From Bifidobacterium aesculapii (GTDB taxonomy: Bacteria > Actinomycetota > Actinomycetes > Actinomycetales > Bifidobacteriaceae), in assembly GCF_001417815.1 (NCBI RefSeq), contig NZ_BCFK01000047.1, positions 1 to 64,000 of the forward strand: a DNA stretch of 64,000 nt. The letters are read 5' to 3'. The position numbers and the translations under genes were made by a program. Positions 1 to 64,000 of the stretch are shown here, piece after piece. The notes under the pieces are model-generated. The model saw nothing but the letters and a program-made list of their open reading frames with translations. It did not search any database and had not been told where the DNA came from. The stretch's first letter is position 1. Each line of letters starts with the position of its first letter.

Positions 1-35
1 TTCCTATAACCCATCATCAGTGGTTCCCTCAGTTG

Positions 36-109
<74 letters not shown>

Positions 110-188
110 TTTGGCAACGGGGGATATATTACATGTCTCGTGGGGTGATGCAACCCTCGGCGTGTCGCACCTCGTAGCGCCGTCTCGC

Positions 189-194
189 TAGACT
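189..194 (+). promoter_or_regulatory. -10 box of lysS, leaderless type
   Basis: TAGACT ends 8 nt before the ATG at 203 and 2 nt before the alternative GTG at 197. No Shine-Dalgarno sequence is visible. The spacing places the transcript start at or next to the ATG, as in leaderless actinobacterial mRNAs, and favours the ATG at 203 as start. Confidence 0.6.
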
Positions 195-202
195 GGGTGC
201 CT

Positions 203-1888
203 ATGTGTGAAACCCAAGAATCCCAAGCAAACGAAGGCGAGAACGTCGAGAACGCCGTCGTCCAGATGACCACGGTGGAACGCGCGGAGATGCTCCTTGC
301 GCAGGACGCCGCGATCCGCGAGAAGATCAGGGGCGGTGCGACGCTGGACGAGGCCGTCGACCCGTCGAACAAGGAGTTCGGCCCCCTCGCGCACCCTGAA
401 CAGGTGCAGATGCGCGTCGCCAAGCGCGCGATGATGCTGGAGAACGGCATCAACCCGTACCCGGTCCACCTCGACGTGACCGACACCATCGAAGGCGTGC
501 GCGCCAAGTACGATGGCAAGCTCGAGCCCGGTCAGGAGACCGAGGACATGGTCGGCATCGCCGGCCGTGTGCTGTTCATCCGCAACGCGGGCGGCCTCAA
601 CTTCGTGCAACTCGCCGCCGGCGACGGCACGAAGATCCAGGGCATGATCTCCAAGAAGGAGATCGGCGCCGACTCCCTCAAGCAGTTCAAGCAGCTCGTC
701 GACCTCGGCGACCACCTGTACCTGAAGGGCCGCGTCATCGCCTCGAAGACCGGCGAGCTCTCCGTGTTCGCCACCGAGTGGGCCATCGCCGCCAAGGCGC
801 TCCAGCCACTGCCCGCCCTGCACAAGGACCTCAACGAGGACACACGCACCCGCAAGCCGTACATCGGCATGATCGCGGACGAGAAGATCCGCAACATGGT
901 GCGCAACCGTTCCAAGGCCGTCGCCTCGCTGCGCCACACCTTCGCGAACCACGACTTCATCGAAGTCGAGACGCCGATGCTCCAGACCGTGCACGGCGGC
1001 GCAGCCGCCCGCCCGTTCACCACGCACATGAACGCGTTCGACCTCGACCTCTACCTGCGCATCGCGCCGGAACTGTTCCTCAAGCGTTGCCTCGTCGGCG
1101 GCATCGACCGCGTGTTCGAAATCAACCGCGATTTCCGCAACGAAGGCGTCGACGCCACGCACGCCCCCGAATTCACGATGGTCGAGGCCTATCAGGCGTA
1201 CGGCACCTATGACACCATCGGCCAGCTCGTCAAGGAGCTCGTGCAGAAGACCGCGATGGACGTGTACGGTTCGCACAAGGTCACCCTGCTCGACGGCACC
1301 GAATACGACTTCGGCGGCGAATGGAAGACCATCAGCATGTACGATTCCCTCTCCGAGGCGCTCGGCGAGGAGATCGTGCCCAACGGCGGCCCGGACGCCC
1401 CCGGCACCTCCGTCGAGCACCTTGGCGCGATCGCCGACAAGCTCGGCGTCGAACGTGACGAGGTCGAGAACCACGGCAAGCTCGTCGAACACCTGTGGGA
1501 GCACTTCTACGAGGACAAGCTCTACGAGCCGACCTTCGTGCGCGATTTCCCGGTCGAGACCTCCCCGCTTGTCAAGGGCCACCGCGCCAAACCGGGCGTC
1601 GTCGAGAAGTGGGATCTCTACGTGCGCGGCTTCGAGCTGGCCACCGGCTACTCCGAACTCAACGACCCGGTCGTGCAGCGCGAACGCTTCGTCGCGCAGG
1701 CGAAGGACGCGCTCGCCGGCGACGAGGAGGCGTGCGACATCGACGAGGACTTCCTCGAGGCGCTTGGCGTGGGCATGCCGCCGGCCGGCGGCATGGGCAT
1801 GGGCATCGACCGACTGCTCATCGCCCTGACCGGTGCGACGATCCGCGAGACCATCACCTTCCCGCTCGTCAAGCCGCTCATCGGCTGA
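203..1888 (+). CDS. lysS: Lysine--tRNA ligase, class II
   Basis: Charges tRNA-Lys with lysine in the cytoplasm. About 561 residues, slightly longer than the usual 500-510 because of an N-terminal extension of about 70 residues. The anticodon-binding OB fold follows (GRVLFIRNAGGLNFVQL). Class II motif 2 is seen in FEINRDFRNEG...APEFTMVEAY and motif 3 in GMGMGIDRLLIALT near the C-terminus. The reading frame also allows a GTG at 197, but the ATG at 203 fits the upstream TAGACT box better. A strong hairpin follows directly, so it looks monocistronic. Confidence 0.95.
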   Translation: MCETQESQANEGENVENAVVQMTTVERAEMLLAQDAAIREKIRGGATLDEAVDPSNKEFGPLAHPEQVQMRVAKRAMMLENGINPYPVHLDVTDTIEGVRAKYDGKLEPGQETEDMVGIAGRVLFIRNAGGLNFVQLAAGDGTKIQGMISKKEIGADSLKQFKQLVDLGDHLYLKGRVIASKTGELSVFATEWAIAAKALQPLPALHKDLNEDTRTRKPYIGMIADEKIRNMVRNRSKAVASLRHTFANHDFIEVETPMLQTVHGGAAARPFTTHMNAFDLDLYLRIAPELFLKRCLVGGIDRVFEINRDFRNEGVDATHAPEFTMVEAYQAYGTYDTIGQLVKELVQKTAMDVYGSHKVTLLDGTEYDFGGEWKTISMYDSLSEALGEEIVPNGGPDAPGTSVEHLGAIADKLGVERDEVENHGKLVEHLWEHFYEDKLYEPTFVRDFPVETSPLVKGHRAKPGVVEKWDLYVRGFELATGYSELNDPVVQRERFVAQAKDALAGDEEACDIDEDFLEALGVGMPPAGGMGMGIDRLLIALTGATIRETITFPLVKPLIG

Positions 1889-1892
1889 GCCG

Positions 1893-1932
1893 GTATGCTT
1901 CGGCCCCCTCCGCTGAGGGGGCCGAAGCATAC
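1893..1932 (+). terminator. Hairpin terminator after lysS
   Basis: A perfect 18-bp stem with a CGCT loop starts 4 bases after the lysS stop codon. There is no T run, as is common in high-GC genomes. The stem could act in both directions. Confidence 0.8.
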
Positions 1933-1937
1933 AGCGG

Positions 1938-2297
1938 ATGCCTATCCCTCGCTCAGCATCCCTCTCAGCAGCGGTTCGTAGAGATTCAGTAGGGTATTTC
2001 GGTCTTCCGTTGGAAACCGTCCGGCCGGCGATGTTCGGAGACGATGACGTCTTCATACGCCGATTGGCGGTTTTCCAAGCTTTTCAGCACTGCATACCCC
2101 ATCGAACATCCCTCGGGTATTCCGGCATGTTTCCAACGGAACAAGAAAACACCCAACGCAACCCCCGTGAGCCCCCATGAGGATCTTGCGTCGTACATTC
2201 GTTGATGAATTGACTGCCCCTCAGACCCGCTTCGCGGGCCAGCTCCCCTGACAAGGGGAGCCGAGAACGGGATAAACACATTTACGACGCAGAACAT
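1938..2297. other. Intergenic stretch with paired hairpins
   Basis: No ORF here resembles a known protein. Two adjacent short hairpins at about 2216-2262 (ACCCGCTTCGCGGG and GCTCCCCTGACAAGGGGAGC) look like an intergenic repeat or composite terminator. A minus-strand ORF of 109 codons overlaps the region but has neither a ribosome site nor a recognisable domain. Confidence 0.4.
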
Positions 2298-2303
2298 TAG
2301 ACT
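2298..2303 (+). promoter_or_regulatory. -10 box of prenyltransferase gene, leaderless type
   Basis: TAGACT ends 6 nt before the ATG at 2310. No ribosome-binding site lies between, so transcription probably begins at the start codon. Confidence 0.65.
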
Positions 2304-2309
2304 GGGGTC

Positions 2310-3425
2310 ATGCATTCAGGAACTGTGAATCCACGACTGTGGCTGTCCGCGGCGCGTCCGAAGACGCTGCCGTTGGCGGTGTCTCCGGTCGTGGCCGCCT
2401 CGATGGCCATGTGGGCGACCGTGTTCGAAGGCGTGTGGGGCGGCGACACCATGCACCGGCCCTGCCTGGTGGTCGGCGGCAGACCGCCCCTCGACCCCAA
2501 CAGCGGCTACGGCCAATGTCTGACCTCTCCCGGCTGGTACGCCGCGGTCACGCTGCTGTGCGTGGGCGTCGCCCTGTTCCTCCAGATCGCGGCCAACTTC
2601 GCCAACGACTATTCCGACGGCGTGCGCGGCGCGGACGATGCGCGCGGCGGCGAGGAATCCGTCACCGGCAAACCACGGCGTCTCACCGCCTCCGGACTGG
2701 TTCCGGCGAAGCACGTGCTCGCCGCGGCCGGCTTCAGTGCGGCGCTCGCCTGCGCATGCGGCCTGGTGGTCACCATTCTGACCGGCCACTGGTGGTTCAT
2801 CGCGTTGGGACTGGTCTGTCTCTTGGCCGGATGGTGTTATGTGGGTGGCCGGCATCCGTACGGATACCACGGTTGGGGCGAGGCGTCCGTGTTTGTGTTC
2901 TTCGGGCTCGTCGCCACGTGCGGCACCTCCTACGCCCTGTCCGACGAGGTGCCGTTCCTGGTGATATGGCTGGCATTCGCGCTCGGCCTCGTCGCGGTCG
3001 GCGTGCTGTGCGTGAACAATCTGCGTGATATCGACGACGACATGGTCCACGGCAAACACACGTGGATGGTGCGGTTGGGCCGGGAGCGCGGCGCTGCCGT
3101 CACCAAGGCGCTGCCGGTCGCCGCGACCGTGATGTTCGGTCTGTCCTATCTGGGTCGGAACCCCATCCTGCGTCTGGTGGAGAGTGCCGTCGATCCGATG
3201 TGCGGCATGACCGGCGACGGCCGGACGGTATGTACCGGCGTATTGTGGAACGACGTCGTGCTCGCCGCCGTCTCGACGGCGATGCTCGTCATTGCGGTCG
3301 TGCTGTGCGTTCGCCTGCACAAGGCCTTGCTTGACGGGCGCTATGGTTCCGCGCTGCCTGCCGCCTCGGCGCTTTCCCCGACGCTGGCGCTCGGCTTCGG
3401 GTGTCTGTATCTGATGGGCGCGTGA
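2310..3425 (+). CDS. UbiA-family prenyltransferase (MenA-like)
   Basis: Integral membrane aromatic prenyltransferase of 371 residues. The first Asp-rich motif is NDYSDGVRGAD (about residues 96-106), and the second lies in NNLRDIDDD (about residues 232-240). These bind the Mg-diphosphate of the polyprenyl donor. Several hydrophobic helices follow each motif. The best family match is 1,4-dihydroxy-2-naphthoate polyprenyltransferase (MenA) of menaquinone synthesis. Bifidobacteria are generally thought not to respire with menaquinone, and no other men gene is in the window, so the acceptor substrate is uncertain. There is a stretch of about 45 residues between helices 1 and 2 (MHRPCLVVGG...SGYGQCLTSPG) that most MenA proteins lack. 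Confidence 0.8.
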   Translation: MHSGTVNPRLWLSAARPKTLPLAVSPVVAASMAMWATVFEGVWGGDTMHRPCLVVGGRPPLDPNSGYGQCLTSPGWYAAVTLLCVGVALFLQIAANFANDYSDGVRGADDARGGEESVTGKPRRLTASGLVPAKHVLAAAGFSAALACACGLVVTILTGHWWFIALGLVCLLAGWCYVGGRHPYGYHGWGEASVFVFFGLVATCGTSYALSDEVPFLVIWLAFALGLVAVGVLCVNNLRDIDDDMVHGKHTWMVRLGRERGAAVTKALPVAATVMFGLSYLGRNPILRLVESAVDPMCGMTGDGRTVCTGVLWNDVVLAAVSTAMLVIAVVLCVRLHKALLDGRYGSALPAASALSPTLALGFGCLYLMGA

Positions 3426-3560
3426 CGGGCGCATCGGTGGAACGCGCCGCATGGCCGCCGCACGGCTGTCTTATGGCCGTGGCGCTCGCTGGACGGCGAA
3501 CGGCACCCAAACGATGTACGAAACGTAGGATGGATGCTCGTGTTTGGGCCGTACGGGCGG

Positions 3561-3566
3561 TAGACT
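3561..3566 (+). promoter_or_regulatory. -10 box of gpmA, leaderless type
   Basis: TAGACT ends 6 nt before the gpmA ATG at 3573, the same layout as upstream of lysS and the prenyltransferase gene. Confidence 0.65.
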
Positions 3567-3572
3567 GGCCGT

Positions 3573-4313
3573 ATGTCTTACAAACTAGTACTGCTCCGCC
3601 ATGGGCAGAGCGCATGGAACAAAACCAATCAGTTCACCGGCTGGGTCGACGTCCCGCTGACCGAGCAGGGTGAAGCCGAAGCCAAGCGCGGCGGTGAGCT
3701 GCTCAAGGAGAAGAACGTCCTCCCGGACATCGTCTTCACCTCCCTGCTGCGTCGCGCCATCAACACCGCCAACATCGCGCTGGACGCCGCGGATCGTCTG
3801 TGGATTCCGGTCGAGCGCAACTGGCGTCTCAACGAGCGTCACTACGGCGCTCTGCAGGGCAAGAACAAGACGGAGATCCGTCAGGAGTACGGCGACGAGA
3901 AGTTCATGCTGTGGCGCCGCTCCTACGCGACCCCGCCGCCGGAGATCGATCCGAACGACGAGTACGCGCAGAACCACGACCCGCGCTACACCGGCGATCC
4001 GGTTCCGGAAGCCGAGTGCCTGGCCGATGTCGTCAAGCGCGTCGAGCCGTACTTCAAGTCCGCTATCGAGCCGGAGCTCAAGGCCGGCAAGACCGTCCTG
4101 ATCGCCGCCCACGGCAACTCGCTGCGTGCCATCGTCAAGATGCTCGACAACCTGTCCGAGGAGGAGATCGCCAAGGTCAACATCCCGACCGCCATCCCGC
4201 TGCTGTACGAGCTGGACGAGGACTTCAAGCCGATCAAGCCGCGTGGCGAGTACCTCGACCCGGAGGCCGCCGCCGCCGGTGCCGCCGCCGTCGCCGCCCA
4301 GGGCCAGAAGTGA
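3573..4313 (+). CDS. gpmA: 2,3-bisphosphoglycerate-dependent phosphoglycerate mutase
   Basis: Interconverts 3- and 2-phosphoglycerate in glycolysis, the lower part of the bifid shunt. 246 residues, the normal length. The phosphohistidine motif [10 protein letters not shown] is at residues 6-15. The second catalytic histidine is in [13 protein letters not shown] (about residue 183). [12 protein letters not shown] is the usual substrate loop. The C-terminal tail is alanine-rich. It is a single gene ended by a strong hairpin. Codon use is strongly biased, as expected for a highly expressed glycolytic enzyme. Confidence 0.96.
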
Positions 4314-4365
4314 GTCCGTTGACCCGTTGACCGGCTTCGGCCGGTGCATGTGGGTCATATGACGT

Positions 4366-4407
4366 GATGGAGGGGGCGTTCCGATCATTCGGAACGCCCC
4401 CTCCATC
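4366..4407 (+). terminator. Terminator after gpmA
   Basis: Perfect 18-bp stem, 6-nt loop, followed by GTTTTCC. A second small hairpin (4508-4523) and a third (4533-4553) lie between this and the convergent phoU gene and could serve phoU. Confidence 0.85.
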
Positions 4408-4563
4408 GTTTTCCGGCCCTCACCGCGGTTTGCTCCGGGGCTGAGACGAACACTGCAGGCATAAGAAAACGACGCAAGACCAGTCAAGGCCATTGCGCCG
4501 TTTCGGGTCTCCCCAAGGGGAGAAACCTAGGAATGCCGCGGTCATCGCGGCATATCAGTCCTA

Positions 4564-5241
4564 CTAGATCGAGCCTTCCTCGTCACGGGACGGCTCCTTC
4601 GACGGGTCGAATCCGGAGACGATGAACACGACACGACGCGCGGCGGACACCGCGTGGTCGCCGAGGCGCTCGAGGAAGCGGCCGAGCAGCACAACGTCGA
4701 TGAGCTGCTGACGGGTCAATTCCACGCTGTCGTCAAGCGCGAACTCGAAGGTCTTGTGGTGCAGGGCGTCGAGCTTGTCGTCGTTGGAGATGACGCGCTC
4801 GGCGGTCTTGGCGTCGCGGTCGGAGAGCATGCTCACCACGTCGTCCGCGGTCTCGTCCAGGAATTCCTGCATCTGCTGGAAGGTCTCCTTGACGCCCTCC
4901 GGCAGAGCGGAGCCGGGGTAGGCGCGGCGCGCGGTCTCGGCCACGTGCTTGGCGAGGTCGCCCATACGCTCGAAGGTGGTGGCCAGACGCATCGTGGAGA
5001 CCACGACGCGCAGATCGGTGGCGACCGGGTTCTGCTTGGCGAGCAGCTTCACGCACTGGTCGACGACGCTCTCCTCGAGGGCATCCAGTTCGATGTCGCT
5101 GTCGATGACGGTCTGGGCGGCCTCGACGTCCTGCTTGAGCAGTGCGTCGCCGGCGCCGCGGATGGACTTGCGCACGCCCTGCGCCATACGGTCAAGGTCG
5201 TCGGCGACGGCCTTGAGCTCTTCATTAAAGATAACGCGCAT
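4564..5241 (-). CDS. phoU: Phosphate signalling protein PhoU
   Basis: Regulator of the phosphate response that links the Pst transporter to the PhoR/SenX3 kinase. 225 residues with two PhoU three-helix repeats. The paired metal-binding motifs are seen as ...MRLATTFERMGDLAKHVAET and ...LLGRFLERLGDHAVSAARR (E/D-R-hydrophobic-GD). The start MRVIFNEEL is chosen because GAAAGG lies 8-9 nt upstream; an upstream in-frame ATG at 5301 lacks a ribosome site. The divergent neighbour is a SenX3-like kinase, the classic actinobacterial arrangement. No pst genes are in the window. Confidence 0.93.
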   Translation of the reverse strand: MRVIFNEELKAVADDLDRMAQGVRKSIRGAGDALLKQDVEAAQTVIDSDIELDALEESVVDQCVKLLAKQNPVATDLRVVVSTMRLATTFERMGDLAKHVAETARRAYPGSALPEGVKETFQQMQEFLDETADDVVSMLSDRDAKTAERVISNDDKLDALHHKTFEFALDDSVELTRQQLIDVVLLGRFLERLGDHAVSAARRVVFIVSGFDPSKEPSRDEEGSI

Positions 5242-5455
5242 TGTCTTTAGCCTTTCAATCTTTCTTCGGCCATGGGAGGGCTCTGCCGGTTCCCACGGCA
5301 ACCTCTATCATTTTATGCGAGCCCGTCGGCTTTCGTGACAACGTAGCGTAATCGCCATCTGCTGTTGGCTCCATGTTCACTGCCTCGTTCACCGGATATT
5401 CAACTACCCGGCATGTCGCCGTCGTTGGCGGGGCCGGTGTGGGAGAATGGACGGC

Positions 5456-6727
5456 ATGTATGATTCCCCGCTGCCGTCGATGCTCGTGTCGTCGGTGTTC
5501 GGCGTGATGGGTCTCGCCATCGTCCTCGCCCTGCTGCTGTTCATCATCGACCATGTCGAGCCGATTGTGGAACGCCTGTTGGGCGGCGCGTCGTTCGTGG
5601 AGTGGCTCGGCGGGGTCATCGGGCGTAAGACGAAACGTCTGCGTCGGCATCGCGAGAACGCGGGCGATGACGCTTCGCTCGACGCGTCCACCGAGGCGCT
5701 GCTGTCGATTCTGCCGAGCGCCTCGCTGATCGTCGACGATGGTCTCGACGTGGTGCGCGCGAATCCGGAGGTGTACCGGCTCGGCATCGTGCGTGACGAC
5801 AGCATCGTCAACGATGCCGTCGTCGACGCGGTGCGCGCGGTGTTCGCCACCGGCGGCCGGCGGCGTTTCGACTTGGAGACGGAGACGCCGCAATGGTTCG
5901 TGGATTCGTCCGGCGCGGGCGTTGCGCCGGGCGGCGACCGTGGCGTGCGGCGCCCGAACTGGCTCAAGGTGACGGTCGGGCGCGTGGGGGAGCGGTTCGC
6001 GGTGATCCTCATCGACGATGTGAGCGAGACGGTGAGGTTCGCGCAGATCCGTGATTCGTTCATCATCAACGTGTCGGAGCAGCTGTTGGGGCCGACTCAG
6101 GCGCTGGGGCGTCTCGCCGACGATCTGGAGACCGGCGAGCCGAACCGCGCGCGTATTCTGGCGGATGCGCGCGAGGTGCGCACCACCAGCAACCATCTCA
6201 ACCATATGGTCTCGGATCTGCTGCTGCTCATCAGGGCGCAGGAGCCGATCGTGCCTTCCGCGGCCAACCGTCTGAACGTGATGGAGCAGATCCGCGCCGT
6301 GACGGATGCGATGTCGGGGCGTTTGGAGGGGCTCGGCGTGGAGGTGAACGTGGAGGGCGACGATTCGCTGGTGGTCAACGGCGACGGCGACCAGTTGCGC
6401 ACTGCGATCGGCAAGCTGGTGGAGAACGCGGCCGAGTATTCGCCCGCAGGCGGGTGCGTGGGCGTGTCCGTGAAGGCGGACGATCTGCGCCGCCACGCGG
6501 TGATTCGCGTGATCGATCAGGGCGTGGGCATTCCGAAACGCGAGCAGCCGCGCATCTTCGAGCGGTTCTACCGCGGTTCCGAGCAGAGCGGGCGCACGGC
6601 GGACGGCGTCGGATTGGGGTTGTCGATTGTCAAGCATGTGGCGCTCACGCACCATGGCACCGTCACCGTATGGTCGGCGCCCGGGCAGGGCAGTACGTTC
6701 ACGCTCACGCTGCCGTTGGCGCGTTGA
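5456..6727 (+). CDS. SenX3/PhoR-like sensor kinase lacking the phosphoacceptor His
   Basis: 423 residues. One transmembrane segment (about 10-31), a PAS-like region (about 80-190), a dimerisation helix, then a complete HATPase domain: N box in KLVENAAEYSP, DQGVGIPK, FERFYRG, and G box GVGLGLSIVKH. The H-box position, normally NVSHELKTP, reads NVSEQLLGP with Glu at residue 208. The usual acceptor histidine is therefore absent and no other His sits in that helix start. Known SenX3 proteins phosphorylate RegX3, but no response regulator gene is adjacent. The start ATG at 5456 is preceded by GAGAAT at leaderless spacing; an in-frame ATG at 5447 is possible. The divergent phoU suggests a phosphate-related role. 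Confidence 0.85.
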   Translation: MYDSPLPSMLVSSVFGVMGLAIVLALLLFIIDHVEPIVERLLGGASFVEWLGGVIGRKTKRLRRHRENAGDDASLDASTEALLSILPSASLIVDDGLDVVRANPEVYRLGIVRDDSIVNDAVVDAVRAVFATGGRRRFDLETETPQWFVDSSGAGVAPGGDRGVRRPNWLKVTVGRVGERFAVILIDDVSETVRFAQIRDSFIINVSEQLLGPTQALGRLADDLETGEPNRARILADAREVRTTSNHLNHMVSDLLLLIRAQEPIVPSAANRLNVMEQIRAVTDAMSGRLEGLGVEVNVEGDDSLVVNGDGDQLRTAIGKLVENAAEYSPAGGCVGVSVKADDLRRHAVIRVIDQGVGIPKREQPRIFERFYRGSEQSGRTADGVGLGLSIVKHVALTHHGTVTVWSAPGQGSTFTLTLPLAR

Positions 6728-6774
6728 GCGGGCGCGGGGCACCGGCGCGAGCCTACTCAACGCGCAACGCACGC

Positions 6775-7035
6775 CTACTGGCCGAGACGCCGATAGTCCC
6801 AGCGGTCGAAATGTTCCCAGATGAGCATGAGCACGCCCACGACCACGCCCGACGCGCAGACGATCAGCGGCGTGGCGACGTCATAGCCGAGCGCGTCGAG
6901 GATGACGCAGACGACGAGGGCCGCGGCCCACAATCCCGTGCCGACGAGAAACGCGGTACGCAGGTCCACGCGCACCGGCTTGGGCGCCGGTCTGCGCACC
7001 GCGGGGTCGATGATCGGGGCGAATCGGAGTTTCAC
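6775..7035 (-). CDS. DUF2530 small membrane protein
   Basis: 86 residues with a GTG start. The N-terminal part is basic and proline-rich (APKPVRVD) and is followed by two hydrophobic segments (about residues 29-48 and 55-72). It ends in the aromatic, charged WEHFDRWDYRRLGQ. This pattern matches the actinobacterial DUF2530 family, whose function is unknown. TAAGGT lies 7 nt before the GTG, so the mRNA is probably leaderless. Confidence 0.7.
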   Translation of the reverse strand: MKLRFAPIIDPAVRRPAPKPVRVDLRTAFLVGTGLWAAALVVCVILDALGYDVATPLIVCASGVVVGVLMLIWEHFDRWDYRRLGQ

Positions 7036-7042
7036 GATGACG

Positions 7043-7048
7043 ACCTTA
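7043..7048 (-). promoter_or_regulatory. -10 box of DUF2530 gene, leaderless type
   Basis: TAAGGT on the minus strand ends 7 nt before the GTG start at 7035. No ribosome-binding site intervenes. Confidence 0.5.
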
Positions 7049-7103
7049 CCTCACGCCCGCCCCGACTATCGCCGGTTATCGCCGCGCTCCGGCCGTCGTG
7101 CGA

Positions 7104-8246
7104 TCACAGGTGCTCGACAACGTAGTCGATGCACTGGGTGAGGGCGGCGACGTCCGCGGGTTCGACCGAGGGGAACACGCCGACGCGCAGCTGGTTGCGC
7201 CCCAGCTTGCGGTAGCCGGAGGTGTCCACGATGCCGTTCTCGCGCAGCGCGGCGACGACCTCGGAGGCGGGGATCGCGTCGTCGAGGTCGATGGTGACGA
7301 CCGAGTGGGAGCGTGCGCCCTCGTCCGTGACGAACGGGTGCGCGTAGTCGGAGCGTTCCGCCCACGAGTACAGGACCGACGCGGATTTCGCGCAGCGTGC
7401 GGCGGCCCAGTCCATGCCGCCGTTGTCGTTGAGCCAGCGCACCTGGTTCTCCATCATGATGAGCGTGGCGACGGCGGGGGTGTTGAGCGTCTGGTCCTTG
7501 CGGGAGTTCTCCAACGCCTTGGTGAGCGAGAGGAACGGCGGAATCCAGCGGCATACGCCCGGCAGACCCGCGTTCGACTCCACGCGTGCGGCGCGTTCGA
7601 TGGCCGCGGGGGAGAGGACCGCGACCCACAGGCCGCCGTCGGAGCCGAACGCCTTCTGCGGGGAGAAGTAGTAGGCGTCGGTCTGGCTGACGTCCACGGG
7701 CAGGGCGCCGGCGGCGGACGTGCCGTCGACCAGCGTGATCGCGCCCTGGTCGAGGCTGCCTTCGACGCGGCGCACCGGGGCGGCGACGCCGGTGGACGTC
7801 TCGTTGTGCGCCCAGCAGTACGTGTCCACGCCGTCGGTGCGTTCGGGCAGACGGTACGTGCCCGTCTCGCCCTTGAAGACCACCGGATCCTCCAGGAACG
7901 GCGCGGCTGCGGCAGAGGCGGCGAATTTCGCGCTGAACGAACCGTAGGCGCCGAACGCCGCCTGACGTGTGATGAGGGTGGCGCATGCGATCTCCCAGAA
8001 GCAGCTGGCGCCGCCGTTGCCGAGCGCGATCTCGTAGCCGTCCGGCACGTGGAAGAAGGACGCCAGGCCTTCGCGTATCGATCCGACGAGCTGGCGCACC
8101 GGCGTCTGGCGGTGCGACGTGCCGAGCAGCGTGGTGGCGCCGGCGTCGAGCGCGGCGACCTGTTCGGGGCGGATCTTGCTGGGGCCGGAGCCGAAGCGCC
8201 CGTCCTCGGGCAGCAGATTCTTGGGGATGTTCACGGAATTGGTCAT
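7104..8246 (-). CDS. serC: Phosphoserine aminotransferase
   Basis: PLP-dependent class V aminotransferase, 380 residues. It converts 3-phosphohydroxypyruvate to phosphoserine in serine synthesis. RFGSGPSKIRPEQV at the N-terminus and GTSHRQTPVRQLVGSIREGL are typical of the actinobacterial SerC branch. The PLP lysine lies in DAYYFSPQKAFGSDGGLW. The start MTNSVNIP is preceded by TAGGGT at leaderless spacing. The frame stays open further upstream to 8699 without family similarity, so that extension is not used here. Confidence 0.93.
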   Translation of the reverse strand: MTNSVNIPKNLLPEDGRFGSGPSKIRPEQVAALDAGATTLLGTSHRQTPVRQLVGSIREGLASFFHVPDGYEIALGNGGASCFWEIACATLITRQAAFGAYGSFSAKFAASAAAAPFLEDPVVFKGETGTYRLPERTDGVDTYCWAHNETSTGVAAPVRRVEGSLDQGAITLVDGTSAAGALPVDVSQTDAYYFSPQKAFGSDGGLWVAVLSPAAIERAARVESNAGLPGVCRWIPPFLSLTKALENSRKDQTLNTPAVATLIMMENQVRWLNDNGGMDWAAARCAKSASVLYSWAERSDYAHPFVTDEGARSHSVVTIDLDDAIPASEVVAALRENGIVDTSGYRKLGRNQLRVGVFPSVEPADVAALTQCIDYVVEHL

Positions 8247-8253
8247 GGCCAAC

Positions 8254-8259
8254 ACCCTA
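8254..8259 (-). promoter_or_regulatory. -10 box of serC, leaderless type
   Basis: TAGGGT on the minus strand ends 7 nt before the serC ATG at 8246. Confidence 0.6.
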
Positions 8260-8391
8260 GCCACATAGGCGGATGCGAGGGGCGGGCGGCCGCATGGCGG
8301 TCGGATTCCGCCTGCGGTGCGTGTCGACCGGGACGAATCGGGTCGAACCGTGTCGAACCGCGTCAAACCGGTTCGACATCCCCTAGGGGAT

Positions 8392-8420
8392 TTGCCGGAG
8401 GGATGGGGTCGTTGTAAGGT
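8392..8420 (+). promoter_or_regulatory. Promoter of CHAP hydrolase gene with 5'-UTR hairpin
   Basis: TTGCCG (8392-8397), a 17-bp spacer, then TAAGGT (8415-8420). Downstream, at 8437-8463, a 9-bp GC-rich stem (GAGCGCCCC/GGGGCGCTC) lies in the presumed leader just before the AAGGAG ribosome site. It could act as an attenuator. Several near-repeats of TGTCGAACCG lie at 8325-8380. Confidence 0.45.
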
Positions 8421-8487
8421 GGCGGGCAGTGACCGTGAGCGCCCCGGCTGCAGAGGGGCGCTCCGACCCACCAAGGAGTGATTCTTT

Positions 8488-9492
8488 ATGAGGCATGCTG
8501 CACACAAGGCGGCCGAAAACACCGCGAAGGGCAACGGGACGGGCAACCTGATGGGCCTGTTCACCATGTCCCGCGGCTCCCACACGCGTGGCACCGTGCT
8601 TGCCATGCAGATGGCGGGAAGCAACGGCGCCGTGCTGGGCCTCGACGAAGCCGTCGCCGACAAGCTCAACGAGATCGCGCCGATGTCCCGTCGCGCCATC
8701 CGTCAGGCGGCACGCGCCGCCGAACGCCGCAACTTCGTTGTGGGATCGGCATCGCTGGCCGCGTTGGCGGGTACTGCGGCGACGGCGGTCGCGTTCGCGA
8801 CGCCGTCCGACGAGGGCATCTCCTTCACCGCGGATCCCGCGACCACCACCACCCAGTTCCAGCCGGTGACGGGCGCCGCGTCCCGTTCCGACGCGCGCAC
8901 GCCGCTCACCGACGGCTCGGACGTCGCCAGCAGCACGATCGCGCAGGACCAGAGCGCCGAGGCCTCCTCCGCCGACACCCAGCAGACCACGAACGAAGGC
9001 GCCTGGACCCTCGGTGACTCCAACACCGCCATCGACACCAAGCAGATGTCCAAGTCCCTCGCCAACAACGAGAACGTCGCCAAGCTCATGGACGAGGATG
9101 CCGCCCTGCTGCCCGCAGGGTTCGACCCCAACCACGCCACCGGCGACGTCGGCAACGCCTACGATTTCAGCCAGTGCACCTGGTGGGTGTACCTGCGCCG
9201 CCATGAGCTCGGCCTGCCGGTCGGCTCGCACATGGGCAACGGAAACATGTGGGCGAACTCCGCCCGCGCCCTCGGCTACTGGGTGGACAACACGCCCCGT
9301 CACGTGGGCGACATCATGGTCTTCCGTGCCGGTCAGGAAGGTTCCGACAGCTCCTACGGCCATGTCGCCATCGTCGAGAAGATCAACCCGGACGGCTCCA
9401 TCGTCACGTCCGAAAGCGGCGCCTCCCTTAATGGCAAGACGTACAGCCGCACGTTCACGAACGTCTCCGACTTCGAGTACATCCACTACTGA
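8488..9492 (+). CDS. Secreted CHAP-domain peptidoglycan hydrolase
   Basis: 334 residues with AAGGAG upstream of the ATG. A charged N-terminal part of about 70 residues precedes a hydrophobic segment (about 83-105), which acts as a long signal peptide or membrane anchor. A Ser/Thr/Ala-rich linker follows. The C-terminal CHAP domain (about 215-334) shows the catalytic Cys in FSQCTWWVYLRR and His in YGHVAIVEKI, with ASGES-type residues after it (TSESGASL). CHAP domains cleave peptidoglycan as amidases or endopeptidases and often act in daughter-cell separation. A second cell-wall hydrolase gene follows, 147 bp downstream. Confidence 0.88.
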   Translation: MRHAAHKAAENTAKGNGTGNLMGLFTMSRGSHTRGTVLAMQMAGSNGAVLGLDEAVADKLNEIAPMSRRAIRQAARAAERRNFVVGSASLAALAGTAATAVAFATPSDEGISFTADPATTTTQFQPVTGAASRSDARTPLTDGSDVASSTIAQDQSAEASSADTQQTTNEGAWTLGDSNTAIDTKQMSKSLANNENVAKLMDEDAALLPAGFDPNHATGDVGNAYDFSQCTWWVYLRRHELGLPVGSHMGNGNMWANSARALGYWVDNTPRHVGDIMVFRAGQEGSDSSYGHVAIVEKINPDGSIVTSESGASLNGKTYSRTFTNVSDFEYIHY

Positions 9493-9639
9493 TTCACTAC
9501 TGATTCGCTGCCGGCGCGCGGTTACGGAACCGTGACATGTGATTCGGCCGACATATGCCGGCGTGTCGCCGGTGTTTTCCTGACCGGAATCGAACGGATT
9601 CCTCCCGGAGAACACCCCGGATGCTACTGTTGGGTCGCG

Positions 9640-10392
9640 ATGAAGAATTTGAAGCATACCGTAATCGCATTGACCGCCGCCGTGGCCGCCTGCGCGACGT
9701 TCGTCGCCGTGGCCCCGGCCGCCACCGCCGCCGACCAGACCACCACCGTGGTCTCTGCGGAACGCTCGTTCCCGAAGACCTCGGTTGCCCGCAAGAATCT
9801 CCTCAAGGAATCCGCCTCCACTGATGTGGAGTCCGATTCCAACTGGGGCGGCATCGAATCTCTGAACGTGCCGCAGACCAAGTCGCAGGCCGAGAAAGAT
9901 GCCGAAGCCAAGGCTGAAGCCGAGAAGAAGGCCGCGGAAGAGGCCGCCCGGGCGCAGGCCCAGGCTCAGTCCCAAGCCGCCAGCCGCTCGGCTTCCCGCG
10001 AGACCTTCGACGCTTCCAACCTGCCCGCCGCCACCGGCAACGCGCAGGGCATCATCTCGCTCGGTCTCGCCCTCGCCGCGGACGACCGCTACGTCTACGG
10101 CGGATGCAACCCGCCGTACAACATGGACTGCTCCTGCTTCGTGCAGTACGTGTTCGCCCAGAACGGCATCTCCCTGCCGCGCATCTCCGGCGACCAGGCC
10201 ACCGTCGGCGTCGCCGTCCCGAGCCTCGCGCAGGCCCAGCCCGGCGACATCCTCGCCAACGCGAACCACGCCGCCATCTACATCGGCAACGGCATGGTCG
10301 TCAACGCCGAAACCTACGCCGACGGCATCCGCACCAACGCCGTCGCCTATGTGTTCGCAGGCCAGAGCTACTCCATCCGCCGCGTCCTCTGA
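9640..10392 (+). CDS. Secreted NlpC/P60 endopeptidase
   Basis: 250 residues with a clear signal peptide (MKNLKHTVIALTAAVAACA..., cleavage near ATAAD, about residue 28). A charged alanine-rich coiled-coil stretch lies at about 85-115 (EKDAEAKAEAEKKAAEEAARAQAQ is part of it, in pieces). The NlpC/P60 domain is at about 130-250. Catalytic Cys is in YNMDCSCFVQYVF, His in NHAAIYIGNG. Such enzymes cut the gamma-D-Glu-diaminoacid bond in peptidoglycan stem peptides. The start ATG at 9640 is chosen because the signal peptide begins there. TACTGT lies 9 nt upstream. Confidence 0.9.
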   Translation: MKNLKHTVIALTAAVAACATFVAVAPAATAADQTTTVVSAERSFPKTSVARKNLLKESASTDVESDSNWGGIESLNVPQTKSQAEKDAEAKAEAEKKAAEEAARAQAQAQSQAASRSASRETFDASNLPAATGNAQGIISLGLALAADDRYVYGGCNPPYNMDCSCFVQYVFAQNGISLPRISGDQATVGVAVPSLAQAQPGDILANANHAAIYIGNGMVVNAETYADGIRTNAVAYVFAGQSYSIRRVL

Positions 10393-10429
10393 CGCTTTCC
10401 CGTCCGATTACGGATATCTTCCTTCGTGA

Positions 10430-10464
10430 CGAAACGCGCCTTCCCCTCCGGGAGGCGCGTTTCG
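10430..10464 (+). terminator. Terminator after NlpC/P60 gene
   Basis: 11-bp stem CGAAACGCGCC/GGCGCGTTTCG around a 13-nt loop, 38 bases after the stop codon. Confidence 0.75.
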
Positions 10465-10670
10465 CGTATTGCCGCGTATTCGGATACGTCGCGCACCGAG
10501 AAACCGCGGTGTCGTGCGCATGATTCCGCGCGCACCGCGCCATGCACGACACGAGTGAACTATTTCACGCGGATGATACACGGCACGTGGCGGAAACGGG
10601 GTATTGTGGAACGCACAGGGGGCGATGTCGCCACAACATGGCGGCACCGCGACAATTCAAGGAGGTCGTC

Positions 10671-11699
10671 ATGATCAACGACAAGGCCATACTCGTCGGC
10701 GTTGACGGGTCGAATGCCAGCTACAAGGCCGCCTGGTGGGCGGCGAACTATGCCAAGCACGCGGGACTCACACTGCAGATCGTCTGCGCGTACTCCCTCC
10801 CCAGCTATGCTGCCGTGAGCTTCGACGCCACGTACACCGCGATGGGCGACGACAACGCCGCGCACTCCGACGCGCAGGAGATCCTGTCCAAGGCGAAGGC
10901 CATCGCCGACGAGCAGGGCGTCGAGGCCGCCACGCTCATCGTCACCGGTGACCCGGCGTCCGTGTTCGTGGAATTGAGCCGCAACTACAATCTCATCGTC
11001 ATCGGCAACCGCGGCAAGGGCGGTCTCGCCGAACGTCTGCTCGGCACCACGTCGTCGTCGCTGCCGGCATACGCGTACTGCCCGATCGTCGTCGTCCCCT
11101 ACACCGACGACGACGGCAACCTCATGCACCTCAACAACACGATCACCAAGGTGGCCGTCGGCTCCGACGAATCCAAGTGGGGTCTGAAGGCGCTCGACAT
11201 CGCCGCATCCTTCGCGCACGCGTGGGGCGCCGAACTGGACGTCATCTCCGCGGCGCCGCAGGGCAGGGGCGCCGACGAGGAGGTGTACGCCTCCTTCCTG
11301 GAGGATCTGGAGACGCGCGTCAAGCCGCTGGAGGAGCAGTACCCGGATCTGAAGATCGACAAGCGCATCGTGCCCGGTTCGGCCGTGGACGCGCTCACCA
11401 AGGCCAGCTTCGACCATGACGTCGTCGTCGTGGGGTCGCGCGGCCGTGGCGGATTCACCGGTCTGCTGCTCGGCTCCACCAGTCAGGGGCTGCTGCAGCA
11501 CGCCGCAGGTCCGGTGTACGTCGTGCCGCGCAAGTACGTCGAGGCCGCGGAGAGCCGTCTCGACACCGTGCCGAGCTCGCCGGCCGAAGTGCCCACGAAG
11601 CCGCTCGACGACATCAGCGGCGTCAAGGAGGTGCCGGTCGCGCCTGCGGAACCGGCCGTCGCGCAGGAGATCGAGAAGACCATCGACCCCGAACACTGA
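10671..11699 (+). CDS. Universal stress protein with two UspA domains
   Basis: 342 residues in two tandem Usp folds (about 1-145 and 155-295) with a proline-rich acidic tail. ATP-binding G-2X-G-9X-G(S/T) loops are seen as GNRGKGGLAERLLGTTSS and GSRGRGGFTGLLLGSTSQ, so both halves look ATP-binding. AAGGAGG precedes the ATG at 10671 and decides the start against the upstream in-frame ATG at 10542. Family members act in stress and stationary-phase survival; the specific role here is unknown. It is monocistronic. Confidence 0.9.
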   Translation: MINDKAILVGVDGSNASYKAAWWAANYAKHAGLTLQIVCAYSLPSYAAVSFDATYTAMGDDNAAHSDAQEILSKAKAIADEQGVEAATLIVTGDPASVFVELSRNYNLIVIGNRGKGGLAERLLGTTSSSLPAYAYCPIVVVPYTDDDGNLMHLNNTITKVAVGSDESKWGLKALDIAASFAHAWGAELDVISAAPQGRGADEEVYASFLEDLETRVKPLEEQYPDLKIDKRIVPGSAVDALTKASFDHDVVVVGSRGRGGFTGLLLGSTSQGLLQHAAGPVYVVPRKYVEAAESRLDTVPSSPAEVPTKPLDDISGVKEVPVAPAEPAVAQEIEKTIDPEH

Positions 11700-11766
11700 T
11701 CGGGCTGCCGCGGCACCACCGTCGATGATCATCGTCGATGGGTCGCCGCGGTGCAACTTTCGCGAA

Positions 11767-11804
11767 TACAGGAGAAGCTCCCTGTAAAGGGAGCTTCTCC
11801 TGTA
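11767..11804 (+). terminator. Bidirectional terminator between usp and osmC genes
   Basis: Perfect 16-bp stem (TACAGGAGAAGCTCCC with its complement) and a 6-nt loop, between two convergent genes. Confidence 0.8.
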
Positions 11805-11840
11805 TCAGGTCCATTCGCGGGCCCATCGGCGGACGCACGC

Positions 11841-12254
11841 TCAGTGCTTGACCGTGACCTCCATGCGCACCGGGGTCTCCTGCACGTACGTGTGCTTGAC
11901 GGTGCAGCCCTTGTCGATGTGACGGGTGATGCGCTCCTTGAGCTTGTCGGCGTCCTCGTCGCTCAGACCCGCGTCCGTCGCGTCGACGAGCACCTGCTCG
12001 CCGAAGTTGATGTACGCGTCGTTGTCGGCGTCATAGGTGCCGTCGACGACGATCTTCGCGCCCTTGCCCTCGCCCAGCGTGTGCTCGATCGCGAACTGGC
12101 TGGACAGCGCCGCGCAGCCAGCCAGCGCGATCTTCATCAGATCGCCCGGCGTGAACTGGCCGCGGTCCTTGCCGAACTTGATGTGCGCGCCATCGTCGCT
12201 GAACGCGTCCCATGAACCGTCCTTGTTGCGTTCCACCCACAGTCGCTTGGCCAT
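11841..12254 (-). CDS. OsmC/Ohr-family peroxidase-like protein
   Basis: 137 residues. The two redox cysteines of the family are present: Cys in ALAGCAALSSQ (about residue 48) and Cys in HIDKGCTVKHTYVQET (about residue 117). It probably reduces organic hydroperoxides in the cytoplasm. GAGGAG lies just upstream of MAKRLWVERN and decides the start; the open frame further upstream runs through a DNA repeat and is not coding. The likely physiological reductant cannot be told from the sequence. Confidence 0.85.
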   Translation of the reverse strand: MAKRLWVERNKDGSWDAFSDDGAHIKFGKDRGQFTPGDLMKIALAGCAALSSQFAIEHTLGEGKGAKIVVDGTYDADNDAYINFGEQVLVDATDAGLSDEDADKLKERITRHIDKGCTVKHTYVQETPVRMEVTVKH

Positions 12255-12340
12255 GTTGACTCCTCGTTTCGTCCGTGCGGCGCGCCTGTCGCGCCGCGGC
12301 ACACTCACCAATCTAGCCCAAAACCGCCGCCGGCGGCGGA

Positions 12341-12570
12341 ATCCGGACAAGGAATAATCCGGACAGGGAATCCGGACAGGGAATCCGGACAGGGGATCCG
12401 GCCAAGGAAACCGGCCAAGGAAGCCGGCCAGGGGGAAGCTGCCAAGGGAGCCGGACAGGGGGAACCGGCCAAGGAATAATCCGGCCAAGGAAACCGGCCA
12501 GGGAATCCGGACAAGGAATAATCCGGCCAAGGAAGCCGGGCAAGGAAACCAGGCAAGGAAACCGGCCGGG
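12341..12570. repeat. Degenerate 13-bp minisatellite
   Basis: About 17 head-to-tail copies of a unit close to CCGGACAGGGAAT, with variants CCGGCCAAGGAAA and CCGGCCAAGGAAG. A longer 16-bp form ending in AATAAT appears at least three times. It sits between the osmC promoter and the thyA upstream hairpin. The frame on the minus strand is open only because the unit lacks stops. No spacer structure is present, so it is not CRISPR. Confidence 0.85.
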
Positions 12571-12613
12571 TAGTGGGGTGGTCCGTCGAATAGGGGGCGA
12601 ATAGGGGTGCGAA

Positions 12614-12704
12614 AACACCGTTTTCAAGGATTTACAGCGTCAAACGGACGATTTGAACCCCTCGAATCGTCCGTTTGGCGCTGTAAATACCAGATAACGG
12701 TGTT
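12614..12704. repeat. 39-bp imperfect inverted repeat (hairpin element)
   Basis: Left arm 12614-12652 and right arm 12666-12704, with a 13-nt loop. Outer 9 bp and inner 22 bp pair, with one T/C mismatch in the inner arm; a 7-nt middle block is unpaired. It may be a small miniature inverted-repeat element or a long hairpin in front of thyA. GT-rich TGTGTTGT repeats follow at 12708-12735. Confidence 0.75.
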
Positions 12705-12780
12705 GTCGGGTGTGTTGTACGGTGTGTTGTGCGGTATCGTGCCGGCATCTTGTCTGGTTTCGGGGCAAGCGGTCTCGGGT

Positions 12781-12786
12781 TACACT
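12781..12786 (+). promoter_or_regulatory. -10 box of thyA, leaderless type
   Basis: TACACT ends 7 nt before the thyA ATG at 12794. Confidence 0.55.
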
Positions 12787-12793
12787 GGTGCGC

Positions 12794-13669
12794 ATGGCTT
12801 TGACCGAAGAACAACTCGCCGACATCCGTTCACGCATCCCCGCGCGGCCCGAAACGAACATCCCCATGCCCTACGAGGATCTGGTGCGCGCGATCCTGAC
12901 CGAAGGCACCCTCAAGTCCGACCGCACCGGCACCGGCACGATCTCCCTGTTCGGTCGTCAGATGCGCTTCGACCTCTCGCAGGGCGACTTCCCGCTGCTC
13001 ACCACCAAGACGGTGTTCTTCAAGGGGCTCGCCTACGAGCTGCTGTGGTTCCTCAAAGGCTCCACCAACGTGCGGTGGCTGCAGGAGCACAACGTGCACA
13101 TCTGGGACGAATGGGCCGATGGGAACGGCGACCTCGGCCCCGTCTACGGCGCGCAATGGCGCTCCTGGCCCGCGCCCACGCCAGACGACCCGAACCGCAC
13201 CATCGACCAGATCGCGAACGTGATGGACCTCATCAAGCATCACCCGGATTCGCGCCGCATGGTCGTCTCCGCGTGGAACCCCGCCGAAGTCGAGCACATG
13301 GCGCTGCCGCCTTGCCACGCCCTGTTCCAGTTCTACGTGGCCGACGGACGCCTCAGCTGCCAGCTGTACCAGCGTTCATGCGACATGTTCCTCGGCGTGC
13401 CGTTCAACATCGCCTCCTATTCGCTGCTCACGCTGATGATGGCCCAGCAGGCGGGCCTGGAACCAGGCGAGTTCGTGTGGACCGGCGGCGACTGCCACGT
13501 GTACGACAACCACATCGACCAGGTGCTCGAACAGCTTTCCCGCGATCCGTACCCGTACCCGAAGATCGCCATCGACAAGGCCGATTCGATCTTCGACTAC
13601 CGCTACGAGGACTTCCACATCCTCGACTACAGGCACCATCCCACGATCAAGGCGCCCGTCGCCGTGTGA
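12794..13669 (+). CDS. thyA: Thymidylate synthase
   Basis: Makes dTMP from dUMP using methylene-tetrahydrofolate. 291 residues. Catalytic Cys is in [12 protein letters not shown], preceded by the folate- and phosphate-binding SDRTGTGT (about residues 42-49) and followed by [17 protein letters not shown] and [18 protein letters not shown] at the C-terminus, all family hallmarks. The dihydrofolate reductase gene follows at 77 bp, so the two steps of the folate cycle are coupled. The open frame further upstream passes through the hairpin element and is not used. Confidence 0.96.
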
Positions 13670-13746
13670 CGCCGCGGCCGCTTCGGTCCCGTCTCCGCGT
13701 GACATTACACTTCTGTTCCAGTCCGATCACACTCAAGGAGTCTGAA

Positions 13747-14415
13747 ATGGAGCACGACAGTAGCCGAAGCGGCTATCACGAACCCGAGCCCGGAGAAGCC
13801 GGGCTCGACGAGACCGAGGACTGGGGGGACGACTTCCCCAAGACGTTTTCGGTCAACCTCATCTGGGCCGAAGCCCGCGACAAGGAAGGTCGCCACGGGG
13901 CCATCGGTCTGAAGGGCGGCATGCCGTGGCATCTCGCCGAAGACATGAAGCATTTCAAGGAGCTCACCGTCTCCCATCCGGTGATCATGGGGCGTCGCAC
14001 CTGGGAGTCGTTGGACCTGCGCTACAGGCCGTTGCCCAACCGCGACAACATCGTCGTATCCCATGATCCCAACTATCGCGCGCCCGGAGCAACGGTCGTC
14101 GACAGTTTTGAGGATGCACTCGACCTCGCCCGTCAGGAGGCCATCCCGGACGACGGGCTCGACCGGTCCGAAATCTGGGTGATCGGCGGTGCGCAACTGT
14201 TCGAGGCGGCGCTTCCCGAAGCGAACAAGGTGTTCGTCACCGTGCTCGACGCCGCCGTGGACGCCGACACGTACGCGCCCGACATCGCCGCGCTCGCCGC
14301 GGACGACGACAACGGCTGGCATGTCGCCGACCGTTCGCCGTGGCTCGCGCCGAAGAAACCGGATTCCGGCATCGCCGGATACCGTTTCGTCACGTACGTG
14401 CGTGACGCGCGCTGA
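13747..14415 (+). CDS. folA: Dihydrofolate reductase
   Basis: Regenerates tetrahydrofolate after the ThyA reaction. 222 residues, about 55 longer than typical because of an acidic N-terminal extension (residues 1-34, rich in Glu/Asp) that is unlike other DHFRs. Family motifs: GLKGGMPWHLAEDMKHFKELT, VIMGRRTWESL, and IWVIGGAQLFEAALP. AAGGAG lies 7 nt before the ATG at 13747. If that start is correct the extension is translated; an internal start is not obvious. Confidence 0.93.
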   Translation: MEHDSSRSGYHEPEPGEAGLDETEDWGDDFPKTFSVNLIWAEARDKEGRHGAIGLKGGMPWHLAEDMKHFKELTVSHPVIMGRRTWESLDLRYRPLPNRDNIVVSHDPNYRAPGATVVDSFEDALDLARQEAIPDDGLDRSEIWVIGGAQLFEAALPEANKVFVTVLDAAVDADTYAPDIAALAADDDNGWHVADRSPWLAPKKPDSGIAGYRFVTYVRDAR

Positions 14416-14500
14416 GCGCGACGCACGCACGTGACGTGCATGTCGCGCGTGACGCGGCACGACGCGACGTACGCACGTCGCGCGCGGCACCGCACCATCC

Positions 14501-14529
14501 GAGGAACCTCCCTGCGCGGGAGGTTCCTC
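14501..14529 (+). terminator. Terminator after thyA-folA
   Basis: 12-bp stem GAGGAACCTCCC/GGGAGGTTCCTC followed by TTGTTG. Between folA and this hairpin (14416-14490) lies a run rich in CGTACG/GCGCGC/CACGTG palindromes. Confidence 0.85.
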
Positions 14530-14652
14530 TTGTTGTGCCTGTATCGTTGTCCTGTACCGCGGAGCGCCGCGCCGGCGCACGACGGTCCGCACGAAACCGT
14601 GACGTCGCGCGATGGGCGACGACCTAGGGAACGATACGAGGGAGCGATACGT

Positions 14653-15183
14653 ATGACCGACGACCACAAGTACACGGTGATGACCGTCTGCACCGGCAAC
14701 ATCTGCCGTTCGCCGATGGGCGAGATCATCCTGCGTCATTTCTTCGACGAGCGTGGACTGGGCGACAAGGTGGATGTGGAGTCCAGCGGCGTCTCCGATG
14801 AGGAGTGGAGCCATCCGATCGACCCCCGCGCGGTGCGCGTGCTGCGCGAACGCGGCTATGGCGACGAGATCCCGCGCGACCACTTCGCGCACCGCATCTC
14901 GCGTGACGAGATCGCCCGCACCGACCTGTTCCTGCCGATGACCGCGGCACACATGCGCTCGCTGCTGCGGCTGCTGCCCCCGGGCAAGCGCGCCGAAGTG
15001 CACATGTACCGCAGCTTCGACCCGAACCTGCCCAAGCCGCCGGCCGGGCGCGAGGACAAGATCGATCTGGTGGACCCGTGGTACGGCGGCCAGCACGAGT
15101 TCGAGGTCGCCATCGACCAGATCGAACAGGTCGCCCCGTACATCGTCGACTGGGTCGCCAAGCGGCTGGACACCGAGGACTGA
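14653..15183 (+). CDS. Low-molecular-weight protein tyrosine phosphatase
   Basis: 176 residues. The P-loop CX5R(S/T) signature is CTGNICRSPM at residues 14-23. The general-acid loop is seen as LVDPWYGG (about 138-145). It dephosphorylates phosphotyrosine proteins; in bacteria such enzymes often pair with capsule or exopolysaccharide kinases, but no such gene is in the window. A GAGGGAGCGATACGT stretch upstream supplies the ribosome site. Confidence 0.92.
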   Translation: MTDDHKYTVMTVCTGNICRSPMGEIILRHFFDERGLGDKVDVESSGVSDEEWSHPIDPRAVRVLRERGYGDEIPRDHFAHRISRDEIARTDLFLPMTAAHMRSLLRLLPPGKRAEVHMYRSFDPNLPKPPAGREDKIDLVDPWYGGQHEFEVAIDQIEQVAPYIVDWVAKRLDTED

Positions 15184-15199
15184 GCGTTTCCCTCGACGG

Positions 15200-15622
15200 G
15201 GATGGCGGGAATGATGGGAATGCATGCGTGGAATTGCCATGTCCCGTCCTCGGCGGAGTTCCGCGCCGAGCCGCCTAGGGCGCGTATGCGTTCCTCGTGC
15301 AGCCGCAGCCCGTTGCCGGATGTCGGTTTGTCCGGGAACAGGCTGTCGTCTGATGTCTCGTTGACCTGATCGATGCGGATCGCGACGGCTGTGCGGCGGC
15401 CATCCTCGTCGCCGTCGCAGCCGTCGCAACTGACGGAGACGTGGTATTCGCCGTTCGGTTTCGCGTGGACGGATACAGCTCCTGCAGCAGCGACTCCAGT
15501 TCGTCGCGGCGTTCGCGGTCAAGATGCTCCGGCAGATCGTCCGACAGGTCCGCGGACAGATTCGTCTTGCCGGAGAACCCCATTTTCGCCAATGATCGGT
15601 CACCCTGTTCAAGCGCGGCACC
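15200..15622 (-). pseudogene. Fragment of histidine kinase (C-terminal part)
   Basis: On the minus strand, broken frames translate to pieces that align with the C-terminal third of the intact kinase at 33297-34529: AKMGFSGKTNLSADLSDDLPEHL, DELESLLQELY, then after a frameshift the equivalents of DQVNE, SLFPDKP, NGLRLHEERI and DGTWQFHA. The sequence is much more GC-rich than the intact copy. The N-terminal two thirds are missing; at about 15600-15622 it abuts the beta-helix fragment on the other strand. Confidence 0.75.
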
Positions 15623-16396
15623 GTCTGCAAGTCCGTAGGTGAGGACGAGAACAACGCGGGCATCTGGAACTGGAACGCCGACAACACGCTGTTCCAGTAC
15701 AACGAGGTCACCAACACGCAGAAGCTGCCCGGCAACTCCGACGGCACCGCGTGGGACGTGGACTACGGCACCCGCAACACGATTTTCCAGTACAACTACA
15801 GCCACGACAACGCCGGCGGCGCACTGCTGTGGTGCGGTTGCGGCGACTGGCGCGTCAAGTCGCTGGGTCTGGAGACTGGTGCGACGTTCCGCTACAACGT
15901 CTCCGTCAACGACGGCTACAGCACCACCATCGAAAGCGACAACGGCAAGTCCAGCGAACAGTCCGTTCGTCTGACCACACTGCAGGGCGCCGTAGACGGC
16001 CGTTTCTACAACAACACCATCGTGCTGCCGAAGGAGCGCAACTCCGTCCCGTTCTCCCTGACCTCCGACCGTAAGAACTGCACGAACATCGACTTCGCCA
16101 ACAACCTGATCATCGGTGACGGCTCCGTCAACGACGAAAGCGGCAAGCTGACCGGCGCATCCGACCAGCCGCACTTGAACTGGACCAACAACGTGTACGT
16201 CGGCAAGGACGGCGGCTGGCCGCTTGCCGGCAAGACCGCCGATGGCGCCACGCTGACCGCTTCCGTGAAGGACGGCTACGTGCAGACCGCAACCGGTGAA
16301 GGCGACGTGAAGAGCACGTACGTGCGCACGTTCCCGACCGACACCACGCTGACGATCGCATCCAATGGGGATAAACCTCAGAGTTTGTGGCGGTGA
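15605..16396 (+). pseudogene. Remnant of beta-helix glycosidase gene
   Basis: Open frame homologous to the beta-helix domain of the intact giant gene downstream. It begins at LFKRGTVCKSVGED, matching LLFKRGTTCTGEN near residue 85 of the giant protein, then jumps to NNAGIWNWNADNTLFQYNEV, matching about residue 343. A stretch of about 250 residues has been deleted. It continues through YGTRNTIFQYNYSHDNAGGA and N-N-T-I-V-L-P-K to a stop at 16396. There is no start codon or signal peptide, and the sugar-hydrolase modules are absent. It is probably not functional. Confidence 0.8.
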
Positions 16397-16443
16397 CTCC
16401 GGCTGCGGAGCCGTCGCTGACTGCATGCGGACCGATGCTGCGC

Positions 16444-16485
16444 ATCCGGGCAGTCTCTCATTGAACCATGAGATTCTGCCCGGAT
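16444..16485. terminator. Hairpin between two glycosidase pseudogenes
   Basis: 18-nt arms with two mismatches around TGAACC, between the end of the beta-helix remnant and the end of the convergent GH43 remnant. Confidence 0.65.
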
Positions 16486-16543
16486 CGTTGTATCGCGGCC
16501 ATTACCGACCCGGCTGCAATCACTCGATATCCTGCGCGGAGAA

Positions 16544-17197
16544 TTACACGTTGGGATCGGTGATCGGCTCATGATCGTCGGGGACCTCACGGTGAGTGGA
16601 CCCCTCGAAGGGATCATCCCATTCCATGGCCGCCTCCCCGCCGCCGATCTCAATCGGCACCTGAACGATCGGCGAATTGCCGAGGTCGTTCCTATACCAG
16701 CGGTCGCCGATAAACAGGAACCGGTCGCTGTCATACGGATCGTCGCCGAGCGGGATCACGATGTCCACCTGCGAATCGAACGTCTGCGTGCCCAACGGCG
16801 CGAACGTGCGCCACTCGCTCCACGGGCCGTGCAGGTCGCTTGCGGTGGCATACATGTTGTCGTTGGTGTACCAGCCGGTCAGCTTCGAGCCGAACCAGTA
16901 GTACAGGCCGTCCTTCTTGACGGTGGACGGGCAGTGCTGCACCTTCGGCCGTTCGCCGATGCGGTCGGCGGCGAGGGCGGAGCCGTCCTCCTGCACGTCG
17001 AGCACGATGCCGTGGCTTTCCTATGAGGCGAAGTCCTTCGTGGTGTAGCAGCGCACGCCTTGGAACAGGTTGCCCGCCACCTTGTTCTCGCCGTAGATGT
17101 ACCAGGTGTCGCCGAATTTCTGCACGCCGATGCCGTGGAGTTGGGCGACGTCGCCGTTGGTGTCGCGCGCCAGGAACGCGCCGTATCGAGTGGTCAT
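16544..17197 (-). pseudogene. GH43_24-like beta-galactanase gene, amber stop and internal deletion
   Basis: Begins at MTTRYGAFLARDTNGD with AAAGGA upstream. Reads VAQLHGIGVQKFGDTWYIYGENK and GVRCYTTKDFAS, then a TAG stop, and in the same frame ESHGIVLDVQEDG, GERPKVQH, WFGSKLTGWYTNDNMYATASDLHGPW, FLFIGDRW and a C-terminal acidic end. The stop sits where relatives have Trp (a TGG to TAG change). Between ERPKV and LTGWYTND about 100 residues normal for the family are missing. Without the TAG it would be about 217 residues. It is unsecreted in its present form. Related to both GH43 modules of the giant protein. Confidence 0.8.
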
Positions 17198-17285
17198 GAT
17201 GGTTGATGGTCCTTTCGTGTGGGTTCCTCGAGTGTTGCCGGGTCTCGGCGTGCCGGCGCATACGGGAGTCCGCGCCGACTGTGAC

Positions 17286-17297
17286 GTAACCGCTTAC
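17286..17297. promoter_or_regulatory. LacI-type operator 1
   Basis: GTAACCGCTTAC, an imperfect palindrome of the TGTAAGCGGTTACA type bound by LacI-family regulators, upstream of the GH43 remnant. No lacI gene is in the window. Confidence 0.5.
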
Positions 17298-17610
17298 AGA
17301 ACCAGTATGGCCGTGGTTGCGGCGGTGTTGGCGCGCGCGATTGGCGTGTCATGGCCCATGCCGCCTGGCGGGAGGTGTTGTGCGGGCCGATGTGCGGCGG
17401 GCCTGTGGGCGCGTGTGTTCGATTGATGTGTTCGATTGAGAGTGGACCGTGTGCGTGCGGGCGTGCGGCGTGTGGTGGTGCGGCGGGCGTGTGGTGCGCG
17501 CGATTGGCGTGCGGAAGAGTAGGCCGCCTGTGCGGCATGGCGTGATTCGTTCCTGTGCCTATTGGTGTCATGGTGTTCTGTCGGGTTGACGATTCTTGGG
17601 AATCGGCTGC

Positions 17611-17625
17611 TGTAATCGCTTACGA
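17611..17625. promoter_or_regulatory. LacI-type operator 2
   Basis: TGTAATCGCTTACGA, upstream of the giant gene promoter. It has the GTAANCGNTTAC core shared with operator 1. Confidence 0.5.
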
Positions 17626-17645
17626 CACTGGCACGCCAAGCCGTT

Positions 17646-17674
17646 TTGTGACCGGTTACACATTGGTGTATGCT
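17646..17674 (+). promoter_or_regulatory. Giant gene promoter overlapped by LacI-type operator 3
   Basis: TTGTGA (17646-17651), a 17-bp spacer, TATGCT (17669-17674). The palindrome TGTGACCGGTTACACA (17647-17662) covers the -35 and spacer, so a LacI-type repressor bound there would block RNA polymerase. The transcript would start near 17681 with a leader of about 180 nt. Confidence 0.5.
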
Positions 17675-17863
17675 TGTTGCAACCCGATGGTTGCGTTGCC
17701 AGAGACGTATGACGCCTTCGGCAACGCGGCGCACGGGGGAGCCGCATCGCATCAGGCCGCGCAACGGGGTATCAGGGCGGCCGGTGGACGTTGTAGCTGG
17801 CATGGGAAGGACGTGCCGGCCGTCGGCGTTGCGGCATCAAGGAAGGAACCAAGGAGGGTTCGC

Positions 17864-20800
17864 ATGATCAGATCCATATTCGCAGGGGGCATCGCGGCGG
17901 CGACACTGCTGTCCGCGGGTGTGCTCGCCCTGCCGCCGAGCGCCCAGGCCGCCGAGCCGGCCGGTCAGGCTCCGGCGGTGGTTGCGACCGGCACGGCATA
18001 TCACGTCGACTGCCAGGCGGCGGCCGGCGGCGACGGCACCGAAGCCAAGCCGTTCAACTCCTTCACCGCCGCCAACGCGCAGGCGGCGAAGCTCCAGCCC
18101 GGCGACCAGCTGCTCTTCAAGCGCGGCACCACCTGCACGGGTGAGAACCAGACCATCGACGGCGTCAAGAACGTCAAAGCCGCCCTGCGCCTCGTGGACG
18201 TCAAAGGCACCGAAGCGGCGCCCATCGTCGTGGGCGACTACGGCGACGCCCAAGCCGCCGCTCCCCTCCTCGCCGGAGACGGCGTAGCCGACGTGGTGCT
18301 GCTGCGCGACAGCGAGTACATCACCGTCCAGAACCTCGACATCACCAACACGGACGAGGACACCGCCGACTACTACAAGTACATGCGTCGCGGCATCACC
18401 GCGGAGAACGACAACGCCGGCGAGCTGCGCGGCATCGTCATCCGCAACAACAGCGTGCATGACATCTACGGCGAGAAGCAGAAGGATCTGGGCGGCTCGT
18501 CGGCCATCCAGCTGGAGAACTACGGCCGCTCCATCCCCGTCGACGGCGCCACCAAGAAGAAGGGCTCCATCAAGACCGACAATTCGCGCAAGACCCGCTC
18601 GTGGTTCAACGACGTGCAGATCGTGAACAACACCATCACCAACGTGAACCGTTCCGGCATCAACATGTCGTCCGACTTCCGCTGCCGCGAGGACGAGGCA
18701 TGGGAGTGCGGCGTGACCGGTTCCCTGCGCGACCAGTACCCGTGGACGCCGAACCTGAACCTGTACATCGCCGGCAACACGCTCAAGAAGATCGGCGGCG
18801 ACGGCATCGTCGTGCAGATGGCCGACGGCGCGGTCGTCGAGAAGAACTATCTGGAGGATGCGGCAAGCGTCTCCGGACAGGGTTCCAACGCGGGCATCTG
18901 GAACTGGAACGCCGACAACACGCTGTTCCAGTTCAACGAGGTCACCAACACGCAGAAGACCTCCGGCAACAACGACGGCACCGCATGGGACTTCGACTAC
19001 GGCACCCGCAACACCGTCTTCCAGTACAACTACAGCCATGACAACGCCGGCGGCGCCGCGCTCGTGTGCGCCTGCACCGACTGGTACAAGCAGTGGAGCG
19101 ACAACGACGGCAAGAACGCGCTGCGCATCGGCACCGCGACCGGCGGCGTCTTCCGCTACAACCTGTCCGTCAACGACGGCGTCCAGGCCAGCAACGCGGC
19201 GGACGCCACCTCCAGCAACCAGTACCGCACCATCGTGCTCGACGGCATCACCGACCTGAACGCGTACAACAACACGGTCGTGCTGCCGAAGGGAGACAAC
19301 GTCACCTTCTCCAGCAACGCGCAGAACGGCGGCGTCACCTACAACAACAACGTCATCATCGCGCAGGACGGCACCAACCTGGCCGACCAGAACAAGAAGA
19401 TCAACGATGACGGCTTCCAGATCAACTACGGCAACAACCTGTACGTGGGCGGCGACAAGGCCAAGTGGGCCAAGACGGACGCTGGCGGCAACCAGCACGT
19501 CGCTCTGGCCGACTACCTGACCGCCACCGGCGTCGATCTCGGCGCCGTGGCGAAGGGCGATCTGAGCACGCTGTACGGCGACAAGGCCACCGGCTACGCC
19601 GCCGCCAAGGGCCGTGCGATGGCGACCGACGGACTGCCGTTCACCATCGAGAACAAGTACCTCGACACCGCCCTCGCCGGCAGCTCCGTGGACTTCCCGC
19701 ACGGCTTCAGCCACGCCACGCAGACCCACGGCAAGCAGGTCAAGGTCTCCGGCTGGTCCGCCCCGGCGGTCGGCGCCTTCCAGGGCGCGGACACCACCGA
19801 AACCGGCAAGGTCGGCGAGCTCGCCGCAGGCGAATCGAAGACCATCGACGTGCCCGGCGGCGCCACGCTGCAAGTCTCCGCCACCACGGCAGGCGACGCG
19901 CAGCTCGCCGCCGCAGTCGCCAACGATCGCGGCTACACGCAGACCACGTCCGGCGAGGCCGGCAGCAAGACCCTGTTCGTGCGCACCTCGTCCGACTCGT
20001 CCAAGCTGACGCTGACCAACACCGGCAAGACCGGCAAGATCACCGGCATCAGCGTCAGGACCGTGCAGGACCAGCTGTGGGACGGCTCGTTCGAAAGCAT
20101 CAACCACGGCAAGGCAAGCCAGCCGTGGAATGGCATCTCCCCGTGGGCGCCGGCCAACCGCGACCACTCGAAGAACCGTGACAACTACCAGACGTCGCGC
20201 ACCAACCGCTACCGCTCCGACCTCAACCAGAAGAACGCGGTCGTCACCGGCGAACGTGCCGCCAGGCTCGGCAAGACCGACGGCGTGAGCTTCACGCAGA
20301 TCGACCAGCGCAACATCCCGGCCACGCCAGGCAAGACCTACCAGCTCGGATTCTGGGCGACCACCGGCGACAGCACCGACGACAAGTCGACCGTCACCGC
20401 GACCGTCAAGTACCGCAAGGAAGGCTCCGGTGCGGGCGGCAGCTTCAGCCAGTACGCCACCGAGCTGCTCGATGTCTCCGTTGACGGCAAGACCGCCAAG
20501 GCCGGCGAGAAGCTGTACGTGACCGGCACGTTCACCGTGCCCGAGGACGCCGCCGCCGACAGCGCGCTGTGGCTCAACATCGCCCAGAACGACCTCAAGG
20601 ACGGCTCCTTCGCGTACATCGACAACGTGACCCTCACCGAAGTGCCGACCCCCGCGACCGGCATCAAGTCGATCGCCGTCACCCAGAAGCCGACCAAGAC
20701 CACGTACTCGATCGGCGACGAACTCGACGCCAAGGGACTTGAAGTCACCGCCACGCTCAACGACGGCAAGACCCGCACCCTCAAGGCCAGCGAATACACG

Positions 20801-23800
20801 CTGCTCGGCTTCGACTCCTCCAAGGCCGGAACCGTCACCGTGACCGTCAAGCTCAACGCGGACGGCAACCTCACCGCCACGTTCGACGTGAAGATCCGCA
20901 AGGCCGCCACCGACGAACCGTACACCGGCGTGCCGATCGGCGAGACCTGGTACGACACCGACGGCGAACCCATCCAGGCGCACGGCGGCGGCTTCCTGCA
21001 GGAGCAGGACGCCGACGGCAAGCCCGTCTACTACTGGGTCGGCGAGGACAAGTCGCACAACAGCTCCAACTTCAAGGCAGTCAGCCTGTACACGTCCACG
21101 GATCTGCTGAACTGGACGAACCTCGGCTCCATCCTGACCGCGGACTCCGCGAAGGTCAAGGGCGCTGAGAACGGCCTGACCGACGTCAAGCTGGAACGTC
21201 CGAAGCTGCTGAAGAACTCGGCAGGAAAGTACGTGCTCTGGGCCCACTGGGAGGACGCCACCGGCTACGCTTCCAGCCAGATCGCCGTCGCCACCGCCGA
21301 CAAGATCACCGGACCGTACACGTTCCAGGGCCACTGGCGTCCGGGCGCGGGCGCCGACGCGAAGTACCGCAACTGGCGTTCCGTGGGCACCAAGGCCGGC
21401 ACGATCACCGTTTCCGACGCTGACTACGCCGCCGTGCGCGCCGCCAACCCCGACGTGGCCGTCAAAGACTTGGGCGACAAGCTCAAGGCGAAGGCCATCA
21501 CGGACGATGGCTTCGGCACCGACAGCCCCGAGTACGGTGAAGGCAAGTACGGCTACGGCTCACGCGACATGACCCTGTACCAGGAAGGAGACAGGGCATA
21601 TCTGGTCGACGCTGAAAACTCGACCGACATGCGCATCCACCGCCTCGCCGACGACCTGACCGACGTCGCGTTCACCGACGCCACCAAGACCAAGGAGACG
21701 ATGACCTACCGTGCCTTCGCCGGCGCACGGCTCGAAGCCCCCGCACTGGTCAAGGATCAGGGCACGTACTACCTCATCATGTCCACCCAGTCCGGCTGGT
21801 ACCCGAACCAGGCGCGGTACTACACCACGTCCAACATCGAGGATCCGAACGGCTGGAGCGAACAGCATCTCATCGGCAACAACACCACGTACTACAGCCA
21901 GCCGACCAGCATCATGACGGTCACCGCCAACGGCAAGAACAGCTACATCTACCTTGGCGACCGCTGGGTGCCGAGCGAGCTGGGCAAGTCCACGTACGTG
22001 TGGCTGCCGCTGACCATCGACGCCGCGAAGAAGACCGCGACCATGCAGTACATGCCCGGCTGGAACTTCGACGCGAAGACCGGCAGCATCGTGCCGCCGT
22101 CGCTCGATCTTGTCTCGCAAGGCAAGGACGTCTACGCCAACGACCCGGTGCCGGCAGGCGGTCAGGACGCGGCCGACGCCGCGGCCACCACCGCCAACGA
22201 CGGCAACGTGACGCTCGCCAGCTTCTGGGATAAGAACAACAAGTTCTACTCCCAGAACAAGGTGCCGTACACGTGGACCGTCGACCTTGGCGAGAAGCGT
22301 GACCTGAACCGCGTCGACCTGAGCTTCGCGACGGTCAACGGCTCCGAATCGCGCTACGGATACATCATCAAGGGCACGAACGACGCGATCTCCTCGAAGG
22401 CCGACGCCGACAAGGCCGGCTGGAAGGTGCTCGCAGACAAGTCGAACGACAAGAACAACCTCGTCGGTTTCGGCTCCGTCAGCGTCTCCGGCCATTACCG
22501 TTACGTGCAGATCGAGGTGACCAGCGTCACCAACGACCACAACAACAACTCCACCGCCAGCTGGGCGAACGGCATCGTCGAAGTGCAGGTCTACGCCAAC
22601 AAGAAGACCGACGCCGACAAGCCGAACCCGCCGGCCACGGACGTGCCCGCCACGGACAAGGTCCCGACCTACACCAAGTTCGAGCCGATCGCCGATCCGG
22701 GAACCGGTGACAAGAATTACTTCCAGCCGCTGTGGTATGCGAAGGATTCCGACACCGCCACCACGGGCAAGCACATCCAGGCGCACGGCGGTCAGGTGGT
22801 GCCCGTCCAGGAGAACGGCAAGACCGTGTACTACTGGTACGGCGAGGACCGTTCGTCCGGCTACCTCAACTCGCACGGCGTGCACGTCTACCGTTCCGAG
22901 GACGGCATGAACTGGGTGGACAAGGGCATCGCCCTGCGTTCCATCTACTACGACGGCGAGCTGACCGACGACGAGTACTTCGTCAACCTGTACGGCCTGA
23001 AGAAGTCCGACGGCACGATTGACACCGCCAAGGCCAAGAAGATCGCCTACTACCTCAACACCAACACCGATGAGGACGGTGACGGCAAGAAGGACGTGGC
23101 GAACGCAATCTTCGAACGCCCGAAGGTGCTGTACAACGCGAAGACCAAGAAGTACGTGATGTGGTGGCACGCGGACGGTTCGCCGACCGTGTCCAGCACG
23201 TCCAACTACGCGCGCTCGCTTGCTGCGGTGGCCGTGTCCGACTCCCCGACCGGTCCGTTCAAGATGGTCGGCGCATACCGTCTGCCCAACCGTGAGGACT
23301 ACAAGACCGGCCACAGCGCGGCCGTGCCCGGTGGCTCCCGCGACATGACGGTGTTCCAGGACGACGACGGCACTGCGTACGTGATCTACTCCTCCGAGGA
23401 GAACCGCACGCTGTACGTCGCGAAGCTGAACGACGAGTACACCAACGTGGTGAAGACCACGAAGGATACGTCGAAGATCAAGGACATCGACCTGCAGTAC
23501 TCCGAGTCCGGCGAGTACCCGTACACGCTGGCCGACGGCGACGAAGGCGCTCCGGTGTCCGGCAAGGACTTCGTGATCGTCAAGGACCGCGGCATGCTCG
23601 AGGCCCCGGCGCTGTTCAAGACGAACGGCAAGTACTACATCGTGACTTCCGGTGCGACCGGCTGGGCGCCGAACAAGCAGACCTACTACACCGCCGATTC
23701 GATCCTCGGCAAGTGGATCCGCGGCATCCAGGCCGACGACCGGTACGAGAACACGAACTTCCAGAACCTGCCGGAAGGCGCGGACGGCCTGCTGTCCGTG

Positions 23801-26635
23801 GGCGACACGCGCGGCTCCACGTTCGGCTCGCAGACCGCGTCCGTGTTCGAGTACCAGCCCGGCAAGTTCATCTACATCGGCGACCGGTGGAACGCGGGCA
23901 AGGCCAGCTCCACGTATGTGTGGCTGCCGATCGTGGTGAACAAGACCACGGGCGCGCTGACCATGCAGAACCCGGCCACCCAGGATCCGGACACGTATGG
24001 TGACGGCTGGGATGCGAGCTACTGGGAGCAGACGGCCGACAACCCGCTCAACCTGGCCTCGCTCAAGGTCGACGGCAAGGACGTGCCCAACTTCGCGGGC
24101 GGCACCACCTCCTACACGGTGGACACCGGCGCGTGGGGCAAGGTCCCGACCGTCGAGGCGGCGGCCTCCGACGCCACGAACACGACCGTCACGGTGGATG
24201 TGAACATCGCCCGTGCGATCGTCACGGTCGCGTCCAAGGCCGATCCGGCCAAGACGCGCGTGTACACCGTGCGCTTCACCGCGTCCGGTGAGTCGCCCGC
24301 CGTGGCCGACCCGTGGAAGACCACGAGCTGGGGCAACGCCGGCGCGTTCGCGCAAGGCGAGGGCGAGGGCCTGTTCCGCATCGTCGACAAGTCGAACACC
24401 GGCGCGTGGACGAACAAGGACAACCTGTCCGCGATCTGGCAGCCCGCCAAGCTTGAGGTCGGTGGCTCCATCCAGACGACCATCGTCTCGTCGCAGCCCG
24501 GCAACAACGAGGATCCGCGCGCGGGCATCATCGTGCGCAACGATCTGAGCTCCGCCGGACAGGGCAAGGCACACGGTTACGCGCTGCTCGTCGCCGGCAA
24601 GTCCGGGTCGTTCTTCCAGACCGACACCGACAACAACGGCTACATCGACGCGGAATCCGCGAAGGCCGCTGAAGCGGTCACGTCCACGGACACCCCGCTG
24701 ACGATCAAGCTCGTGCGCAACAGCAAGACCGAACTCGAAGGCTTCTACAAGGTGCCCGGCTCCGGCGCGGACGCCGAATGGAAGTCCCTCGGCAAGGCCA
24801 CGCTTGGCGACGACGCTGCCGACAAGCTCGACGTGGGCGTCTTCGCCACAGCGAACAACGGCAAGGGCGACTACACCGCCATCTTCGACGGCACGGCCAT
24901 CGCCACCAAGCCTGCGCCGACCGTCGAGTCGATCAAGGTCGCGACTGCTCCGAGCAAGGTCGAATACACGGTCGGTGAGTCGTTCTCGGCTGACGGCCTG
25001 AAGGTCGTCAAGGTGCTGTCCGATGGCACCGAGGCCGACGTCGACGCCGCTGATTACACGCTGACGGCTGTGTCGGCTTCCGGTGCTGCGGTTGACCTGT
25101 CCAAGCCGTTTGCTGATGCTGCGGTGGGTAAGGTGACGGTGACGGTGGCGCTCAAGTCCGACGCCTCGAAGACCGCCGCGTTCGACCTGACCGTCAAGGC
25201 CAAGCCGGTCACCGTGACCGGTGTGAAGGTCACGGCCGGGCCGACGACGACCGAGTACACGGTCGGCCAGACGTTCGCCGCTGACGGACTGACCGTCGTC
25301 AAGACCATGTCCGACGGCACGACCGTGCCGCTGACCGCCGCTGACTACACGCTGACGGCTGTGTCGGCTTCCGGTGCTGCGGTTGACCTTGCCAAGCCGT
25401 TTGCTGATGCTGCGGTGGGTAAGGTGACGGTGACGGTGGCGCTCAAGTCCGATGCCTCGAAGACCGCCGCGTTCGACCTGACCGTCAAGGCCAAGCCTGC
25501 GCCGACCGTCGAGTCGATCAAGGTCGCGGCCAAGCCGACGACGACCGAGTATACGGTCGGTGACACGTTCTCGGCTGACGGCCTGAAGGTCGTCAAGGTG
25601 CTATCTGATGGCACCGAGGCCGCGGTTGACGCCGCTGACTACACGCTGGCTGCTGTTGACGCCGACGGTACGGTGGTTGATCTTGCCAAGCCGTTCGCAC
25701 TCGTCGGCAAGGTGAGCGTGAAGGTCGCGTTCGACGGCAAGACCGCCAAGTTCGACGTGACCGTGAAGGAAGCCGACAAGGCTGACCTGAACGCCGAGAT
25801 CGCCGAGGCCGAGAAGCTGACCGCCGACAAGTACACGGCCGAGTCGTGGGCCGCCTTCCAGGCTGCGCTGACGGCCGCGAAGAAGGTCGCCGCCGACAAG
25901 ACCGCGACGCCTAAGGCTGTGGCTGACGCGCTCGCCGCGCTCAAGGCCGCTCAGGATGCGCTGGTGGTCGTCAAGCCTGCGCCGACCGTCGAGTCGGTGA
26001 AGGTCGCGGCTGCTCCGCAGACCGTTGCGTACACGTACGGTGACGTGTTCTCAGCCGATGGTCTGAAGGTCGTCGCGGTGCTGTCCGGCGGTACCGAGAC
26101 CACGCTCAAAGCCGGCGAGTACACGCTGACGGCTGTTGACGCCGCCGGTGCTTCGGTTGACCTGTCCAAGCCGTTCGCGGTCGTCGGCAAGGTGACCGTG
26201 ACCGTCGCGCTCAAGGCCGATACGACCAAGACCGCCACGTTCGAGGTGGCCGTCAAGCCGGTCGCCAGCGACGCCGACAGGGCTGACTTGGCCGCTGCGG
26301 TTGCGGCCGCCAAGAAGCTCAACGCCGGCGATTACCAGTCCGGGTGGGATGCGTTTGAAGCCGCGCTCAAGTCGGCCGAAGACGTGCTCGCCGACCCGGC
26401 TTCCACGAAGGCCGACCTGGACGCCTCGCTGGCCGCGCTCGAGGGCGCTCAGGGCGGTCTGGTCAAGAAGGGCGAGGGCGAGAAGCTCGAGACCAAGCCG
26501 TCCGATACCAAGAAGCCGGGTGCGGGTCTGTCGAAGACTGGTGCCGCGGTGAGTGTGGTGGCTGGTGTGGCTGTGTTGCTGCTGGCTGCCGGTGCCGGGG
26601 TGCTGTTGGCTCGTCGTCGTAACCGGCTGGGCTGA
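17864..26635 (+). CDS. Giant cell-wall-anchored glycosidase: beta-helix plus two GH43_24 modules
   Basis: 2923 residues; AAGGAGG precedes the ATG and a signal peptide (1-30) follows. Order: right-handed beta-helix (about 46-645), CBM4/9-like (742-929), Ig-like (934-1016), GH43 module 1 (1019-1411), F5/8C discoidin (1434-1581), GH43 module 2 (1603-2058), beta-sandwich (2060-2143), concanavalin-like (2156-2349), four Ig-like repeats interleaved with two FIVAR repeats (2350-2870), LSKTG at 2889, a membrane helix and RRRNRLG. Both GH43 modules keep ERPK (E1111, E1751), EAPAL (E1291, E1913) and the Gln (Q1346, Q1990) that acts as base in subfamily 24 exo-beta-1,3-galactanases, so type II arabinogalactan is the likely target. 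The beta-helix activity is unknown. LacI-type operators upstream suggest sugar induction. Confidence 0.88.
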   Translation: MIRSIFAGGIAAATLLSAGVLALPPSAQAAEPAGQAPAVVATGTAYHVDCQAAAGGDGTEAKPFNSFTAANAQAAKLQPGDQLLFKRGTTCTGENQTIDGVKNVKAALRLVDVKGTEAAPIVVGDYGDAQAAAPLLAGDGVADVVLLRDSEYITVQNLDITNTDEDTADYYKYMRRGITAENDNAGELRGIVIRNNSVHDIYGEKQKDLGGSSAIQLENYGRSIPVDGATKKKGSIKTDNSRKTRSWFNDVQIVNNTITNVNRSGINMSSDFRCREDEAWECGVTGSLRDQYPWTPNLNLYIAGNTLKKIGGDGIVVQMADGAVVEKNYLEDAASVSGQGSNAGIWNWNADNTLFQFNEVTNTQKTSGNNDGTAWDFDYGTRNTVFQYNYSHDNAGGAALVCACTDWYKQWSDNDGKNALRIGTATGGVFRYNLSVNDGVQASNAADATSSNQYRTIVLDGITDLNAYNNTVVLPKGDNVTFSSNAQNGGVTYNNNVIIAQDGTNLADQNKKINDDGFQINYGNNLYVGGDKAKWAKTDAGGNQHVALADYLTATGVDLGAVAKGDLSTLYGDKATGYAAAKGRAMATDGLPFTIENKYLDTALAGSSVDFPHGFSHATQTHGKQVKVSGWSAPAVGAFQGADTTETGKVGELAAGESKTIDVPGGATLQVSATTAGDAQLAAAVANDRGYTQTTSGEAGSKTLFVRTSSDSSKLTLTNTGKTGKITGISVRTVQDQLWDGSFESINHGKASQPWNGISPWAPANRDHSKNRDNYQTSRTNRYRSDLNQKNAVVTGERAARLGKTDGVSFTQIDQRNIPATPGKTYQLGFWATTGDSTDDKSTVTATVKYRKEGSGAGGSFSQYATELLDVSVDGKTAKAGEKLYVTGTFTVPEDAAADSALWLNIAQNDLKDGSFAYIDNVTLTEVPTPATGIKSIAVTQKPTKTTYSIGDELDAKGLEVTATLNDGKTRTLKASEYTLLGFDSSKAGTVTVTVKLNADGNLTATFDVKIRKAATDEPYTGVPIGETWYDTDGEPIQAHGGGFLQEQDADGKPVYYWVGEDKSHNSSNFKAVSLYTSTDLLNWTNLGSILTADSAKVKGAENGLTDVKLERPKLLKNSAGKYVLWAHWEDATGYASSQIAVATADKITGPYTFQGHWRPGAGADAKYRNWRSVGTKAGTITVSDADYAAVRAANPDVAVKDLGDKLKAKAITDDGFGTDSPEYGEGKYGYGSRDMTLYQEGDRAYLVDAENSTDMRIHRLADDLTDVAFTDATKTKETMTYRAFAGARLEAPALVKDQGTYYLIMSTQSGWYPNQARYYTTSNIEDPNGWSEQHLIGNNTTYYSQPTSIMTVTANGKNSYIYLGDRWVPSELGKSTYVWLPLTIDAAKKTATMQYMPGWNFDAKTGSIVPPSLDLVSQGKDVYANDPVPAGGQDAADAAATTANDGNVTLASFWDKNNKFYSQNKVPYTWTVDLGEKRDLNRVDLSFATVNGSESRYGYIIKGTNDAISSKADADKAGWKVLADKSNDKNNLVGFGSVSVSGHYRYVQIEVTSVTNDHNNNSTASWANGIVEVQVYANKKTDADKPNPPATDVPATDKVPTYTKFEPIADPGTGDKNYFQPLWYAKDSDTATTGKHIQAHGGQVVPVQENGKTVYYWYGEDRSSGYLNSHGVHVYRSEDGMNWVDKGIALRSIYYDGELTDDEYFVNLYGLKKSDGTIDTAKAKKIAYYLNTNTDEDGDGKKDVANAIFERPKVLYNAKTKKYVMWWHADGSPTVSSTSNYARSLAAVAVSDSPTGPFKMVGAYRLPNREDYKTGHSAAVPGGSRDMTVFQDDDGTAYVIYSSEENRTLYVAKLNDEYTNVVKTTKDTSKIKDIDLQYSESGEYPYTLADGDEGAPVSGKDFVIVKDRGMLEAPALFKTNGKYYIVTSGATGWAPNKQTYYTADSILGKWIRGIQADDRYENTNFQNLPEGADGLLSVGDTRGSTFGSQTASVFEYQPGKFIYIGDRWNAGKASSTYVWLPIVVNKTTGALTMQNPATQDPDTYGDGWDASYWEQTADNPLNLASLKVDGKDVPNFAGGTTSYTVDTGAWGKVPTVEAAASDATNTTVTVDVNIARAIVTVASKADPAKTRVYTVRFTASGESPAVADPWKTTSWGNAGAFAQGEGEGLFRIVDKSNTGAWTNKDNLSAIWQPAKLEVGGSIQTTIVSSQPGNNEDPRAGIIVRNDLSSAGQGKAHGYALLVAGKSGSFFQTDTDNNGYIDAESAKAAEAVTSTDTPLTIKLVRNSKTELEGFYKVPGSGADAEWKSLGKATLGDDAADKLDVGVFATANNGKGDYTAIFDGTAIATKPAPTVESIKVATAPSKVEYTVGESFSADGLKVVKVLSDGTEADVDAADYTLTAVSASGAAVDLSKPFADAAVGKVTVTVALKSDASKTAAFDLTVKAKPVTVTGVKVTAGPTTTEYTVGQTFAADGLTVVKTMSDGTTVPLTAADYTLTAVSASGAAVDLAKPFADAAVGKVTVTVALKSDASKTAAFDLTVKAKPAPTVESIKVAAKPTTTEYTVGDTFSADGLKVVKVLSDGTEAAVDAADYTLAAVDADGTVVDLAKPFALVGKVSVKVAFDGKTAKFDVTVKEADKADLNAEIAEAEKLTADKYTAESWAAFQAALTAAKKVAADKTATPKAVADALAALKAAQDALVVVKPAPTVESVKVAAAPQTVAYTYGDVFSADGLKVVAVLSGGTETTLKAGEYTLTAVDAAGASVDLSKPFAVVGKVTVTVALKADTTKTATFEVAVKPVASDADRADLAAAVAAAKKLNAGDYQSGWDAFEAALKSAEDVLADPASTKADLDASLAALEGAQGGLVKKGEGEKLETKPSDTKKPGAGLSKTGAAVSVVAGVAVLLLAAGAGVLLARRRNRLG
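25051..25500 (+). repeat. Near-identical direct repeats inside giant gene
   Basis: A block of about 150 bp (from ACGCTGACGGCTGTGTCGGC to GTCAAGGCCAAGCC) occurs at about 25057-25206 and again at about 25351-25500, 294 bp apart, with only a few differences. It encodes the second half of Ig-like repeats 1 and 2. Recombination between copies would remove or add exactly one 98-residue repeat in frame. Confidence 0.8.
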
Positions 26636-26760
26636 TCGGGCTGGCTGGGTTGGCCTGATCGGGCTGGGCCATTTGGGCTGGATCGGTTGGGCTGGCCGGG
26701 CTGGCTGATTCGGCTGGACTGGCCTGTGGTCTGGCCGGCCCGGTCGCCTGGTTGCCGTTG
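26636..26760. repeat. GGCTGG-rich low-complexity run
   Basis: Directly after the giant gene: many irregular copies of GGGCTGGCTG/TCGGTTGGGCTGG. No coding sense is evident. Confidence 0.6.
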
Positions 26761-26767
26761 GCTGTTG

Positions 26768-26801
26768 TCGGGGCGAGGTTCCTTCGGGGGCCTCGCCCCG
26801 A
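26768..26801. terminator. Terminator after giant gene
   Basis: 11-bp stem TCGGGGCGAGG/CCTCGCCCCGA with a 12-nt loop, between the giant gene and the convergent MFS/LuxR remnant. Confidence 0.8.
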
Positions 26802-26806
26802 TTCCG

Positions 26807-27178
26807 TTATTCCGGGGCTTGTCCCGTTTTCTCGGTCACACGTCTGATGTAGGTCTTGACGGTTGGTTCGCCGATATTGATCGATTCGCCGAGGATGACG
26901 CTGACCGTCACGGTGAAGCTCCACAGGAACTGGGAGAGGCACACCGCGATCAGGACGACCGGCCGATGCCCGACGAATGCCGACGATAGCGGGACCAGGA
27001 CGGCCGCCAGGGACGGTCCGAGCAGCGAGTGGATGTACAGCGGTCCGGACGGGATCCTCGATATGATTCTCCCGGTCACGGCCGCGCTGATGATGCCCGC
27101 AATGCCGCGGCACGTCGCCGCGAGTCCCACCTCGGTGGCGTTCATGTCGAGGTTCCTGGCGACGAGCGACTCCATCAT
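26807..27178 (-). pseudogene. MFS transporter fragment fused to LuxR-type HTH tail
   Basis: The minus-strand frame reads an MFS-like stretch (NATEVGLAATCRGIAGIISA, GPLYIHSLLGPSLAAVLVPL, VVLIAVCLSQFLWSFTVTVSV) and then, in frame, INIGEPTVKTYIRRVTEKTG and a stop. The second part matches the end of the DNA-recognition helix region of the response regulator at 34505-35170 (LGIGEPTVKTYIKRVVEKIG). Two unrelated genes appear joined by deletion. Neither part is complete. Confidence 0.65.
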
Positions 27179-27358
27179 TCGCCAAGTGTTGTCTCCTCCT
27201 GCGCAGGAAGGCTCATCGGGAGATCCAATATGACCGTGTGCGGGGAGAGGGTCGACAGTGCAGGGGGACTGGTTGCTATGTGCCGGAGTGGTGGTGTCAT
27301 GCGGGTTCTGGTTTCTTGCGTTGTGGGTTCGCTCGGGTATGCTCGTGGCTTGTCGTAG

Positions 27359-27904
27359 GTGGTTCTGCTGGACCGCGAGCAGGTGCGCGCCTTGGAGTAC
27401 GACAAGGGGCAGCGTTGGTTTGAGGACGAGCCGGAGCCCCGGTCGGGCATGGATGACGTCGACCATGGGGTGATGGACCGGTACAAGCGGGCCATCGGCG
27501 CGGCCGACATCCCCGACGAGCGGGTGCTGCGCAGCCGCGGCTTTCTCGTGGACGGGCGCCTGACGAACGCGGGCGTGCTCCTGTTCGCGCGGTATCCGGC
27601 GGCGTTCCTGCCGTCGGCGCGTGTGCGCGTCATCAGGGTCGACGGGACCGAGCTGCATACCGGTCGCGGGCTGAGCGTCGTCAACCGGACGGAGATTCCA
27701 GCCGAGGGCCTGACCCCGACCGAACGCAAAGCCCTCACCCTCGCCGTCGACAACGGGAAGGTGACGACCAAGGTATTGGCCGAAGCCGCCGAAGTAAGCG
27801 CCAGGACCGCATCGAAGACCCTGAAGGAACTGGCCGGCAAGGGAATCCTGAACTGGTGTGGTTCCGGGACTCGTGACCCCAAGCAGTACTACACGTATTC
27901 GTAG
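27359..27904 (+). pseudogene. AlbA/RecG-like transcriptional regulator remnant
   Basis: GTG-initiated frame of 181 residues. The first part (REQVRALEYDKGQRWFEDEP..., RGFLVDGRLTNAGVLLFARYP, ...VRVIRVDGTEL) matches the middle of AlbA_2/Schlafen-type putative DNA-binding proteins. It jumps directly to a C-terminal winged-helix-like part (LTPTERKALTLAVDNGKVTTKVLAE...), missing the ATPase-like region in between. No upstream AlbA domain is present. Most likely an internally deleted, non-functional copy. Confidence 0.55.
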
Positions 27905-28525
27905 CAGCATGTTCGGAGTAGCTTCGGAGTATTTCGGAGTGGCTTCGACATGGTGACGCCGGATTACGGCATTTCGCCGATGAGGGACGAGTGTGAAGCG
28001 TCGGTCCGGTCTGTGTCCCGGATGGTGATCTTGAAGGATTCTGTCCAGTGCGGCGCAGTAGTCGGCAGGAGTCCGAACAGCCGTCAACGCGTGTCGCTTG
28101 CATGCCGAAAATGCGAGAAGCCTTGAAATCATTGTGATTCCAAGGCCTCTACTGTGGTACCCCCAGAGAGGGGGATACGAAAGGCAATTGCCTCAAGCGC
28201 AAACGGCAAATCCTTCAAATGTATATTTACTTATTATCAATCTGAATCTTAAGTATAGCAACGATTCCCGCTTCCTTCCGGTAGACACGCAAGCAGTGTT
28301 GCTCCTTAGCGTCATCTTCATGCGGCTGATGGTCGAAACGACCTGTGACGAGTGATCGAATCATCCTAAACCTCAATGATTGCAAGGCCTAAGGTGTCGT
28401 AGGTGCATTTTTAGGTGCAATGGCTCGCCGAGAGCCCATTCGGCCACTTGGTGGCATTTTTGGTGGCATTTTCCGAGGCCGTTATGCGTGCCATCGATCC
28501 TGGATTCAGCACAAGGAGCATCATC
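27905..28525. other. Junction region upstream of integrase 1
   Basis: No gene is recognised. GC content drops sharply at about 28150-28370 (AT-rich, many TAT/AAT). The imperfect direct repeat GTGATTCCAAGGCCT (28133-28147) and ATGATTGCAAGGCCT (28376-28390) brackets the AT-rich part. TGGTACCCCCAGAG (28153-28166) resembles the 3' end of a tRNA read on the minus strand. It may hold one attachment site of the integrase. Confidence 0.35.
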
Positions 28526-29770
28526 ATGTCCGCAAGGACGAAGAAGGACAGTATGGGGCCGTCGCCGGAGCGGCGGAGCAGGTTCGGCACCGTGACGCCG
28601 CGCTACGACGCCGCGGGCAATCTCATCGCCTGGCAGGTGCGCTACCCGGACCCGAAACGACCGGGCAAGAAGGTCCAGCGCCAGTTCAAGCCGGACATGG
28701 AGCACGAGGCGCACCAGTGGCTCGAAAAGGAGCGGCATCTGGTGGAACTGGACCGCAAGAACATCCAGGAATGGGTCCATCCGTCCGAACGCCGCCGCAG
28801 GAAGCGCGCGAGCCTTATCTCGTTCGAGGATTACGTGACCCGATGGGCGGAGGGATACCGGCTGCCGAACGGCGAGAGGATAGCCGGCGGCACGCGCCGG
28901 AACCTGTATCTCGACATCGCGCACTTCATGCCGGGCTTCAAAGGCAAGCTCCTGACCGAGATCACGCCGAAGGACATCAAACGCTGGTACGACGCACCGC
29001 ACCCCGAGGGGCAATGGGCGTTCCGTCGCTCATGCATGCGCCTGAAGGCGGCGTTCGCCAGCGCCACGAAGATGAGCATGGACGGCTCCCCGCCGCTGAT
29101 CCGCGACAACCCGTTCATCCTGCCCATACCGCCAGCGCCACGATCCGCCAGGGAAGACGTTCCGCCGGTCACGCCGCTGGAACTCAAGCTGATCGCGGAG
29201 AACATGCCCGACTACACGAGACTGGCGGTGATACTCGCCACGCTCGTCGGAGGCCTCCGTTGCGGCGAGCTGTGCGGCCTGCAGGTCAAGGACATCGATC
29301 TGAAGGCCAAACGCCTGACCGTGCGCCATTCCGTCAACAGGGGCTATGCGGATCGCGGTTCGACACGCATCGCCAGGACCAAGACCGACTCCAGCCGGCG
29401 CACCGTGCCCATCCCCGACGGTCTCGTTCCCCTGATTCACGACCATCTGCTCAGGCACTGCGAATGGACGGACCCGGAAGCCATGGTCTTCCGCCCCAGA
29501 CGAGCCTCGGTGATGAGTCAGACCACCCTGGAGGCCCAGTTCCGCAAAGCCAGGGAGAAAGCCGGCCGACCCGACCTGACCTTCCAGTCCCTGAGGGCGA
29601 GTCACGCGACCCTGCTCATGCTCAAGGGCGGCACCTTGAGGGAGGTCATGGACGAACTCGGACACGTCAGCGAGAAGGTCGCCATCAAGCACTACCAGCG
29701 CATCGTCGCCCGACACCGCAACCAGATCGTCAACCAACTCGCCGAAGACTTCATCAAAGCAGCGCAATGA
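28526..29770 (+). CDS. Tyrosine recombinase/integrase 1
   Basis: 414 residues from MSARTKKDSMG, chosen because AAGGAG lies 7 nt upstream; the frame is open from 28415. The N-terminal AP2-like arm-binding region contains YDAAGNLIAWQVRYPDP. A SAM-like core-binding domain follows (about 90-200), then the catalytic domain with Arg in GGLRCGELCGL, a RASH box in FQSLRASHATLL, LGHVSEKVAIKHYQRI for the His and the tyrosine nucleophile. It likely integrates or excises the surrounding mobile element. GC-rich, unlike integrase 2, to which it is clearly related. Confidence 0.92.
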   Translation: MSARTKKDSMGPSPERRSRFGTVTPRYDAAGNLIAWQVRYPDPKRPGKKVQRQFKPDMEHEAHQWLEKERHLVELDRKNIQEWVHPSERRRRKRASLISFEDYVTRWAEGYRLPNGERIAGGTRRNLYLDIAHFMPGFKGKLLTEITPKDIKRWYDAPHPEGQWAFRRSCMRLKAAFASATKMSMDGSPPLIRDNPFILPIPPAPRSAREDVPPVTPLELKLIAENMPDYTRLAVILATLVGGLRCGELCGLQVKDIDLKAKRLTVRHSVNRGYADRGSTRIARTKTDSSRRTVPIPDGLVPLIHDHLLRHCEWTDPEAMVFRPRRASVMSQTTLEAQFRKAREKAGRPDLTFQSLRASHATLLMLKGGTLREVMDELGHVSEKVAIKHYQRIVARHRNQIVNQLAEDFIKAAQ

Positions 29771-29812
29771 CCACATATGGACGAATACGGATTGAGATGC
29801 CCTGCCGTCCGA

Positions 29813-29854
29813 TGTATACAGAACTATTCCCAATATGGAATAGTTCTGTATACA
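29813..29854. promoter_or_regulatory. Perfect 18-bp palindrome, operator of toxin-antitoxin operon
   Basis: Arms 29813-29830 and 29837-29854 (TGTATACAGAACTATTCC and complement) around CAATAT. The right arm runs into the -10 box, so a bound autoregulator would cover the promoter. The adjacent HTH antitoxin is the obvious candidate. Confidence 0.7.
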
Positions 29855-29856
29855 AT
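29851..29856 (+). promoter_or_regulatory. -10 box of antitoxin gene
   Basis: TACAAT ends 6 nt before the ATG at 29863, giving a leaderless or nearly leaderless transcript. Confidence 0.55.
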
Positions 29857-29862
29857 AGAGGT

Positions 29863-30567
29863 ATGGCTATCAGAACGAATCGGACGCTGCTCACACGGCG
29901 GGAAGCCGCCCGCCGACTCGGAGTGAGCGAACGACGGGTCAGCGCGCTTCGCGCTGCCGGCCGGCTTGAATCGTTTCCCGTGGGAGACGGCTCGCTGGTC
30001 ACGGAGGATTCCGTACGCCGCCAAGCACAGTGGCAGGGGGCGGACGGGCGCCCGTATTCACCGGACATGGCATTCGGGGCGCTATACATGCTCAGCGGTC
30101 TCGACGCGCCATGGCTGGGCCGACAACAGCGATACCGGCTCAAGGGATACCTGAGACGGATGGATGCGGAGAATCTGACCCGTCTCACGCGCAGGCGTGC
30201 GATGACGGTCGAATACTGGTGCAGGGATTCCAACCTCGCCAAGGTCGCAACCCTCATTCGTCCCTCCGCCGCCACCGGCACATTGGCGGACTCATTCCAG
30301 TTGACCACCACGGACATGGTGGAAGGATACGTCACCGCCAGCGCTCTGGATGACATCGTCCGACAATGCCGGTTGAAGCAAGGTGTGACACCCGTCCGGG
30401 TGCGACTCCACATCACCGACAATCTCCCCGCCGGCGAAGGATCAATGCCTCTCGGCGTATGCGCGACCGACCTGGCCGAATCCAACGACCCGAGAGAACG
30501 CCGCGCCGGCCTGAAAACCCTCCAACAGCTGATCGAAGACCACCACCGCAAGGAGCATCAGGAATGA
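29863..30567 (+). CDS. HTH protein, probable AbiEi-like antitoxin
   Basis: 234 residues. The N-terminus carries a helix-turn-helix (LTRREAARRLGVSERRVSALRA is split across residues 9-30) of the MerR/excisionase type, followed by a region without clear family. Last codon overlaps the next start (ATGA). The partner is a nucleotidyltransferase toxin of AbiEii type. In type IV AbiE systems the antitoxin represses its own promoter; the perfect palindrome over the -10 fits that. Assignment rests mostly on the partner and operon form. Confidence 0.6.
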   Translation: MAIRTNRTLLTRREAARRLGVSERRVSALRAAGRLESFPVGDGSLVTEDSVRRQAQWQGADGRPYSPDMAFGALYMLSGLDAPWLGRQQRYRLKGYLRRMDAENLTRLTRRRAMTVEYWCRDSNLAKVATLIRPSAATGTLADSFQLTTTDMVEGYVTASALDDIVRQCRLKQGVTPVRVRLHITDNLPAGEGSMPLGVCATDLAESNDPRERRAGLKTLQQLIEDHHRKEHQE

Positions 30568-31301
30568 TCCCCACAATCCACATCCCCAGCACCGGCCATC
30601 CGTGGAGCACCGTGTACGCGGTCGCCGCGGCGAACATCCCGGAATCATGGCTGCTCACAGGCGGGCTCATGGTCCAGCTGCACGCCATCATGGGCGGATT
30701 GACCGCACGCCCCACCACCGACGCCGACCTACTCGCCGACCTCATGGCCGACCGACGCGGCATCGCCAGACTGCGCGGCATCCTCACTGCCCGCGGGTTC
30801 CAGACGCAGCCGGGCACGCTGACCGGATACACGACCCGCATGAGCGCGCCGAACGGCGACATCGTGGACCTGCTGGTCGCCGACCACCTGCCCAAATTCC
30901 TCGGCAACGACGCGACCATCGCCGGCACGCCGGTACTGTCCATGCCGGGCGGCGCGCAGGCTGTGGAACGCAGTATGCAGGTCCGGCTCATCGACGACCA
31001 AAGCGGGACCGAAGTCACAATCCGTATCCCGGACCTGCTCGGCGCATTGATACTTAAGAGTGCCGCCTATAGTGCCGATCACGCCGGCTACGGTGAACGC
31101 CACCTCTACGACGCCGCCCTGCTGGCATCCCTCATCCCGGACCCTGATGCCGAGCTCGCACGACTGCACAGCGGCACCGACCGCAAACGCATCAAACTCC
31201 TGCACGAGCAGCTCACCGAGGATTCACCTTACTGGGACAACCTCGACGAACCACACCGTCAGGACGGATTGGACGCCATCGAAACACTCGCCACATGGTG
31301 A
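30564..31301 (+). CDS. AbiEii-like nucleotidyltransferase toxin
   Basis: 245 residues. The nucleotidyltransferase signature appears as LLTGGLMVQLH (about 31-41) followed by RPTTDADLL (about 51-59), in place of the usual GG...R.T.D.D. The later helix IPDLLGALILKSAAY with GYGERHLYDAALLASL matches the KxxA...KDxxD segment of AbiEii. Such toxins arrest growth by transferring nucleotides to RNA targets and act in phage abortive infection. It is translationally coupled to the HTH protein. Lies between two integrases, so it is probable mobile-element cargo or a stabiliser. Confidence 0.75.
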   Translation: MIPTIHIPSTGHPWSTVYAVAAANIPESWLLTGGLMVQLHAIMGGLTARPTTDADLLADLMADRRGIARLRGILTARGFQTQPGTLTGYTTRMSAPNGDIVDLLVADHLPKFLGNDATIAGTPVLSMPGGAQAVERSMQVRLIDDQSGTEVTIRIPDLLGALILKSAAYSADHAGYGERHLYDAALLASLIPDPDAELARLHSGTDRKRIKLLHEQLTEDSPYWDNLDEPHRQDGLDAIETLATW

Positions 31302-31612
31302 CGGGCACCTGTCAGCAAGTTGCATATACGGGGCATGCCATCCTGAATCACGTAGTTCGAAAAAACGTCCTGTTCCCTCGCGACAGAGCACGGCCAAATA
31401 CTCGACATTCAAAGATGAAGTATTGAGCGTCTGCGTGCATATCGCTCTGACGCGATACTGACCTAATGCGCATGAGCGTGCTTCATTTGGCATCTGCCGT
31501 AAGACCTCAAGAATCGTCAGTCATCACAGTTCTTATTTTCTGCTTCTCTTTTCGTTTTATGCGGATAGAACTTATCGGCATAGACAATGAATGGCCTCAA
31601 AGAGGCCATTCG

Positions 31613-31646
31613 CGTGTGTATGTCATCTCAAGATGACATACACACG
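31613..31646. promoter_or_regulatory. TGTCATCT palindrome, site a
   Basis: Perfect 16-bp arms (core ATGTCATCT-CA-AGATGACAT) upstream of integrase 2. It matches the palindromes in front of the lasso-peptide and bacteriocin genes 17-20 kb away. Confidence 0.8.
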
Positions 31647-31690
31647 GCGAACTCCTCCTCTCCGGCATCATTTGACTTCAATCTCCCGAA

Positions 31691-31711
31691 AGGCGCACAC
31701 ACGGTGCGCCT
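31691..31711 (+). terminator. Terminator/attenuator just before integrase 2
   Basis: AGGCGCAC, 5-nt loop, GTGCGCCT, then TTTTTG. It lies between site a and the AAGGGGG ribosome site of integrase 2, so transcripts from upstream would meet it before the gene. Confidence 0.75.
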
Positions 31712-31733
31712 TTTTGCTATCAAGGGGGATTTC

Positions 31734-32990
31734 ATGCCCAGAAATAGGCGTCCCAAGAAAAACCAAACAACAAGGCCTCGAAGCGCATGGGGAACGGTCA
31801 TACCACGTTTTGACGAAAACGGAGGAATCATTGCCTGGCAAGTTCGCTACCCGAACCCGCTTGCCCCGGGAAAACGAGTGCAACGGCAGTTCAAACCCTG
31901 GCAGGAACTAGAGGCCAGAACATGGCTCGAAGAAGAGAAACATCTGGTAGATCTGCACAATAAGGGCATAGCCGAATGGAAGCACCCGACTCAACGAAAA
32001 AAAGACAAGCTGAAGGAGTTCAGGGAACAGGAGCAGCGTCATATCCTGTTCCGCGATTATGTGGCGCAATGGGAATCAAACTACAAGCTCCCGAATGGCG
32101 GAGAGATAGCCGGAGGGACACGCAGGAACCTCAAATTAGACATCCGGCATTTCATCACGGATTTTGAGTCGCTCCGCCTCTCGGAAATCACACCCCTGAA
32201 AATCAAGGCATGGTATGACAAACCACATCCAGAAGGGCAATGGGCATTCCGTCGCTCCTGCATGCGCTTCAAGGCGATTCTCGAATCCGCGACAAAGCCC
32301 GGATTGGACGGGACGGAGCCATTGCTTCAATTCAATCCATTCATTTTCCCCATACCGCCAGCACCCCGGTCCTCCCGCATCGACGCGCCTCCGGTGACTC
32401 CTCGTGAACTGATGCTACTGGCAGAGGCCATGCCGGAATACACAAGACTGTCGGTCTTCCTCTCAACCTTGGTCGGAGGACTACGATGCGGCGAGCTCTG
32501 CGGCTTGCGTGTCATGGACATAGATCTAGATGGTCAGACGTTGCACGTCCGACGCTCCGTGAACCGTGGCCGTACGGATCGTGGAGAAATCCGATACAGC
32601 CGGACAAAAACGGAATCAAGCATAAGGAATGTGCATATACCTGACGCGCTCATGCCGATGATTCGCCAGCACCTTCACAATCACTGCGACATGGGACTGC
32701 CAGAATCTCCGGTATTCGTCCCACGAAGAGCGAAGATAATGTCCCAAACTACGCTGGAGGAACAATTCGCTAAGGCACGCGTAAAAGCCAGCCGTCCTGA
32801 TTTGACGTTCCAAGGGCTACGGGCGAGCCATGCGACATTGTTGATGTTGCGGGGAGGCACACTCCGCGAAGTCATGAACGAGCTGGGACATACAAGCGAG
32901 AAAGTTGCCATACGTTATTACCAACTCACCGTCGCCGAACATCAGAGCAGGATAGTAGATCGTCTTGCACAGGATTTCATGGACGCATAG
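31734..32990 (+). CDS. Tyrosine recombinase/integrase 2
   Basis: 418 residues from MPRNRRPKKNQ; AAGGGGG just upstream decides the start, although the frame is open from 31587. Clear paralogue of integrase 1 along its whole length: IAWQVRYPNP, LPNGGEIAGGTRRNL, HPEGQWAFRRSCMR and PIPPAPRSSR all correspond. Catalytic residues: Arg in GGLRCGELCGL, RASH in FQGLRASHATLL, His in LGHTSEKVAIRYYQL with the nucleophile Tyr. Its base composition is clearly more AT-rich than integrase 1, so the two were acquired separately. Expression may be limited by the terminator and site a upstream. Confidence 0.92.
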   Translation: MPRNRRPKKNQTTRPRSAWGTVIPRFDENGGIIAWQVRYPNPLAPGKRVQRQFKPWQELEARTWLEEEKHLVDLHNKGIAEWKHPTQRKKDKLKEFREQEQRHILFRDYVAQWESNYKLPNGGEIAGGTRRNLKLDIRHFITDFESLRLSEITPLKIKAWYDKPHPEGQWAFRRSCMRFKAILESATKPGLDGTEPLLQFNPFIFPIPPAPRSSRIDAPPVTPRELMLLAEAMPEYTRLSVFLSTLVGGLRCGELCGLRVMDIDLDGQTLHVRRSVNRGRTDRGEIRYSRTKTESSIRNVHIPDALMPMIRQHLHNHCDMGLPESPVFVPRRAKIMSQTTLEEQFAKARVKASRPDLTFQGLRASHATLLMLRGGTLREVMNELGHTSEKVAIRYYQLTVAEHQSRIVDRLAQDFMDA

Positions 32991-33099
32991 CGCCATATCA
33001 AAGGAAGAATGACACAAGCTGGTGCTGGTGTCTTCTCAGTTACCAACACCAGCTCAATGACATGACGGTGTGCATGGCATAAACAATTACCTCATGATG

Positions 33100-33120
33100 T
33101 TGTCATACGAAAGATGACAA
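33100..33120. promoter_or_regulatory. TGTCATCT palindrome, site b
   Basis: TTGTCAT, 7-nt spacer, ATGACAA, located 66-86 bp before the small secreted peptide ATG. It is the least perfect copy of the shared element. Confidence 0.55.
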
Positions 33121-33185
33121 GCCTCGCCAATAACAAGATGATGCGATTGCATCTATGCGATACTTCGGGCACAGAAAGGATGACC

Positions 33186-33359
33186 ATGAAAGTAATTACC
33201 TCGGCGTTGCTGATCGTATCATTAACAGCAATCGGAATAATGCCGGAAGGCAATGCCGACGTTATCTCATTGGAAGCATATGACGTTACTACCTATTCAG
33301 TTCGAATGCTTCCGGCCTGTCCTCATTCCATAAATTGGATCTGTCACATCGTGGGATAA
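33186..33359 (+). CDS. Small secreted peptide, function unknown
   Basis: 57 residues; GAAAGGA precedes the ATG at 33186. Residues 1-24 form a signal peptide (MKVITSALLIVSLTAIGI..., A-rich cleavage near GNADV). The mature part is about 32 residues, and its end (LPACPHSINWICHIVG) has two Cys seven residues apart that could form a disulfide loop. No family is recognised. It faces a histidine kinase/response regulator pair and its last 63 bp overlap the kinase end on the other strand. An upstream palindrome links it to the bacteriocin regulon. Candidate pheromone or bacteriocin; this is inference. Confidence 0.5.
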   Translation: MKVITSALLIVSLTAIGIMPEGNADVISLEAYDVTTYSVRMLPACPHSINWICHIVG

Positions 33360-34529
33360 GCTCAGCGGAATTTGTGCATGAAATTGCCATGTGCCGTCTT
33401 CTGAGGAAGTTCTAGTTGTTCCACCCAGCAATTGTATGCGTTTTTCATGCAGCTTTAAACCATTTTCCGATACGGGTTTATCAGGGAACAAGCTATCCGC
33501 TGAAACTTCATTGACCTGGTCAATAGATATTATTAAATCTTTACAACTTATAGAGGTATAATAATCGCTATTGGGTTTCGCATGGGCGGCAGTGTTCGTA
33601 TATAGCTCTTGCAATAGAGACTCTACTTCATCAAAGTAATCGTTGCTGATTTTTTCTGAAAACTCGGAAGGTATATAGGTTTTCCCAGAAAATCCCAGCA
33701 TTGATAAAAATTTATCGCCTTGCTCGGCAATAGATTGAAGGCGTCTGATATACGGCATATCTACATTATTTAGCAATGCAACATCATTGCCGTTCATTAC
33801 ATTAATGGCAATTCGTATTTCTTCCAATGTTTTAACAATCGTTGATCGAAGATTTGAAATCTCTTCTTCGCTGAAGTTGCAATCATGTTTTGCTGATTTG
33901 TTATCCAGCATTATTGCCATGTATGTTAGATTTCCGCTAACCGAATCATGTATCTTACTGACGGCAATATTTTCCTTTCTAACCATTGAAAGATGCTGCT
34001 GAATCTTTTCTGCTTTAAGCTTATCCTTCTCTACTTGATCCGCCAGATTTCTCCAAGATATCGCTCTTCCGATGAAAAATGCCAAAAACATAATGAACAA
34101 AAGCATGACATATTCATCGAACGGAGTCTTTGTTAGACTGAATCTCCACATGCGAATGGCAGAAACTGTCAACGGATAGATTGCTCCATATGGTGGCTTG
34201 ACATATAGTCCAATATAAGCAAGCGCCAACCAAGTTCCCCACAGAAAACTTGGTCCGCTAGTATCTGGTATAAAACAGCCGAAAACAAATGCACCCAACA
34301 GCAGATTGCTGCCTAATAGCGGATGAACGGCCATTAGCGCGATCATCGATATATGAATGATTACCAATAGCCAAGTTATTATTTCCCGTGGTGGATAAGT
34401 CCATGTTTCCGTTATCGTGATAACAATACTGACGACCGGAAGTAAGTGTTGAACATATTTGGTGTTATTGAGAATGAAAGCATTGTGCGCTTTATTGCTG
34501 CTTTTTACTCGTCTTTCTTTTCGAGCCAT
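33297..34529 (-). CDS. HisKA_3-type histidine kinase
   Basis: 410 residues. About six hydrophobic segments (about 26-165), a linker coiled coil, then the HisKA_3-like helix with the acceptor His in SKIHDSVSGNLTYMAIMLD (about residue 194). The ATPase domain is divergent: the N box is in ESLLQELYTNTAAHAKP and no typical G box is seen. Downstream of, and overlapping by 25 bp, its response regulator gene, so co-translated. The gene is AT-rich compared with its surroundings, a sign of transfer. The input is probably an extracellular signal sensed through the membrane part. A decayed relative lies at 15200-15622. Confidence 0.8.
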   Translation of the reverse strand: MARKERRVKSSNKAHNAFILNNTKYVQHLLPVVSIVITITETWTYPPREIITWLLVIIHISMIALMAVHPLLGSNLLLGAFVFGCFIPDTSGPSFLWGTWLALAYIGLYVKPPYGAIYPLTVSAIRMWRFSLTKTPFDEYVMLLFIMFLAFFIGRAISWRNLADQVEKDKLKAEKIQQHLSMVRKENIAVSKIHDSVSGNLTYMAIMLDNKSAKHDCNFSEEEISNLRSTIVKTLEEIRIAINVMNGNDVALLNNVDMPYIRRLQSIAEQGDKFLSMLGFSGKTYIPSEFSEKISNDYFDEVESLLQELYTNTAAHAKPNSDYYTSISCKDLIISIDQVNEVSADSLFPDKPVSENGLKLHEKRIQLLGGTTRTSSEDGTWQFHAQIPLSLSHDVTDPIYGMRTGRKHSN

Positions 34530-35170
34530 TTAATTACCGCCTGCGTTCTGTTCTTGGCGCCTATCTTCTCAACTACGCGCTTGATGTATGTCTTTACGGT
34601 TGGTTCTCCTATGCCAAGCTTCACTCCGATTTCCTTTGATGTATATCCTAACGCGCATAGATTCATGACCTCTTCCTCTCTTCTGGTGAGGTTCTTATAC
34701 CGGCGTTTGGGGCTGTCCTCTATGGATAGTCTCGCGTAGGCTTCCTGCGCGGTTTCCGATGACTCGTATTTCACATGAGGTGATTGTCCGTTGGCCAATA
34801 GGCACACGGCTTGACAGACATCACGCACCTGCGCCTTGTCCATCAAACACGCTGCCCCGTTCTCCAGAGCCTGTACGTAGTATCTCTCTAGGGAGAAAGC
34901 GGTTATGCCGATCAGCACGATTTGCGGTGTTTTGGAGCGGATGGCCCGGCATACCTCATAGCCGGTCATGTCTTCCAAGGACATGTCCACCAGCAGTACG
35001 TCGGGCTGCGTTTTCTTATCCAGGCATTTGTCGATAGCCGTTTTGCCCTTCGCCGCCGTCCAATGTATTTCAGCGAATGGCAGAAGCTGCTTGATCATTA
35101 GCTTCATCATGCCAAGTGTGAGTTTGTCGTTATCGACAATGGCGATTCTGATTCGTTTCCCTAGGTACAT
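34505..35170 (-). CDS. NarL/LuxR-family response regulator
   Basis: 221 residues. Receiver domain with acidic pocket in IAIVDNDK and phospho-acceptor Asp in DVLLVDMSLEDMTGY (about residue 62); the conserved Thr/Lys positions are seen as GITAF and MDKAQ. C-terminal LuxR HTH (about 155-215): LTRREEEVMNLCALGYTSKEIGVKLGIGEPTVKTYI in pieces. It is first gene of the pair with the kinase. Possible reader of the TGTCATCT palindromes, together with or instead of the regulator at 51786; sequence alone cannot decide which. Confidence 0.88.
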   Translation of the reverse strand: MYLGKRIRIAIVDNDKLTLGMMKLMIKQLLPFAEIHWTAAKGKTAIDKCLDKKTQPDVLLVDMSLEDMTGYEVCRAIRSKTPQIVLIGITAFSLERYYVQALENGAACLMDKAQVRDVCQAVCLLANGQSPHVKYESSETAQEAYARLSIEDSPKRRYKNLTRREEEVMNLCALGYTSKEIGVKLGIGEPTVKTYIKRVVEKIGAKNRTQAVIKWLEKKDE

Positions 35171-35352
35171 TGCTCAATCATCCGTAATACGGTTAGATGT
35201 GGGTGTTGCGCTGGAAGCGTTCTGGTTCCGATTGATGGTGTTGGTGGTCTTGAACCATGTCTGGACAGCACCATCAATGAATTGCTGGTGCTGGTCGTTC
35301 CCGGAATCGGGCGGCTACGGCATGGGGACTCCTCTCATGGGGCAGATGCTGC

Positions 35353-37389
35353 TCATAGTACGCTCTGCACTCGGCTCGCCGAGCGCAGATGATCAGCAAC
35401 CCGGAAAACGACTTCCTGCAGTCTTTGCAGTTCGGAGTCGCGGCTGGTCATACTCCATTGCGCCGCATACGCCTCCATCCAGATCTCCAATGCTGCGGCA
35501 AGATTCGCCGCGTCGTCATGCTGAATCGCCTCGCATGATTGCAAAGTGCCAGTGACCCCCGCCTCGGACGCGAGTCGGAGGCCAACTCGGTTCAGCGTTC
35601 GTTGCCCCTCGATGGCTACGCGGAATGCAGCGGCGTTTCCTGCGATTCGCGGTCCTGCGGTCGCGGTGATCGCGGAGATTCGACGAGCGCTGGTCTGCAG
35701 AAGGTGATCTGCGGTTTCACCGAGCGCGATGTGGTGCTTCAGATAGCGGAGCAGTATCCGTCGGGATTCTGCAAGTGACGGTGTCCGGCTTTCGTTCTGG
35801 AGGGTGCGGATCACATCGTCTGGTCGTTCGTTTTCCGGGAGCAGTCCCTGGATGGTTTGCAGAACCCCAGTGTTGACGCCGTCCTGTCCGTCATCAAGTT
35901 CCAGCCAAGTGACCAGGTGGTTCCATTGGAAGCAGGCCGCATGGCTTGCGCGAGCAAGGATATCAAGCAGTTCTCCGCTGGCGTCGTGGTATTCGAGTCG
36001 GGAGATGCGGCGGAGCATGTCGGCCTCGTCCGGGACGCGTCCCGGATTCCAGGCTTCCTGTGCGCCGATGATCATGCCGGGGATGGCCATGCGCGGGTCG
36101 TTGACGTGGCCGAGGTCGCCCCAGTCGGTGACGAGCATGCCCTGCGCTTGGTATTGCGCGCCGTAGCGGGCCATGCGGGTGATGTTGTTCCAGGCGTCGT
36201 CGATGCGCGGCAGGAGCGCGTTCCAGCACCATACGGCCGGGCACACGATCTGCGTGGCGCCGGATTCGGCGACGGTCCTGATTTTCTCGTCGGTGACTTG
36301 CGGGTCGTACTGCCAGTTGAGCAGGATGACTTCTTCGGGGAGCTGTTCCAGGATTTCGGGGTGTTCGAGGGCGATGTCGCCCCACATCATCGGTTGTTTG
36401 CCTTGGGTTTCGAGGTGGCGGCACAGGCGGGTGACGTAGTCGGCGTACATGGCGGCGACGCCGATCCGCTCGGCGAGGGGCTTGGAGCGGCCCTTGCCGA
36501 GGTCGAAGGTCTCGTCGGCGCAGATGTTGAACTTGTCGGAGCGGAACAGCTGCAGGTAGTCGTCGATGAGTTTCGTGGACAGGGCGAAGGCGCGTTCGTC
36601 GCTGATGTTCAATGTGTGGTGGCGCATGCGGTCGATGAACCCGAACGGTTCGTCGGCGGACTCGGGGAACTCGCCGAGGTCGCGCAGGGACTGCGTGCGC
36701 AGGGCCATGTAGAGATGCCCGAACGTGGAGACCGACGGGACCAGTTCTAGCCCACGTTCGGCGCAGTAGTCGTCGAATTCGAGGATGTCCTTCGGGGTGA
36801 GCGGGCTGCTGCCGCGCCAGGTCTCGCTCATCCCGTCGAACGCGAAGGTGTGTTCGACGTAGAGCTGGAGCTGGTTGTACCTGTAGAGGCAGAGTTTGTC
36901 AGCCCAGGTCTTGAGCCAGTCGAGGGTGGGGACGCGCCCGCGGGTCACGTCGAGATAGTAGCCGCGCGTTTCGAAGGCGGGCTGGTCCTCGATGTGCAGG
37001 CAGGGCAGGGCGGCGCCGCATTGGCGGATGAGCTGGCGCAGGGTCTGCACGCCGTTGCGCACGCCCTCGAAATCCGCGCCTACGACGGTCACGCCATCCG
37101 AGGTGATGTCGAGCGTATACGAGCCGGACGGGTGTGCATGGGGATTGTCAAGTATGGTCAGGGTGATGAATCCCGGCCAGCGGTCGCCCGTCGCGATGTC
37201 CCATTCCAATCCGGTGGCTGCGCGGATGTCGTCGATGAGTTGTGCGGCGAGTATGTACCGATCGTCACCGGCCGCGCGCGCTTCGTTGATTCGTCCGCAC
37301 ATTGGCAGCAATGCGATGCCTGCTTTATGCTGCATGGTTTGCGGCGTGGGGACGATGGTCCATCCTTGCAGGGGTGTTTGGCCGTTCAT
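35353..37389 (-). CDS. GH20 beta-N-acetylhexosaminidase, cytoplasmic
   Basis: 678 residues without a signal peptide, so it acts on imported oligosaccharides. N-terminal GH20b-like domain (about 10-135) then the TIM barrel beginning at QPAFETRGYYLDVTRGRVPT. Catalytic Asp-Glu pair in NICADETFDLG (D292-E293). C-terminal helical region of about 170 residues. It releases terminal N-acetylhexosamine from substrates such as lacto-N-triose or chitobiose-type sugars. AAAGGA precedes the ATG. It is last gene of a set with an ABC importer, 134 bp after a permease gene, so both act in one uptake and breakdown route. Confidence 0.88.
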   Translation of the reverse strand: MNGQTPLQGWTIVPTPQTMQHKAGIALLPMCGRINEARAAGDDRYILAAQLIDDIRAATGLEWDIATGDRWPGFITLTILDNPHAHPSGSYTLDITSDGVTVVGADFEGVRNGVQTLRQLIRQCGAALPCLHIEDQPAFETRGYYLDVTRGRVPTLDWLKTWADKLCLYRYNQLQLYVEHTFAFDGMSETWRGSSPLTPKDILEFDDYCAERGLELVPSVSTFGHLYMALRTQSLRDLGEFPESADEPFGFIDRMRHHTLNISDERAFALSTKLIDDYLQLFRSDKFNICADETFDLGKGRSKPLAERIGVAAMYADYVTRLCRHLETQGKQPMMWGDIALEHPEILEQLPEEVILLNWQYDPQVTDEKIRTVAESGATQIVCPAVWCWNALLPRIDDAWNNITRMARYGAQYQAQGMLVTDWGDLGHVNDPRMAIPGMIIGAQEAWNPGRVPDEADMLRRISRLEYHDASGELLDILARASHAACFQWNHLVTWLELDDGQDGVNTGVLQTIQGLLPENERPDDVIRTLQNESRTPSLAESRRILLRYLKHHIALGETADHLLQTSARRISAITATAGPRIAGNAAAFRVAIEGQRTLNRVGLRLASEAGVTGTLQSCEAIQHDDAANLAAALEIWMEAYAAQWSMTSRDSELQRLQEVVFRVADHLRSASRVQSVL

Positions 37390-37523
37390 GGGAAGTTCCT
37401 TTCTTAGTATGTCGCCAAGGATTGTTGTGAGGTTCGTTTGGCCCTGAGATGGCAGTGCGGCGTCGAGGCCATTTCGCGGACATGGTCCCGACACCGCACA
37501 TGCTGCCGATCGATTCAGTTGGG

Positions 37524-38393
37524 TTATTTGACGGCTCCCGTGGTGACGCCCTTCATGATGTTGCGTTGGATGATCATGAAGAAGATCACGACAGGCAGGG
37601 AGAAGATGACGGATGCGGCCATCTGCCCGCCGAAGTCGGTGCCCATGGTGGGCGTGGAGAACGAGGAGAGCCACACGGGCAGCGTATACTTCGCCTGATC
37701 CTTCATGAACGTGTAAGCGGTCATGTAGTCGTTCCAGGCGTTGATGAACGCGAACACGGACGTGGACACGATGCCGGGTGCGGCCAAGGGGAAGGTGATC
37801 TTCCACAGGATCTGCCAGTCGTTGGCCCCCTCGACGGCAGCGGACTCGAAGATGTCCTTCGGGATGTTCAGGAAGAAGCCGCGCATGTTCCAGATCGCGA
37901 ACGGCAGGACCATGGCGATGTACGCGAGGATCAGGCCGCTGTACTTGTTGAGCAGGCCGAACTGGTTGAAGATGATGAACTGCGGGATGATGCCGCCCGA
38001 GGTCATCTGGATGGCCAGCACGAACACCATGATTGCCTTGCGACCGCGGAACCGGTAGAGAGTCAGGGCCGCGCACGCGAAGAACGCGAGGACGATCGAC
38101 AGGACGATCGACACGGCGGTCACGATCACGCTGTTCTTCAGGTTCGTCAGGAACGAGGTCTGGGTGACGGCCACCATGAAGTTGTCGATTGACAGCTTCG
38201 CGGGCCAGAACACGGGCGTGGCGGTCATGATCTGGTTGCGCGGCTTGATCGACGTGACGAACATCCAGTAGACCGGGAAGATCCACACGATGCAGAACAC
38301 GACGGCCAACACGATCGTGCCGATGCGGCGTAGCCGCGAGGAAAGGCTGCGCTTGGCGCGCGGCGCGGCAGAGGTTATGGTTGCGGTGGTCAT
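37524..38393 (-). CDS. ABC sugar transporter permease (MalG type)
   Basis: 289 residues. Six membrane helices and the binding-protein-dependent transport motif EGANDWQILWKITFPLAAPG (EAA loop). ATG overlaps the stop of the previous permease by one base (TGATG), so coupled. CUT1 family; uses a solute-binding protein encoded upstream and an ATPase (MsmK-type) from elsewhere, since no ATPase gene lies in this set. Likely substrate is an N-acetylhexosamine-containing oligosaccharide because of the adjacent GH20 gene. Confidence 0.92.
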   Translation of the reverse strand: MTTATITSAAPRAKRSLSSRLRRIGTIVLAVVFCIVWIFPVYWMFVTSIKPRNQIMTATPVFWPAKLSIDNFMVAVTQTSFLTNLKNSVIVTAVSIVLSIVLAFFACAALTLYRFRGRKAIMVFVLAIQMTSGGIIPQFIIFNQFGLLNKYSGLILAYIAMVLPFAIWNMRGFFLNIPKDIFESAAVEGANDWQILWKITFPLAAPGIVSTSVFAFINAWNDYMTAYTFMKDQAKYTLPVWLSSFSTPTMGTDFGGQMAASVIFSLPVVIFFMIIQRNIMKGVTTGAVK

Positions 38394-39331
38394 CACAGGT
38401 CCTCCCCGGATTTGAGCAGGTATCGGATGTACACGCTCGTCAGGGCGAGCAGGATGAGCGTGACAAGCACGCTCGCGGCAGCGCCGGTGCCGATGTCGAA
38501 CGACACGAACGCCTTCTTGTAGGTGAAGATGCCGATCGTCGCGGTCGTCTCGCGGGGGCCTCCCTGGGAGACGAGCCAGATCTGGTTGAACACGTTGAAG
38601 TCCCAGATTACCGACAGCATCGTGATAACCATCAGGCTCGGCTTGATCAGCGGCACGGTGATCTGCCAGTAGCACCGCAGCTTCGAGCAGCCGTCCAGTT
38701 GGGCCGCCTCAAGGCAGGACTTGTCCACCTGCGTGGTCGCCGCGTACAGGTTGATCGCGATGTACGGGACGGCTTGCCAGACGACCAGCAGCCAGATCTC
38801 CAGGAACGCGAGCCACGTGTTGTCGGTCCACGACAGGTTCGTCACGTCCCCGAACAAATGGGTCTGGGTCAGCAGCCAGTTGACCACGCCGTACCCCGGC
38901 TGGAACAGCCACTTCCACACCACCGACGAGGCCACGTTCGGCATGGCCCACGCGAAGATCAGCACGAACGTGACCAGCCAGCGCATCACCGGCCCCAATT
39001 TGGTCATCAGCTGGGCCACGCCCATGCCGATCAGCACGCTGCCGGCCACGAGGGCGGCCGCGAACCCGAACGTGCGGGCCAGCGATTTGTAGAACTCCGG
39101 GTCGGTCAGCACGTTCTCGTACTGGTCGAACCCGACGATGTTGAACGAGCCCGTGAACAGGGTCTTCTGGTTGAAGTCCGTGAACGACGTGAAGACCAAG
39201 AAGATCAACGGCACCACGACCAGCGCGATGATGATCACGCCGGCGGGCGTCAGCAGCCACAGGGGCGTCAGATTGCGACGCCGCTTCACCACGGGGACGG
39301 CGGCGGCCGTCGATTGCGCGTTGCTCATCAT
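38393..39331 (-). CDS. ABC sugar transporter permease (MalF type)
   Basis: 312 residues from the ATG at 39331, with AGGGAAATC just upstream; ATG at 39328 is the next codon. Six helices, first at about 18-40, and an EAA loop in EAAQLDGCSKLRCYWQITVPLIKPS. Forms the heterodimeric pore with the MalG-type protein. Starts 7 bp after the solute-binding-protein stop. Confidence 0.92.
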   Translation of the reverse strand: MMSNAQSTAAAVPVVKRRRNLTPLWLLTPAGVIIIALVVVPLIFLVFTSFTDFNQKTLFTGSFNIVGFDQYENVLTDPEFYKSLARTFGFAAALVAGSVLIGMGVAQLMTKLGPVMRWLVTFVLIFAWAMPNVASSVVWKWLFQPGYGVVNWLLTQTHLFGDVTNLSWTDNTWLAFLEIWLLVVWQAVPYIAINLYAATTQVDKSCLEAAQLDGCSKLRCYWQITVPLIKPSLMVITMLSVIWDFNVFNQIWLVSQGGPRETTATIGIFTYKKAFVSFDIGTGAAASVLVTLILLALTSVYIRYLLKSGEDL

Positions 39332-39338
39332 GATTTCC

Positions 39339-40649
39339 CTACTTCTTCGCGTACAGGGAGTCCGCATGCTCGTCGAACGACTTGGCCGCGGCCTTGGCCG
39401 TGGTGGCGCCGGTGGCGATGTCGCCGAAGCAGTTCAGGGAGCTGTCGTTCTCGATGGTCAGCCATTGCGGTGACGCCGGTGTGGCCTTGGTGTTCTTCGC
39501 CGACTCGAAGAAGCCGGTCAGGTAGGACGGGAAGTCCGCGGACTTCATGACCTCGTCGAGGCCTTCGACGTAGTTGGGCATCCACCCGTCCTTGGCGAAC
39601 ACGTAGTCCTTCTGGATCTCGGGGCTCGCGGCGATCTTGATCCACTTGAGCGCCAACTCCTGACGCTTGCTCTTCTGGGCGACGCCCCACACCGAGCCGG
39701 CCATCATCGCCGGCTGGAGCTTGCCGCTGGCGCCGGGCATGGGGAACGATCCCAGATTGTCGGTCGTGAGGTCGGGGTTGTACTGCTGGATGGTGCGGAT
39801 GCCGGCGCTGTTGTTCAGGATCGCGCCGGTCTTGCCTTCGGCCAGCAGCTGGCTGAAGTCGGGGTTGCCGGTGTCCAGCGAACGGGACGCCTCGGAGGAC
39901 CACTTGTGCTGGAATTCCAGCCATTGGTCGATGCCCTTGAGCGATTTGTCGCTCGACAGCGTGCTCTTCCAGGTTCCGTCCGACTGCTGTTCGGCGAAGT
40001 CGCCGCCGGCGTCCCAGATCCACCGTGCCGCCGACTTCCAATCGCGTCCGGGCATGTAGAACGGGGAGAAGTCCTTGTCGGTGTTCGCGTCCCGGAGCTT
40101 CTGCAGGTCGGCTTCAAGCTCCTTGTACGTGCTTGGCGGATTGTCGATTCCGGCCTCGGACCACATCTTCTTGTTGTAGATCACGGCGCCGGCGGCCCCC
40201 AGCGCGGGGATGCCGTACAGTCTGCCGTCAATGGTGGCGGGCTCCTCAAGGCCGGACAGCCAGGTGTGCCCCTGCCTCATATCGTCGGCCTTGTCCGTCA
40301 GATCCAGCAGGCCGCCGCTCACGGCGAACCCGGCGACCTGCGTGTTGCCCAGATCGATAACGTCCGGCGGCGTGTCCGTGGACAGCGCGGTCGTCACCTT
40401 CGTATTGATGTCGGCCCACACCTGGGTCTGCACATCGACCTTGACGCCTGTTTCCTTGGTGAACCGTTCGTTGATCGCCTTGATGGTGTCCTCGCTCTGG
40501 TCTCCCTGCATGATCCACACCGTCAGCTTGCCGCCCGCGGACGCATCCTGCTGCGATCCTCCGGACGGGGCTCCCATCGAGCATCCCGACAGGGTGAGCG
40601 CCGCTGCGGCCGCCAAGGCGATGGCCGCGGAAATCCTCTTCGTTCTCAT
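39339..40649 (-). CDS. ABC sugar solute-binding lipoprotein
   Basis: 436 residues, family 1 extracellular solute-binding protein. Lipoprotein signal: MRTKRISAAIALAAAAALTL followed by SGCSMG, with Cys as lipidation site. KLTVWIMQGDQ and later AINERFTKETGVKVDVQTQ are typical of the family. First gene of the importer set, which continues with two permeases and GH20. The 411-bp upstream region contains several TGACGTCA-like and TGACATCA-like motifs that may be operators. Confidence 0.92.
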   Translation of the reverse strand: MRTKRISAAIALAAAAALTLSGCSMGAPSGGSQQDASAGGKLTVWIMQGDQSEDTIKAINERFTKETGVKVDVQTQVWADINTKVTTALSTDTPPDVIDLGNTQVAGFAVSGGLLDLTDKADDMRQGHTWLSGLEEPATIDGRLYGIPALGAAGAVIYNKKMWSEAGIDNPPSTYKELEADLQKLRDANTDKDFSPFYMPGRDWKSAARWIWDAGGDFAEQQSDGTWKSTLSSDKSLKGIDQWLEFQHKWSSEASRSLDTGNPDFSQLLAEGKTGAILNNSAGIRTIQQYNPDLTTDNLGSFPMPGASGKLQPAMMAGSVWGVAQKSKRQELALKWIKIAASPEIQKDYVFAKDGWMPNYVEGLDEVMKSADFPSYLTGFFESAKNTKATPASPQWLTIENDSSLNCFGDIATGATTAKAAAKSFDEHADSLYAKK

Positions 40650-41060
40650 GGTGGTTTCCTTTTTCCTGGAATGCCTGCCCGGCGCCGCCGTTCGGAGGAA
40701 TGGCGCGACGTGCCGCTGCGCACGACGGTCCCGGGGCCGTATCCGTCCGCGCTGCCATGCGTGGACGATGCTGTTTCGGACGCCGTCGCCGGCGCCCGAA
40801 ACAGCGCCTAGGAACGTGATGTCACATCGTTCCTCGACATGACGTCACGGCAGGAATGACATGACTTTTGTTAGCCATCCTTGCTTAATTCCTTTAGCTG
40901 GTTTCAACCTCCTTGATAGCCAAGGATATGACGTCTTTATCTTTTTGCAAGTCAGTCGAACAAAATAAGGGGCACGCTACGGCCTTGCTTGGCGAAACCG
41001 GACGAAACGCGTGGCATTCGGCCCGACGCGCCGAAGGGGGCGTTGCGTCGGGAGGTGCGG
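40650..41060. other. Control region upstream of hexosaminide importer
   Basis: No gene is seen. Repeated motifs ACGTGATGTCACATCG, ACATGACGTCACGG, AATGACATGAC and ATATGACGTC lie at about 40815-40935. A CCTTGATAGCCAAGG palindrome (40912-40926) sits in an AT-rich part that should hold the minus-strand promoter (TTGCAA near 40950). ROK repressor from 42122 is the likely reader. Confidence 0.4.
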
Positions 41061-41990
41061 TCAGCAGGCGATGAGGGATGCACCGAGTGCGCCGATCGGA
41101 ATCGACGGGTCGGCGAGTCTCAGACGTTCCGTCAGGCGCAGACCTGCGATGAAACCGCTGGAGGATTCCCTCCTGCGCAGTTCCCCGCGCAATGCGTCAA
41201 GCAACGGGGAGCCGACGCGCGAAACGCCGCCCCCGATGACGATGACCGAAGGGTCCTCACCCTGGGCGACGATCTGCACGACGTCAGCGAGGGCATGCAG
41301 CAGGATGCCGAGAACCCGCCCGGCTTCGGCATCGCCTTCGGCGGCCTTCGCGAGGATGTCGGGCAGCGGAGGATCCGCCATGGGCCACATGCGTCGCAGG
41401 GCTCCTCCCGAGCATGCGGTCTCCAGACATCCGCGTTGGCCGCATTTGCATGCCACGAGGTTGGGATCCACCGGAAGGTGGCCGATCTCCCCGAGGGCAC
41501 CCGTGTCGCCGCGTTCGACGAGACCGGCGCGGACGAATCCGGCCGCCAATCCCGTCCCCAGATTGACGAACGCCATCCTTCCCCAACGGAGCCGTTCGGG
41601 AAGCGTCCCATAGGCTCCCAGCGCGGCGGCGTTCACGTCGTTGTCCACCCACACGGGCAGACCAAGCATGCCGGACGCGCGGCCCCCGAGCTCCAGTTTC
41701 TCGATTCCGAGATTGACCACGTTCTCCACCTGCCCGGTGTCTCGGTGGACCAACCCCGGGATGCCGATGCCCACCGATCTCACCTCGTCGAACCTCATGC
41801 CGGCCACCTGCCGCACGATGGCGGCCACGTCCTCCACGACCTCATTGCCGCCTTTTCGGGCCGTCCTGCGTCCGGACGCGAGGATGGCGCCGGCCGCGTC
41901 GGTCAGCACCGCCTCGATCTTCGTTCCCCCGACATCCACTCCGACGCGCAGGTTCTCCGTTCCCGTCGCGCCACCGGCGTTCATCATCAT
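41061..41990 (-). CDS. ROK-family sugar kinase
   Basis: 309 residues with no DNA-binding domain. ATP-binding VGVDVGGTKIEAVLTD at the N-terminus. Substrate residues WVDNDVNAAALG; ROK signature around GEIGHLPVDPN followed by the zinc motif CKCGQRGCLETACSGG. Phosphorylates a hexose or N-acetylhexosamine, fitting the GH20/importer genes. GGAGATTGCC lies before the first of three consecutive ATGs. Same strand as the ROK repressor upstream. Confidence 0.88.
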   Translation of the reverse strand: MMMNAGGATGTENLRVGVDVGGTKIEAVLTDAAGAILASGRRTARKGGNEVVEDVAAIVRQVAGMRFDEVRSVGIGIPGLVHRDTGQVENVVNLGIEKLELGGRASGMLGLPVWVDNDVNAAALGAYGTLPERLRWGRMAFVNLGTGLAAGFVRAGLVERGDTGALGEIGHLPVDPNLVACKCGQRGCLETACSGGALRRMWPMADPPLPDILAKAAEGDAEAGRVLGILLHALADVVQIVAQGEDPSVIVIGGGVSRVGSPLLDALRGELRRRESSSGFIAGLRLTERLRLADPSIPIGALGASLIAC

Positions 41991-42121
41991 GGCAATCTCC
42001 GTTCCCGTTGGACGGACTTCTCTTTCGTCCGCCGATCATTATGTTCGGAATCCTTACATATTGGATTCGGGAAGCGATGATACACCACGCCATGCGCGCC
42101 CTGCGGCGGCGGCCGCATCCA

Positions 42122-43240
42122 TCAGGACGAGACGGCTGCCGCGGACAGTCCGCGCCTGCCCACGATCTCGCGCAGAACCGAGACCGCCTGCCCCCGCAGG
42201 GTGGCGTCGTCGCCAAGCTCGCACCGACGCACTCGCATGTTGCTCTGGTAGTCGTTCCGCGACAAGGAGTTGACGGTTTCGCCGCATGCGCCGAGCAGCG
42301 TCTCGCCGACGATGTCGGGAGGCCCGTAGACGGCGATGTCGTGAAGGTTCAGCAGACTCGCCGGCATGGCCAGCGCGCCGCCGAGCCTTGCGCCGGCCTC
42401 GGCCAGGATGTCCGCGCGCCGCTCGGGATTCCGGCGGATGCGGTCGCGCAACGCGATGGCCGATACATAGGTCTCCAGACAGCCGCGCTTGCCGCAGGTG
42501 CACGCAGGGCCGGCGGGATCGATCACGACATGGCCGATTTCGCCGGCCGCATGGTCGTCGCCCTCCACGAACTCGTCGTTCAGCAGCACCGACGCGCCAA
42601 TGCCCCGGGTGATCTGCACGAGCAGGCAGTTGGGATTGCCGTGCCCGAGGAAGCGGTCGGCGAGCAGGGCCGCGTTCGCGTCGTTGTCCACTCGGACCGG
42701 CAACGAGAACTCGCCTTCGAGCATGTCGCGAAGCTCCACGTCGTCCCAGCCGAGATTGGAACTGGAGATCACCCTCCCTGCGCCGGAGACCACGCCGGGA
42801 ACGGCCACGCCGATGCCGACGAGCCCCGAACCGGCAAGCCGGATCATCTGGCCCACAAGCGAGAGCACATCGTCGAGATCGACCCGGTCGCCATCATCGA
42901 GCACGCGTTCGCGGCGCTCCACGATCCTGGCCCGCAGGTCCATCACGGCGCCGGTCATCACATACGGGCGCGACAGATCGATGCACACCAGACGAAGCAC
43001 GTCCGTATCGATGGCCAGCAAGGTGCCCGGCTTGCCGCGGCCATCCCGTTTCCCCGACCCCAGTTCACGTAGCAGGCCGTCGTCGATCATCTCGCCGGTC
43101 ACATCCGTGGCGGTGGCGCGCGAGAGCCCCGTCTCCTTGCATAGGTCGGCGCGCGACAGTTGCCGGTCGGGGAACAGCAGCCGGAACAACAGTCTACGGT
43201 TGTTGGCCCTTGCGTCGCTGGGATTGGATTTAGCGTACAT
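42122..43240 (-). CDS. ROK-family (NagC/XylR type) transcriptional repressor
   Basis: 372 residues. N-terminal winged helix (about 10-70: LSRADLCKETGLSRATATDVTGEM), then a ROK domain with the zinc motif CTCGKRGCLETYVSA and IGHVVIDPAGP. The kinase motif is degraded (LVCIDLSRPYVMTGAV in place of DxGGTK), normal for regulators. Probably senses the imported sugar or its phosphate and controls the importer, kinase, GH20 and the divergent solute-binding protein gene. Confidence 0.88.
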   Translation of the reverse strand: MYAKSNPSDARANNRRLLFRLLFPDRQLSRADLCKETGLSRATATDVTGEMIDDGLLRELGSGKRDGRGKPGTLLAIDTDVLRLVCIDLSRPYVMTGAVMDLRARIVERRERVLDDGDRVDLDDVLSLVGQMIRLAGSGLVGIGVAVPGVVSGAGRVISSSNLGWDDVELRDMLEGEFSLPVRVDNDANAALLADRFLGHGNPNCLLVQITRGIGASVLLNDEFVEGDDHAAGEIGHVVIDPAGPACTCGKRGCLETYVSAIALRDRIRRNPERRADILAEAGARLGGALAMPASLLNLHDIAVYGPPDIVGETLLGACGETVNSLSRNDYQSNMRVRRCELGDDATLRGQAVSVLREIVGRRGLSAAAVSS

Positions 43241-43373
43241 GGGAGCCCTCCTCGGGTGAGACGATTGCGGAAATGCGGAATCACATTATCGGGACGGACA
43301 TCCCGGCGTCATCCTCGAACGGCTTTCAGAATAACACCCATCAGGGGACTGACAATATGAAAACCCCGGCACT

Positions 43374-43402
43374 TTGACAAGTTTCCCATCTCTGTACATA
43401 AT
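43374..43402 (+). promoter_or_regulatory. Promoter of second solute-binding protein
   Basis: TTGACA (43374-43379), 17 bp, CATAAT (43397-43402). One of the few consensus-like promoters in the window. The start would be near 43409, with the ATG at 43474. Confidence 0.7.
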
Positions 43403-43473
43403 CATGTTCGACATCCAAACAAAATAGTTGCGACATACGGCCAAAGACGGTCAAGCACGGAAAGAAGACCAAC

Positions 43474-44799
43474 ATGAACAACACCACACGCGCAGCCATA
43501 GCCACGGCCGCCATCGGAGCCCTGCTCATCCCGCTCGCGGGATGCGGCAACACGACCACAAGCTCGGGCAAGACCGAACTGACGGTATGGTCATGGGACG
43601 CCAGCATCGATCGCGCCGCCAAAAACTTCATGAAGGCCAACCCCGACATCACGGTGAAGGTGAGCAACGTCGGCAGCACCGAGGAGACCTACACCGCGCT
43701 CAACAACGCGGCCCAGGCCGGCAACGGCCTGCCCGACGTCACCCTGATCGAATACCTCGCCATCCCGCAGTTCGTGCACTCCGGCACGCTCATGGACCTG
43801 AGCAAGATCTACGACACCGTCAAGCTCAAGGACACGTTCACCCCCGGCACCTGGAGCTCCGTGAACATCAACGGCGGCCTGTACGCGATGCCCGCCGACT
43901 CGGGCCCGATGGCCTACTTCTACGACAAGGACGTGTTCGACAAGGCCGGCATCAGCGAACCGCCGACCACCTGGGACGAGTTCTACGAGGACGCAAAGAA
44001 GATCCGCGCCACCGGCTCCTACATCACCTCCGACTCCGGCGACGCGGGCCTGTTCAACGCGATGATGTGGGCCATGGGCGGCCACGCCTACAAACTCAAC
44101 GACGAAAAACTGACCATCAATATCACCAAGGACAAGGGCGCCCAGCGGTTCATGGACCTCTGGCAGAAGATGCGTGACGAGGACCTGATCGACGTCCACA
44201 CGAAGACCTGGACCGACGACTGGATGAAGTCACTGGGCGACAGCTCCATCGCCAGCCTCATCAGCGGCGCATGGATGGCCAACAACCTCCTGCAGGGCGT
44301 GCCCCAAGCCACCGGCAAATTCCGCGTAGCCCTCCTGCCCACCATCGACGGCACGCCCATCAACGGCGAATACGGCGGCAGCGGACTGGCCATCACCAAG
44401 AAGATCCCCGACGGCAAACTCGACGCCGCCAAAAAGTTCGTCGAATACGTCACCACCAACGACGAAGGCATCGACGCCCGCGTATCCAACGGCAGCTTCC
44501 CCGCCACCACCAAGACCCTCAACCAGAAGGACTTCCTCGCCAAGACCACGCTCAGAAACGCCGACGGCAGCGACAACGAGTTCTTCGGCGGCCAGAAATA
44601 CAACGAGGTCTTCTCCCAGGCCGCCAAGGACGTCACCGGCAAATGGGAGTTCCTGCCCTTCGAACCCTATGCCCGCTCCATCTACAACGACAATATGGGA
44701 TCATTCTTCTCCGGCAAGGAGACTTTCAAGGCTGCCGCTGACAAGTGGCAAAAGGCGCTGAAACTCTACGCCGAAGATCAAGGTTTCATCATCCATTGA
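43474..44799 (+). CDS. Orphan ABC sugar solute-binding lipoprotein
   Basis: 441 residues, family 1 solute-binding protein with lipobox PLAGCGN (Cys about residue 24). Similar in build to the protein at 39339 but divergent in sequence (ELTVWSWDASIDRAAKNFMK at the N-terminus). AAAGAAG precedes the ATG. No permease genes follow; a terminator and the convergent bacteriocin ABC gene come next. It could feed the permeases at 37524-39331 or be left over from a lost importer. Divergent from the ROK repressor. Confidence 0.9.
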   Translation: MNNTTRAAIATAAIGALLIPLAGCGNTTTSSGKTELTVWSWDASIDRAAKNFMKANPDITVKVSNVGSTEETYTALNNAAQAGNGLPDVTLIEYLAIPQFVHSGTLMDLSKIYDTVKLKDTFTPGTWSSVNINGGLYAMPADSGPMAYFYDKDVFDKAGISEPPTTWDEFYEDAKKIRATGSYITSDSGDAGLFNAMMWAMGGHAYKLNDEKLTINITKDKGAQRFMDLWQKMRDEDLIDVHTKTWTDDWMKSLGDSSIASLISGAWMANNLLQGVPQATGKFRVALLPTIDGTPINGEYGGSGLAITKKIPDGKLDAAKKFVEYVTTNDEGIDARVSNGSFPATTKTLNQKDFLAKTTLRNADGSDNEFFGGQKYNEVFSQAAKDVTGKWEFLPFEPYARSIYNDNMGSFFSGKETFKAAADKWQKALKLYAEDQGFIIH

Positions 44800-44856
44800 T
44801 TTGATTCCCTGATTTCAGGAGATAGCTATAGCGCTGGCTATGACTTATCTTGTTCG

Positions 44857-44897
44857 TTTAGTATTCCTCCCGTTATTATAACGGGAGGAATACTAAA
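44857..44897. terminator. Bidirectional terminator between sugar and bacteriocin genes
   Basis: Perfect 19-bp stem with TTA loop and flanking T/A runs. It includes the stop codon of the ABC ATPase gene on the minus strand. Confidence 0.88.
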
Positions 44898-45567
44898 GTT
44901 GGATGCTCCAGTCGCATGATTCGACTACGTGGTCGGAGTGGGTGGCGATGATGACGATGCCGCCGTTGCCGGCCATGTCGCGCAGGGTGTGGATGACCAT
45001 GTCGGCGTTGTCGTGGTCGAGAGCACCGGTAGGTTCGTCGGCGAGAATGACTTCAGGTTGTTTGACGATGAGGCGCGCCAGTGCGACGCGTTGTTGTTCA
45101 CCGCCGGAGAGCTGGTAGACCAGCTCCCTTTGGCGGTCGGCCAGACCGACCCGTTGCAGGGCGTGGGAGATGGTGGTCTTCCTTACCCGTGACGGGAGGT
45201 GTGGCAGGGCGACGTTCAGGTTTTCCTCGATGGTGGCGTTGTCGATGAGCGCGTAGTCCTGGAACAGATAGCCCAGGGTGTGTTTGCGGAACATTCGCGC
45301 GCCGTGCGCGTGGTATCGGGTGATGTCTCTCCCGTTCACTTCTATCGCGCCGCCGTCCGGCTTCTCCAAGAGGCCGATGCAGTTCAGCAGTGTGCTCTTG
45401 CCGGATCCGGATGGTCCGGTGAGAGCGATCATCTGTCCCGAATGGGCCGAGAATCCGAGGTCCTTCCACAGCAGGTGATCGCCGAAGGATTTGGACAGGC
45501 CCCGGACGTCAAGCCGTGTGCTCACCGGCGTGCGATCGGGCATGTGGCCGGATAATGCGGTGGTCAT
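44893..45567 (-). CDS. ABC ATPase of lactococcin-972-type bacteriocin system
   Basis: 224 residues, MacB/LolD-like. Walker A in [11 protein letters not shown], signature [13 protein letters not shown], Walker [13 protein letters not shown] loop IIATHSDH. Starts 3 bp after the stop of the membrane protein and so forms one unit with it. In lactococcin 972 loci this ATPase pairs with the large membrane protein for export of, or immunity to, the bacteriocin. Confidence 0.9.
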
Positions 45568-45570
45568 CGT

Positions 45571-47634
45571 TTACTCCTCCCTAGCATGGTTTCGGACGTT
45601 GCCGCGCACGTATGCGGCGGTGGACAGCAGGCAGACCGCGAGACTTGTCATGGCGATCAGGACGGCGATGAGCGGCTGATACCCGTCGAGCAGCAGCGGA
45701 TTGTTCTGAGCGTACGAGACGGTGGACCGGCGCGCGGCCAGAACGGCCTGCGACACGAACCATATGGACGGAATGATCGCCAGTATCGATTCGACGATGA
45801 CTAGGCTCAGATGGGTTCTCGCGAAGGACCATCCGTGGATGTACCGGGCGAAGATGGTCTGGGCTCGCTCGCGGACCCTGATTCGGGCGATGGCCACGGC
45901 CGAGGCGATGAGGACGACGGCCGACATCATGACGTTGTACCCGTGGACGACCAGATCCGATCTGAGCTGCGCGTAATGCGTCGCGGCATTCTGCCCGGCA
46001 TCGCTTACGGCAAGGATGAAGTCCTCCAGACCCGCCTGCCTTGAGGACGTGATCGCGTACTGCGCGTCATCCAGCAGTGCATCGCCCTGGCTGGCATACG
46101 CCGCGTAATCGTCGAAGGACAACAGTCCGCTGCCGTTGTCGACCACAACAATCAGCGCGTCATCGAACAAGGTGGGCGTGTCGGGCAGGGCTGACCCGTA
46201 GCCGAATAGCCGCTGGCCCCGCTCGCCGCGCACATAGTCGATCTCGGGAACCGGAACGCCGTAGGCCGACGCATGGGATCGCGCCCAGCTGTCGATCGCT
46301 TTCTCGTACGCTTTCACGGCCGCCGCGTCCGCATCATACGGGATCACCACCTTCACCGCCTTGGAGCCGGATGTCAGGCGACGCCCCTTGTCATCCCTGA
46401 CCGTCTGGTGTCGCAGATAGTTGCCATTGACCAGCAGCACCGTGCTGGACGCTGTCTCCCCGTCGCCCTCAGTGGGCGCCATGAACCGCAGGTCGTCCTC
46501 ATGGGCCAGAATCATCCGCCCCTCGTCTTCGGCGTGTTCCAGCCATTCGCCGGTCCTGCGACTGTACGCGTCCTGCTCGTCCGTCGACATGTTCGGATTG
46601 AGATGCACCTGCGCCACATCGCCGGCGCCCCGCCACGCCTCCTGGGCCTGCCACTGGTTGCGCATATTCCCCACGGCGGTGAACAACAACGTCACCGACC
46701 ATATGGTGATGAATATCGCCGGAATGCGCACGCAGTACACCGCGATGGAAGGCAGTCTGCGGGGTAGCCGCCCCTTGACCGCGGACAACAGGGGCTGCGC
46801 GGCCGCGATTATGAATCCCACTCCATAGGCGATTGCCAGACCCACGCATATGGTTAGGAAGATCGCGGCCGAGAGCATGCCGAACAGGCCCCACTGGGCC
46901 CCATGGTTGTGCGCTGCCACCAGAGAGCAAGCCACAATGCTGATAACGCATGCCCCCAACATGCAGGAAACCGCATTGGCCTTGACATCCCGGGCCACCA
47001 TCATCAACGGGCCTGAACCTTGAAGCCGCTGCACCGCGTATCCCTTCGCGTTCATCAGGGAGAAACCGCCCGCCAACGTCGCACACAACAGCAGCACGAC
47101 GACCAGTCCCACCCCGACGGGCCTCGACATGACCCATTGCGCATACGAACCGACGAAACTCGTCTTGACAAGGACCCGGTACCCCTGGGACTGCAGTTTC
47201 TGCTGCAGGTCGACGGCCGAAGCGGCGGGCCCGTCGAACACGTAATACGTTCCCCGCGGATCGGAAGTGGCCAACTCATCCATCCGGCCGACTACAGTCC
47301 GCATCGAGACGTTGAACGACGGATACCCGTGCCCGATCCACGAAGCGGCGTCACCGGCAGGATTGCCGACCGCGACATACAAGTGTCTAGCACCACCGGG
47401 ATCCCGCACATCGGCGACGCTTTTGACGATATTGACCCTGTCCGCCAGCGCCACCTCGGATATCACACCGACCGTCGCCTCGCTCCTGACCTGCGGTGAC
47501 GGCCCCGATACCTGCACAGTGGCCCGTACCATAAGAGGCCCCGACAGATCCAGCGCGTTCAACAGCAGAAACGAACCCAACATTGCGGCAAACGCCGCAA
47601 TCCACACCGCCAGACGAATGGACCCGCTGCGCAT
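45571..47634 (-). CDS. Bacteriocin-associated integral membrane protein (972 group)
   Basis: 687 residues from MRSGSIRLAVWIAAF; GAGGAGG lies 5 nt upstream, which decides the start. One N-terminal helix, a large outside loop, three to four central helices (about 180-300: VGLVVVLLLCATLAGGFSL etc.), another outside domain, and three C-terminal helices. This layout matches the seven-helix putative immunity proteins always found with lactococcin 972 bacteriocins. Together with the ATPase gene it forms a MacB-like ABC complex thought to protect the producer. Confidence 0.85.
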   Translation of the reverse strand: MRSGSIRLAVWIAAFAAMLGSFLLLNALDLSGPLMVRATVQVSGPSPQVRSEATVGVISEVALADRVNIVKSVADVRDPGGARHLYVAVGNPAGDAASWIGHGYPSFNVSMRTVVGRMDELATSDPRGTYYVFDGPAASAVDLQQKLQSQGYRVLVKTSFVGSYAQWVMSRPVGVGLVVVLLLCATLAGGFSLMNAKGYAVQRLQGSGPLMMVARDVKANAVSCMLGACVISIVACSLVAAHNHGAQWGLFGMLSAAIFLTICVGLAIAYGVGFIIAAAQPLLSAVKGRLPRRLPSIAVYCVRIPAIFITIWSVTLLFTAVGNMRNQWQAQEAWRGAGDVAQVHLNPNMSTDEQDAYSRRTGEWLEHAEDEGRMILAHEDDLRFMAPTEGDGETASSTVLLVNGNYLRHQTVRDDKGRRLTSGSKAVKVVIPYDADAAAVKAYEKAIDSWARSHASAYGVPVPEIDYVRGERGQRLFGYGSALPDTPTLFDDALIVVVDNGSGLLSFDDYAAYASQGDALLDDAQYAITSSRQAGLEDFILAVSDAGQNAATHYAQLRSDLVVHGYNVMMSAVVLIASAVAIARIRVRERAQTIFARYIHGWSFARTHLSLVIVESILAIIPSIWFVSQAVLAARRSTVSYAQNNPLLLDGYQPLIAVLIAMTSLAVCLLSTAAYVRGNVRNHAREE

Positions 47635-47697
47635 GGCACCCTCCTCAAACTCATTAAAGGTGATGCCGTTTTGCGGCATCACCTAATCAATTCTCGA

Positions 47698-48015
47698 TTA
47701 GCAATATCTCCAATATGCCTGATCGATTCGAAGGGGATTGCTGTCATAAGCAGTCGCGGTAGACCACTGCTTCTTCACTGCGCATTCTGACCGGACAAGT
47801 CCGACATCACCGGTTACACTGGAACCGTGAAGAGCAGATGGATGACGATAGTTTGACCAGTTATAGCCTTCACCGAAATCCATGATTCCGTAGTTCCAAG
47901 TTCCACCACCGGCAGGTACGACAGCCGCCATTGCTGTCCCGGTGGCTCCCAGAGATAGTCCTGCCGCTAGAACGATAGCAGCCATTGCTTTGACACGTCG
48001 ATGTTTATCGGTCAT
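47698..48015 (-). CDS. Lactococcin-972-family bacteriocin precursor
   Basis: 105 residues. Signal peptide to about residue 31 (AGLSLGATGTAMA|A). Mature part starts VVPAGGGTWNYG and contains NWSNYRHPSALHGSSV, the family core, and ends with RIDQAYWRYC. Members bind lipid II and block septum formation in related bacteria. GAAAGGG precedes the ATG. The membrane protein and ATPase genes follow in the same direction, giving a complete three-gene locus. Two TGTCATCT-like half-palindromes lie 95-150 bp upstream. Confidence 0.9.
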   Translation of the reverse strand: MTDKHRRVKAMAAIVLAAGLSLGATGTAMAAVVPAGGGTWNYGIMDFGEGYNWSNYRHPSALHGSSVTGDVGLVRSECAVKKQWSTATAYDSNPLRIDQAYWRYC

Positions 48016-48110
48016 CTTTGACCCTTTCTATAGTAGGCCGAATTCTTTTCGACTCCGTAAGAACTATTGTCCTAAGCGAGAATGCGACGGGCAATGACGA
48101 GCAAGCTCGT

Positions 48111-48164
48111 TGACATCTGGAGATGACATGAAGCCCCCAATCTCGCTATCTTGAGATGACAAAT
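48111..48164. promoter_or_regulatory. TGTCATCT palindromes, sites c1 and c2
   Basis: c1 is TTGACATCT-GG-AGATGACAT (48111-48130). c2 is CTATCT-TG-AGATGACAAA (48148-48164), with only the right half conserved. Both are upstream of the lactococcin-972-type gene on the minus strand. Confidence 0.6.
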
Positions 48165-48230
48165 GGCAGCCACAACTTCATCTTGTGCATGGAAATTCTT
48201 TATGCGAGGGTCGGTGTCCTAGTTGTTGCG

Positions 48231-48656
48231 TCATTGATTCTTTCGTGCAGAGCTAGATCTGGTGATGATGTATTGTCCGATGGCATCAGGTTCGCCGATG
48301 GGTGTGCCGTTGACTTCGACCCAGGCGTGTGCGCGAAAGGGACGATCGGTGAATCCGGTGCACCATGTGACGGATCGGTGAGATATGCGGCATGCCGCCG
48401 CTGTGGAGAGAGACCGAAGCAGACAACCCTGCTGGCTGCGGCATCTGCGGCTTACCGCACATACGGCGTTGCGGTAACGCTTCGCCATGTCGGCATCGGC
48501 TGGCGGATACCGTTCGGACCACGTTTCAAGCTGACGGCAAAACTCTCCGATTCGTTGTCGTTCCATCTGTCTTCCGATAATGATGGCAATCAGCGCCACC
48601 AGGCGGTCGTGAAAGTTGACTCGTGTGATTGCTTCCGGCTGTAGAGGGATGCTCAT
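48231..48656 (-). CDS. Lasso peptide leader protease B2
   Basis: 141 residues, transglutaminase-like cysteine protease of McjB C-terminal type. Catalytic Cys in QQGCLLRSLSTAAA (about residue 78) and His in PFRAHAWVEVNG (about residue 109), followed by the Asp region GEPDAIGQY. Cuts the leader off the lasso precursor before ring closure. ATGA overlap with B1 shows coupling. Length is normal for split B2 proteins of actinobacteria. Confidence 0.88.
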   Translation of the reverse strand: MSIPLQPEAITRVNFHDRLVALIAIIIGRQMERQRIGEFCRQLETWSERYPPADADMAKRYRNAVCAVSRRCRSQQGCLLRSLSTAAACRISHRSVTWCTGFTDRPFRAHAWVEVNGTPIGEPDAIGQYIITRSSSARKNQ

Positions 48657-48925
48657 AAACGCACGTGCTTCCCCATATCGGCGAGAAATCGTTCCGTATC
48701 CCGGACGATGATTTGTCTGTCAGCCCGATATTCTTCGGCGATTTCATTCGTGCAATCCTCGACGGTTTTGCCGTGCATCAGACCGTCGAGGATGATTCGG
48801 CCTATTTCGTTGATCTGCAGGTATTCGCCGGTGTCGTTGACGAATACGATTGCCCCTCCCTCTTTGGGATACAGAGATATCTGGTCCTTCAGGCTGGTGT
48901 TCGCCATCGTGTCATCGGTTTGCAT
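48653..48925 (-). CDS. Lasso peptide RiPP recognition protein B1 (PqqD-like)
   Basis: 90 residues; a second in-frame start (MANTSLKDQ) at 48907 is possible. The winged-helix RRE fold is visible: EGGAIVFVNDTGEYLQINEIGRIILDGLMHG, then a helix pair with TVEDCTNEIAEEYRAD. Binds the precursor leader and presents it to B2. Start overlaps the end of the C gene by 14 bp. Confidence 0.88.
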   Translation of the reverse strand: MQTDDTMANTSLKDQISLYPKEGGAIVFVNDTGEYLQINEIGRIILDGLMHGKTVEDCTNEIAEEYRADRQIIVRDTERFLADMGKHVRL

Positions 48926-50501
48926 GTCTTAGCCACCTTTCCACTGCCGCGACTCGTTGCATTTCGAACAGAAACGTGATGTCAGGCATCGGCATGGAAG
49001 CTCGACGCCGTATGGCTGGCATATCGATCAATCCTTCTTCGTCCAGCTCTCCACCGGTGATTGAGTTGAGCAGCGAGTCCTTCGAGCGTTGCCAGGCCAG
49101 ATACAGTGAATATGAGTGATCGCCTTTGACGGGACGCCGGAATATCGTTTCGGGGACTATGCCTTTGAGTGCCCGGTACAATACGGCTTTGTGTAGATTT
49201 CCTTCGGTGCGTGCACTGATTGGGGCGCATAGCGCATAGTCCGCGATCCCATGGTCCAGGTAGGGGGAGCGGAACGTTATGTCGTCAGAGGCGAACGTCC
49301 GATTAACCTGATTGAGCATTCGTGCCTGCATTGACAGAGAATAGAGCGCCTGATGACGGCTTCGGTCGGGGCTCAATGGCCGAATGTCGGCGTGTTTGAA
49401 TTGTGATTCAATAGCGCTATATAGGATATCCCTGGCTTTTGTGGTCAGGAATTCGGGAATGAGTATGACATCGTGCCATCCACAAGGCGAGGAGCGATGG
49501 TTATGACCTTGTTCCGCGTCCAGGAACGATGACCGTAATTCCTCATACAGATCGGTGTTATCGGTCAGATCGAGAATTGCCTGATGGGGTGGGATTCGGT
49601 AATCGGCGCTGTATTGTCTTCGGATGTCTCGTAGTCGCAGTGGGTGTTCCCGCAGGCAGCTCCAAGATGAGGATGGCATAGATGCGAACAGCTCGTCTCC
49701 TCCGAAACCTGTGACATGGATACGGCTTGTGCCTGCCTCCATTTCGGAGATTCGGCTGAGATAGCCTTCGATATCGCTCCAGTAGATCGGTTCTTCAGGT
49801 ATCTCGTTGTTGGGGTATTCGGCTGCGGGTTCGAATGATCTGTTTCCATCCACGACTCGGCCGACTTTGATGAGTGGCATCCGAACGTCCTCGGAGATTC
49901 GCTCGGCCCATTGGGAATCCTGATTCATTGGATCGTCGGGTGTTTCATGATACAGGGGCATACGAACCCCCTCGCTGGCGAAGATGTATGTGATGGCGGC
50001 GGAATCCACTCCTCCGGACACATCGGCGGATAGTAGTGCCTCATTGCGCCACTCATCCGCGATCGTCAGGAAACTGCTCCTTAGCGATGCCAGAATTGCG
50101 CCGTTTGAAACATGTTTTATGGGTGAAGGTTCCGCTCTCGTATATCGCGGCCTATTGGATTTGTCGAGGTGCAGTATGGTTGCGACAGGTATGGAATGTA
50201 CGTTCCTCCATGGGGATTTGTCCCCTCGTAGGCTGTCAGGGAGCGAAGGCAGCAGATCCATGACAATGCGTTCTAGGTCAAGATCGGCGTTCGTGATGCT
50301 TGCAAGTCGGGAGGCGCTGTCCGACAGGAGCACTTCATCTTCGGAGACGATCCAGAACATGCGATCGCCACTCAGCAGAGGAACTTGGACGCATGTTCCC
50401 TCGTCATTGATGCTGATGGAGGCGGGAAGCTTCGAACAGTCCGTTGGCTTCCCGCCGCGGACAATCACGGTACGGTTTGGGTTCTTATACGTAAACGGCA
50501 T
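48912..50501 (-). CDS. Lasso peptide cyclase C (asparagine-synthetase-like)
   Basis: 529 residues. Activates the side-chain carboxyl of the ring residue with ATP and forms the macrolactam. N-terminal glutaminase-like domain without catalytic Cys; synthetase domain with PP-loop SADVSGGVDSAAI (about 165-177), HVTGFGGDELFAS and RSPYLDHGIADYAL. AGGGAAACGTG lies upstream; a GTG at 50504 is the alternative start. It follows the precursor gene by 54 bp, and overlaps B1. Confidence 0.9.
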   Translation of the reverse strand: MPFTYKNPNRTVIVRGGKPTDCSKLPASISINDEGTCVQVPLLSGDRMFWIVSEDEVLLSDSASRLASITNADLDLERIVMDLLPSLPDSLRGDKSPWRNVHSIPVATILHLDKSNRPRYTRAEPSPIKHVSNGAILASLRSSFLTIADEWRNEALLSADVSGGVDSAAITYIFASEGVRMPLYHETPDDPMNQDSQWAERISEDVRMPLIKVGRVVDGNRSFEPAAEYPNNEIPEEPIYWSDIEGYLSRISEMEAGTSRIHVTGFGGDELFASMPSSSWSCLREHPLRLRDIRRQYSADYRIPPHQAILDLTDNTDLYEELRSSFLDAEQGHNHRSSPCGWHDVILIPEFLTTKARDILYSAIESQFKHADIRPLSPDRSRHQALYSLSMQARMLNQVNRTFASDDITFRSPYLDHGIADYALCAPISARTEGNLHKAVLYRALKGIVPETIFRRPVKGDHSYSLYLAWQRSKDSLLNSITGGELDEEGLIDMPAIRRRASMPMPDITFLFEMQRVAAVERWLRHANR

Positions 50502-50555
50502 CACGTTTCCCTATCCTGATACAGCTAGGGATCATCAATATATGCAGGGTTTCGG

Positions 50556-50684
50556 TCAGTTCGATCCCCAAGGGAACGGGGCCTTGGCGCCGCCAACATC
50601 GACATAGTTGCCGAACCATACGCCATTGGTTGCTTCCTTGAATGATGCGATGACCTCAACGGCAGGAGGCACATAATCCTTCAT
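50556..50684 (-). CDS. Lasso peptide precursor A
   Basis: 42 residues; GAGGAG 7-8 nt before the ATG decides this start in a longer open frame. Leader 1-20: Tyr4 and Pro7 in DYVPPAV form the YxxP recognition motif for B1, Phe15 follows, and Thr sits at position -2 (EATN|G), all hallmarks of lasso leaders. Core 21-42 starts GVWFGNYVD and ends PFPWGSN: Gly1 and Asp9 can form a nine-residue macrolactam ring, leaving a 13-residue tail with Lys, Phe and Trp that could act as steric plugs. It is directly upstream of the cyclase gene. A 21-bp-arm palindrome lies before its promoter. Confidence 0.9.
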   Translation of the reverse strand: MKDYVPPAVEVIASFKEATNGVWFGNYVDVGGAKAPFPWGSN

Positions 50685-50759
50685 CTTCGTTCTCCTCGTG
50701 TTCTGGATATGGAACCGGATTGCATGTCGGTGCATGCCATTCCAGTTAACATGATTTGG

Positions 50760-50765
50760 ATAGTA
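50760..50765 (-). promoter_or_regulatory. -10 box of lasso precursor gene
   Basis: TACTAT on the minus strand. The centre of palindrome d lies about 44 bp upstream of the predicted start point near 50753, the position of a class II activator site. Confidence 0.5.
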
Positions 50766-50774
50766 CATCCAAGA

Positions 50775-50820
50775 ATGTGTTTGGTGTTTGTCATCTTCGG
50801 ATGACAAACACCAAACACAT
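50775..50820. promoter_or_regulatory. TGTCATCT palindrome, site d
   Basis: Perfect 21-bp arms around TTCG (core GGTGTTTGTCATC). It lies between the ABC ATPase stop and the precursor gene promoter. It may be both an activator site and a terminator-like hairpin, but there is no T run. Confidence 0.85.
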
Positions 50821-50856
50821 GGATCTATGGGGAATCGGACGATCTGCTGGCGTTTT

Positions 50857-51540
50857 TCAGTCTTCCTTCCAGAGTTGGCCGCGGGAACCCTCTTTTACCA
50901 CGGTGCCTTTATCCAGTACCACAACATCATCGGTAATCGGCTTCAGCTTGCCGTCCGGTTCGGATGCGATGAGCACCGCAACGCCACGATTTGTCTGCTT
51001 CCGTATCTGCTCGCAGATCCAATTCGTGCCCGATTGATCGAGTGCCTGGAGCGGTTCATCTACGATCAGGGCTTTGGGATTGGGAAGCAGAGCTATGGCG
51101 AATCGCATTTTGAGGACATCGATTGGAGCGAGATCGTGGAGCTTGACGGTGAGAAGATTCTGCAGTTCGGTCATGTGAATAATCCCGTCAAGAAGCGAAT
51201 CAGACGTTCCGGCCCAGAACGCCTTCCAACGAAGATAGGTTCCGACCGAGTAATACGGGGATAGTGAAATGGCTTCGGGCATTGCATTCACAACGTTTTT
51301 GGGTATACGGGATGTGCCACAGGGTTTGCCACAGGTGTATATGCATCCGGAATCCGGGATATCCAGTCCCAACAGCATCCGGAGAACAGTTGTTTTGCCG
51401 GCGTCATGTGGCCCCATCAGAACGGTGACTCGACCTGCATAGGCGGCAAATGTGATCCCATGCAATTCGCGACCGGCATGATTGAATGAGACGTTCTCAA
51501 ACGCAATGATGGGTGAAGCCGAATCGGGCAGCTGGCACAT
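50857..51540 (-). CDS. ABC ATPase of lasso cluster, degenerate signature
   Basis: 227 residues from MCQLPDSAS; AAAGGA lies upstream. Walker A in VLMGPHDAGKTTV, Walker B in ALIVDEPLQAL. The signature LSGGQ is replaced by LAPIDVLKMRFA, and the H-loop His by Glu (LIASEPDG). No membrane partner gene is in the cluster, unlike usual lasso D proteins that fuse both parts. Role in export or immunity is likely from position only. A frame open back to an ATG at 51684 would add 48 residues across a G10 tract. Confidence 0.8.
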   Translation of the reverse strand: MCQLPDSASPIIAFENVSFNHAGRELHGITFAAYAGRVTVLMGPHDAGKTTVLRMLLGLDIPDSGCIYTCGKPCGTSRIPKNVVNAMPEAISLSPYYSVGTYLRWKAFWAGTSDSLLDGIIHMTELQNLLTVKLHDLAPIDVLKMRFAIALLPNPKALIVDEPLQALDQSGTNWICEQIRKQTNRGVAVLIASEPDGKLKPITDDVVVLDKGTVVKEGSRGQLWKED

Positions 51541-51583
51541 CGTTTTCCTTTCTTCGATTGACCCGAGCCGCAATAATCGAAGT

Positions 51584-51593
51584 CCCCCCCCCC
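51584..51593 (-). repeat. G10 homopolymer in leader of lasso ABC gene
   Basis: Ten C on the plus strand (G10 in the mRNA), 43 bp before the ABC ATG and within the possible 48-codon N-terminal extension. Runs of this length are prone to slippage. Confidence 0.85.
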
Positions 51594-51721
51594 TAACGGT
51601 TTTTGGATACTGCCCTATCTTAGGGGATGGCAAAAGTGACGTGATATATGCTAGGTTTGTTCCGTTCGCTTGAGCGACGGACATAGACAGTTAACCAGTT
51701 TGCTCTATTCTCCAATAAAAG

Positions 51722-51763
51722 GATTGTGGTGTTTGTCATCTGAAGATGACAAACACCACAATC
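51722..51763. promoter_or_regulatory. TGTCATCT palindrome, site e
   Basis: Perfect 20-bp arms around GA. It shares GGTGTTTGTCATCT with site d. Located between the response regulator stop and the ABC ATPase gene, upstream of the latter. Confidence 0.85.
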
Positions 51764-51785
51764 GTTGAGATGAATATCGTGATTT

Positions 51786-52493
51786 TTATGCTGGTTTGCT
51801 GCCTGTTATTTGGTCCAGCCCCGATTGATACCAAGCTATGGCGATTTGGACTCGGTCCCGCATGTGCATTCTGGCCAATATGCGGCTTACCGTGCGTCGT
51901 ACCGATGTCGTTTCGATGAATAGGCGCTCCGCGATTTCCTGATTGGACAAGCCTGCCGCCACGAGTTCCGCGACTTCATGTTCCCGCTTGGAAAGTCCGT
52001 CGAATAGGCTTCGTAGCAGCTTGATGCGGGTGTTGTCCGATATGGGCCGAACCCCGCGATTGAGTACTTCACCGGTGATTCTCGGTGTCAATACCGCATC
52101 TCCGTTATGCACGGCGTGTACGGCGTCACGTAGCTGTTTGGGGGTCGCATCCTTGAGCAGGAATCCGGATGCCCCTCGCGCCAATCCGTCGAAGGCGTAA
52201 TCGTCCTCATCGTATGTGGTCAGGATCAGTATCTGGATTTGGGGGAATTGCTCCTTGATGATGCCCGTCGCCTCTATGCCGTCCATGACGGGCATGCGCA
52301 CGTCCATCAGAATCACGTCAGGCAGTTGCTGCGGTGATTGCCGTAGGAACTCGATTGCTTGGGCGCCGTCCACGGCCTGGGAGCTGACGATGATGTTCGG
52401 ATCGTTGTTCAGCATCATCATGAAGCCGGTGCGCGCCCCTCGCATGTCATCGACCAGCATGACCTTGATGATGTCGTCTCTTGCATCCTTCAT
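51786..52493 (-). CDS. NarL-family response regulator of bacteriocin island
   Basis: 235 residues. Receiver with IKVMLVDDMRGARTG, phospho-acceptor Asp in VILMDVRMPVMDGIEATG (about residue 60), GASGFLLKD. C-terminal HTH (about 165-225) with LSKREHEVAELVAAGLSNQEIAERLF in pieces. Directly after the kinase gene (16 bp). Best candidate regulator for the palindromes in front of ABC, precursor, bacteriocin and its own kinase gene. Confidence 0.92.
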   Translation of the reverse strand: MKDARDDIIKVMLVDDMRGARTGFMMMLNNDPNIIVSSQAVDGAQAIEFLRQSPQQLPDVILMDVRMPVMDGIEATGIIKEQFPQIQILILTTYDEDDYAFDGLARGASGFLLKDATPKQLRDAVHAVHNGDAVLTPRITGEVLNRGVRPISDNTRIKLLRSLFDGLSKREHEVAELVAAGLSNQEIAERLFIETTSVRRTVSRILARMHMRDRVQIAIAWYQSGLDQITGSKPA

Positions 52494-52509
52494 GGTTCTT
52501 CCGTTTCTT

Positions 52510-53835
52510 TCAGGGGATTAGTGCCTTGACCGCCCAGCCATTGCCGTATGGCCCATAGGACAGGGTGCCGCCCATTTTCGCAAGGCGTTGGGAGAGCCGT
52601 TGCAGTCCGGTTCCACCTGTCGGCTTCCTGCTTTGACCGGATGCCTCGCCGGTGGTGTCGTGTCCGGAGACGTGTCCATCGTTGCGGATCGTGATTGCTG
52701 TTCCGCCATCACGGTAATGATTCCAGGAGACGGCAATGCGGGTCAGTCCCGCGCCGTGCCGAAGGGCATTGGTCAGTGCCTCGCGAGTGACGGCGAAGCA
52801 TAAATCCGAACGGCGGGGGTCCTCGACGCGTCTTCCCGTTTCGGTGAACACGACGATGATTCCGGTTGAGCGTATGTGTTCCAGTACGGGTCTGATATCG
52901 TCCCAATCCCGTAAACGCAGGATGTCATCCTGATTCACTGGGTCAAGACCGACCTGTTCCAAAGACGGCTGCGATTCCTCTTCATTGAAGACCTTTAGTA
53001 TACGGCGCGTATCGGTCAGACTGTCCTTCGCAATCGATGTGATCTCTGCTAAGACATCAGCCAGTTGCGAAGCGGAATAGCCGCCATTCCTTATGCAGTC
53101 CTCACCTCCCTGCGATAACGCGATAATCGAGGTCAATCCATGACCGACACTGTCATGCAGCTCGTTGGCCATGCGAAGGCGCCGTTCCGTACGATTCTTT
53201 TCCTCCGCCAGCATTGCGGTCTTTCGCCGTGCCTCGGACAGCAGCCTATTCGACGTTCGCCGTTCCCACGCTATGGACAACAGTGAGGATGCGATGCCGG
53301 CCAAAGCGACGGAGTACAGTAACGCCAAATATTGAGGCTGCAGATAGGAGGGATAGATGTATTGCATTGCGATCATGCAGATCATGGCCAGATCGCACAT
53401 GGCCTGAACATACAAAGGAAGCCGAATGCACAGATAAAGCACCAAGATAAGCGCGACCTGCGTGTATGAGTGCAGACCAACGCCGAACAGGACGCCCAGA
53501 GAGAGCTCAATGAATTCCAAGGCCAGCAACGCCACGGGGCTTCTGGACCTTAACGTCACGTTTATGGCTCCCAAAACTAGCAGTATAAGGAAGTACCATA
53601 TTCCCGCTCCCTCGTTGAGGAACCGGATAAACGAATATCCTGTGCCGATTGCCATCCGCTCTTTCACATAATCGCGGATCAGCACGCCCATCGTGCCAAC
53701 GATGCAGATCAGAGTCGTCGTGAAACGAAGCAGGCGTTCCCCTTTGAGCTGACGAAGCCATAGGATCAATCGATCCCGCGGGGTGACGGCTAACGTTTGT
53801 CTCCCATCTGATGACTTACCCCGGCGTGAGCCCAT
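52510..53835 (-). CDS. HisKA_3 histidine kinase of bacteriocin island
   Basis: 441 residues from MGSRRGKSS; GAGGAA lies upstream, while the frame-opening codon at 53862 is GTG. About six hydrophobic segments (about 38-190), then acceptor His in MANELHDSVGHGLTSIIAL (about residue 225). ATPase domain: TREALTNALRHG (N box), TIRNDGHVSG, GGTGLQRLSQRLAKMGG (G box). Typical partner of NarL-type regulators. First gene of the pair. Site f and a GATAAT box (53901-53906) lie upstream. Confidence 0.9.
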   Translation of the reverse strand: MGSRRGKSSDGRQTLAVTPRDRLILWLRQLKGERLLRFTTTLICIVGTMGVLIRDYVKERMAIGTGYSFIRFLNEGAGIWYFLILLVLGAINVTLRSRSPVALLALEFIELSLGVLFGVGLHSYTQVALILVLYLCIRLPLYVQAMCDLAMICMIAMQYIYPSYLQPQYLALLYSVALAGIASSLLSIAWERRTSNRLLSEARRKTAMLAEEKNRTERRLRMANELHDSVGHGLTSIIALSQGGEDCIRNGGYSASQLADVLAEITSIAKDSLTDTRRILKVFNEEESQPSLEQVGLDPVNQDDILRLRDWDDIRPVLEHIRSTGIIVVFTETGRRVEDPRRSDLCFAVTREALTNALRHGAGLTRIAVSWNHYRDGGTAITIRNDGHVSGHDTTGEASGQSRKPTGGTGLQRLSQRLAKMGGTLSYGPYGNGWAVKALIP

Positions 53836-53944
53836 AATGAGATGGTTCCTCGCAACCTGCACCTTACGCCTTCTTCGTTGTCCGAGAATACAGCTTTCCC
53901 ATTATCTACGATTTGAGGCTCGCATGTCCATGACTGGGCTCCTG

Positions 53945-53964
53945 TTTGACATCTACGGATGACA
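53945..53964. promoter_or_regulatory. TGTCATCT palindrome, site f
   Basis: TTTGACATC-TACG-GATGACA upstream of the kinase gene. With c1 it shares the TTGACATC variant of the left half, suggesting autoregulation of the two-component system. Confidence 0.6.
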
Positions 53965-54348
53965 GTAACTTATCGCGGACTTCCCTCTCCGCTTGCGGAG
54001 AGAATGCTCCAGGCGGGGCTGTTCGACATACTCTCCGCAATCGGCGCGGGAACGCGGCCCCGGTCCATGCGCTGCGCGCATGACCGTGCTGTCTGGCCGC
54101 TCGCATGCTCGCGGCGGTGGGCCGCGCGGAATCTGACGAGGGGTTTGCGGCCACCACCAGCATGCCATGCGCTCCGTCTGCGTTCCCTGCGCCGTGTCCC
54201 GCGCCGCTCCCGTGCCTGCGCTGCGACGGCGGACCAGCATGCCGTCTTCGCTACTGCCCGGATCGTCGCGGTCCACGCCTCCGGTCTCTCCGCCTGCGCG
54301 CATGGCAGGCGGGTGGTGTCCGAAATGGAAACCACACGGAAAGGACCG
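53965..54348. other. Gap between bacteriocin island and mobile element
   Basis: No convincing gene. A CTCTCCGCTTGCGGAGAG hairpin lies near 53985. Open frames on both strands show no domain and biased composition only. This is the likely left boundary zone of the conjugative element. Confidence 0.4.
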
Positions 54349-54972
54349 ATGGACATGAACGACATGGTGGACACCCGCACGACGGGAACCGGACTGGCGA
54401 AGCGCGTACGCGACGGGTTCCTTCAGGACCGGCGTGAACTTGGGCCGGCGGAAGCGGCCGACAAGTGGTTCGCACCCCTGATGGACAGGTGGAACGGCCT
54501 GCTGTCGCGCGACGAGGGAGGCTTCTCCCATGAGGAGCGCGTCACGCTGGCGGTGCTGATGACCGAGTGCCTGAGCATGCGGGACGCGCTGATACTCGCA
54601 TCTTTGCGCGAGATGGGCGGCGGCGAACTGCACATGCTGTACGCCCAGCCGCATTCGATGGAGTCGGCGGCCGTGGTCATGCGCGAACTGTCACGGGCGT
54701 TCAAGGACGCCGCCTACCAGCCGGACACGAGACGCGGGGAACGCGCGACGGCGTTGCTGGAATCGGTGACGGCCGACGCCCCGGACGGATACAAGGCACA
54801 GCCGATGGCGTCGTGCGCGTACCTGCTGTGGATGGCCGACCGTTCGACCGCCGCCGCGGTGCGCGCGCTCAAGGCCTTGGCCTTGGACGACGACTGCTCG
54901 TTGGCATCCCTCGTGCTCGCGGCCAGCGAACACGGCATCCGCCCCGCGTGGACGGAACGCCGCCGCCACTGA
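54349..54972 (+). CDS. DUF4192-like mobile-element protein
   Basis: 207 residues from MDMNDMVD; GGAAAGGACCG just upstream decides the start. The C-terminal half (MASCAYLLWMADRSTAAAVRALKALALDDDCSLASLVL in pieces) resembles the repeat-like end of actinobacterial DUF4192 proteins, which are frequent on plasmids and have no known function. It precedes the ParB-like gene. Confidence 0.55.
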   Translation: MDMNDMVDTRTTGTGLAKRVRDGFLQDRRELGPAEAADKWFAPLMDRWNGLLSRDEGGFSHEERVTLAVLMTECLSMRDALILASLREMGGGELHMLYAQPHSMESAAVVMRELSRAFKDAAYQPDTRRGERATALLESVTADAPDGYKAQPMASCAYLLWMADRSTAAAVRALKALALDDDCSLASLVLAASEHGIRPAWTERRRH

Positions 54973-54994
54973 GCGTCGGCCGTGGATTCATCTG

Positions 54995-55024
54995 GCTGGG
55001 GCTTCCGATTCCGGAAGCCCCAGC
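54995..55024 (+). terminator. Hairpin upstream of ParB-like gene
   Basis: 13-bp stem GCTGGGGCTTCCG with ATTC loop; TTTTTTC follows about 20 bases later, just before the AAGGAG ribosome site. Possible attenuator. Confidence 0.65.
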
Positions 55025-55060
55025 CAATCCCCAATCATCTGTTTTTTCAAGGAGACAATC

Positions 55061-56620
55061 ATGGAAACCGCAATCATCGAACGTCCCGTATCGGCCGACG
55101 AAGGCATGGAGGAATCGAACATCGTCATGCTGGACGTGGGACTTATCGATCCGAACCCCGCGAACCCGCGCCGCGACGTGGGCGATGTGTCGGAACTCGC
55201 GGATTCGATACGCGCGCAGGGCATCCGGCAAAACCTGCTCGTCACTCCCACGCCGCAGGGACGCTACCTGCTCGTCATCGGGCATCGCCGCCTCGCCGCC
55301 GCCAAACTCGCCGGATTGAGCCGGGTACCCGCCGTGGTGGCCGATTTGTCGGAACGGGAGCAACGCGAGCTCATGCTCGTGGAGAACAGCCAGCGCGCCG
55401 ACCTGACCGTCATCGAGGAGGCCGACGGCTATCAGGGGCTTCTCGATTTGGGCGTGGGCGTGGACGAGGCAGCGCAACGCACCGGCCGTTCCACGTCATT
55501 GGTGCGCCGACGCCTGAAGATAGCCGCCATCGGCGAGAACGCGCGAAGCAAGGCCGGAACGGCCCAGCTGAGCATCGACGACTGGGAGACCATCGCCGAC
55601 TTCGACCGGCATCCAGACCTTCAGGAACGGCTCGCCGAGGCGGCAGGCGGCAAGAACTGGAACATGGCCGTCAAGCACGCCCGGCAGGAGCGAACATGGC
55701 GCGAATGGCTCGACACGGCGCGAGCCGAATTGGAACGCATGGGCATCGACGCGGCCGACGAACAGCCGAACACGGACAACTGGTATGACTCGCCAAAGGG
55801 ATTGCGTCGCACCACGATGCTGACCACGGGCGACATCGCCAAGGCCATCGACGCATGGCGCGACTCCCATGACGGAGCCACGCCCGTCGTTGGAGTGCGG
55901 GCCGAAGGCGCGTCATGGGCGCGCGGCATCGCCCTGTACGAAACCGTGGACGAGGAGGCCGAGACCGCGGCCCGCGAGGCGCGTGAGGCGCGTTGGCGCG
56001 AGGAACGGGAACGCGAGGAACGCGAGACGGCACCGGCCAAGGAGTTCGCGCGGGCAAGCCGTGATTTGCGCATCGCGTTCGTGACGCATCTCATGGAACT
56101 GAAATCCCAGCCGAAGGGCATCGGCAAAGCCGTCGCCCTGCTGTCCGCGAGATTCGCGCTCGATACGCTCACCGAGGGATTCGACCAATGGAACAGTCAT
56201 GCCGAGGACGTCTGGGAGCAAATCACCGGCATCGGCACGGCGGGCGACGACGCCGATGATGCAAAGCCGGAGGACGAGGCCGAAGACCCGTTACGCGAGT
56301 CCGTCACCGCGATGATTGCCGGCGACCCGCAACGGGCCGCGTTCGGACTGCTCTACGCCTTGGCCGAAGAGCGCGTCAGCTGGGAAACGTGGCGTGACGC
56401 GGCGACCATCGCGGAACACGCCGCACCGTTGTACGAGGCGTTGGAAACACTCGGCTACCGCACCTCGGACACGGAAGCCGAAGCCCTCAACGGCTCCCTC
56501 GTACCAATCGATGACGACGACAATGGCGAGGATACCGGCATAGGGCAGGACAGCGAACCGGACGACGATGGGGCGTCGCAAGCCGACGACGCATCCGGCG
56601 AGCCGGACGACGCCGAATAA
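55061..56620 (+). CDS. ParB/RepB-like partition protein
   Basis: 519 residues. N-terminal ParB nuclease-like domain: IDPNPANPRRDVGDVSELADSIRAQGIRQNLLV, VIGHRRLAAAKLAG, and ENSQRADLTVIEEA, with an HTH-like part after it (GVDEAAQRTGRSTSLVRRRLK). The long C-terminal region is acidic and carries a charged helix (about 310-330) and a Glu/Asp tail. Unlike chromosomal ParB it has no ParA neighbour, so it is probably an element-encoded regulator or stabiliser. AAGGAG lies before the ATG. Confidence 0.85.
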   Translation: METAIIERPVSADEGMEESNIVMLDVGLIDPNPANPRRDVGDVSELADSIRAQGIRQNLLVTPTPQGRYLLVIGHRRLAAAKLAGLSRVPAVVADLSEREQRELMLVENSQRADLTVIEEADGYQGLLDLGVGVDEAAQRTGRSTSLVRRRLKIAAIGENARSKAGTAQLSIDDWETIADFDRHPDLQERLAEAAGGKNWNMAVKHARQERTWREWLDTARAELERMGIDAADEQPNTDNWYDSPKGLRRTTMLTTGDIAKAIDAWRDSHDGATPVVGVRAEGASWARGIALYETVDEEAETAAREAREARWREEREREERETAPAKEFARASRDLRIAFVTHLMELKSQPKGIGKAVALLSARFALDTLTEGFDQWNSHAEDVWEQITGIGTAGDDADDAKPEDEAEDPLRESVTAMIAGDPQRAAFGLLYALAEERVSWETWRDAATIAEHAAPLYEALETLGYRTSDTEAEALNGSLVPIDDDDNGEDTGIGQDSEPDDDGASQADDASGEPDDAE

Positions 56621-56625
56621 GCGAC

Positions 56626-56664
56626 GGACGGGGCGGAACCGGAATACGGGTTCCGCCCCCGTCC
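56626..56664. terminator. Terminator after ParB-like gene
   Basis: 15-bp stem with one bulge (GGACGGGGCGGAACC with its complement) and a 7-nt loop. Confidence 0.75.
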
Positions 56665-56736
56665 GGGCGCGAATGGCGAAACGTGACGGCGCATGCGCGC
56701 CCGCGCCTTCCGGAGCCAAGCGGCGGCGGGTGACGT

Positions 56737-57069
56737 TCAGCCGTGGCGGGAGGAGCGTCGTCGGAGCCGCGCGTCGCACCAATCCATGAGCATGCTCGCA
56801 AGCACGGCCGTGAGAAACGTGGCGACGATCAACGCGAACGAGCCGTCCAATGCCGGAGCGTCCGAGCCGGCGAGGAAATGCATGAGCAGGAACGCCAGCA
56901 TGAGCAATCCCGACAGCATGGCGAACGCCGTGAACACGGAGTTCACGAGGAACACCACGAGCCGCAACGGGTGCGCGAACAGGGCAAGGCACGAGGCCAC
57001 GCCACGCATCAGCATGCGTATCACGCCCGTCGCCAGCGACAGGCCAAGCATCACCAGCAGCATCGGCAT
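56737..57069 (-). CDS. Small membrane protein of mobile element
   Basis: 110 residues from MPMLLVMLGL; GGGAGGTGG lies 8 nt upstream, which favours this start over one at 57198. Three hydrophobic segments (about 2-22, 34-60, 72-95) and a basic tail RLRRRSSRHG. No family recognised. Follows the next gene by 28 bp on the minus strand. Confidence 0.55.
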   Translation of the reverse strand: MPMLLVMLGLSLATGVIRMLMRGVASCLALFAHPLRLVVFLVNSVFTAFAMLSGLLMLAFLLMHFLAGSDAPALDGSFALIVATFLTAVLASMLMDWCDARLRRRSSRHG

Positions 57070-57097
57070 CGCCGCCACCTCCCGTATGTAGCCAATG

Positions 57098-57604
57098 TCA
57101 TCCAGCGTAGCCGCCAGGACGCGGGAAACCGAATCGCAATCCCTCCGGGTCCAATCCAATCGAACCGGATTCTCCGGCATCACCGGCATCGGCCGCATTC
57201 GCCGTTGCGGCGTTGTCTTCCGTCAGGGCAATCTCCGGCGTATCGACGGCGGATGCCGGTCGGCCGTCGGATTCGAGGGACAAATCCTCGCCATCATGGA
57301 TTTCGCCGTGACTATCGGCGGGATTGGCCTGCCCGTAGTCGGGCGTGACGGCATGGAACGCCATGCCCGTCTCCCTTGGCTCCATCCTGAGCGTGCGCAC
57401 GAGCTGGGCACGAGGCATGTGATGGTCGTCGCAGAACGATTGGGCGGCGTCACGGAATCGTTCCGCGGCCCAGCGCATATCGTCCAGCAGGATACCCAAA
57501 CGCGACAGTTCGCCGCGTTTGCGCCGAAGCGCCTCCAACTCGGCATCCAATGCGTTGTCGGCGATGGCGCGCATCGCCCGGTTGCGTTCCCTCGGCTTCG
57601 CCAT
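57098..57604 (-). CDS. Hypothetical mobile-element protein
   Basis: 168 residues from MAKPRERNRAMRA. Basic, helical N-terminal half (about 1-75) predicted to form a coiled coil, then an acidic alanine-rich tail. GAGGAGACCGTC upstream supplies the ribosome site. No family recognised. Divergent from the MobC/relaxase genes. Confidence 0.5.
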   Translation of the reverse strand: MAKPRERNRAMRAIADNALDAELEALRRKRGELSRLGILLDDMRWAAERFRDAAQSFCDDHHMPRAQLVRTLRMEPRETGMAFHAVTPDYGQANPADSHGEIHDGEDLSLESDGRPASAVDTPEIALTEDNAATANAADAGDAGESGSIGLDPEGLRFGFPRPGGYAG

Positions 57605-57892
57605 GACGGTCTCCTCACGGTGATTGTTCTTCACTGCCCCGCATCGTAGAACGACGCCGGCAATGATGCCGGCGGACACGAAACGGAACCGGCGTCGGCA
57701 TGCGAAACGTGACCTGAAGTCCGCCGCGCATGGCGTGGCGCCAAGGCGAAACTGACCGGTGCGCAACCATCCCCTCCCCGGAGGGGCGGTTGGTGTGTAG
57801 CAAGCATCGCCGGTGTACGTACACCGGCGCGGCCCCGCGAGGCTCGGGGCCGATCGCGGGACACCCGTGGAACCCGATATGAGGAGGCGCCG
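57605..57892. other. Candidate origin of transfer (oriT) region
   Basis: Noncoding gap just upstream of the MobC-like and relaxase genes. Holds CCCCTCCCCGGAGGGG (about 57773), a perfect 22-bp palindrome at 57808-57829 (CGCCGGTGTAC and complement) and a 7-bp stem at 57831-57851 (GGCCCCG/CGGGGCC). Clustered inverted repeats beside a relaxase gene are typical of oriT; the nick site cannot be read directly. Confidence 0.5.
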
Positions 57893-58297
57893 ATGGGTTG
57901 GAAAGGCAACCGTTCCAGGACGATCCGCAAGGCGGTCACGTTCAGCGAGGAGGAATGGCGGTGGGTGGCGGACTCGCTCAAAGTGGAGAACCGTCAGCGC
58001 ATCCAGGCCGGGCTCAGGCCCGTGGGATGGATGGCGTTCGCCCGCAACAGGATCAGATGCGCCCACCGCGTCAACATCACCGTGCCCGCGAACCTGCATG
58101 ACGTGAGCGCCCAACTGGCGAGGATCGGCAACAACGTCAACCAGATCGCCCGTCACGCGAACACCACGCGGGAGACGGACCTGGCCATGCTCTCGCGCGT
58201 GTTCGACGAGCTGCGCCAGGCGGAACGGCTGGTCGCGGGCCTGCGCATCCGGGTGGAGACCGACGTTGACCCCAAAGGGGTGCCCGAATGGCTGTAG
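57893..58297 (+). CDS. MobC-like relaxosome accessory protein
   Basis: 134 residues. VTFSEEEWRWVADSL and the C-terminal half NLHDVSAQLARIGNNVNQIARHAN are typical of MobC/plasmid mobilization proteins, with the latter the hallmark RIGNNVNQIAR motif. Helps the relaxase melt oriT. GAGGAGGCGCC upstream. Overlaps the relaxase start by 10 bp. Confidence 0.85.
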   Translation: MGWKGNRSRTIRKAVTFSEEEWRWVADSLKVENRQRIQAGLRPVGWMAFARNRIRCAHRVNITVPANLHDVSAQLARIGNNVNQIARHANTTRETDLAMLSRVFDELRQAERLVAGLRIRVETDVDPKGVPEWL

Positions 58298-59739
58298 TCA
58301 AGATCGGCAAGATCAAAAGCACGCTTGCCCGCAGCATCGCCTACGTGACGAACCCGGCCAAGACCGACGGCTACCGGTGGGCCTCGACCACCGTCGGCGA
58401 TGACATCACGGACGCCGAGTCCATCGCCCGAGGCTTCGAATGTGCGTTGGACGCCACGAAAGGCGGCTCACGCCGGCAGGGGGCCGTGTTGGCGCTGCAC
58501 GTGATCCAATCGTTCGATCCCACCGACCAGGTCACGCCCCGATTGGCGCATCTGATCGGGGAACGGTTCGTCCGGGAGATCACCGGAGGCACGCACGACT
58601 ACGTGATTGCCACCCACACCGACAGATCCCACATGCACAACCACATCCTCATCTGCCCGGCAGACCGGATCACGGGCAAGGCCCTGCGTCTGAGGAAAGG
58701 AACCCTGGGCGAATGGCGGAAGATCAGCGACCGGCTATGCCGCGAATACGGGCTGCACACCCTCATGCCGGAACGGTCCGGGCGCGTGGCCCCGTCGATC
58801 GGGGAACTCCATCTGAGCGCCAGAGGCGGCAACATCAAGGACCGGTTGCGCACCAGCATCGACACGGCCTGCATGAACGCCCATGACTTCGCGGGCTTCC
58901 GCCGCGAACTCGCGACGCTCGGCGTCAACGCGACCGTGCGCGGCGGACGCATCACCTACACGCCATGCGGGCAGACCCGCGGAATCCGAGACCGGCGACT
59001 GGGCGTGGCATACAACATGCTCGCCATCATGGGCAAGATCCACCGGCGCACGCTCAGCGAGATCACCTTCCACGAGGCCATGATCGCCCGTCGGACGGAT
59101 ACGGCGGTGACCGTTCGGGTGCCCGGCACGCACGGACGCCTGCGCCTGTCCATACCGTGCGACCGGCTCGTGCGTGACGGAAGGATCTGGCACGCCTACC
59201 TGTCCGACGACGTCAGACAGGTGCTCACCGACGAGAACGGCGGCTATGCACGTTCAACGGACTGCGAGGGCCTGTACGCATGGTTCGCGCGGCCCACGCT
59301 GCGACTGGAGGACTACTGCCGTCAACGGTTCGACGGCCGGGACCTGACCGGCGTGAACGGGCGCGCGCTGCGTCAGGCAATCGCCTGCGACCGGCTCGCC
59401 GACAGCCTGCGCGAGCTCAAGGTGCTCGCCCAGGTCATCGACGAAGGCGACGGCCGGCTGGCGACGCTCGGCCGACTCACCGACTCCGTCGAACTCAACG
59501 CGAAGCACATGCGCGCCCTGATCGCGCTCATCGCCGACAACCATGATCAGGGAGCCGACGCCACGGGACTGGAGGCCCAGCTCGCCATCGAGGAGCAAGA
59601 GACCCGTGGCCTGGCCTCCGACGCCCTCGCCCTGCGCCGGCTCATCGCCCGCACCACGCCAACCGCCGAACGCTCCGACGGCGCACGGCGCGCGCAACGC
59701 CGCGATGGCGGGCATCGTGTCCGCCGCAGGAACCGGTGA
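58288..59739 (+). CDS. MOBP-type relaxase
   Basis: 483 residues. Catalytic Tyr is likely in SIAYVTNPAKT (about residue 19). Metal-binding histidines in YVIATHTDRSHMHNHILI (HxxxxHxHxH). Nicks oriT and leads the strand into the recipient. Domain covers about residues 1-220; the rest is charged and helical and ends in a strongly basic tail RVRRRNR. Translationally coupled with MobC. Confidence 0.92.
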   Translation: MAVVKIGKIKSTLARSIAYVTNPAKTDGYRWASTTVGDDITDAESIARGFECALDATKGGSRRQGAVLALHVIQSFDPTDQVTPRLAHLIGERFVREITGGTHDYVIATHTDRSHMHNHILICPADRITGKALRLRKGTLGEWRKISDRLCREYGLHTLMPERSGRVAPSIGELHLSARGGNIKDRLRTSIDTACMNAHDFAGFRRELATLGVNATVRGGRITYTPCGQTRGIRDRRLGVAYNMLAIMGKIHRRTLSEITFHEAMIARRTDTAVTVRVPGTHGRLRLSIPCDRLVRDGRIWHAYLSDDVRQVLTDENGGYARSTDCEGLYAWFARPTLRLEDYCRQRFDGRDLTGVNGRALRQAIACDRLADSLRELKVLAQVIDEGDGRLATLGRLTDSVELNAKHMRALIALIADNHDQGADATGLEAQLAIEEQETRGLASDALALRRLIARTTPTAERSDGARRAQRRDGGHRVRRRNR

Positions 59740-59790
59740 GCCGGCGGAAGCTGGAACGCAACGAACCACGACGGATGACGGGAGAATCCT

Positions 59791-60693
59791 ATGGCGGCCG
59801 AGGACCAGGCACAGGAACTCATGATGCGCGTCAGCGAGCAAGGCACGCGCGTCATCATCGACGTGACCAAATACGGGCTCGACAAGGCGCTGCACCTGCT
59901 CGGCATCGGCGTGCACGCCACCGGCGAGACATTACGGCGTATCAGGACCACCGGCAAGGTGGACGGCAAGACCCTGCACCGCACCGGCGAGCCGATCAAC
60001 GTGCAGGAAGTCACCGGACGATACGCCCGACAGCTCGAACACGACCTGAAAAAGGCCGGCATCACCTTCCACATCGAGCACGACCGCGACACCGGCCGCA
60101 CCTTCCTCCACTTCCAAGGCAAGGACGCCGACGAGGTCAACCACGTCGTCTCACGCATCGTCGAACGCCTCAACCGGGAACTCGCCCGGCAGGAGACCGC
60201 CACGACTCCCGAACCCGGCGACGCCGATCCCGCACGGCCGGCCACGGAGACAATGCCGGCACCGGAACGAGAGGAGCCGAATCCGTTCCTCGAACCCTCC
60301 GACGACGCGCTGCGCCTCGCCTTCGACGCCGAATCGCCATCGAACGGCCGGTTTGACTTCCGCACGGTGCCCTGGGACCGTGACGCCGCGATCATCACCG
60401 ACCAGCTCGACCGGCTCCACATACCCCACCACACGCAACGGGTCGCCGACGACACGGTGCGCTTCACCTACCCGGCCGGCCAGGCCAGACGGATCGCCGA
60501 CACTATCGAAACCCTGACCGCACGCTCACGGGGCCTGGACTGGAACCGCATGGACATCCCCGCCCCGGACGGCGGCGTGCGCCGCCCCAAAACCAAGCAG
60601 CAGACCCTGAACGACATCCGCACGCGGGCCGGCAAACGCATCGAAGGGCAACGCCGCACCGCGCCCTCGAAGCAACGCACCCGCACCCGGTGA
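59791..60693 (+). CDS. PcfB/DUF3801-like conjugation protein
   Basis: 300 residues. N-terminal 1-125 resembles DUF3801/PcfB (VIIDVTKYGLDKALHLLGI, INVQEVTGRYARQLEHDLKKAGITFHIE, DADEVNHVVSRIVERL), a relaxosome component that contacts the coupling protein in Gram-positive conjugation. A low-complexity linker, then a second alpha/beta-like part (about 200-255), then the basic tail. GGGAGAA lies upstream of the ATG. Confidence 0.7.
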   Translation: MAAEDQAQELMMRVSEQGTRVIIDVTKYGLDKALHLLGIGVHATGETLRRIRTTGKVDGKTLHRTGEPINVQEVTGRYARQLEHDLKKAGITFHIEHDRDTGRTFLHFQGKDADEVNHVVSRIVERLNRELARQETATTPEPGDADPARPATETMPAPEREEPNPFLEPSDDALRLAFDAESPSNGRFDFRTVPWDRDAAIITDQLDRLHIPHHTQRVADDTVRFTYPAGQARRIADTIETLTARSRGLDWNRMDIPAPDGGVRRPKTKQQTLNDIRTRAGKRIEGQRRTAPSKQRTRTR

Positions 60694-60732
60694 ACGGATG
60701 CGCGACGACCATGACCGGAAAGGAACATCGCC

Positions 60733-61740
60733 ATGCCCGAGCTTTCAGCCAACGCGCGTTGGCTCATGGACAACCTCATCGACAACGACCGGCAGGCCCT
60801 GGCGGACATCGCGCGACGCGGCGAGCAATACGCGGCCGCCGGCATGCCGCAGGACAATCGGCTGGGCCAGGTCGCCCGCATGGTCGTCGATGACGCGATC
60901 CGACGCCACAACCAGGCATGGCCCGACGCCTCGATCAGCTTCCCTGCGCCGGACCTCGACCAGGCCTCCGACGAGATCGCCCAACGCATCCGCACGCAGG
61001 CCGCACGATCATGGAACACGCCCGACGCCATGCAGACGCCGACGCGATGGCAGCCCGAACAGACCGGAAACGCGCGAACTCCGGCCCCGGAGCCGAAACG
61101 GAACGAGACGGCCGTCGGCCGGCCCGGCGGCGAGCAGACGGCGCAACCCGCGGCCGGTGGAAGAACAAGGGAGATCTGGCCGCGCGTGAACTTCCCCAAC
61201 AGCTACGTGCACCTGTACCGGATGACCTCCAAGGACGGGCGCATGTTTGACAAGATGCGCGTGGCGATACCGCAGGGCACCAGCATCCGCGGCGTGGACC
61301 TGACCGGATGGCAGCTCGACCGCTTCCTGACCGACCATGCACGGGACGCCAAACTGAACGGGCGCGACGTGACCGTCAGCTTCAAACCCGGCGAACCGGT
61401 AGAACTGTGGCGCGGCAAAGGCGAGCAACGAGAGACCATGCGCATCGACGACGCATGGCAGCTGTGCCGCGCCGTCAAAGCGCAACGCATGGCCTACGCG
61501 AGGCAGCACGCCGAAAACAAACCAGTCACCGCCACCACCGGCACCCCAACCGGCGAGGAACCACCAGCAGCACCCGGCCCGGAAAACCCCGAACCGGCGG
61601 CCGAGCAATCCCGGAAGGCCGGCAAGAGCCGGACACTCGACGCCATCAAGGACAGGGCCGAACGCCGCACGCAAACACCATCCACCACGCCGGCAAGAAC
61701 GCGGACGCAATCACAGCAATCACAGACAAGGAGCCGATGA
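60733..61740 (+). CDS. Mobile-element protein of unknown function
   Basis: 335 residues. N-terminal helical part (about 1-95), low-complexity linker, a middle part (about 145-260) with NFPNSYVHLYRMTSKDGRMFDKM and IRGVDLTGWQLDRFL that resembles a conserved domain in Firmicute and actinobacterial conjugative elements, and the shared C-terminal tail SRTLDAIKDRAERR followed by Arg/Thr/Gln repeats. AAAGGAA upstream; stop overlaps the next ATG. Confidence 0.55.
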   Translation: MPELSANARWLMDNLIDNDRQALADIARRGEQYAAAGMPQDNRLGQVARMVVDDAIRRHNQAWPDASISFPAPDLDQASDEIAQRIRTQAARSWNTPDAMQTPTRWQPEQTGNARTPAPEPKRNETAVGRPGGEQTAQPAAGGRTREIWPRVNFPNSYVHLYRMTSKDGRMFDKMRVAIPQGTSIRGVDLTGWQLDRFLTDHARDAKLNGRDVTVSFKPGEPVELWRGKGEQRETMRIDDAWQLCRAVKAQRMAYARQHAENKPVTATTGTPTGEEPPAAPGPENPEPAAEQSRKAGKSRTLDAIKDRAERRTQTPSTTPARTRTQSQQSQTRSR

Positions 61741-63197
61741 TGGCGGAAGACGACCTGACGATCAACGTATGGGTAGGCAACCTCGGACGATACAACGAGG
61801 GCACGCTCATCGGCGGATGGCTGCGCCTGCCCACGGACGAGCAGCGGATCAACCGGTTCCTCACCGAACAGGTCGGACTGACGCTCGACGCGCAGCAAGC
61901 CTATGAGATCGGACGCCAAGGAGGCGTCACCTATGAGGAATACGGCATCTTCGACCACGAATACACGGGCCTGCTCGCCGCACTCGACTACCGGCCCGGC
62001 GAATACGAAGACCTCCACTCCCTGAACACGCTCGCGCAAGCCGCCCGGATCTTCACGCAAGACCAGCCCGAAGCATTGGAGGCGGTACGGCTGGCGGCCG
62101 ATATGAACGGCGTGCACGACCCGATCGGACTGGCGAACCTGCTCGTCCAATCCGAGGACATCGAATACATGACCTACGACCCGCCGCAAGGCATCACGCA
62201 GGAGAACACGCCCGACCTGGACGAGATGTACGGCTGGCATTGCGTCAACCAAAGCACGGAACTCGCGAAACTCCTTGACGGACCATACGGCATGTACTTC
62301 GACGTGGCGAAATACGGGCGCGACGCCGCCATCAACGACAACGTCACCCTCGCCGACCACGGGTTCCTGATCGACGCCACCATCCCCGACACCAAACGGT
62401 ATTCCGGCACGGAACTCAAGCAGATCATCGACGCCTACACCGACGACGAGCCCGGCCTCGACGCCACGACGCAGTCGACCCCCGACGCAATGCGGATGAT
62501 CGAGCGCTGGGGAGACACGCACGACAACGTGATGCGATCGGACGGCACGGAGCGCATCACCGAACGCATCATGCAGGCCAACGACACCGATGGCGACACC
62601 CTGCGCCGACAGGTCCAAGGCCTCGTCAAACCGGTGGCCGACCAGCTGGACGGCGACATGCCCTCAGGCTCGGCCACGTTCGCCCGACTCGTCGCCGAAC
62701 ACGCAGCAGAACACGCCAATCCCGACCAGATGCCGGCACGGGAACCGTTCCGGCTCGAATCACTGCTCGAACCCAGCGAACGCATCATGGAATACACGCT
62801 CGCCGGCACGGCGACGAACTGGGGAGCACCCGTCTACCAGTGCATCATGCCCGCCGATTCCACCGACATCAGCGCCGGATTGGAGGACACCCTCCAACGC
62901 ATCATCGCCGACCGGACCGGGCGCGGCGACGCCGCCTCGATACTCGCCGAAACCATGGGCGCCAAGCCCGCCGGCGAACTCGACCCCGCCGACGGCATCA
63001 CCCCGATCGACCAGGGATACGCGCTGCCCGCACCCATCACCTCCTTCAACCCCAAATCGGCGAAAGAGGAAGAGCCGAACACGTCGAAAGGCAGGGACAC
63101 GGTGCTCGACGGCATACGCCAACGGGCCAGCCAGCGCGCCGACGACCCCACAGCCCATCCGTCCACACCGGACCGGACGAAGACCCGCAACCGATAA
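61737..63197 (+). CDS. ArdA-like antirestriction protein with long C-terminal extension
   Basis: 486 residues. N-terminal about 1-160 resembles ArdA: INVWVGNLGRYNEGTLIGGWLRLP, YEEYGIFDHEYTG, and a helix with ARIFTQDQPEALEAV. ArdA mimics DNA and inhibits type I restriction, protecting entering DNA. About 300 further residues are not part of ordinary ArdA (usually 165-180). Tail DTVLDGIRQRASQR plus RTKTRNR. ATGA overlap with the previous gene decides the start at 61737. Confidence 0.7.
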   Translation: MMAEDDLTINVWVGNLGRYNEGTLIGGWLRLPTDEQRINRFLTEQVGLTLDAQQAYEIGRQGGVTYEEYGIFDHEYTGLLAALDYRPGEYEDLHSLNTLAQAARIFTQDQPEALEAVRLAADMNGVHDPIGLANLLVQSEDIEYMTYDPPQGITQENTPDLDEMYGWHCVNQSTELAKLLDGPYGMYFDVAKYGRDAAINDNVTLADHGFLIDATIPDTKRYSGTELKQIIDAYTDDEPGLDATTQSTPDAMRMIERWGDTHDNVMRSDGTERITERIMQANDTDGDTLRRQVQGLVKPVADQLDGDMPSGSATFARLVAEHAAEHANPDQMPAREPFRLESLLEPSERIMEYTLAGTATNWGAPVYQCIMPADSTDISAGLEDTLQRIIADRTGRGDAASILAETMGAKPAGELDPADGITPIDQGYALPAPITSFNPKSAKEEEPNTSKGRDTVLDGIRQRASQRADDPTAHPSTPDRTKTRNR

Positions 63198-63215
63198 GCC
63201 GCCGAGGAGACCAGC

Positions 63216-63929
63216 ATGACCACCATGGACACCGCCTACCGGCAACTGCAGGACGAACTCAAACGCCTCGGCTACGAGCTGCGCATGGAAGGCTTCGGCA
63301 TCCTCCAGCCCCAAGGCTCCTACGGGGACATCGAACCACCGTACCGGCTCGTCACCCTGCGCGAGATCCCCATCGAACCGTTGCCCGAATGGTCGGCCGA
63401 CGTGCACCCGCACGACATCACCTACCGGTTCGACGCCACGCGATACCAGCACGACAGCGAACAACGGGACACCATTGACGTGCGCGACTACGAAACATGG
63501 ACGCGCACCGTATGCGACGAACAACACGTGCAAGGCCGCGTGCTCATCGACATGGACAAAACGGCGGAGGAACGCATCGCCGACCTCGCCACCGCAATCC
63601 ACTACATCCAATCCGCGAACCCCGCATGCCGCTCCTACCCGGTGGACCGCAAGACCCGACGCAACGAACTGCCCGACCGCACCCGCATCAGCCAGCCGAT
63701 CGACGACTACCGGGACCCGTGGAGCATCCGGGTCATGGCCGCACGGGAACAGGCCCTCGACACGCTCGCCTCCAAACACGTTCGGGTGTCCAAGGCCCGC
63801 GCCGAATCCGACGCGCTCACCGGAGGCGGCCGCCATGCCCGCGCCGTCGGACGCGACGCCATCAACGCAGTCCAAGGCAAAGCCCCGAACATCGACAAAC
63901 CCATCAGAAAACGCAGGCCGAGCCGATGA
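63216..63929 (+). CDS. Hypothetical mobile-element protein
   Basis: 237 residues with GAGGAGACC upstream. N-terminal part (YRQLQDELKRLGYELRMEGFGIL) predicted helix plus strand; middle contains IDMDKTAEERIADLATAIHYIQ; C-terminal part ends in KPIRKRRPSR, basic like its neighbours. No family recognised. Confidence 0.5.
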   Translation: MTTMDTAYRQLQDELKRLGYELRMEGFGILQPQGSYGDIEPPYRLVTLREIPIEPLPEWSADVHPHDITYRFDATRYQHDSEQRDTIDVRDYETWTRTVCDEQHVQGRVLIDMDKTAEERIADLATAIHYIQSANPACRSYPVDRKTRRNELPDRTRISQPIDDYRDPWSIRVMAAREQALDTLASKHVRVSKARAESDALTGGGRHARAVGRDAINAVQGKAPNIDKPIRKRRPSR

Positions 63930-64000
63930 TCGACGCCCGACATCCGCAGGCCTATGCGCGCGGCATCCTCACCGATGACGCCAGATTCCACACCGACGGC
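63926..64000 (+). CDS. Start of next mobile-element gene (cut by window)
   Basis: ATG overlaps the previous stop (ATGA). First 25 residues read MIDARHPQAYARGILTDDA and continue past the window end. Too short to assign. Confidence 0.5.
   Translation, partial: MIDARHPQAYARGILTDDARFHTDG

Follow-up and report, generated by a model that had tools for sequence, protein, structure and literature searches.

The gene at positions 50556–50684 (minus strand) in the 64,000-nucleotide stretch of Bifidobacterium aesculapii DNA analysed here (the window) is, from the agreement of its leader, its core, and the adjacent cyclase, RRE-type, and B2 genes, a lasso peptide precursor gene. It very probably encodes a class II precursor, lacking cysteine, which, along with the enzymes that mature it, would be the bacteriocin cargo of a putative mobilisable or conjugative island of bifidobacteria. 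By sequence comparison the lasso family gains a new member, whose core has no close counterpart among 55 published ones and which lacks the exporter found in its relatives.

The precursor gene

Translation of the gene gives MKDYVPPAVEVIASFKEATN as the leader (50625–50684) followed by GVWFGNYVDVGGAKAPFPWGSN as the core (50559–50624), 42 amino acids in all, and a stop codon. A sequence-only reading had placed a 42-residue gene here within an over-long ORF, and this is confirmed: the frame remains open beyond the gene, with an 83-amino-acid ORF from a TTG and 112 codons open in total. The proposed start, ATG 50684, is preceded by a good Shine–Dalgarno sequence, GAGGAGAAC. The same reading had pointed to a YxxP motif and a threonine at −2 in the leader, which are found as YVPP (Y4 to P7) and Thr19, making residue 21 the first of the core (Gly1). 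Its suggestion that the 22-residue core could close a ring between Gly1 and Asp9 also holds; Asp9 is the sole acidic residue of the core, therefore Gly1–Asp9 is the only classical ring possible. Rings of this type, Gly1–Asp9, are present in propeptin and RES-701-1.

The precursor passes the NCBIfam lasso_leader_L3 model (NF033521) with 20.8 bits against a cut-off of 19. When start codons opening peptides of 30–80 amino acids were screened across the window for YxxP, threonine at −2, Gly, Ala, Ser, or Cys at core position 1, and Asp or Glu at positions 7–9, with lasso-like leader and core lengths, only two of 1623 fitted, both being nested starts of this gene. Together with the adjacent maturation genes, this supports the identification as a lasso precursor that the earlier reading had proposed. 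A search of the PDB with the precursor found no match.

Maturation enzymes

As had been read from the sequence, the gene order on the minus strand is A-C-B1-B2, with C, B1, and B2 overlapping slightly. The cyclase C (48912–50504, 530 amino acids) is asparagine-synthetase-like, matching PF00733 over the cut-off (84.4 bits) and containing SGGVDS and GGDELF stretches; it also matches the NCBIfam typed lasso cyclase models NF033561 and NF033535, both below cut-off. B1 (48653–48925) is a PqqD-like RRE leader-binding protein, with PF05402 over the cut-off, 43.7 bits against the PqqD model NF033530 (below its cut-off of 70), and a match to TfuB1 (6jx3; E 3.5e-5). Matches of B1 to designed beta-trefoils in the PDB, some scoring above TfuB1, were taken as chance. 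The leader peptidase B2 (48231–48656) is transglutaminase-like (PF13471) and reaches 79.9 bits with NF033537 (cut-off 33). The usual catalytic set of B2 proteins is Cys-His-Asp. Here the Cys and His are conserved with the B2 of Streptococcus salivarius, and an acidic residue near the domain end is not clearly aligned. In the PDB there was no match for B2 at E 0.1 and none for C at E 0.01. Separate B1 and B2 proteins are likewise found in the split-B systems with solved B1 structures (TfuB1, 6jx3, and TbiB1, 5v1u), and the B1 described here matches both.

By analogy with the lasso family, from which cutting, cyclisation, threading, and an antibacterial role are carried over, B1 would bind the YVPP-containing leader and B2 would cut after Asn20, with the threonine at −2. 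C would then activate Asp9 and link it to the amino group of Gly1. The predicted product would have a nine-residue ring, presumably closed by the Gly1–Asp9 bond, with the 13-residue tail threaded through it and held by a putative aromatic plug of Phe17 and/or Trp19. Its expected monoisotopic mass is 2306.0908, with a computed [M+2H]2+ of 1154.0527. The product is probably a lasso peptide with an antimicrobial role, and the adjacent kinase and regulator probably control its expression through the palindromes described below.

Comparison with known lasso peptides

Comparison of the core with published ones had been advised in the earlier reading. A table in PMC12427821 gives 62 cores, of which 55 were compared; Astexin-1 (non-standard letter) and the near-duplicates Lariatin A, Lariocidin B, Moomysin, RP 71955, Siamycin I, and Specialicin were left out. 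No close relative of GVWFGNYVDVGGAKAPFPWGSN was found among these 55. The highest scores went to BI-32169, RES-701-1, and Actinokineosin and were reached by 23, 114, and 131 of 500 shuffles, respectively; Benenodin-1 scored lower, its score being reached by 10 of 500. A precursor on the S. salivarius plasmid pSsal-YU10 (GLWTGNFRDVFGGRAIVRVKIEF) scores 33.5, against 16.5 for the best of these 55, and no shuffle among 500 reaches this; on these scores it is the nearest relative.

The predicted lasso cluster of pSsal-YU10 (NZ_MN480763.1) has the same A-C-B1-B2 order, with a PqqD protein present and a two-component system alongside. Its ring, GLWTGNFRD, is identical to GVWFGNYVD of B. aesculapii at five of nine positions including Asp9, the cyclases are 27.5% identical over 93%, and the B2 proteins are 37% identical. 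It differs in that B2 is fused to the exporter, the tail is another one, and the ATPase there has two membrane partners. A second lasso-precursor-like peptide, beginning GLVAGRFRDIFGG (core GLVAGRFRDIFGGRALFLIRI), is encoded ahead of the annotated precursor on this plasmid (L037, 5170 onward) and is not among the genes listed in the PLSDB gene table.

The same table (PMC12427821) lists propeptin from Microbispora and RES-701-1, class II cores in which residue 9 is Asp, as here. RES-701-1 shares G1, W3, G5, and D9 with the B. aesculapii core, the tail and other ring residues being different. A propeptin-type peptide, acting by protease inhibition instead of killing, might be suggested by RDVFGG behind the ring of the streptococcal relative, which resembles YRDLFGG in propeptin, and by a B. 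bifidum lasso cluster that BAGEL calls Propeptin_2-like, according to PMC13368793. However, the B. aesculapii core shares only three of nine ring residues with propeptin, a score that 177 of 500 shuffles equal, the remaining ring residues differ, and the tail, GGAKAPFPWGSN, is unlike that of propeptin. This interpretation is therefore improbable, and an antimicrobial lasso peptide remains preferred.

Within the genus, lasso predictions for B. bifidum strains are in print in two papers (PMC13368793, PMC10171061), therefore the B. aesculapii cluster is not the first; these predicted peptides are of the same class and occur in certain strains only. In a table from a 2016 survey, no lasso cluster is listed for 31 Bifidobacterium genomes (PMC4786598). 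A literature search, largely of titles and abstracts, found no experimentally shown bifidobacterial lasso peptide, and a literature text search with six core strings gave no match.

Distribution and probable transfer between species

Near-identical precursors (95–100% identity) are present in nine of 189 Bifidobacteriaceae genomes, all of one genus: B. aesculapii, B. myosotis, B. callitrichidarum, B. hapali, B. miconis, B. moraviense, B. callitrichos, B. vespertilionis, and B. reuteri. The core is identical in eight of the nine loci, B. vespertilionis having Ser for Pro18, whereas divergence among the four cyclases that were aligned reaches 9%. Searching the 189 genomes with the B2 model NF033537 gave matches in 11, nine of these being the precursor-bearing loci (79–85 bits); the other two are a stop-containing fragment in another genus (38 bits, cut-off 33) and one below the cut-off. 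At the level of species representatives this cluster is therefore nearly the only lasso locus of the Bifidobacteriaceae, and the earlier remark that lasso peptides are few in bifidobacteria holds at that level.

More widely, five further precursor matches in 394 genomes of the class (E 0.005–0.04) were not accepted. Four were taken as chance on the one ground that they lie in open frames of 1089–1130 codons, and the fifth occupies a frame of 146 codons, with no lasso-like gene recognised by eye among the longer ORFs around it. Four distant cyclase relatives (24–27% identity) were found in 396 genomes of the phylum, and candidate precursors beside them do not have the shared ring.

Across A to B2, DNA identity with B. 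aesculapii is 100% in B. callitrichidarum and 99.96% in both B. myosotis and B. hapali, whereas lysS is 90%, 90%, and 85% identical, respectively. In B. miconis the values are 98.97% and 90%. The other four carriers have 94.6–94.9% identity in A to B2 and 89–93% in lysS, the excess there being small. The MobA/VirD2-type relaxase (58288–59739, plus strand; PF03432), the ParB-like gene (55061–56620, plus strand; PF02195), and the regulators are beside the cluster in all nine copies. Identity far above that of lysS in three species, combined with these accompanying genes, points to interspecies transfer, and the cluster probably sits on a mobile island that several species of bifidobacteria have in common. 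Since the cyclase of B. hapali shows a gap of one base and that of B. reuteri matches only to residue 522 of 530, decay or misassembly may affect some of the copies.

The exporter

An exporter D is usual in lasso peptide clusters and is not defining for them. In B. moraviense, B. reuteri, B. callitrichos, and B. vespertilionis a fused ABC exporter (ABC_membrane and ABC_tran) directly follows B2, with an overlap of four bases as read in B. moraviense. Its identity to the exporter portion of the B2-ABC fusion in S. salivarius is 41%, and it is therefore probably the cognate transporter. Behind D is a lanthipeptide synthetase with RamC_N, kinase, and LanC domains and then an S9 peptidase (domains scanned in B. 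callitrichos, where the two occupy L020 14469–18999); the other three D carriers have the same arrangement, the synthetase frame being interrupted in B. reuteri (L019).

In the 20-kb stretches searched, D is absent after B2 in the five remaining copies, those of B. aesculapii, B. callitrichidarum, B. hapali, B. myosotis, and B. miconis. Its position is held by a lactococcin 972-like module in the first four, and in B. miconis the next gene is sugar-binding-protein-like, on the opposite strand, and by eye resembles window positions 43474–44799. A whole-genome search of B. aesculapii for D gave a best full-length match of 31%, with shorter pieces up to 38%.

With the probable transporter gone from its place in five copies, only a lone ATPase left beside the B. 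aesculapii cluster, and a gap in the cyclase of B. hapali, the locus could be silent or dying in B. aesculapii, with no peptide exported. This is a real possibility, but not the expected one: in four of the five genomes without D at this place, the frames of A, C, B1, and B2 are intact and their identity is 99–100%. In addition, two ABC systems adjoin the cluster and 13 D-like matches are present in the B. aesculapii genome (E up to 1e-20), therefore another exporter could serve.

Neighbouring genes

Downstream of the cluster in B. aesculapii, on the minus strand, the lactococcin 972 module consists of a bacteriocin precursor (47698–48015; PF09683, with TIGR01653 over the cut-off), a bacteriocin-associated membrane protein (45571–47682; TIGR01654 below cut-off and no Pfam match), and an ABC ATPase (44893–45567; PF00005, with TIGR03608 below cut-off). 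On the other side, also on the minus strand, are a lone ABC ATP-binding subunit (50857–51540; PF00005) with no permease gene seen beside it, a NarL/LuxR-type response regulator (51786–52493; PF00072 and PF00196), and a histidine kinase that by eye is membrane-bound (52510–53862; PF07730). The lone ATPase is 34% identical to the ATPase of the S. salivarius cluster. Its best NCBIfam match is NodI-like and below cut-off, and the second best, to the lantibiotic protection model TIGR03740 (68.6 bits), is far below.

Upstream of this ABC gene is a tract of poly-C on the plus strand (51584–51593), poly-G on the coding strand, of 10 bases here and of 8–12 bases across the nine otherwise nearly identical copies. 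The length may vary by strand slippage, and homopolymer assembly errors are possible. A start at the upstream ATG 51684, which would place the tract inside the coding region, was set aside in favour of ATG 51540, since the upstream frame is broken in five of the nine copies.

Elsewhere in the window, a 3026-residue multidomain protein (17555–26635) has an LPXTG-like C-terminal end and by eye is perhaps a cell-wall glycosidase.

A palindrome shared across the probable island

A palindrome, TTTGTCATC-N4-GATGACAAA, occurs twice exactly in the window and at two further sites with 2–3 mismatches, 0.01 being expected for all four. One exact copy, at 50787–50808, lies 102 bp ahead of A and forms the middle of an inverted repeat whose arms measure 21 bp; the other, at 51732–51753, lies 191 bp ahead of the ABC gene and has arms of 19 bp. 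The two inexact sites are at 53945–53966 (three mismatches), 82 bp before the kinase gene and just upstream of a promoter-like site, and at 31619–31640 (two mismatches), 93 bp before the integrase ATG at 31734. Eight sites have four mismatches or fewer. Five of these have no more than three, a quality of match absent from five simulated sequences. The other three have four, as did 0–2 sites in the simulations, and they include two weak sites at 48109–48163 upstream of the lactococcin 972-like bacteriocin. One of the eight is inside the kinase gene; the remaining seven stand ahead of lasso A, the ABC gene, the kinase gene, the lactococcin 972-like gene (two sites), the gene of a small secreted-looking peptide, or that of the integrase. 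Promoter-like sites near the palindromes hardly exceed chance, with 8 against 5.3 expected.

In the 2.69 Mb genome, TGTCAT-N5–8-ATGACA has five copies, all on contigs 47 and 48, and none in a reversed control. Among 112 genomes of the genus, 13 contain exact palindromes. Each of the nine with the cluster has 3–4, for a total of 30, of which 29 are on the cluster contig and the other is on contig 48 of B. aesculapii. The remaining four genomes, which have no lasso island, contain one each and no regulator above 48% identity (mostly over partial length), which counts against a strict regulator–operator pair. In B. callitrichos there are sites 83 and 143 bp upstream of the lanthipeptide synthetase, 82 bp upstream of the kinase, 106 bp upstream of the integrase, and 261 bp upstream of a lactococcin 972-like gene; two others there have no clear target gene (L088 14028, two mismatches; L020 18998, four mismatches).

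Some of these features would also be expected if the palindromes were merely long transcription terminators, not operators. The 51732 hairpin, scored as terminator-like, lies after the stop of the regulator gene and has a T-rich tail, the 50787 palindrome lies after the ABC gene, one exact copy is at the end of a coupling-protein-like gene, and the outer arms vary in sequence yet remain complementary. Against this, a 22-bp core is common to the sites, those of the kinase and integrase are not immediately behind a gene end, and the exact copies are almost confined to island contigs. The distance from site to start is also 82–106 bp for the kinase, lasso A, lactococcin 972-like, integrase, and (in B. 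callitrichos) lanthipeptide synthetase genes; values outside this range are 58 bp for the small peptide, 191 bp for the ABC gene, and 261 bp for one lactococcin 972-like gene. Terminators alone are thus a less than probable explanation, though one to be taken seriously.

Being shared across island genes and nearly exclusive to the cluster contig, the palindromes suggest an island-wide bacteriocin regulon, of which they would be putative operators. It is tentatively proposed, short of being probable, that one two-component system of the island, through this single palindromic operator, switches on the integrase and unrelated bacteriocins (the lasso peptide, the lactococcin 972-like peptides, and in relatives the RamC-type lanthipeptide), and that slippage in the poly-G tract before the gene of the ABC ATPase, which perhaps belongs to an immunity pump, would render part of this phase-variable.

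Two other peptides were noted beside such sites. A small secreted-looking ORF (33180–33359, ending TTYSVRMLPACPHSINWICHIVG) has the palindrome variant TTGTCAT-N7-ATGACAA 58 bp upstream, and its 3′ end overlaps the end of a second kinase gene (33297–34529; regulator 34505–35170); it is possibly a second bacteriocin or a signal peptide. On contig 48 of B. aesculapii (L022 150–644), an exact palindrome precedes a gene for a secreted-looking peptide that matches nothing in Pfam; the genes that follow are, by eye, transporter-like. This module recurs in two genomes that lack the lasso cluster (L068 and L069), where it stands behind a coupling-protein-like gene.

Implications

The A-C-B1-B2 genes form a compact set that could be expressed as it stands in a laboratory host. 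The cluster is common to bifidobacteria whose host animals are primates and a bat, and so bears on the mutual exclusion of gut commensals. The shared palindrome poses the question of whether several bacteriocins and an integrase are under one regulator; if this is true, attack on competitors and DNA transfer would be induced together.
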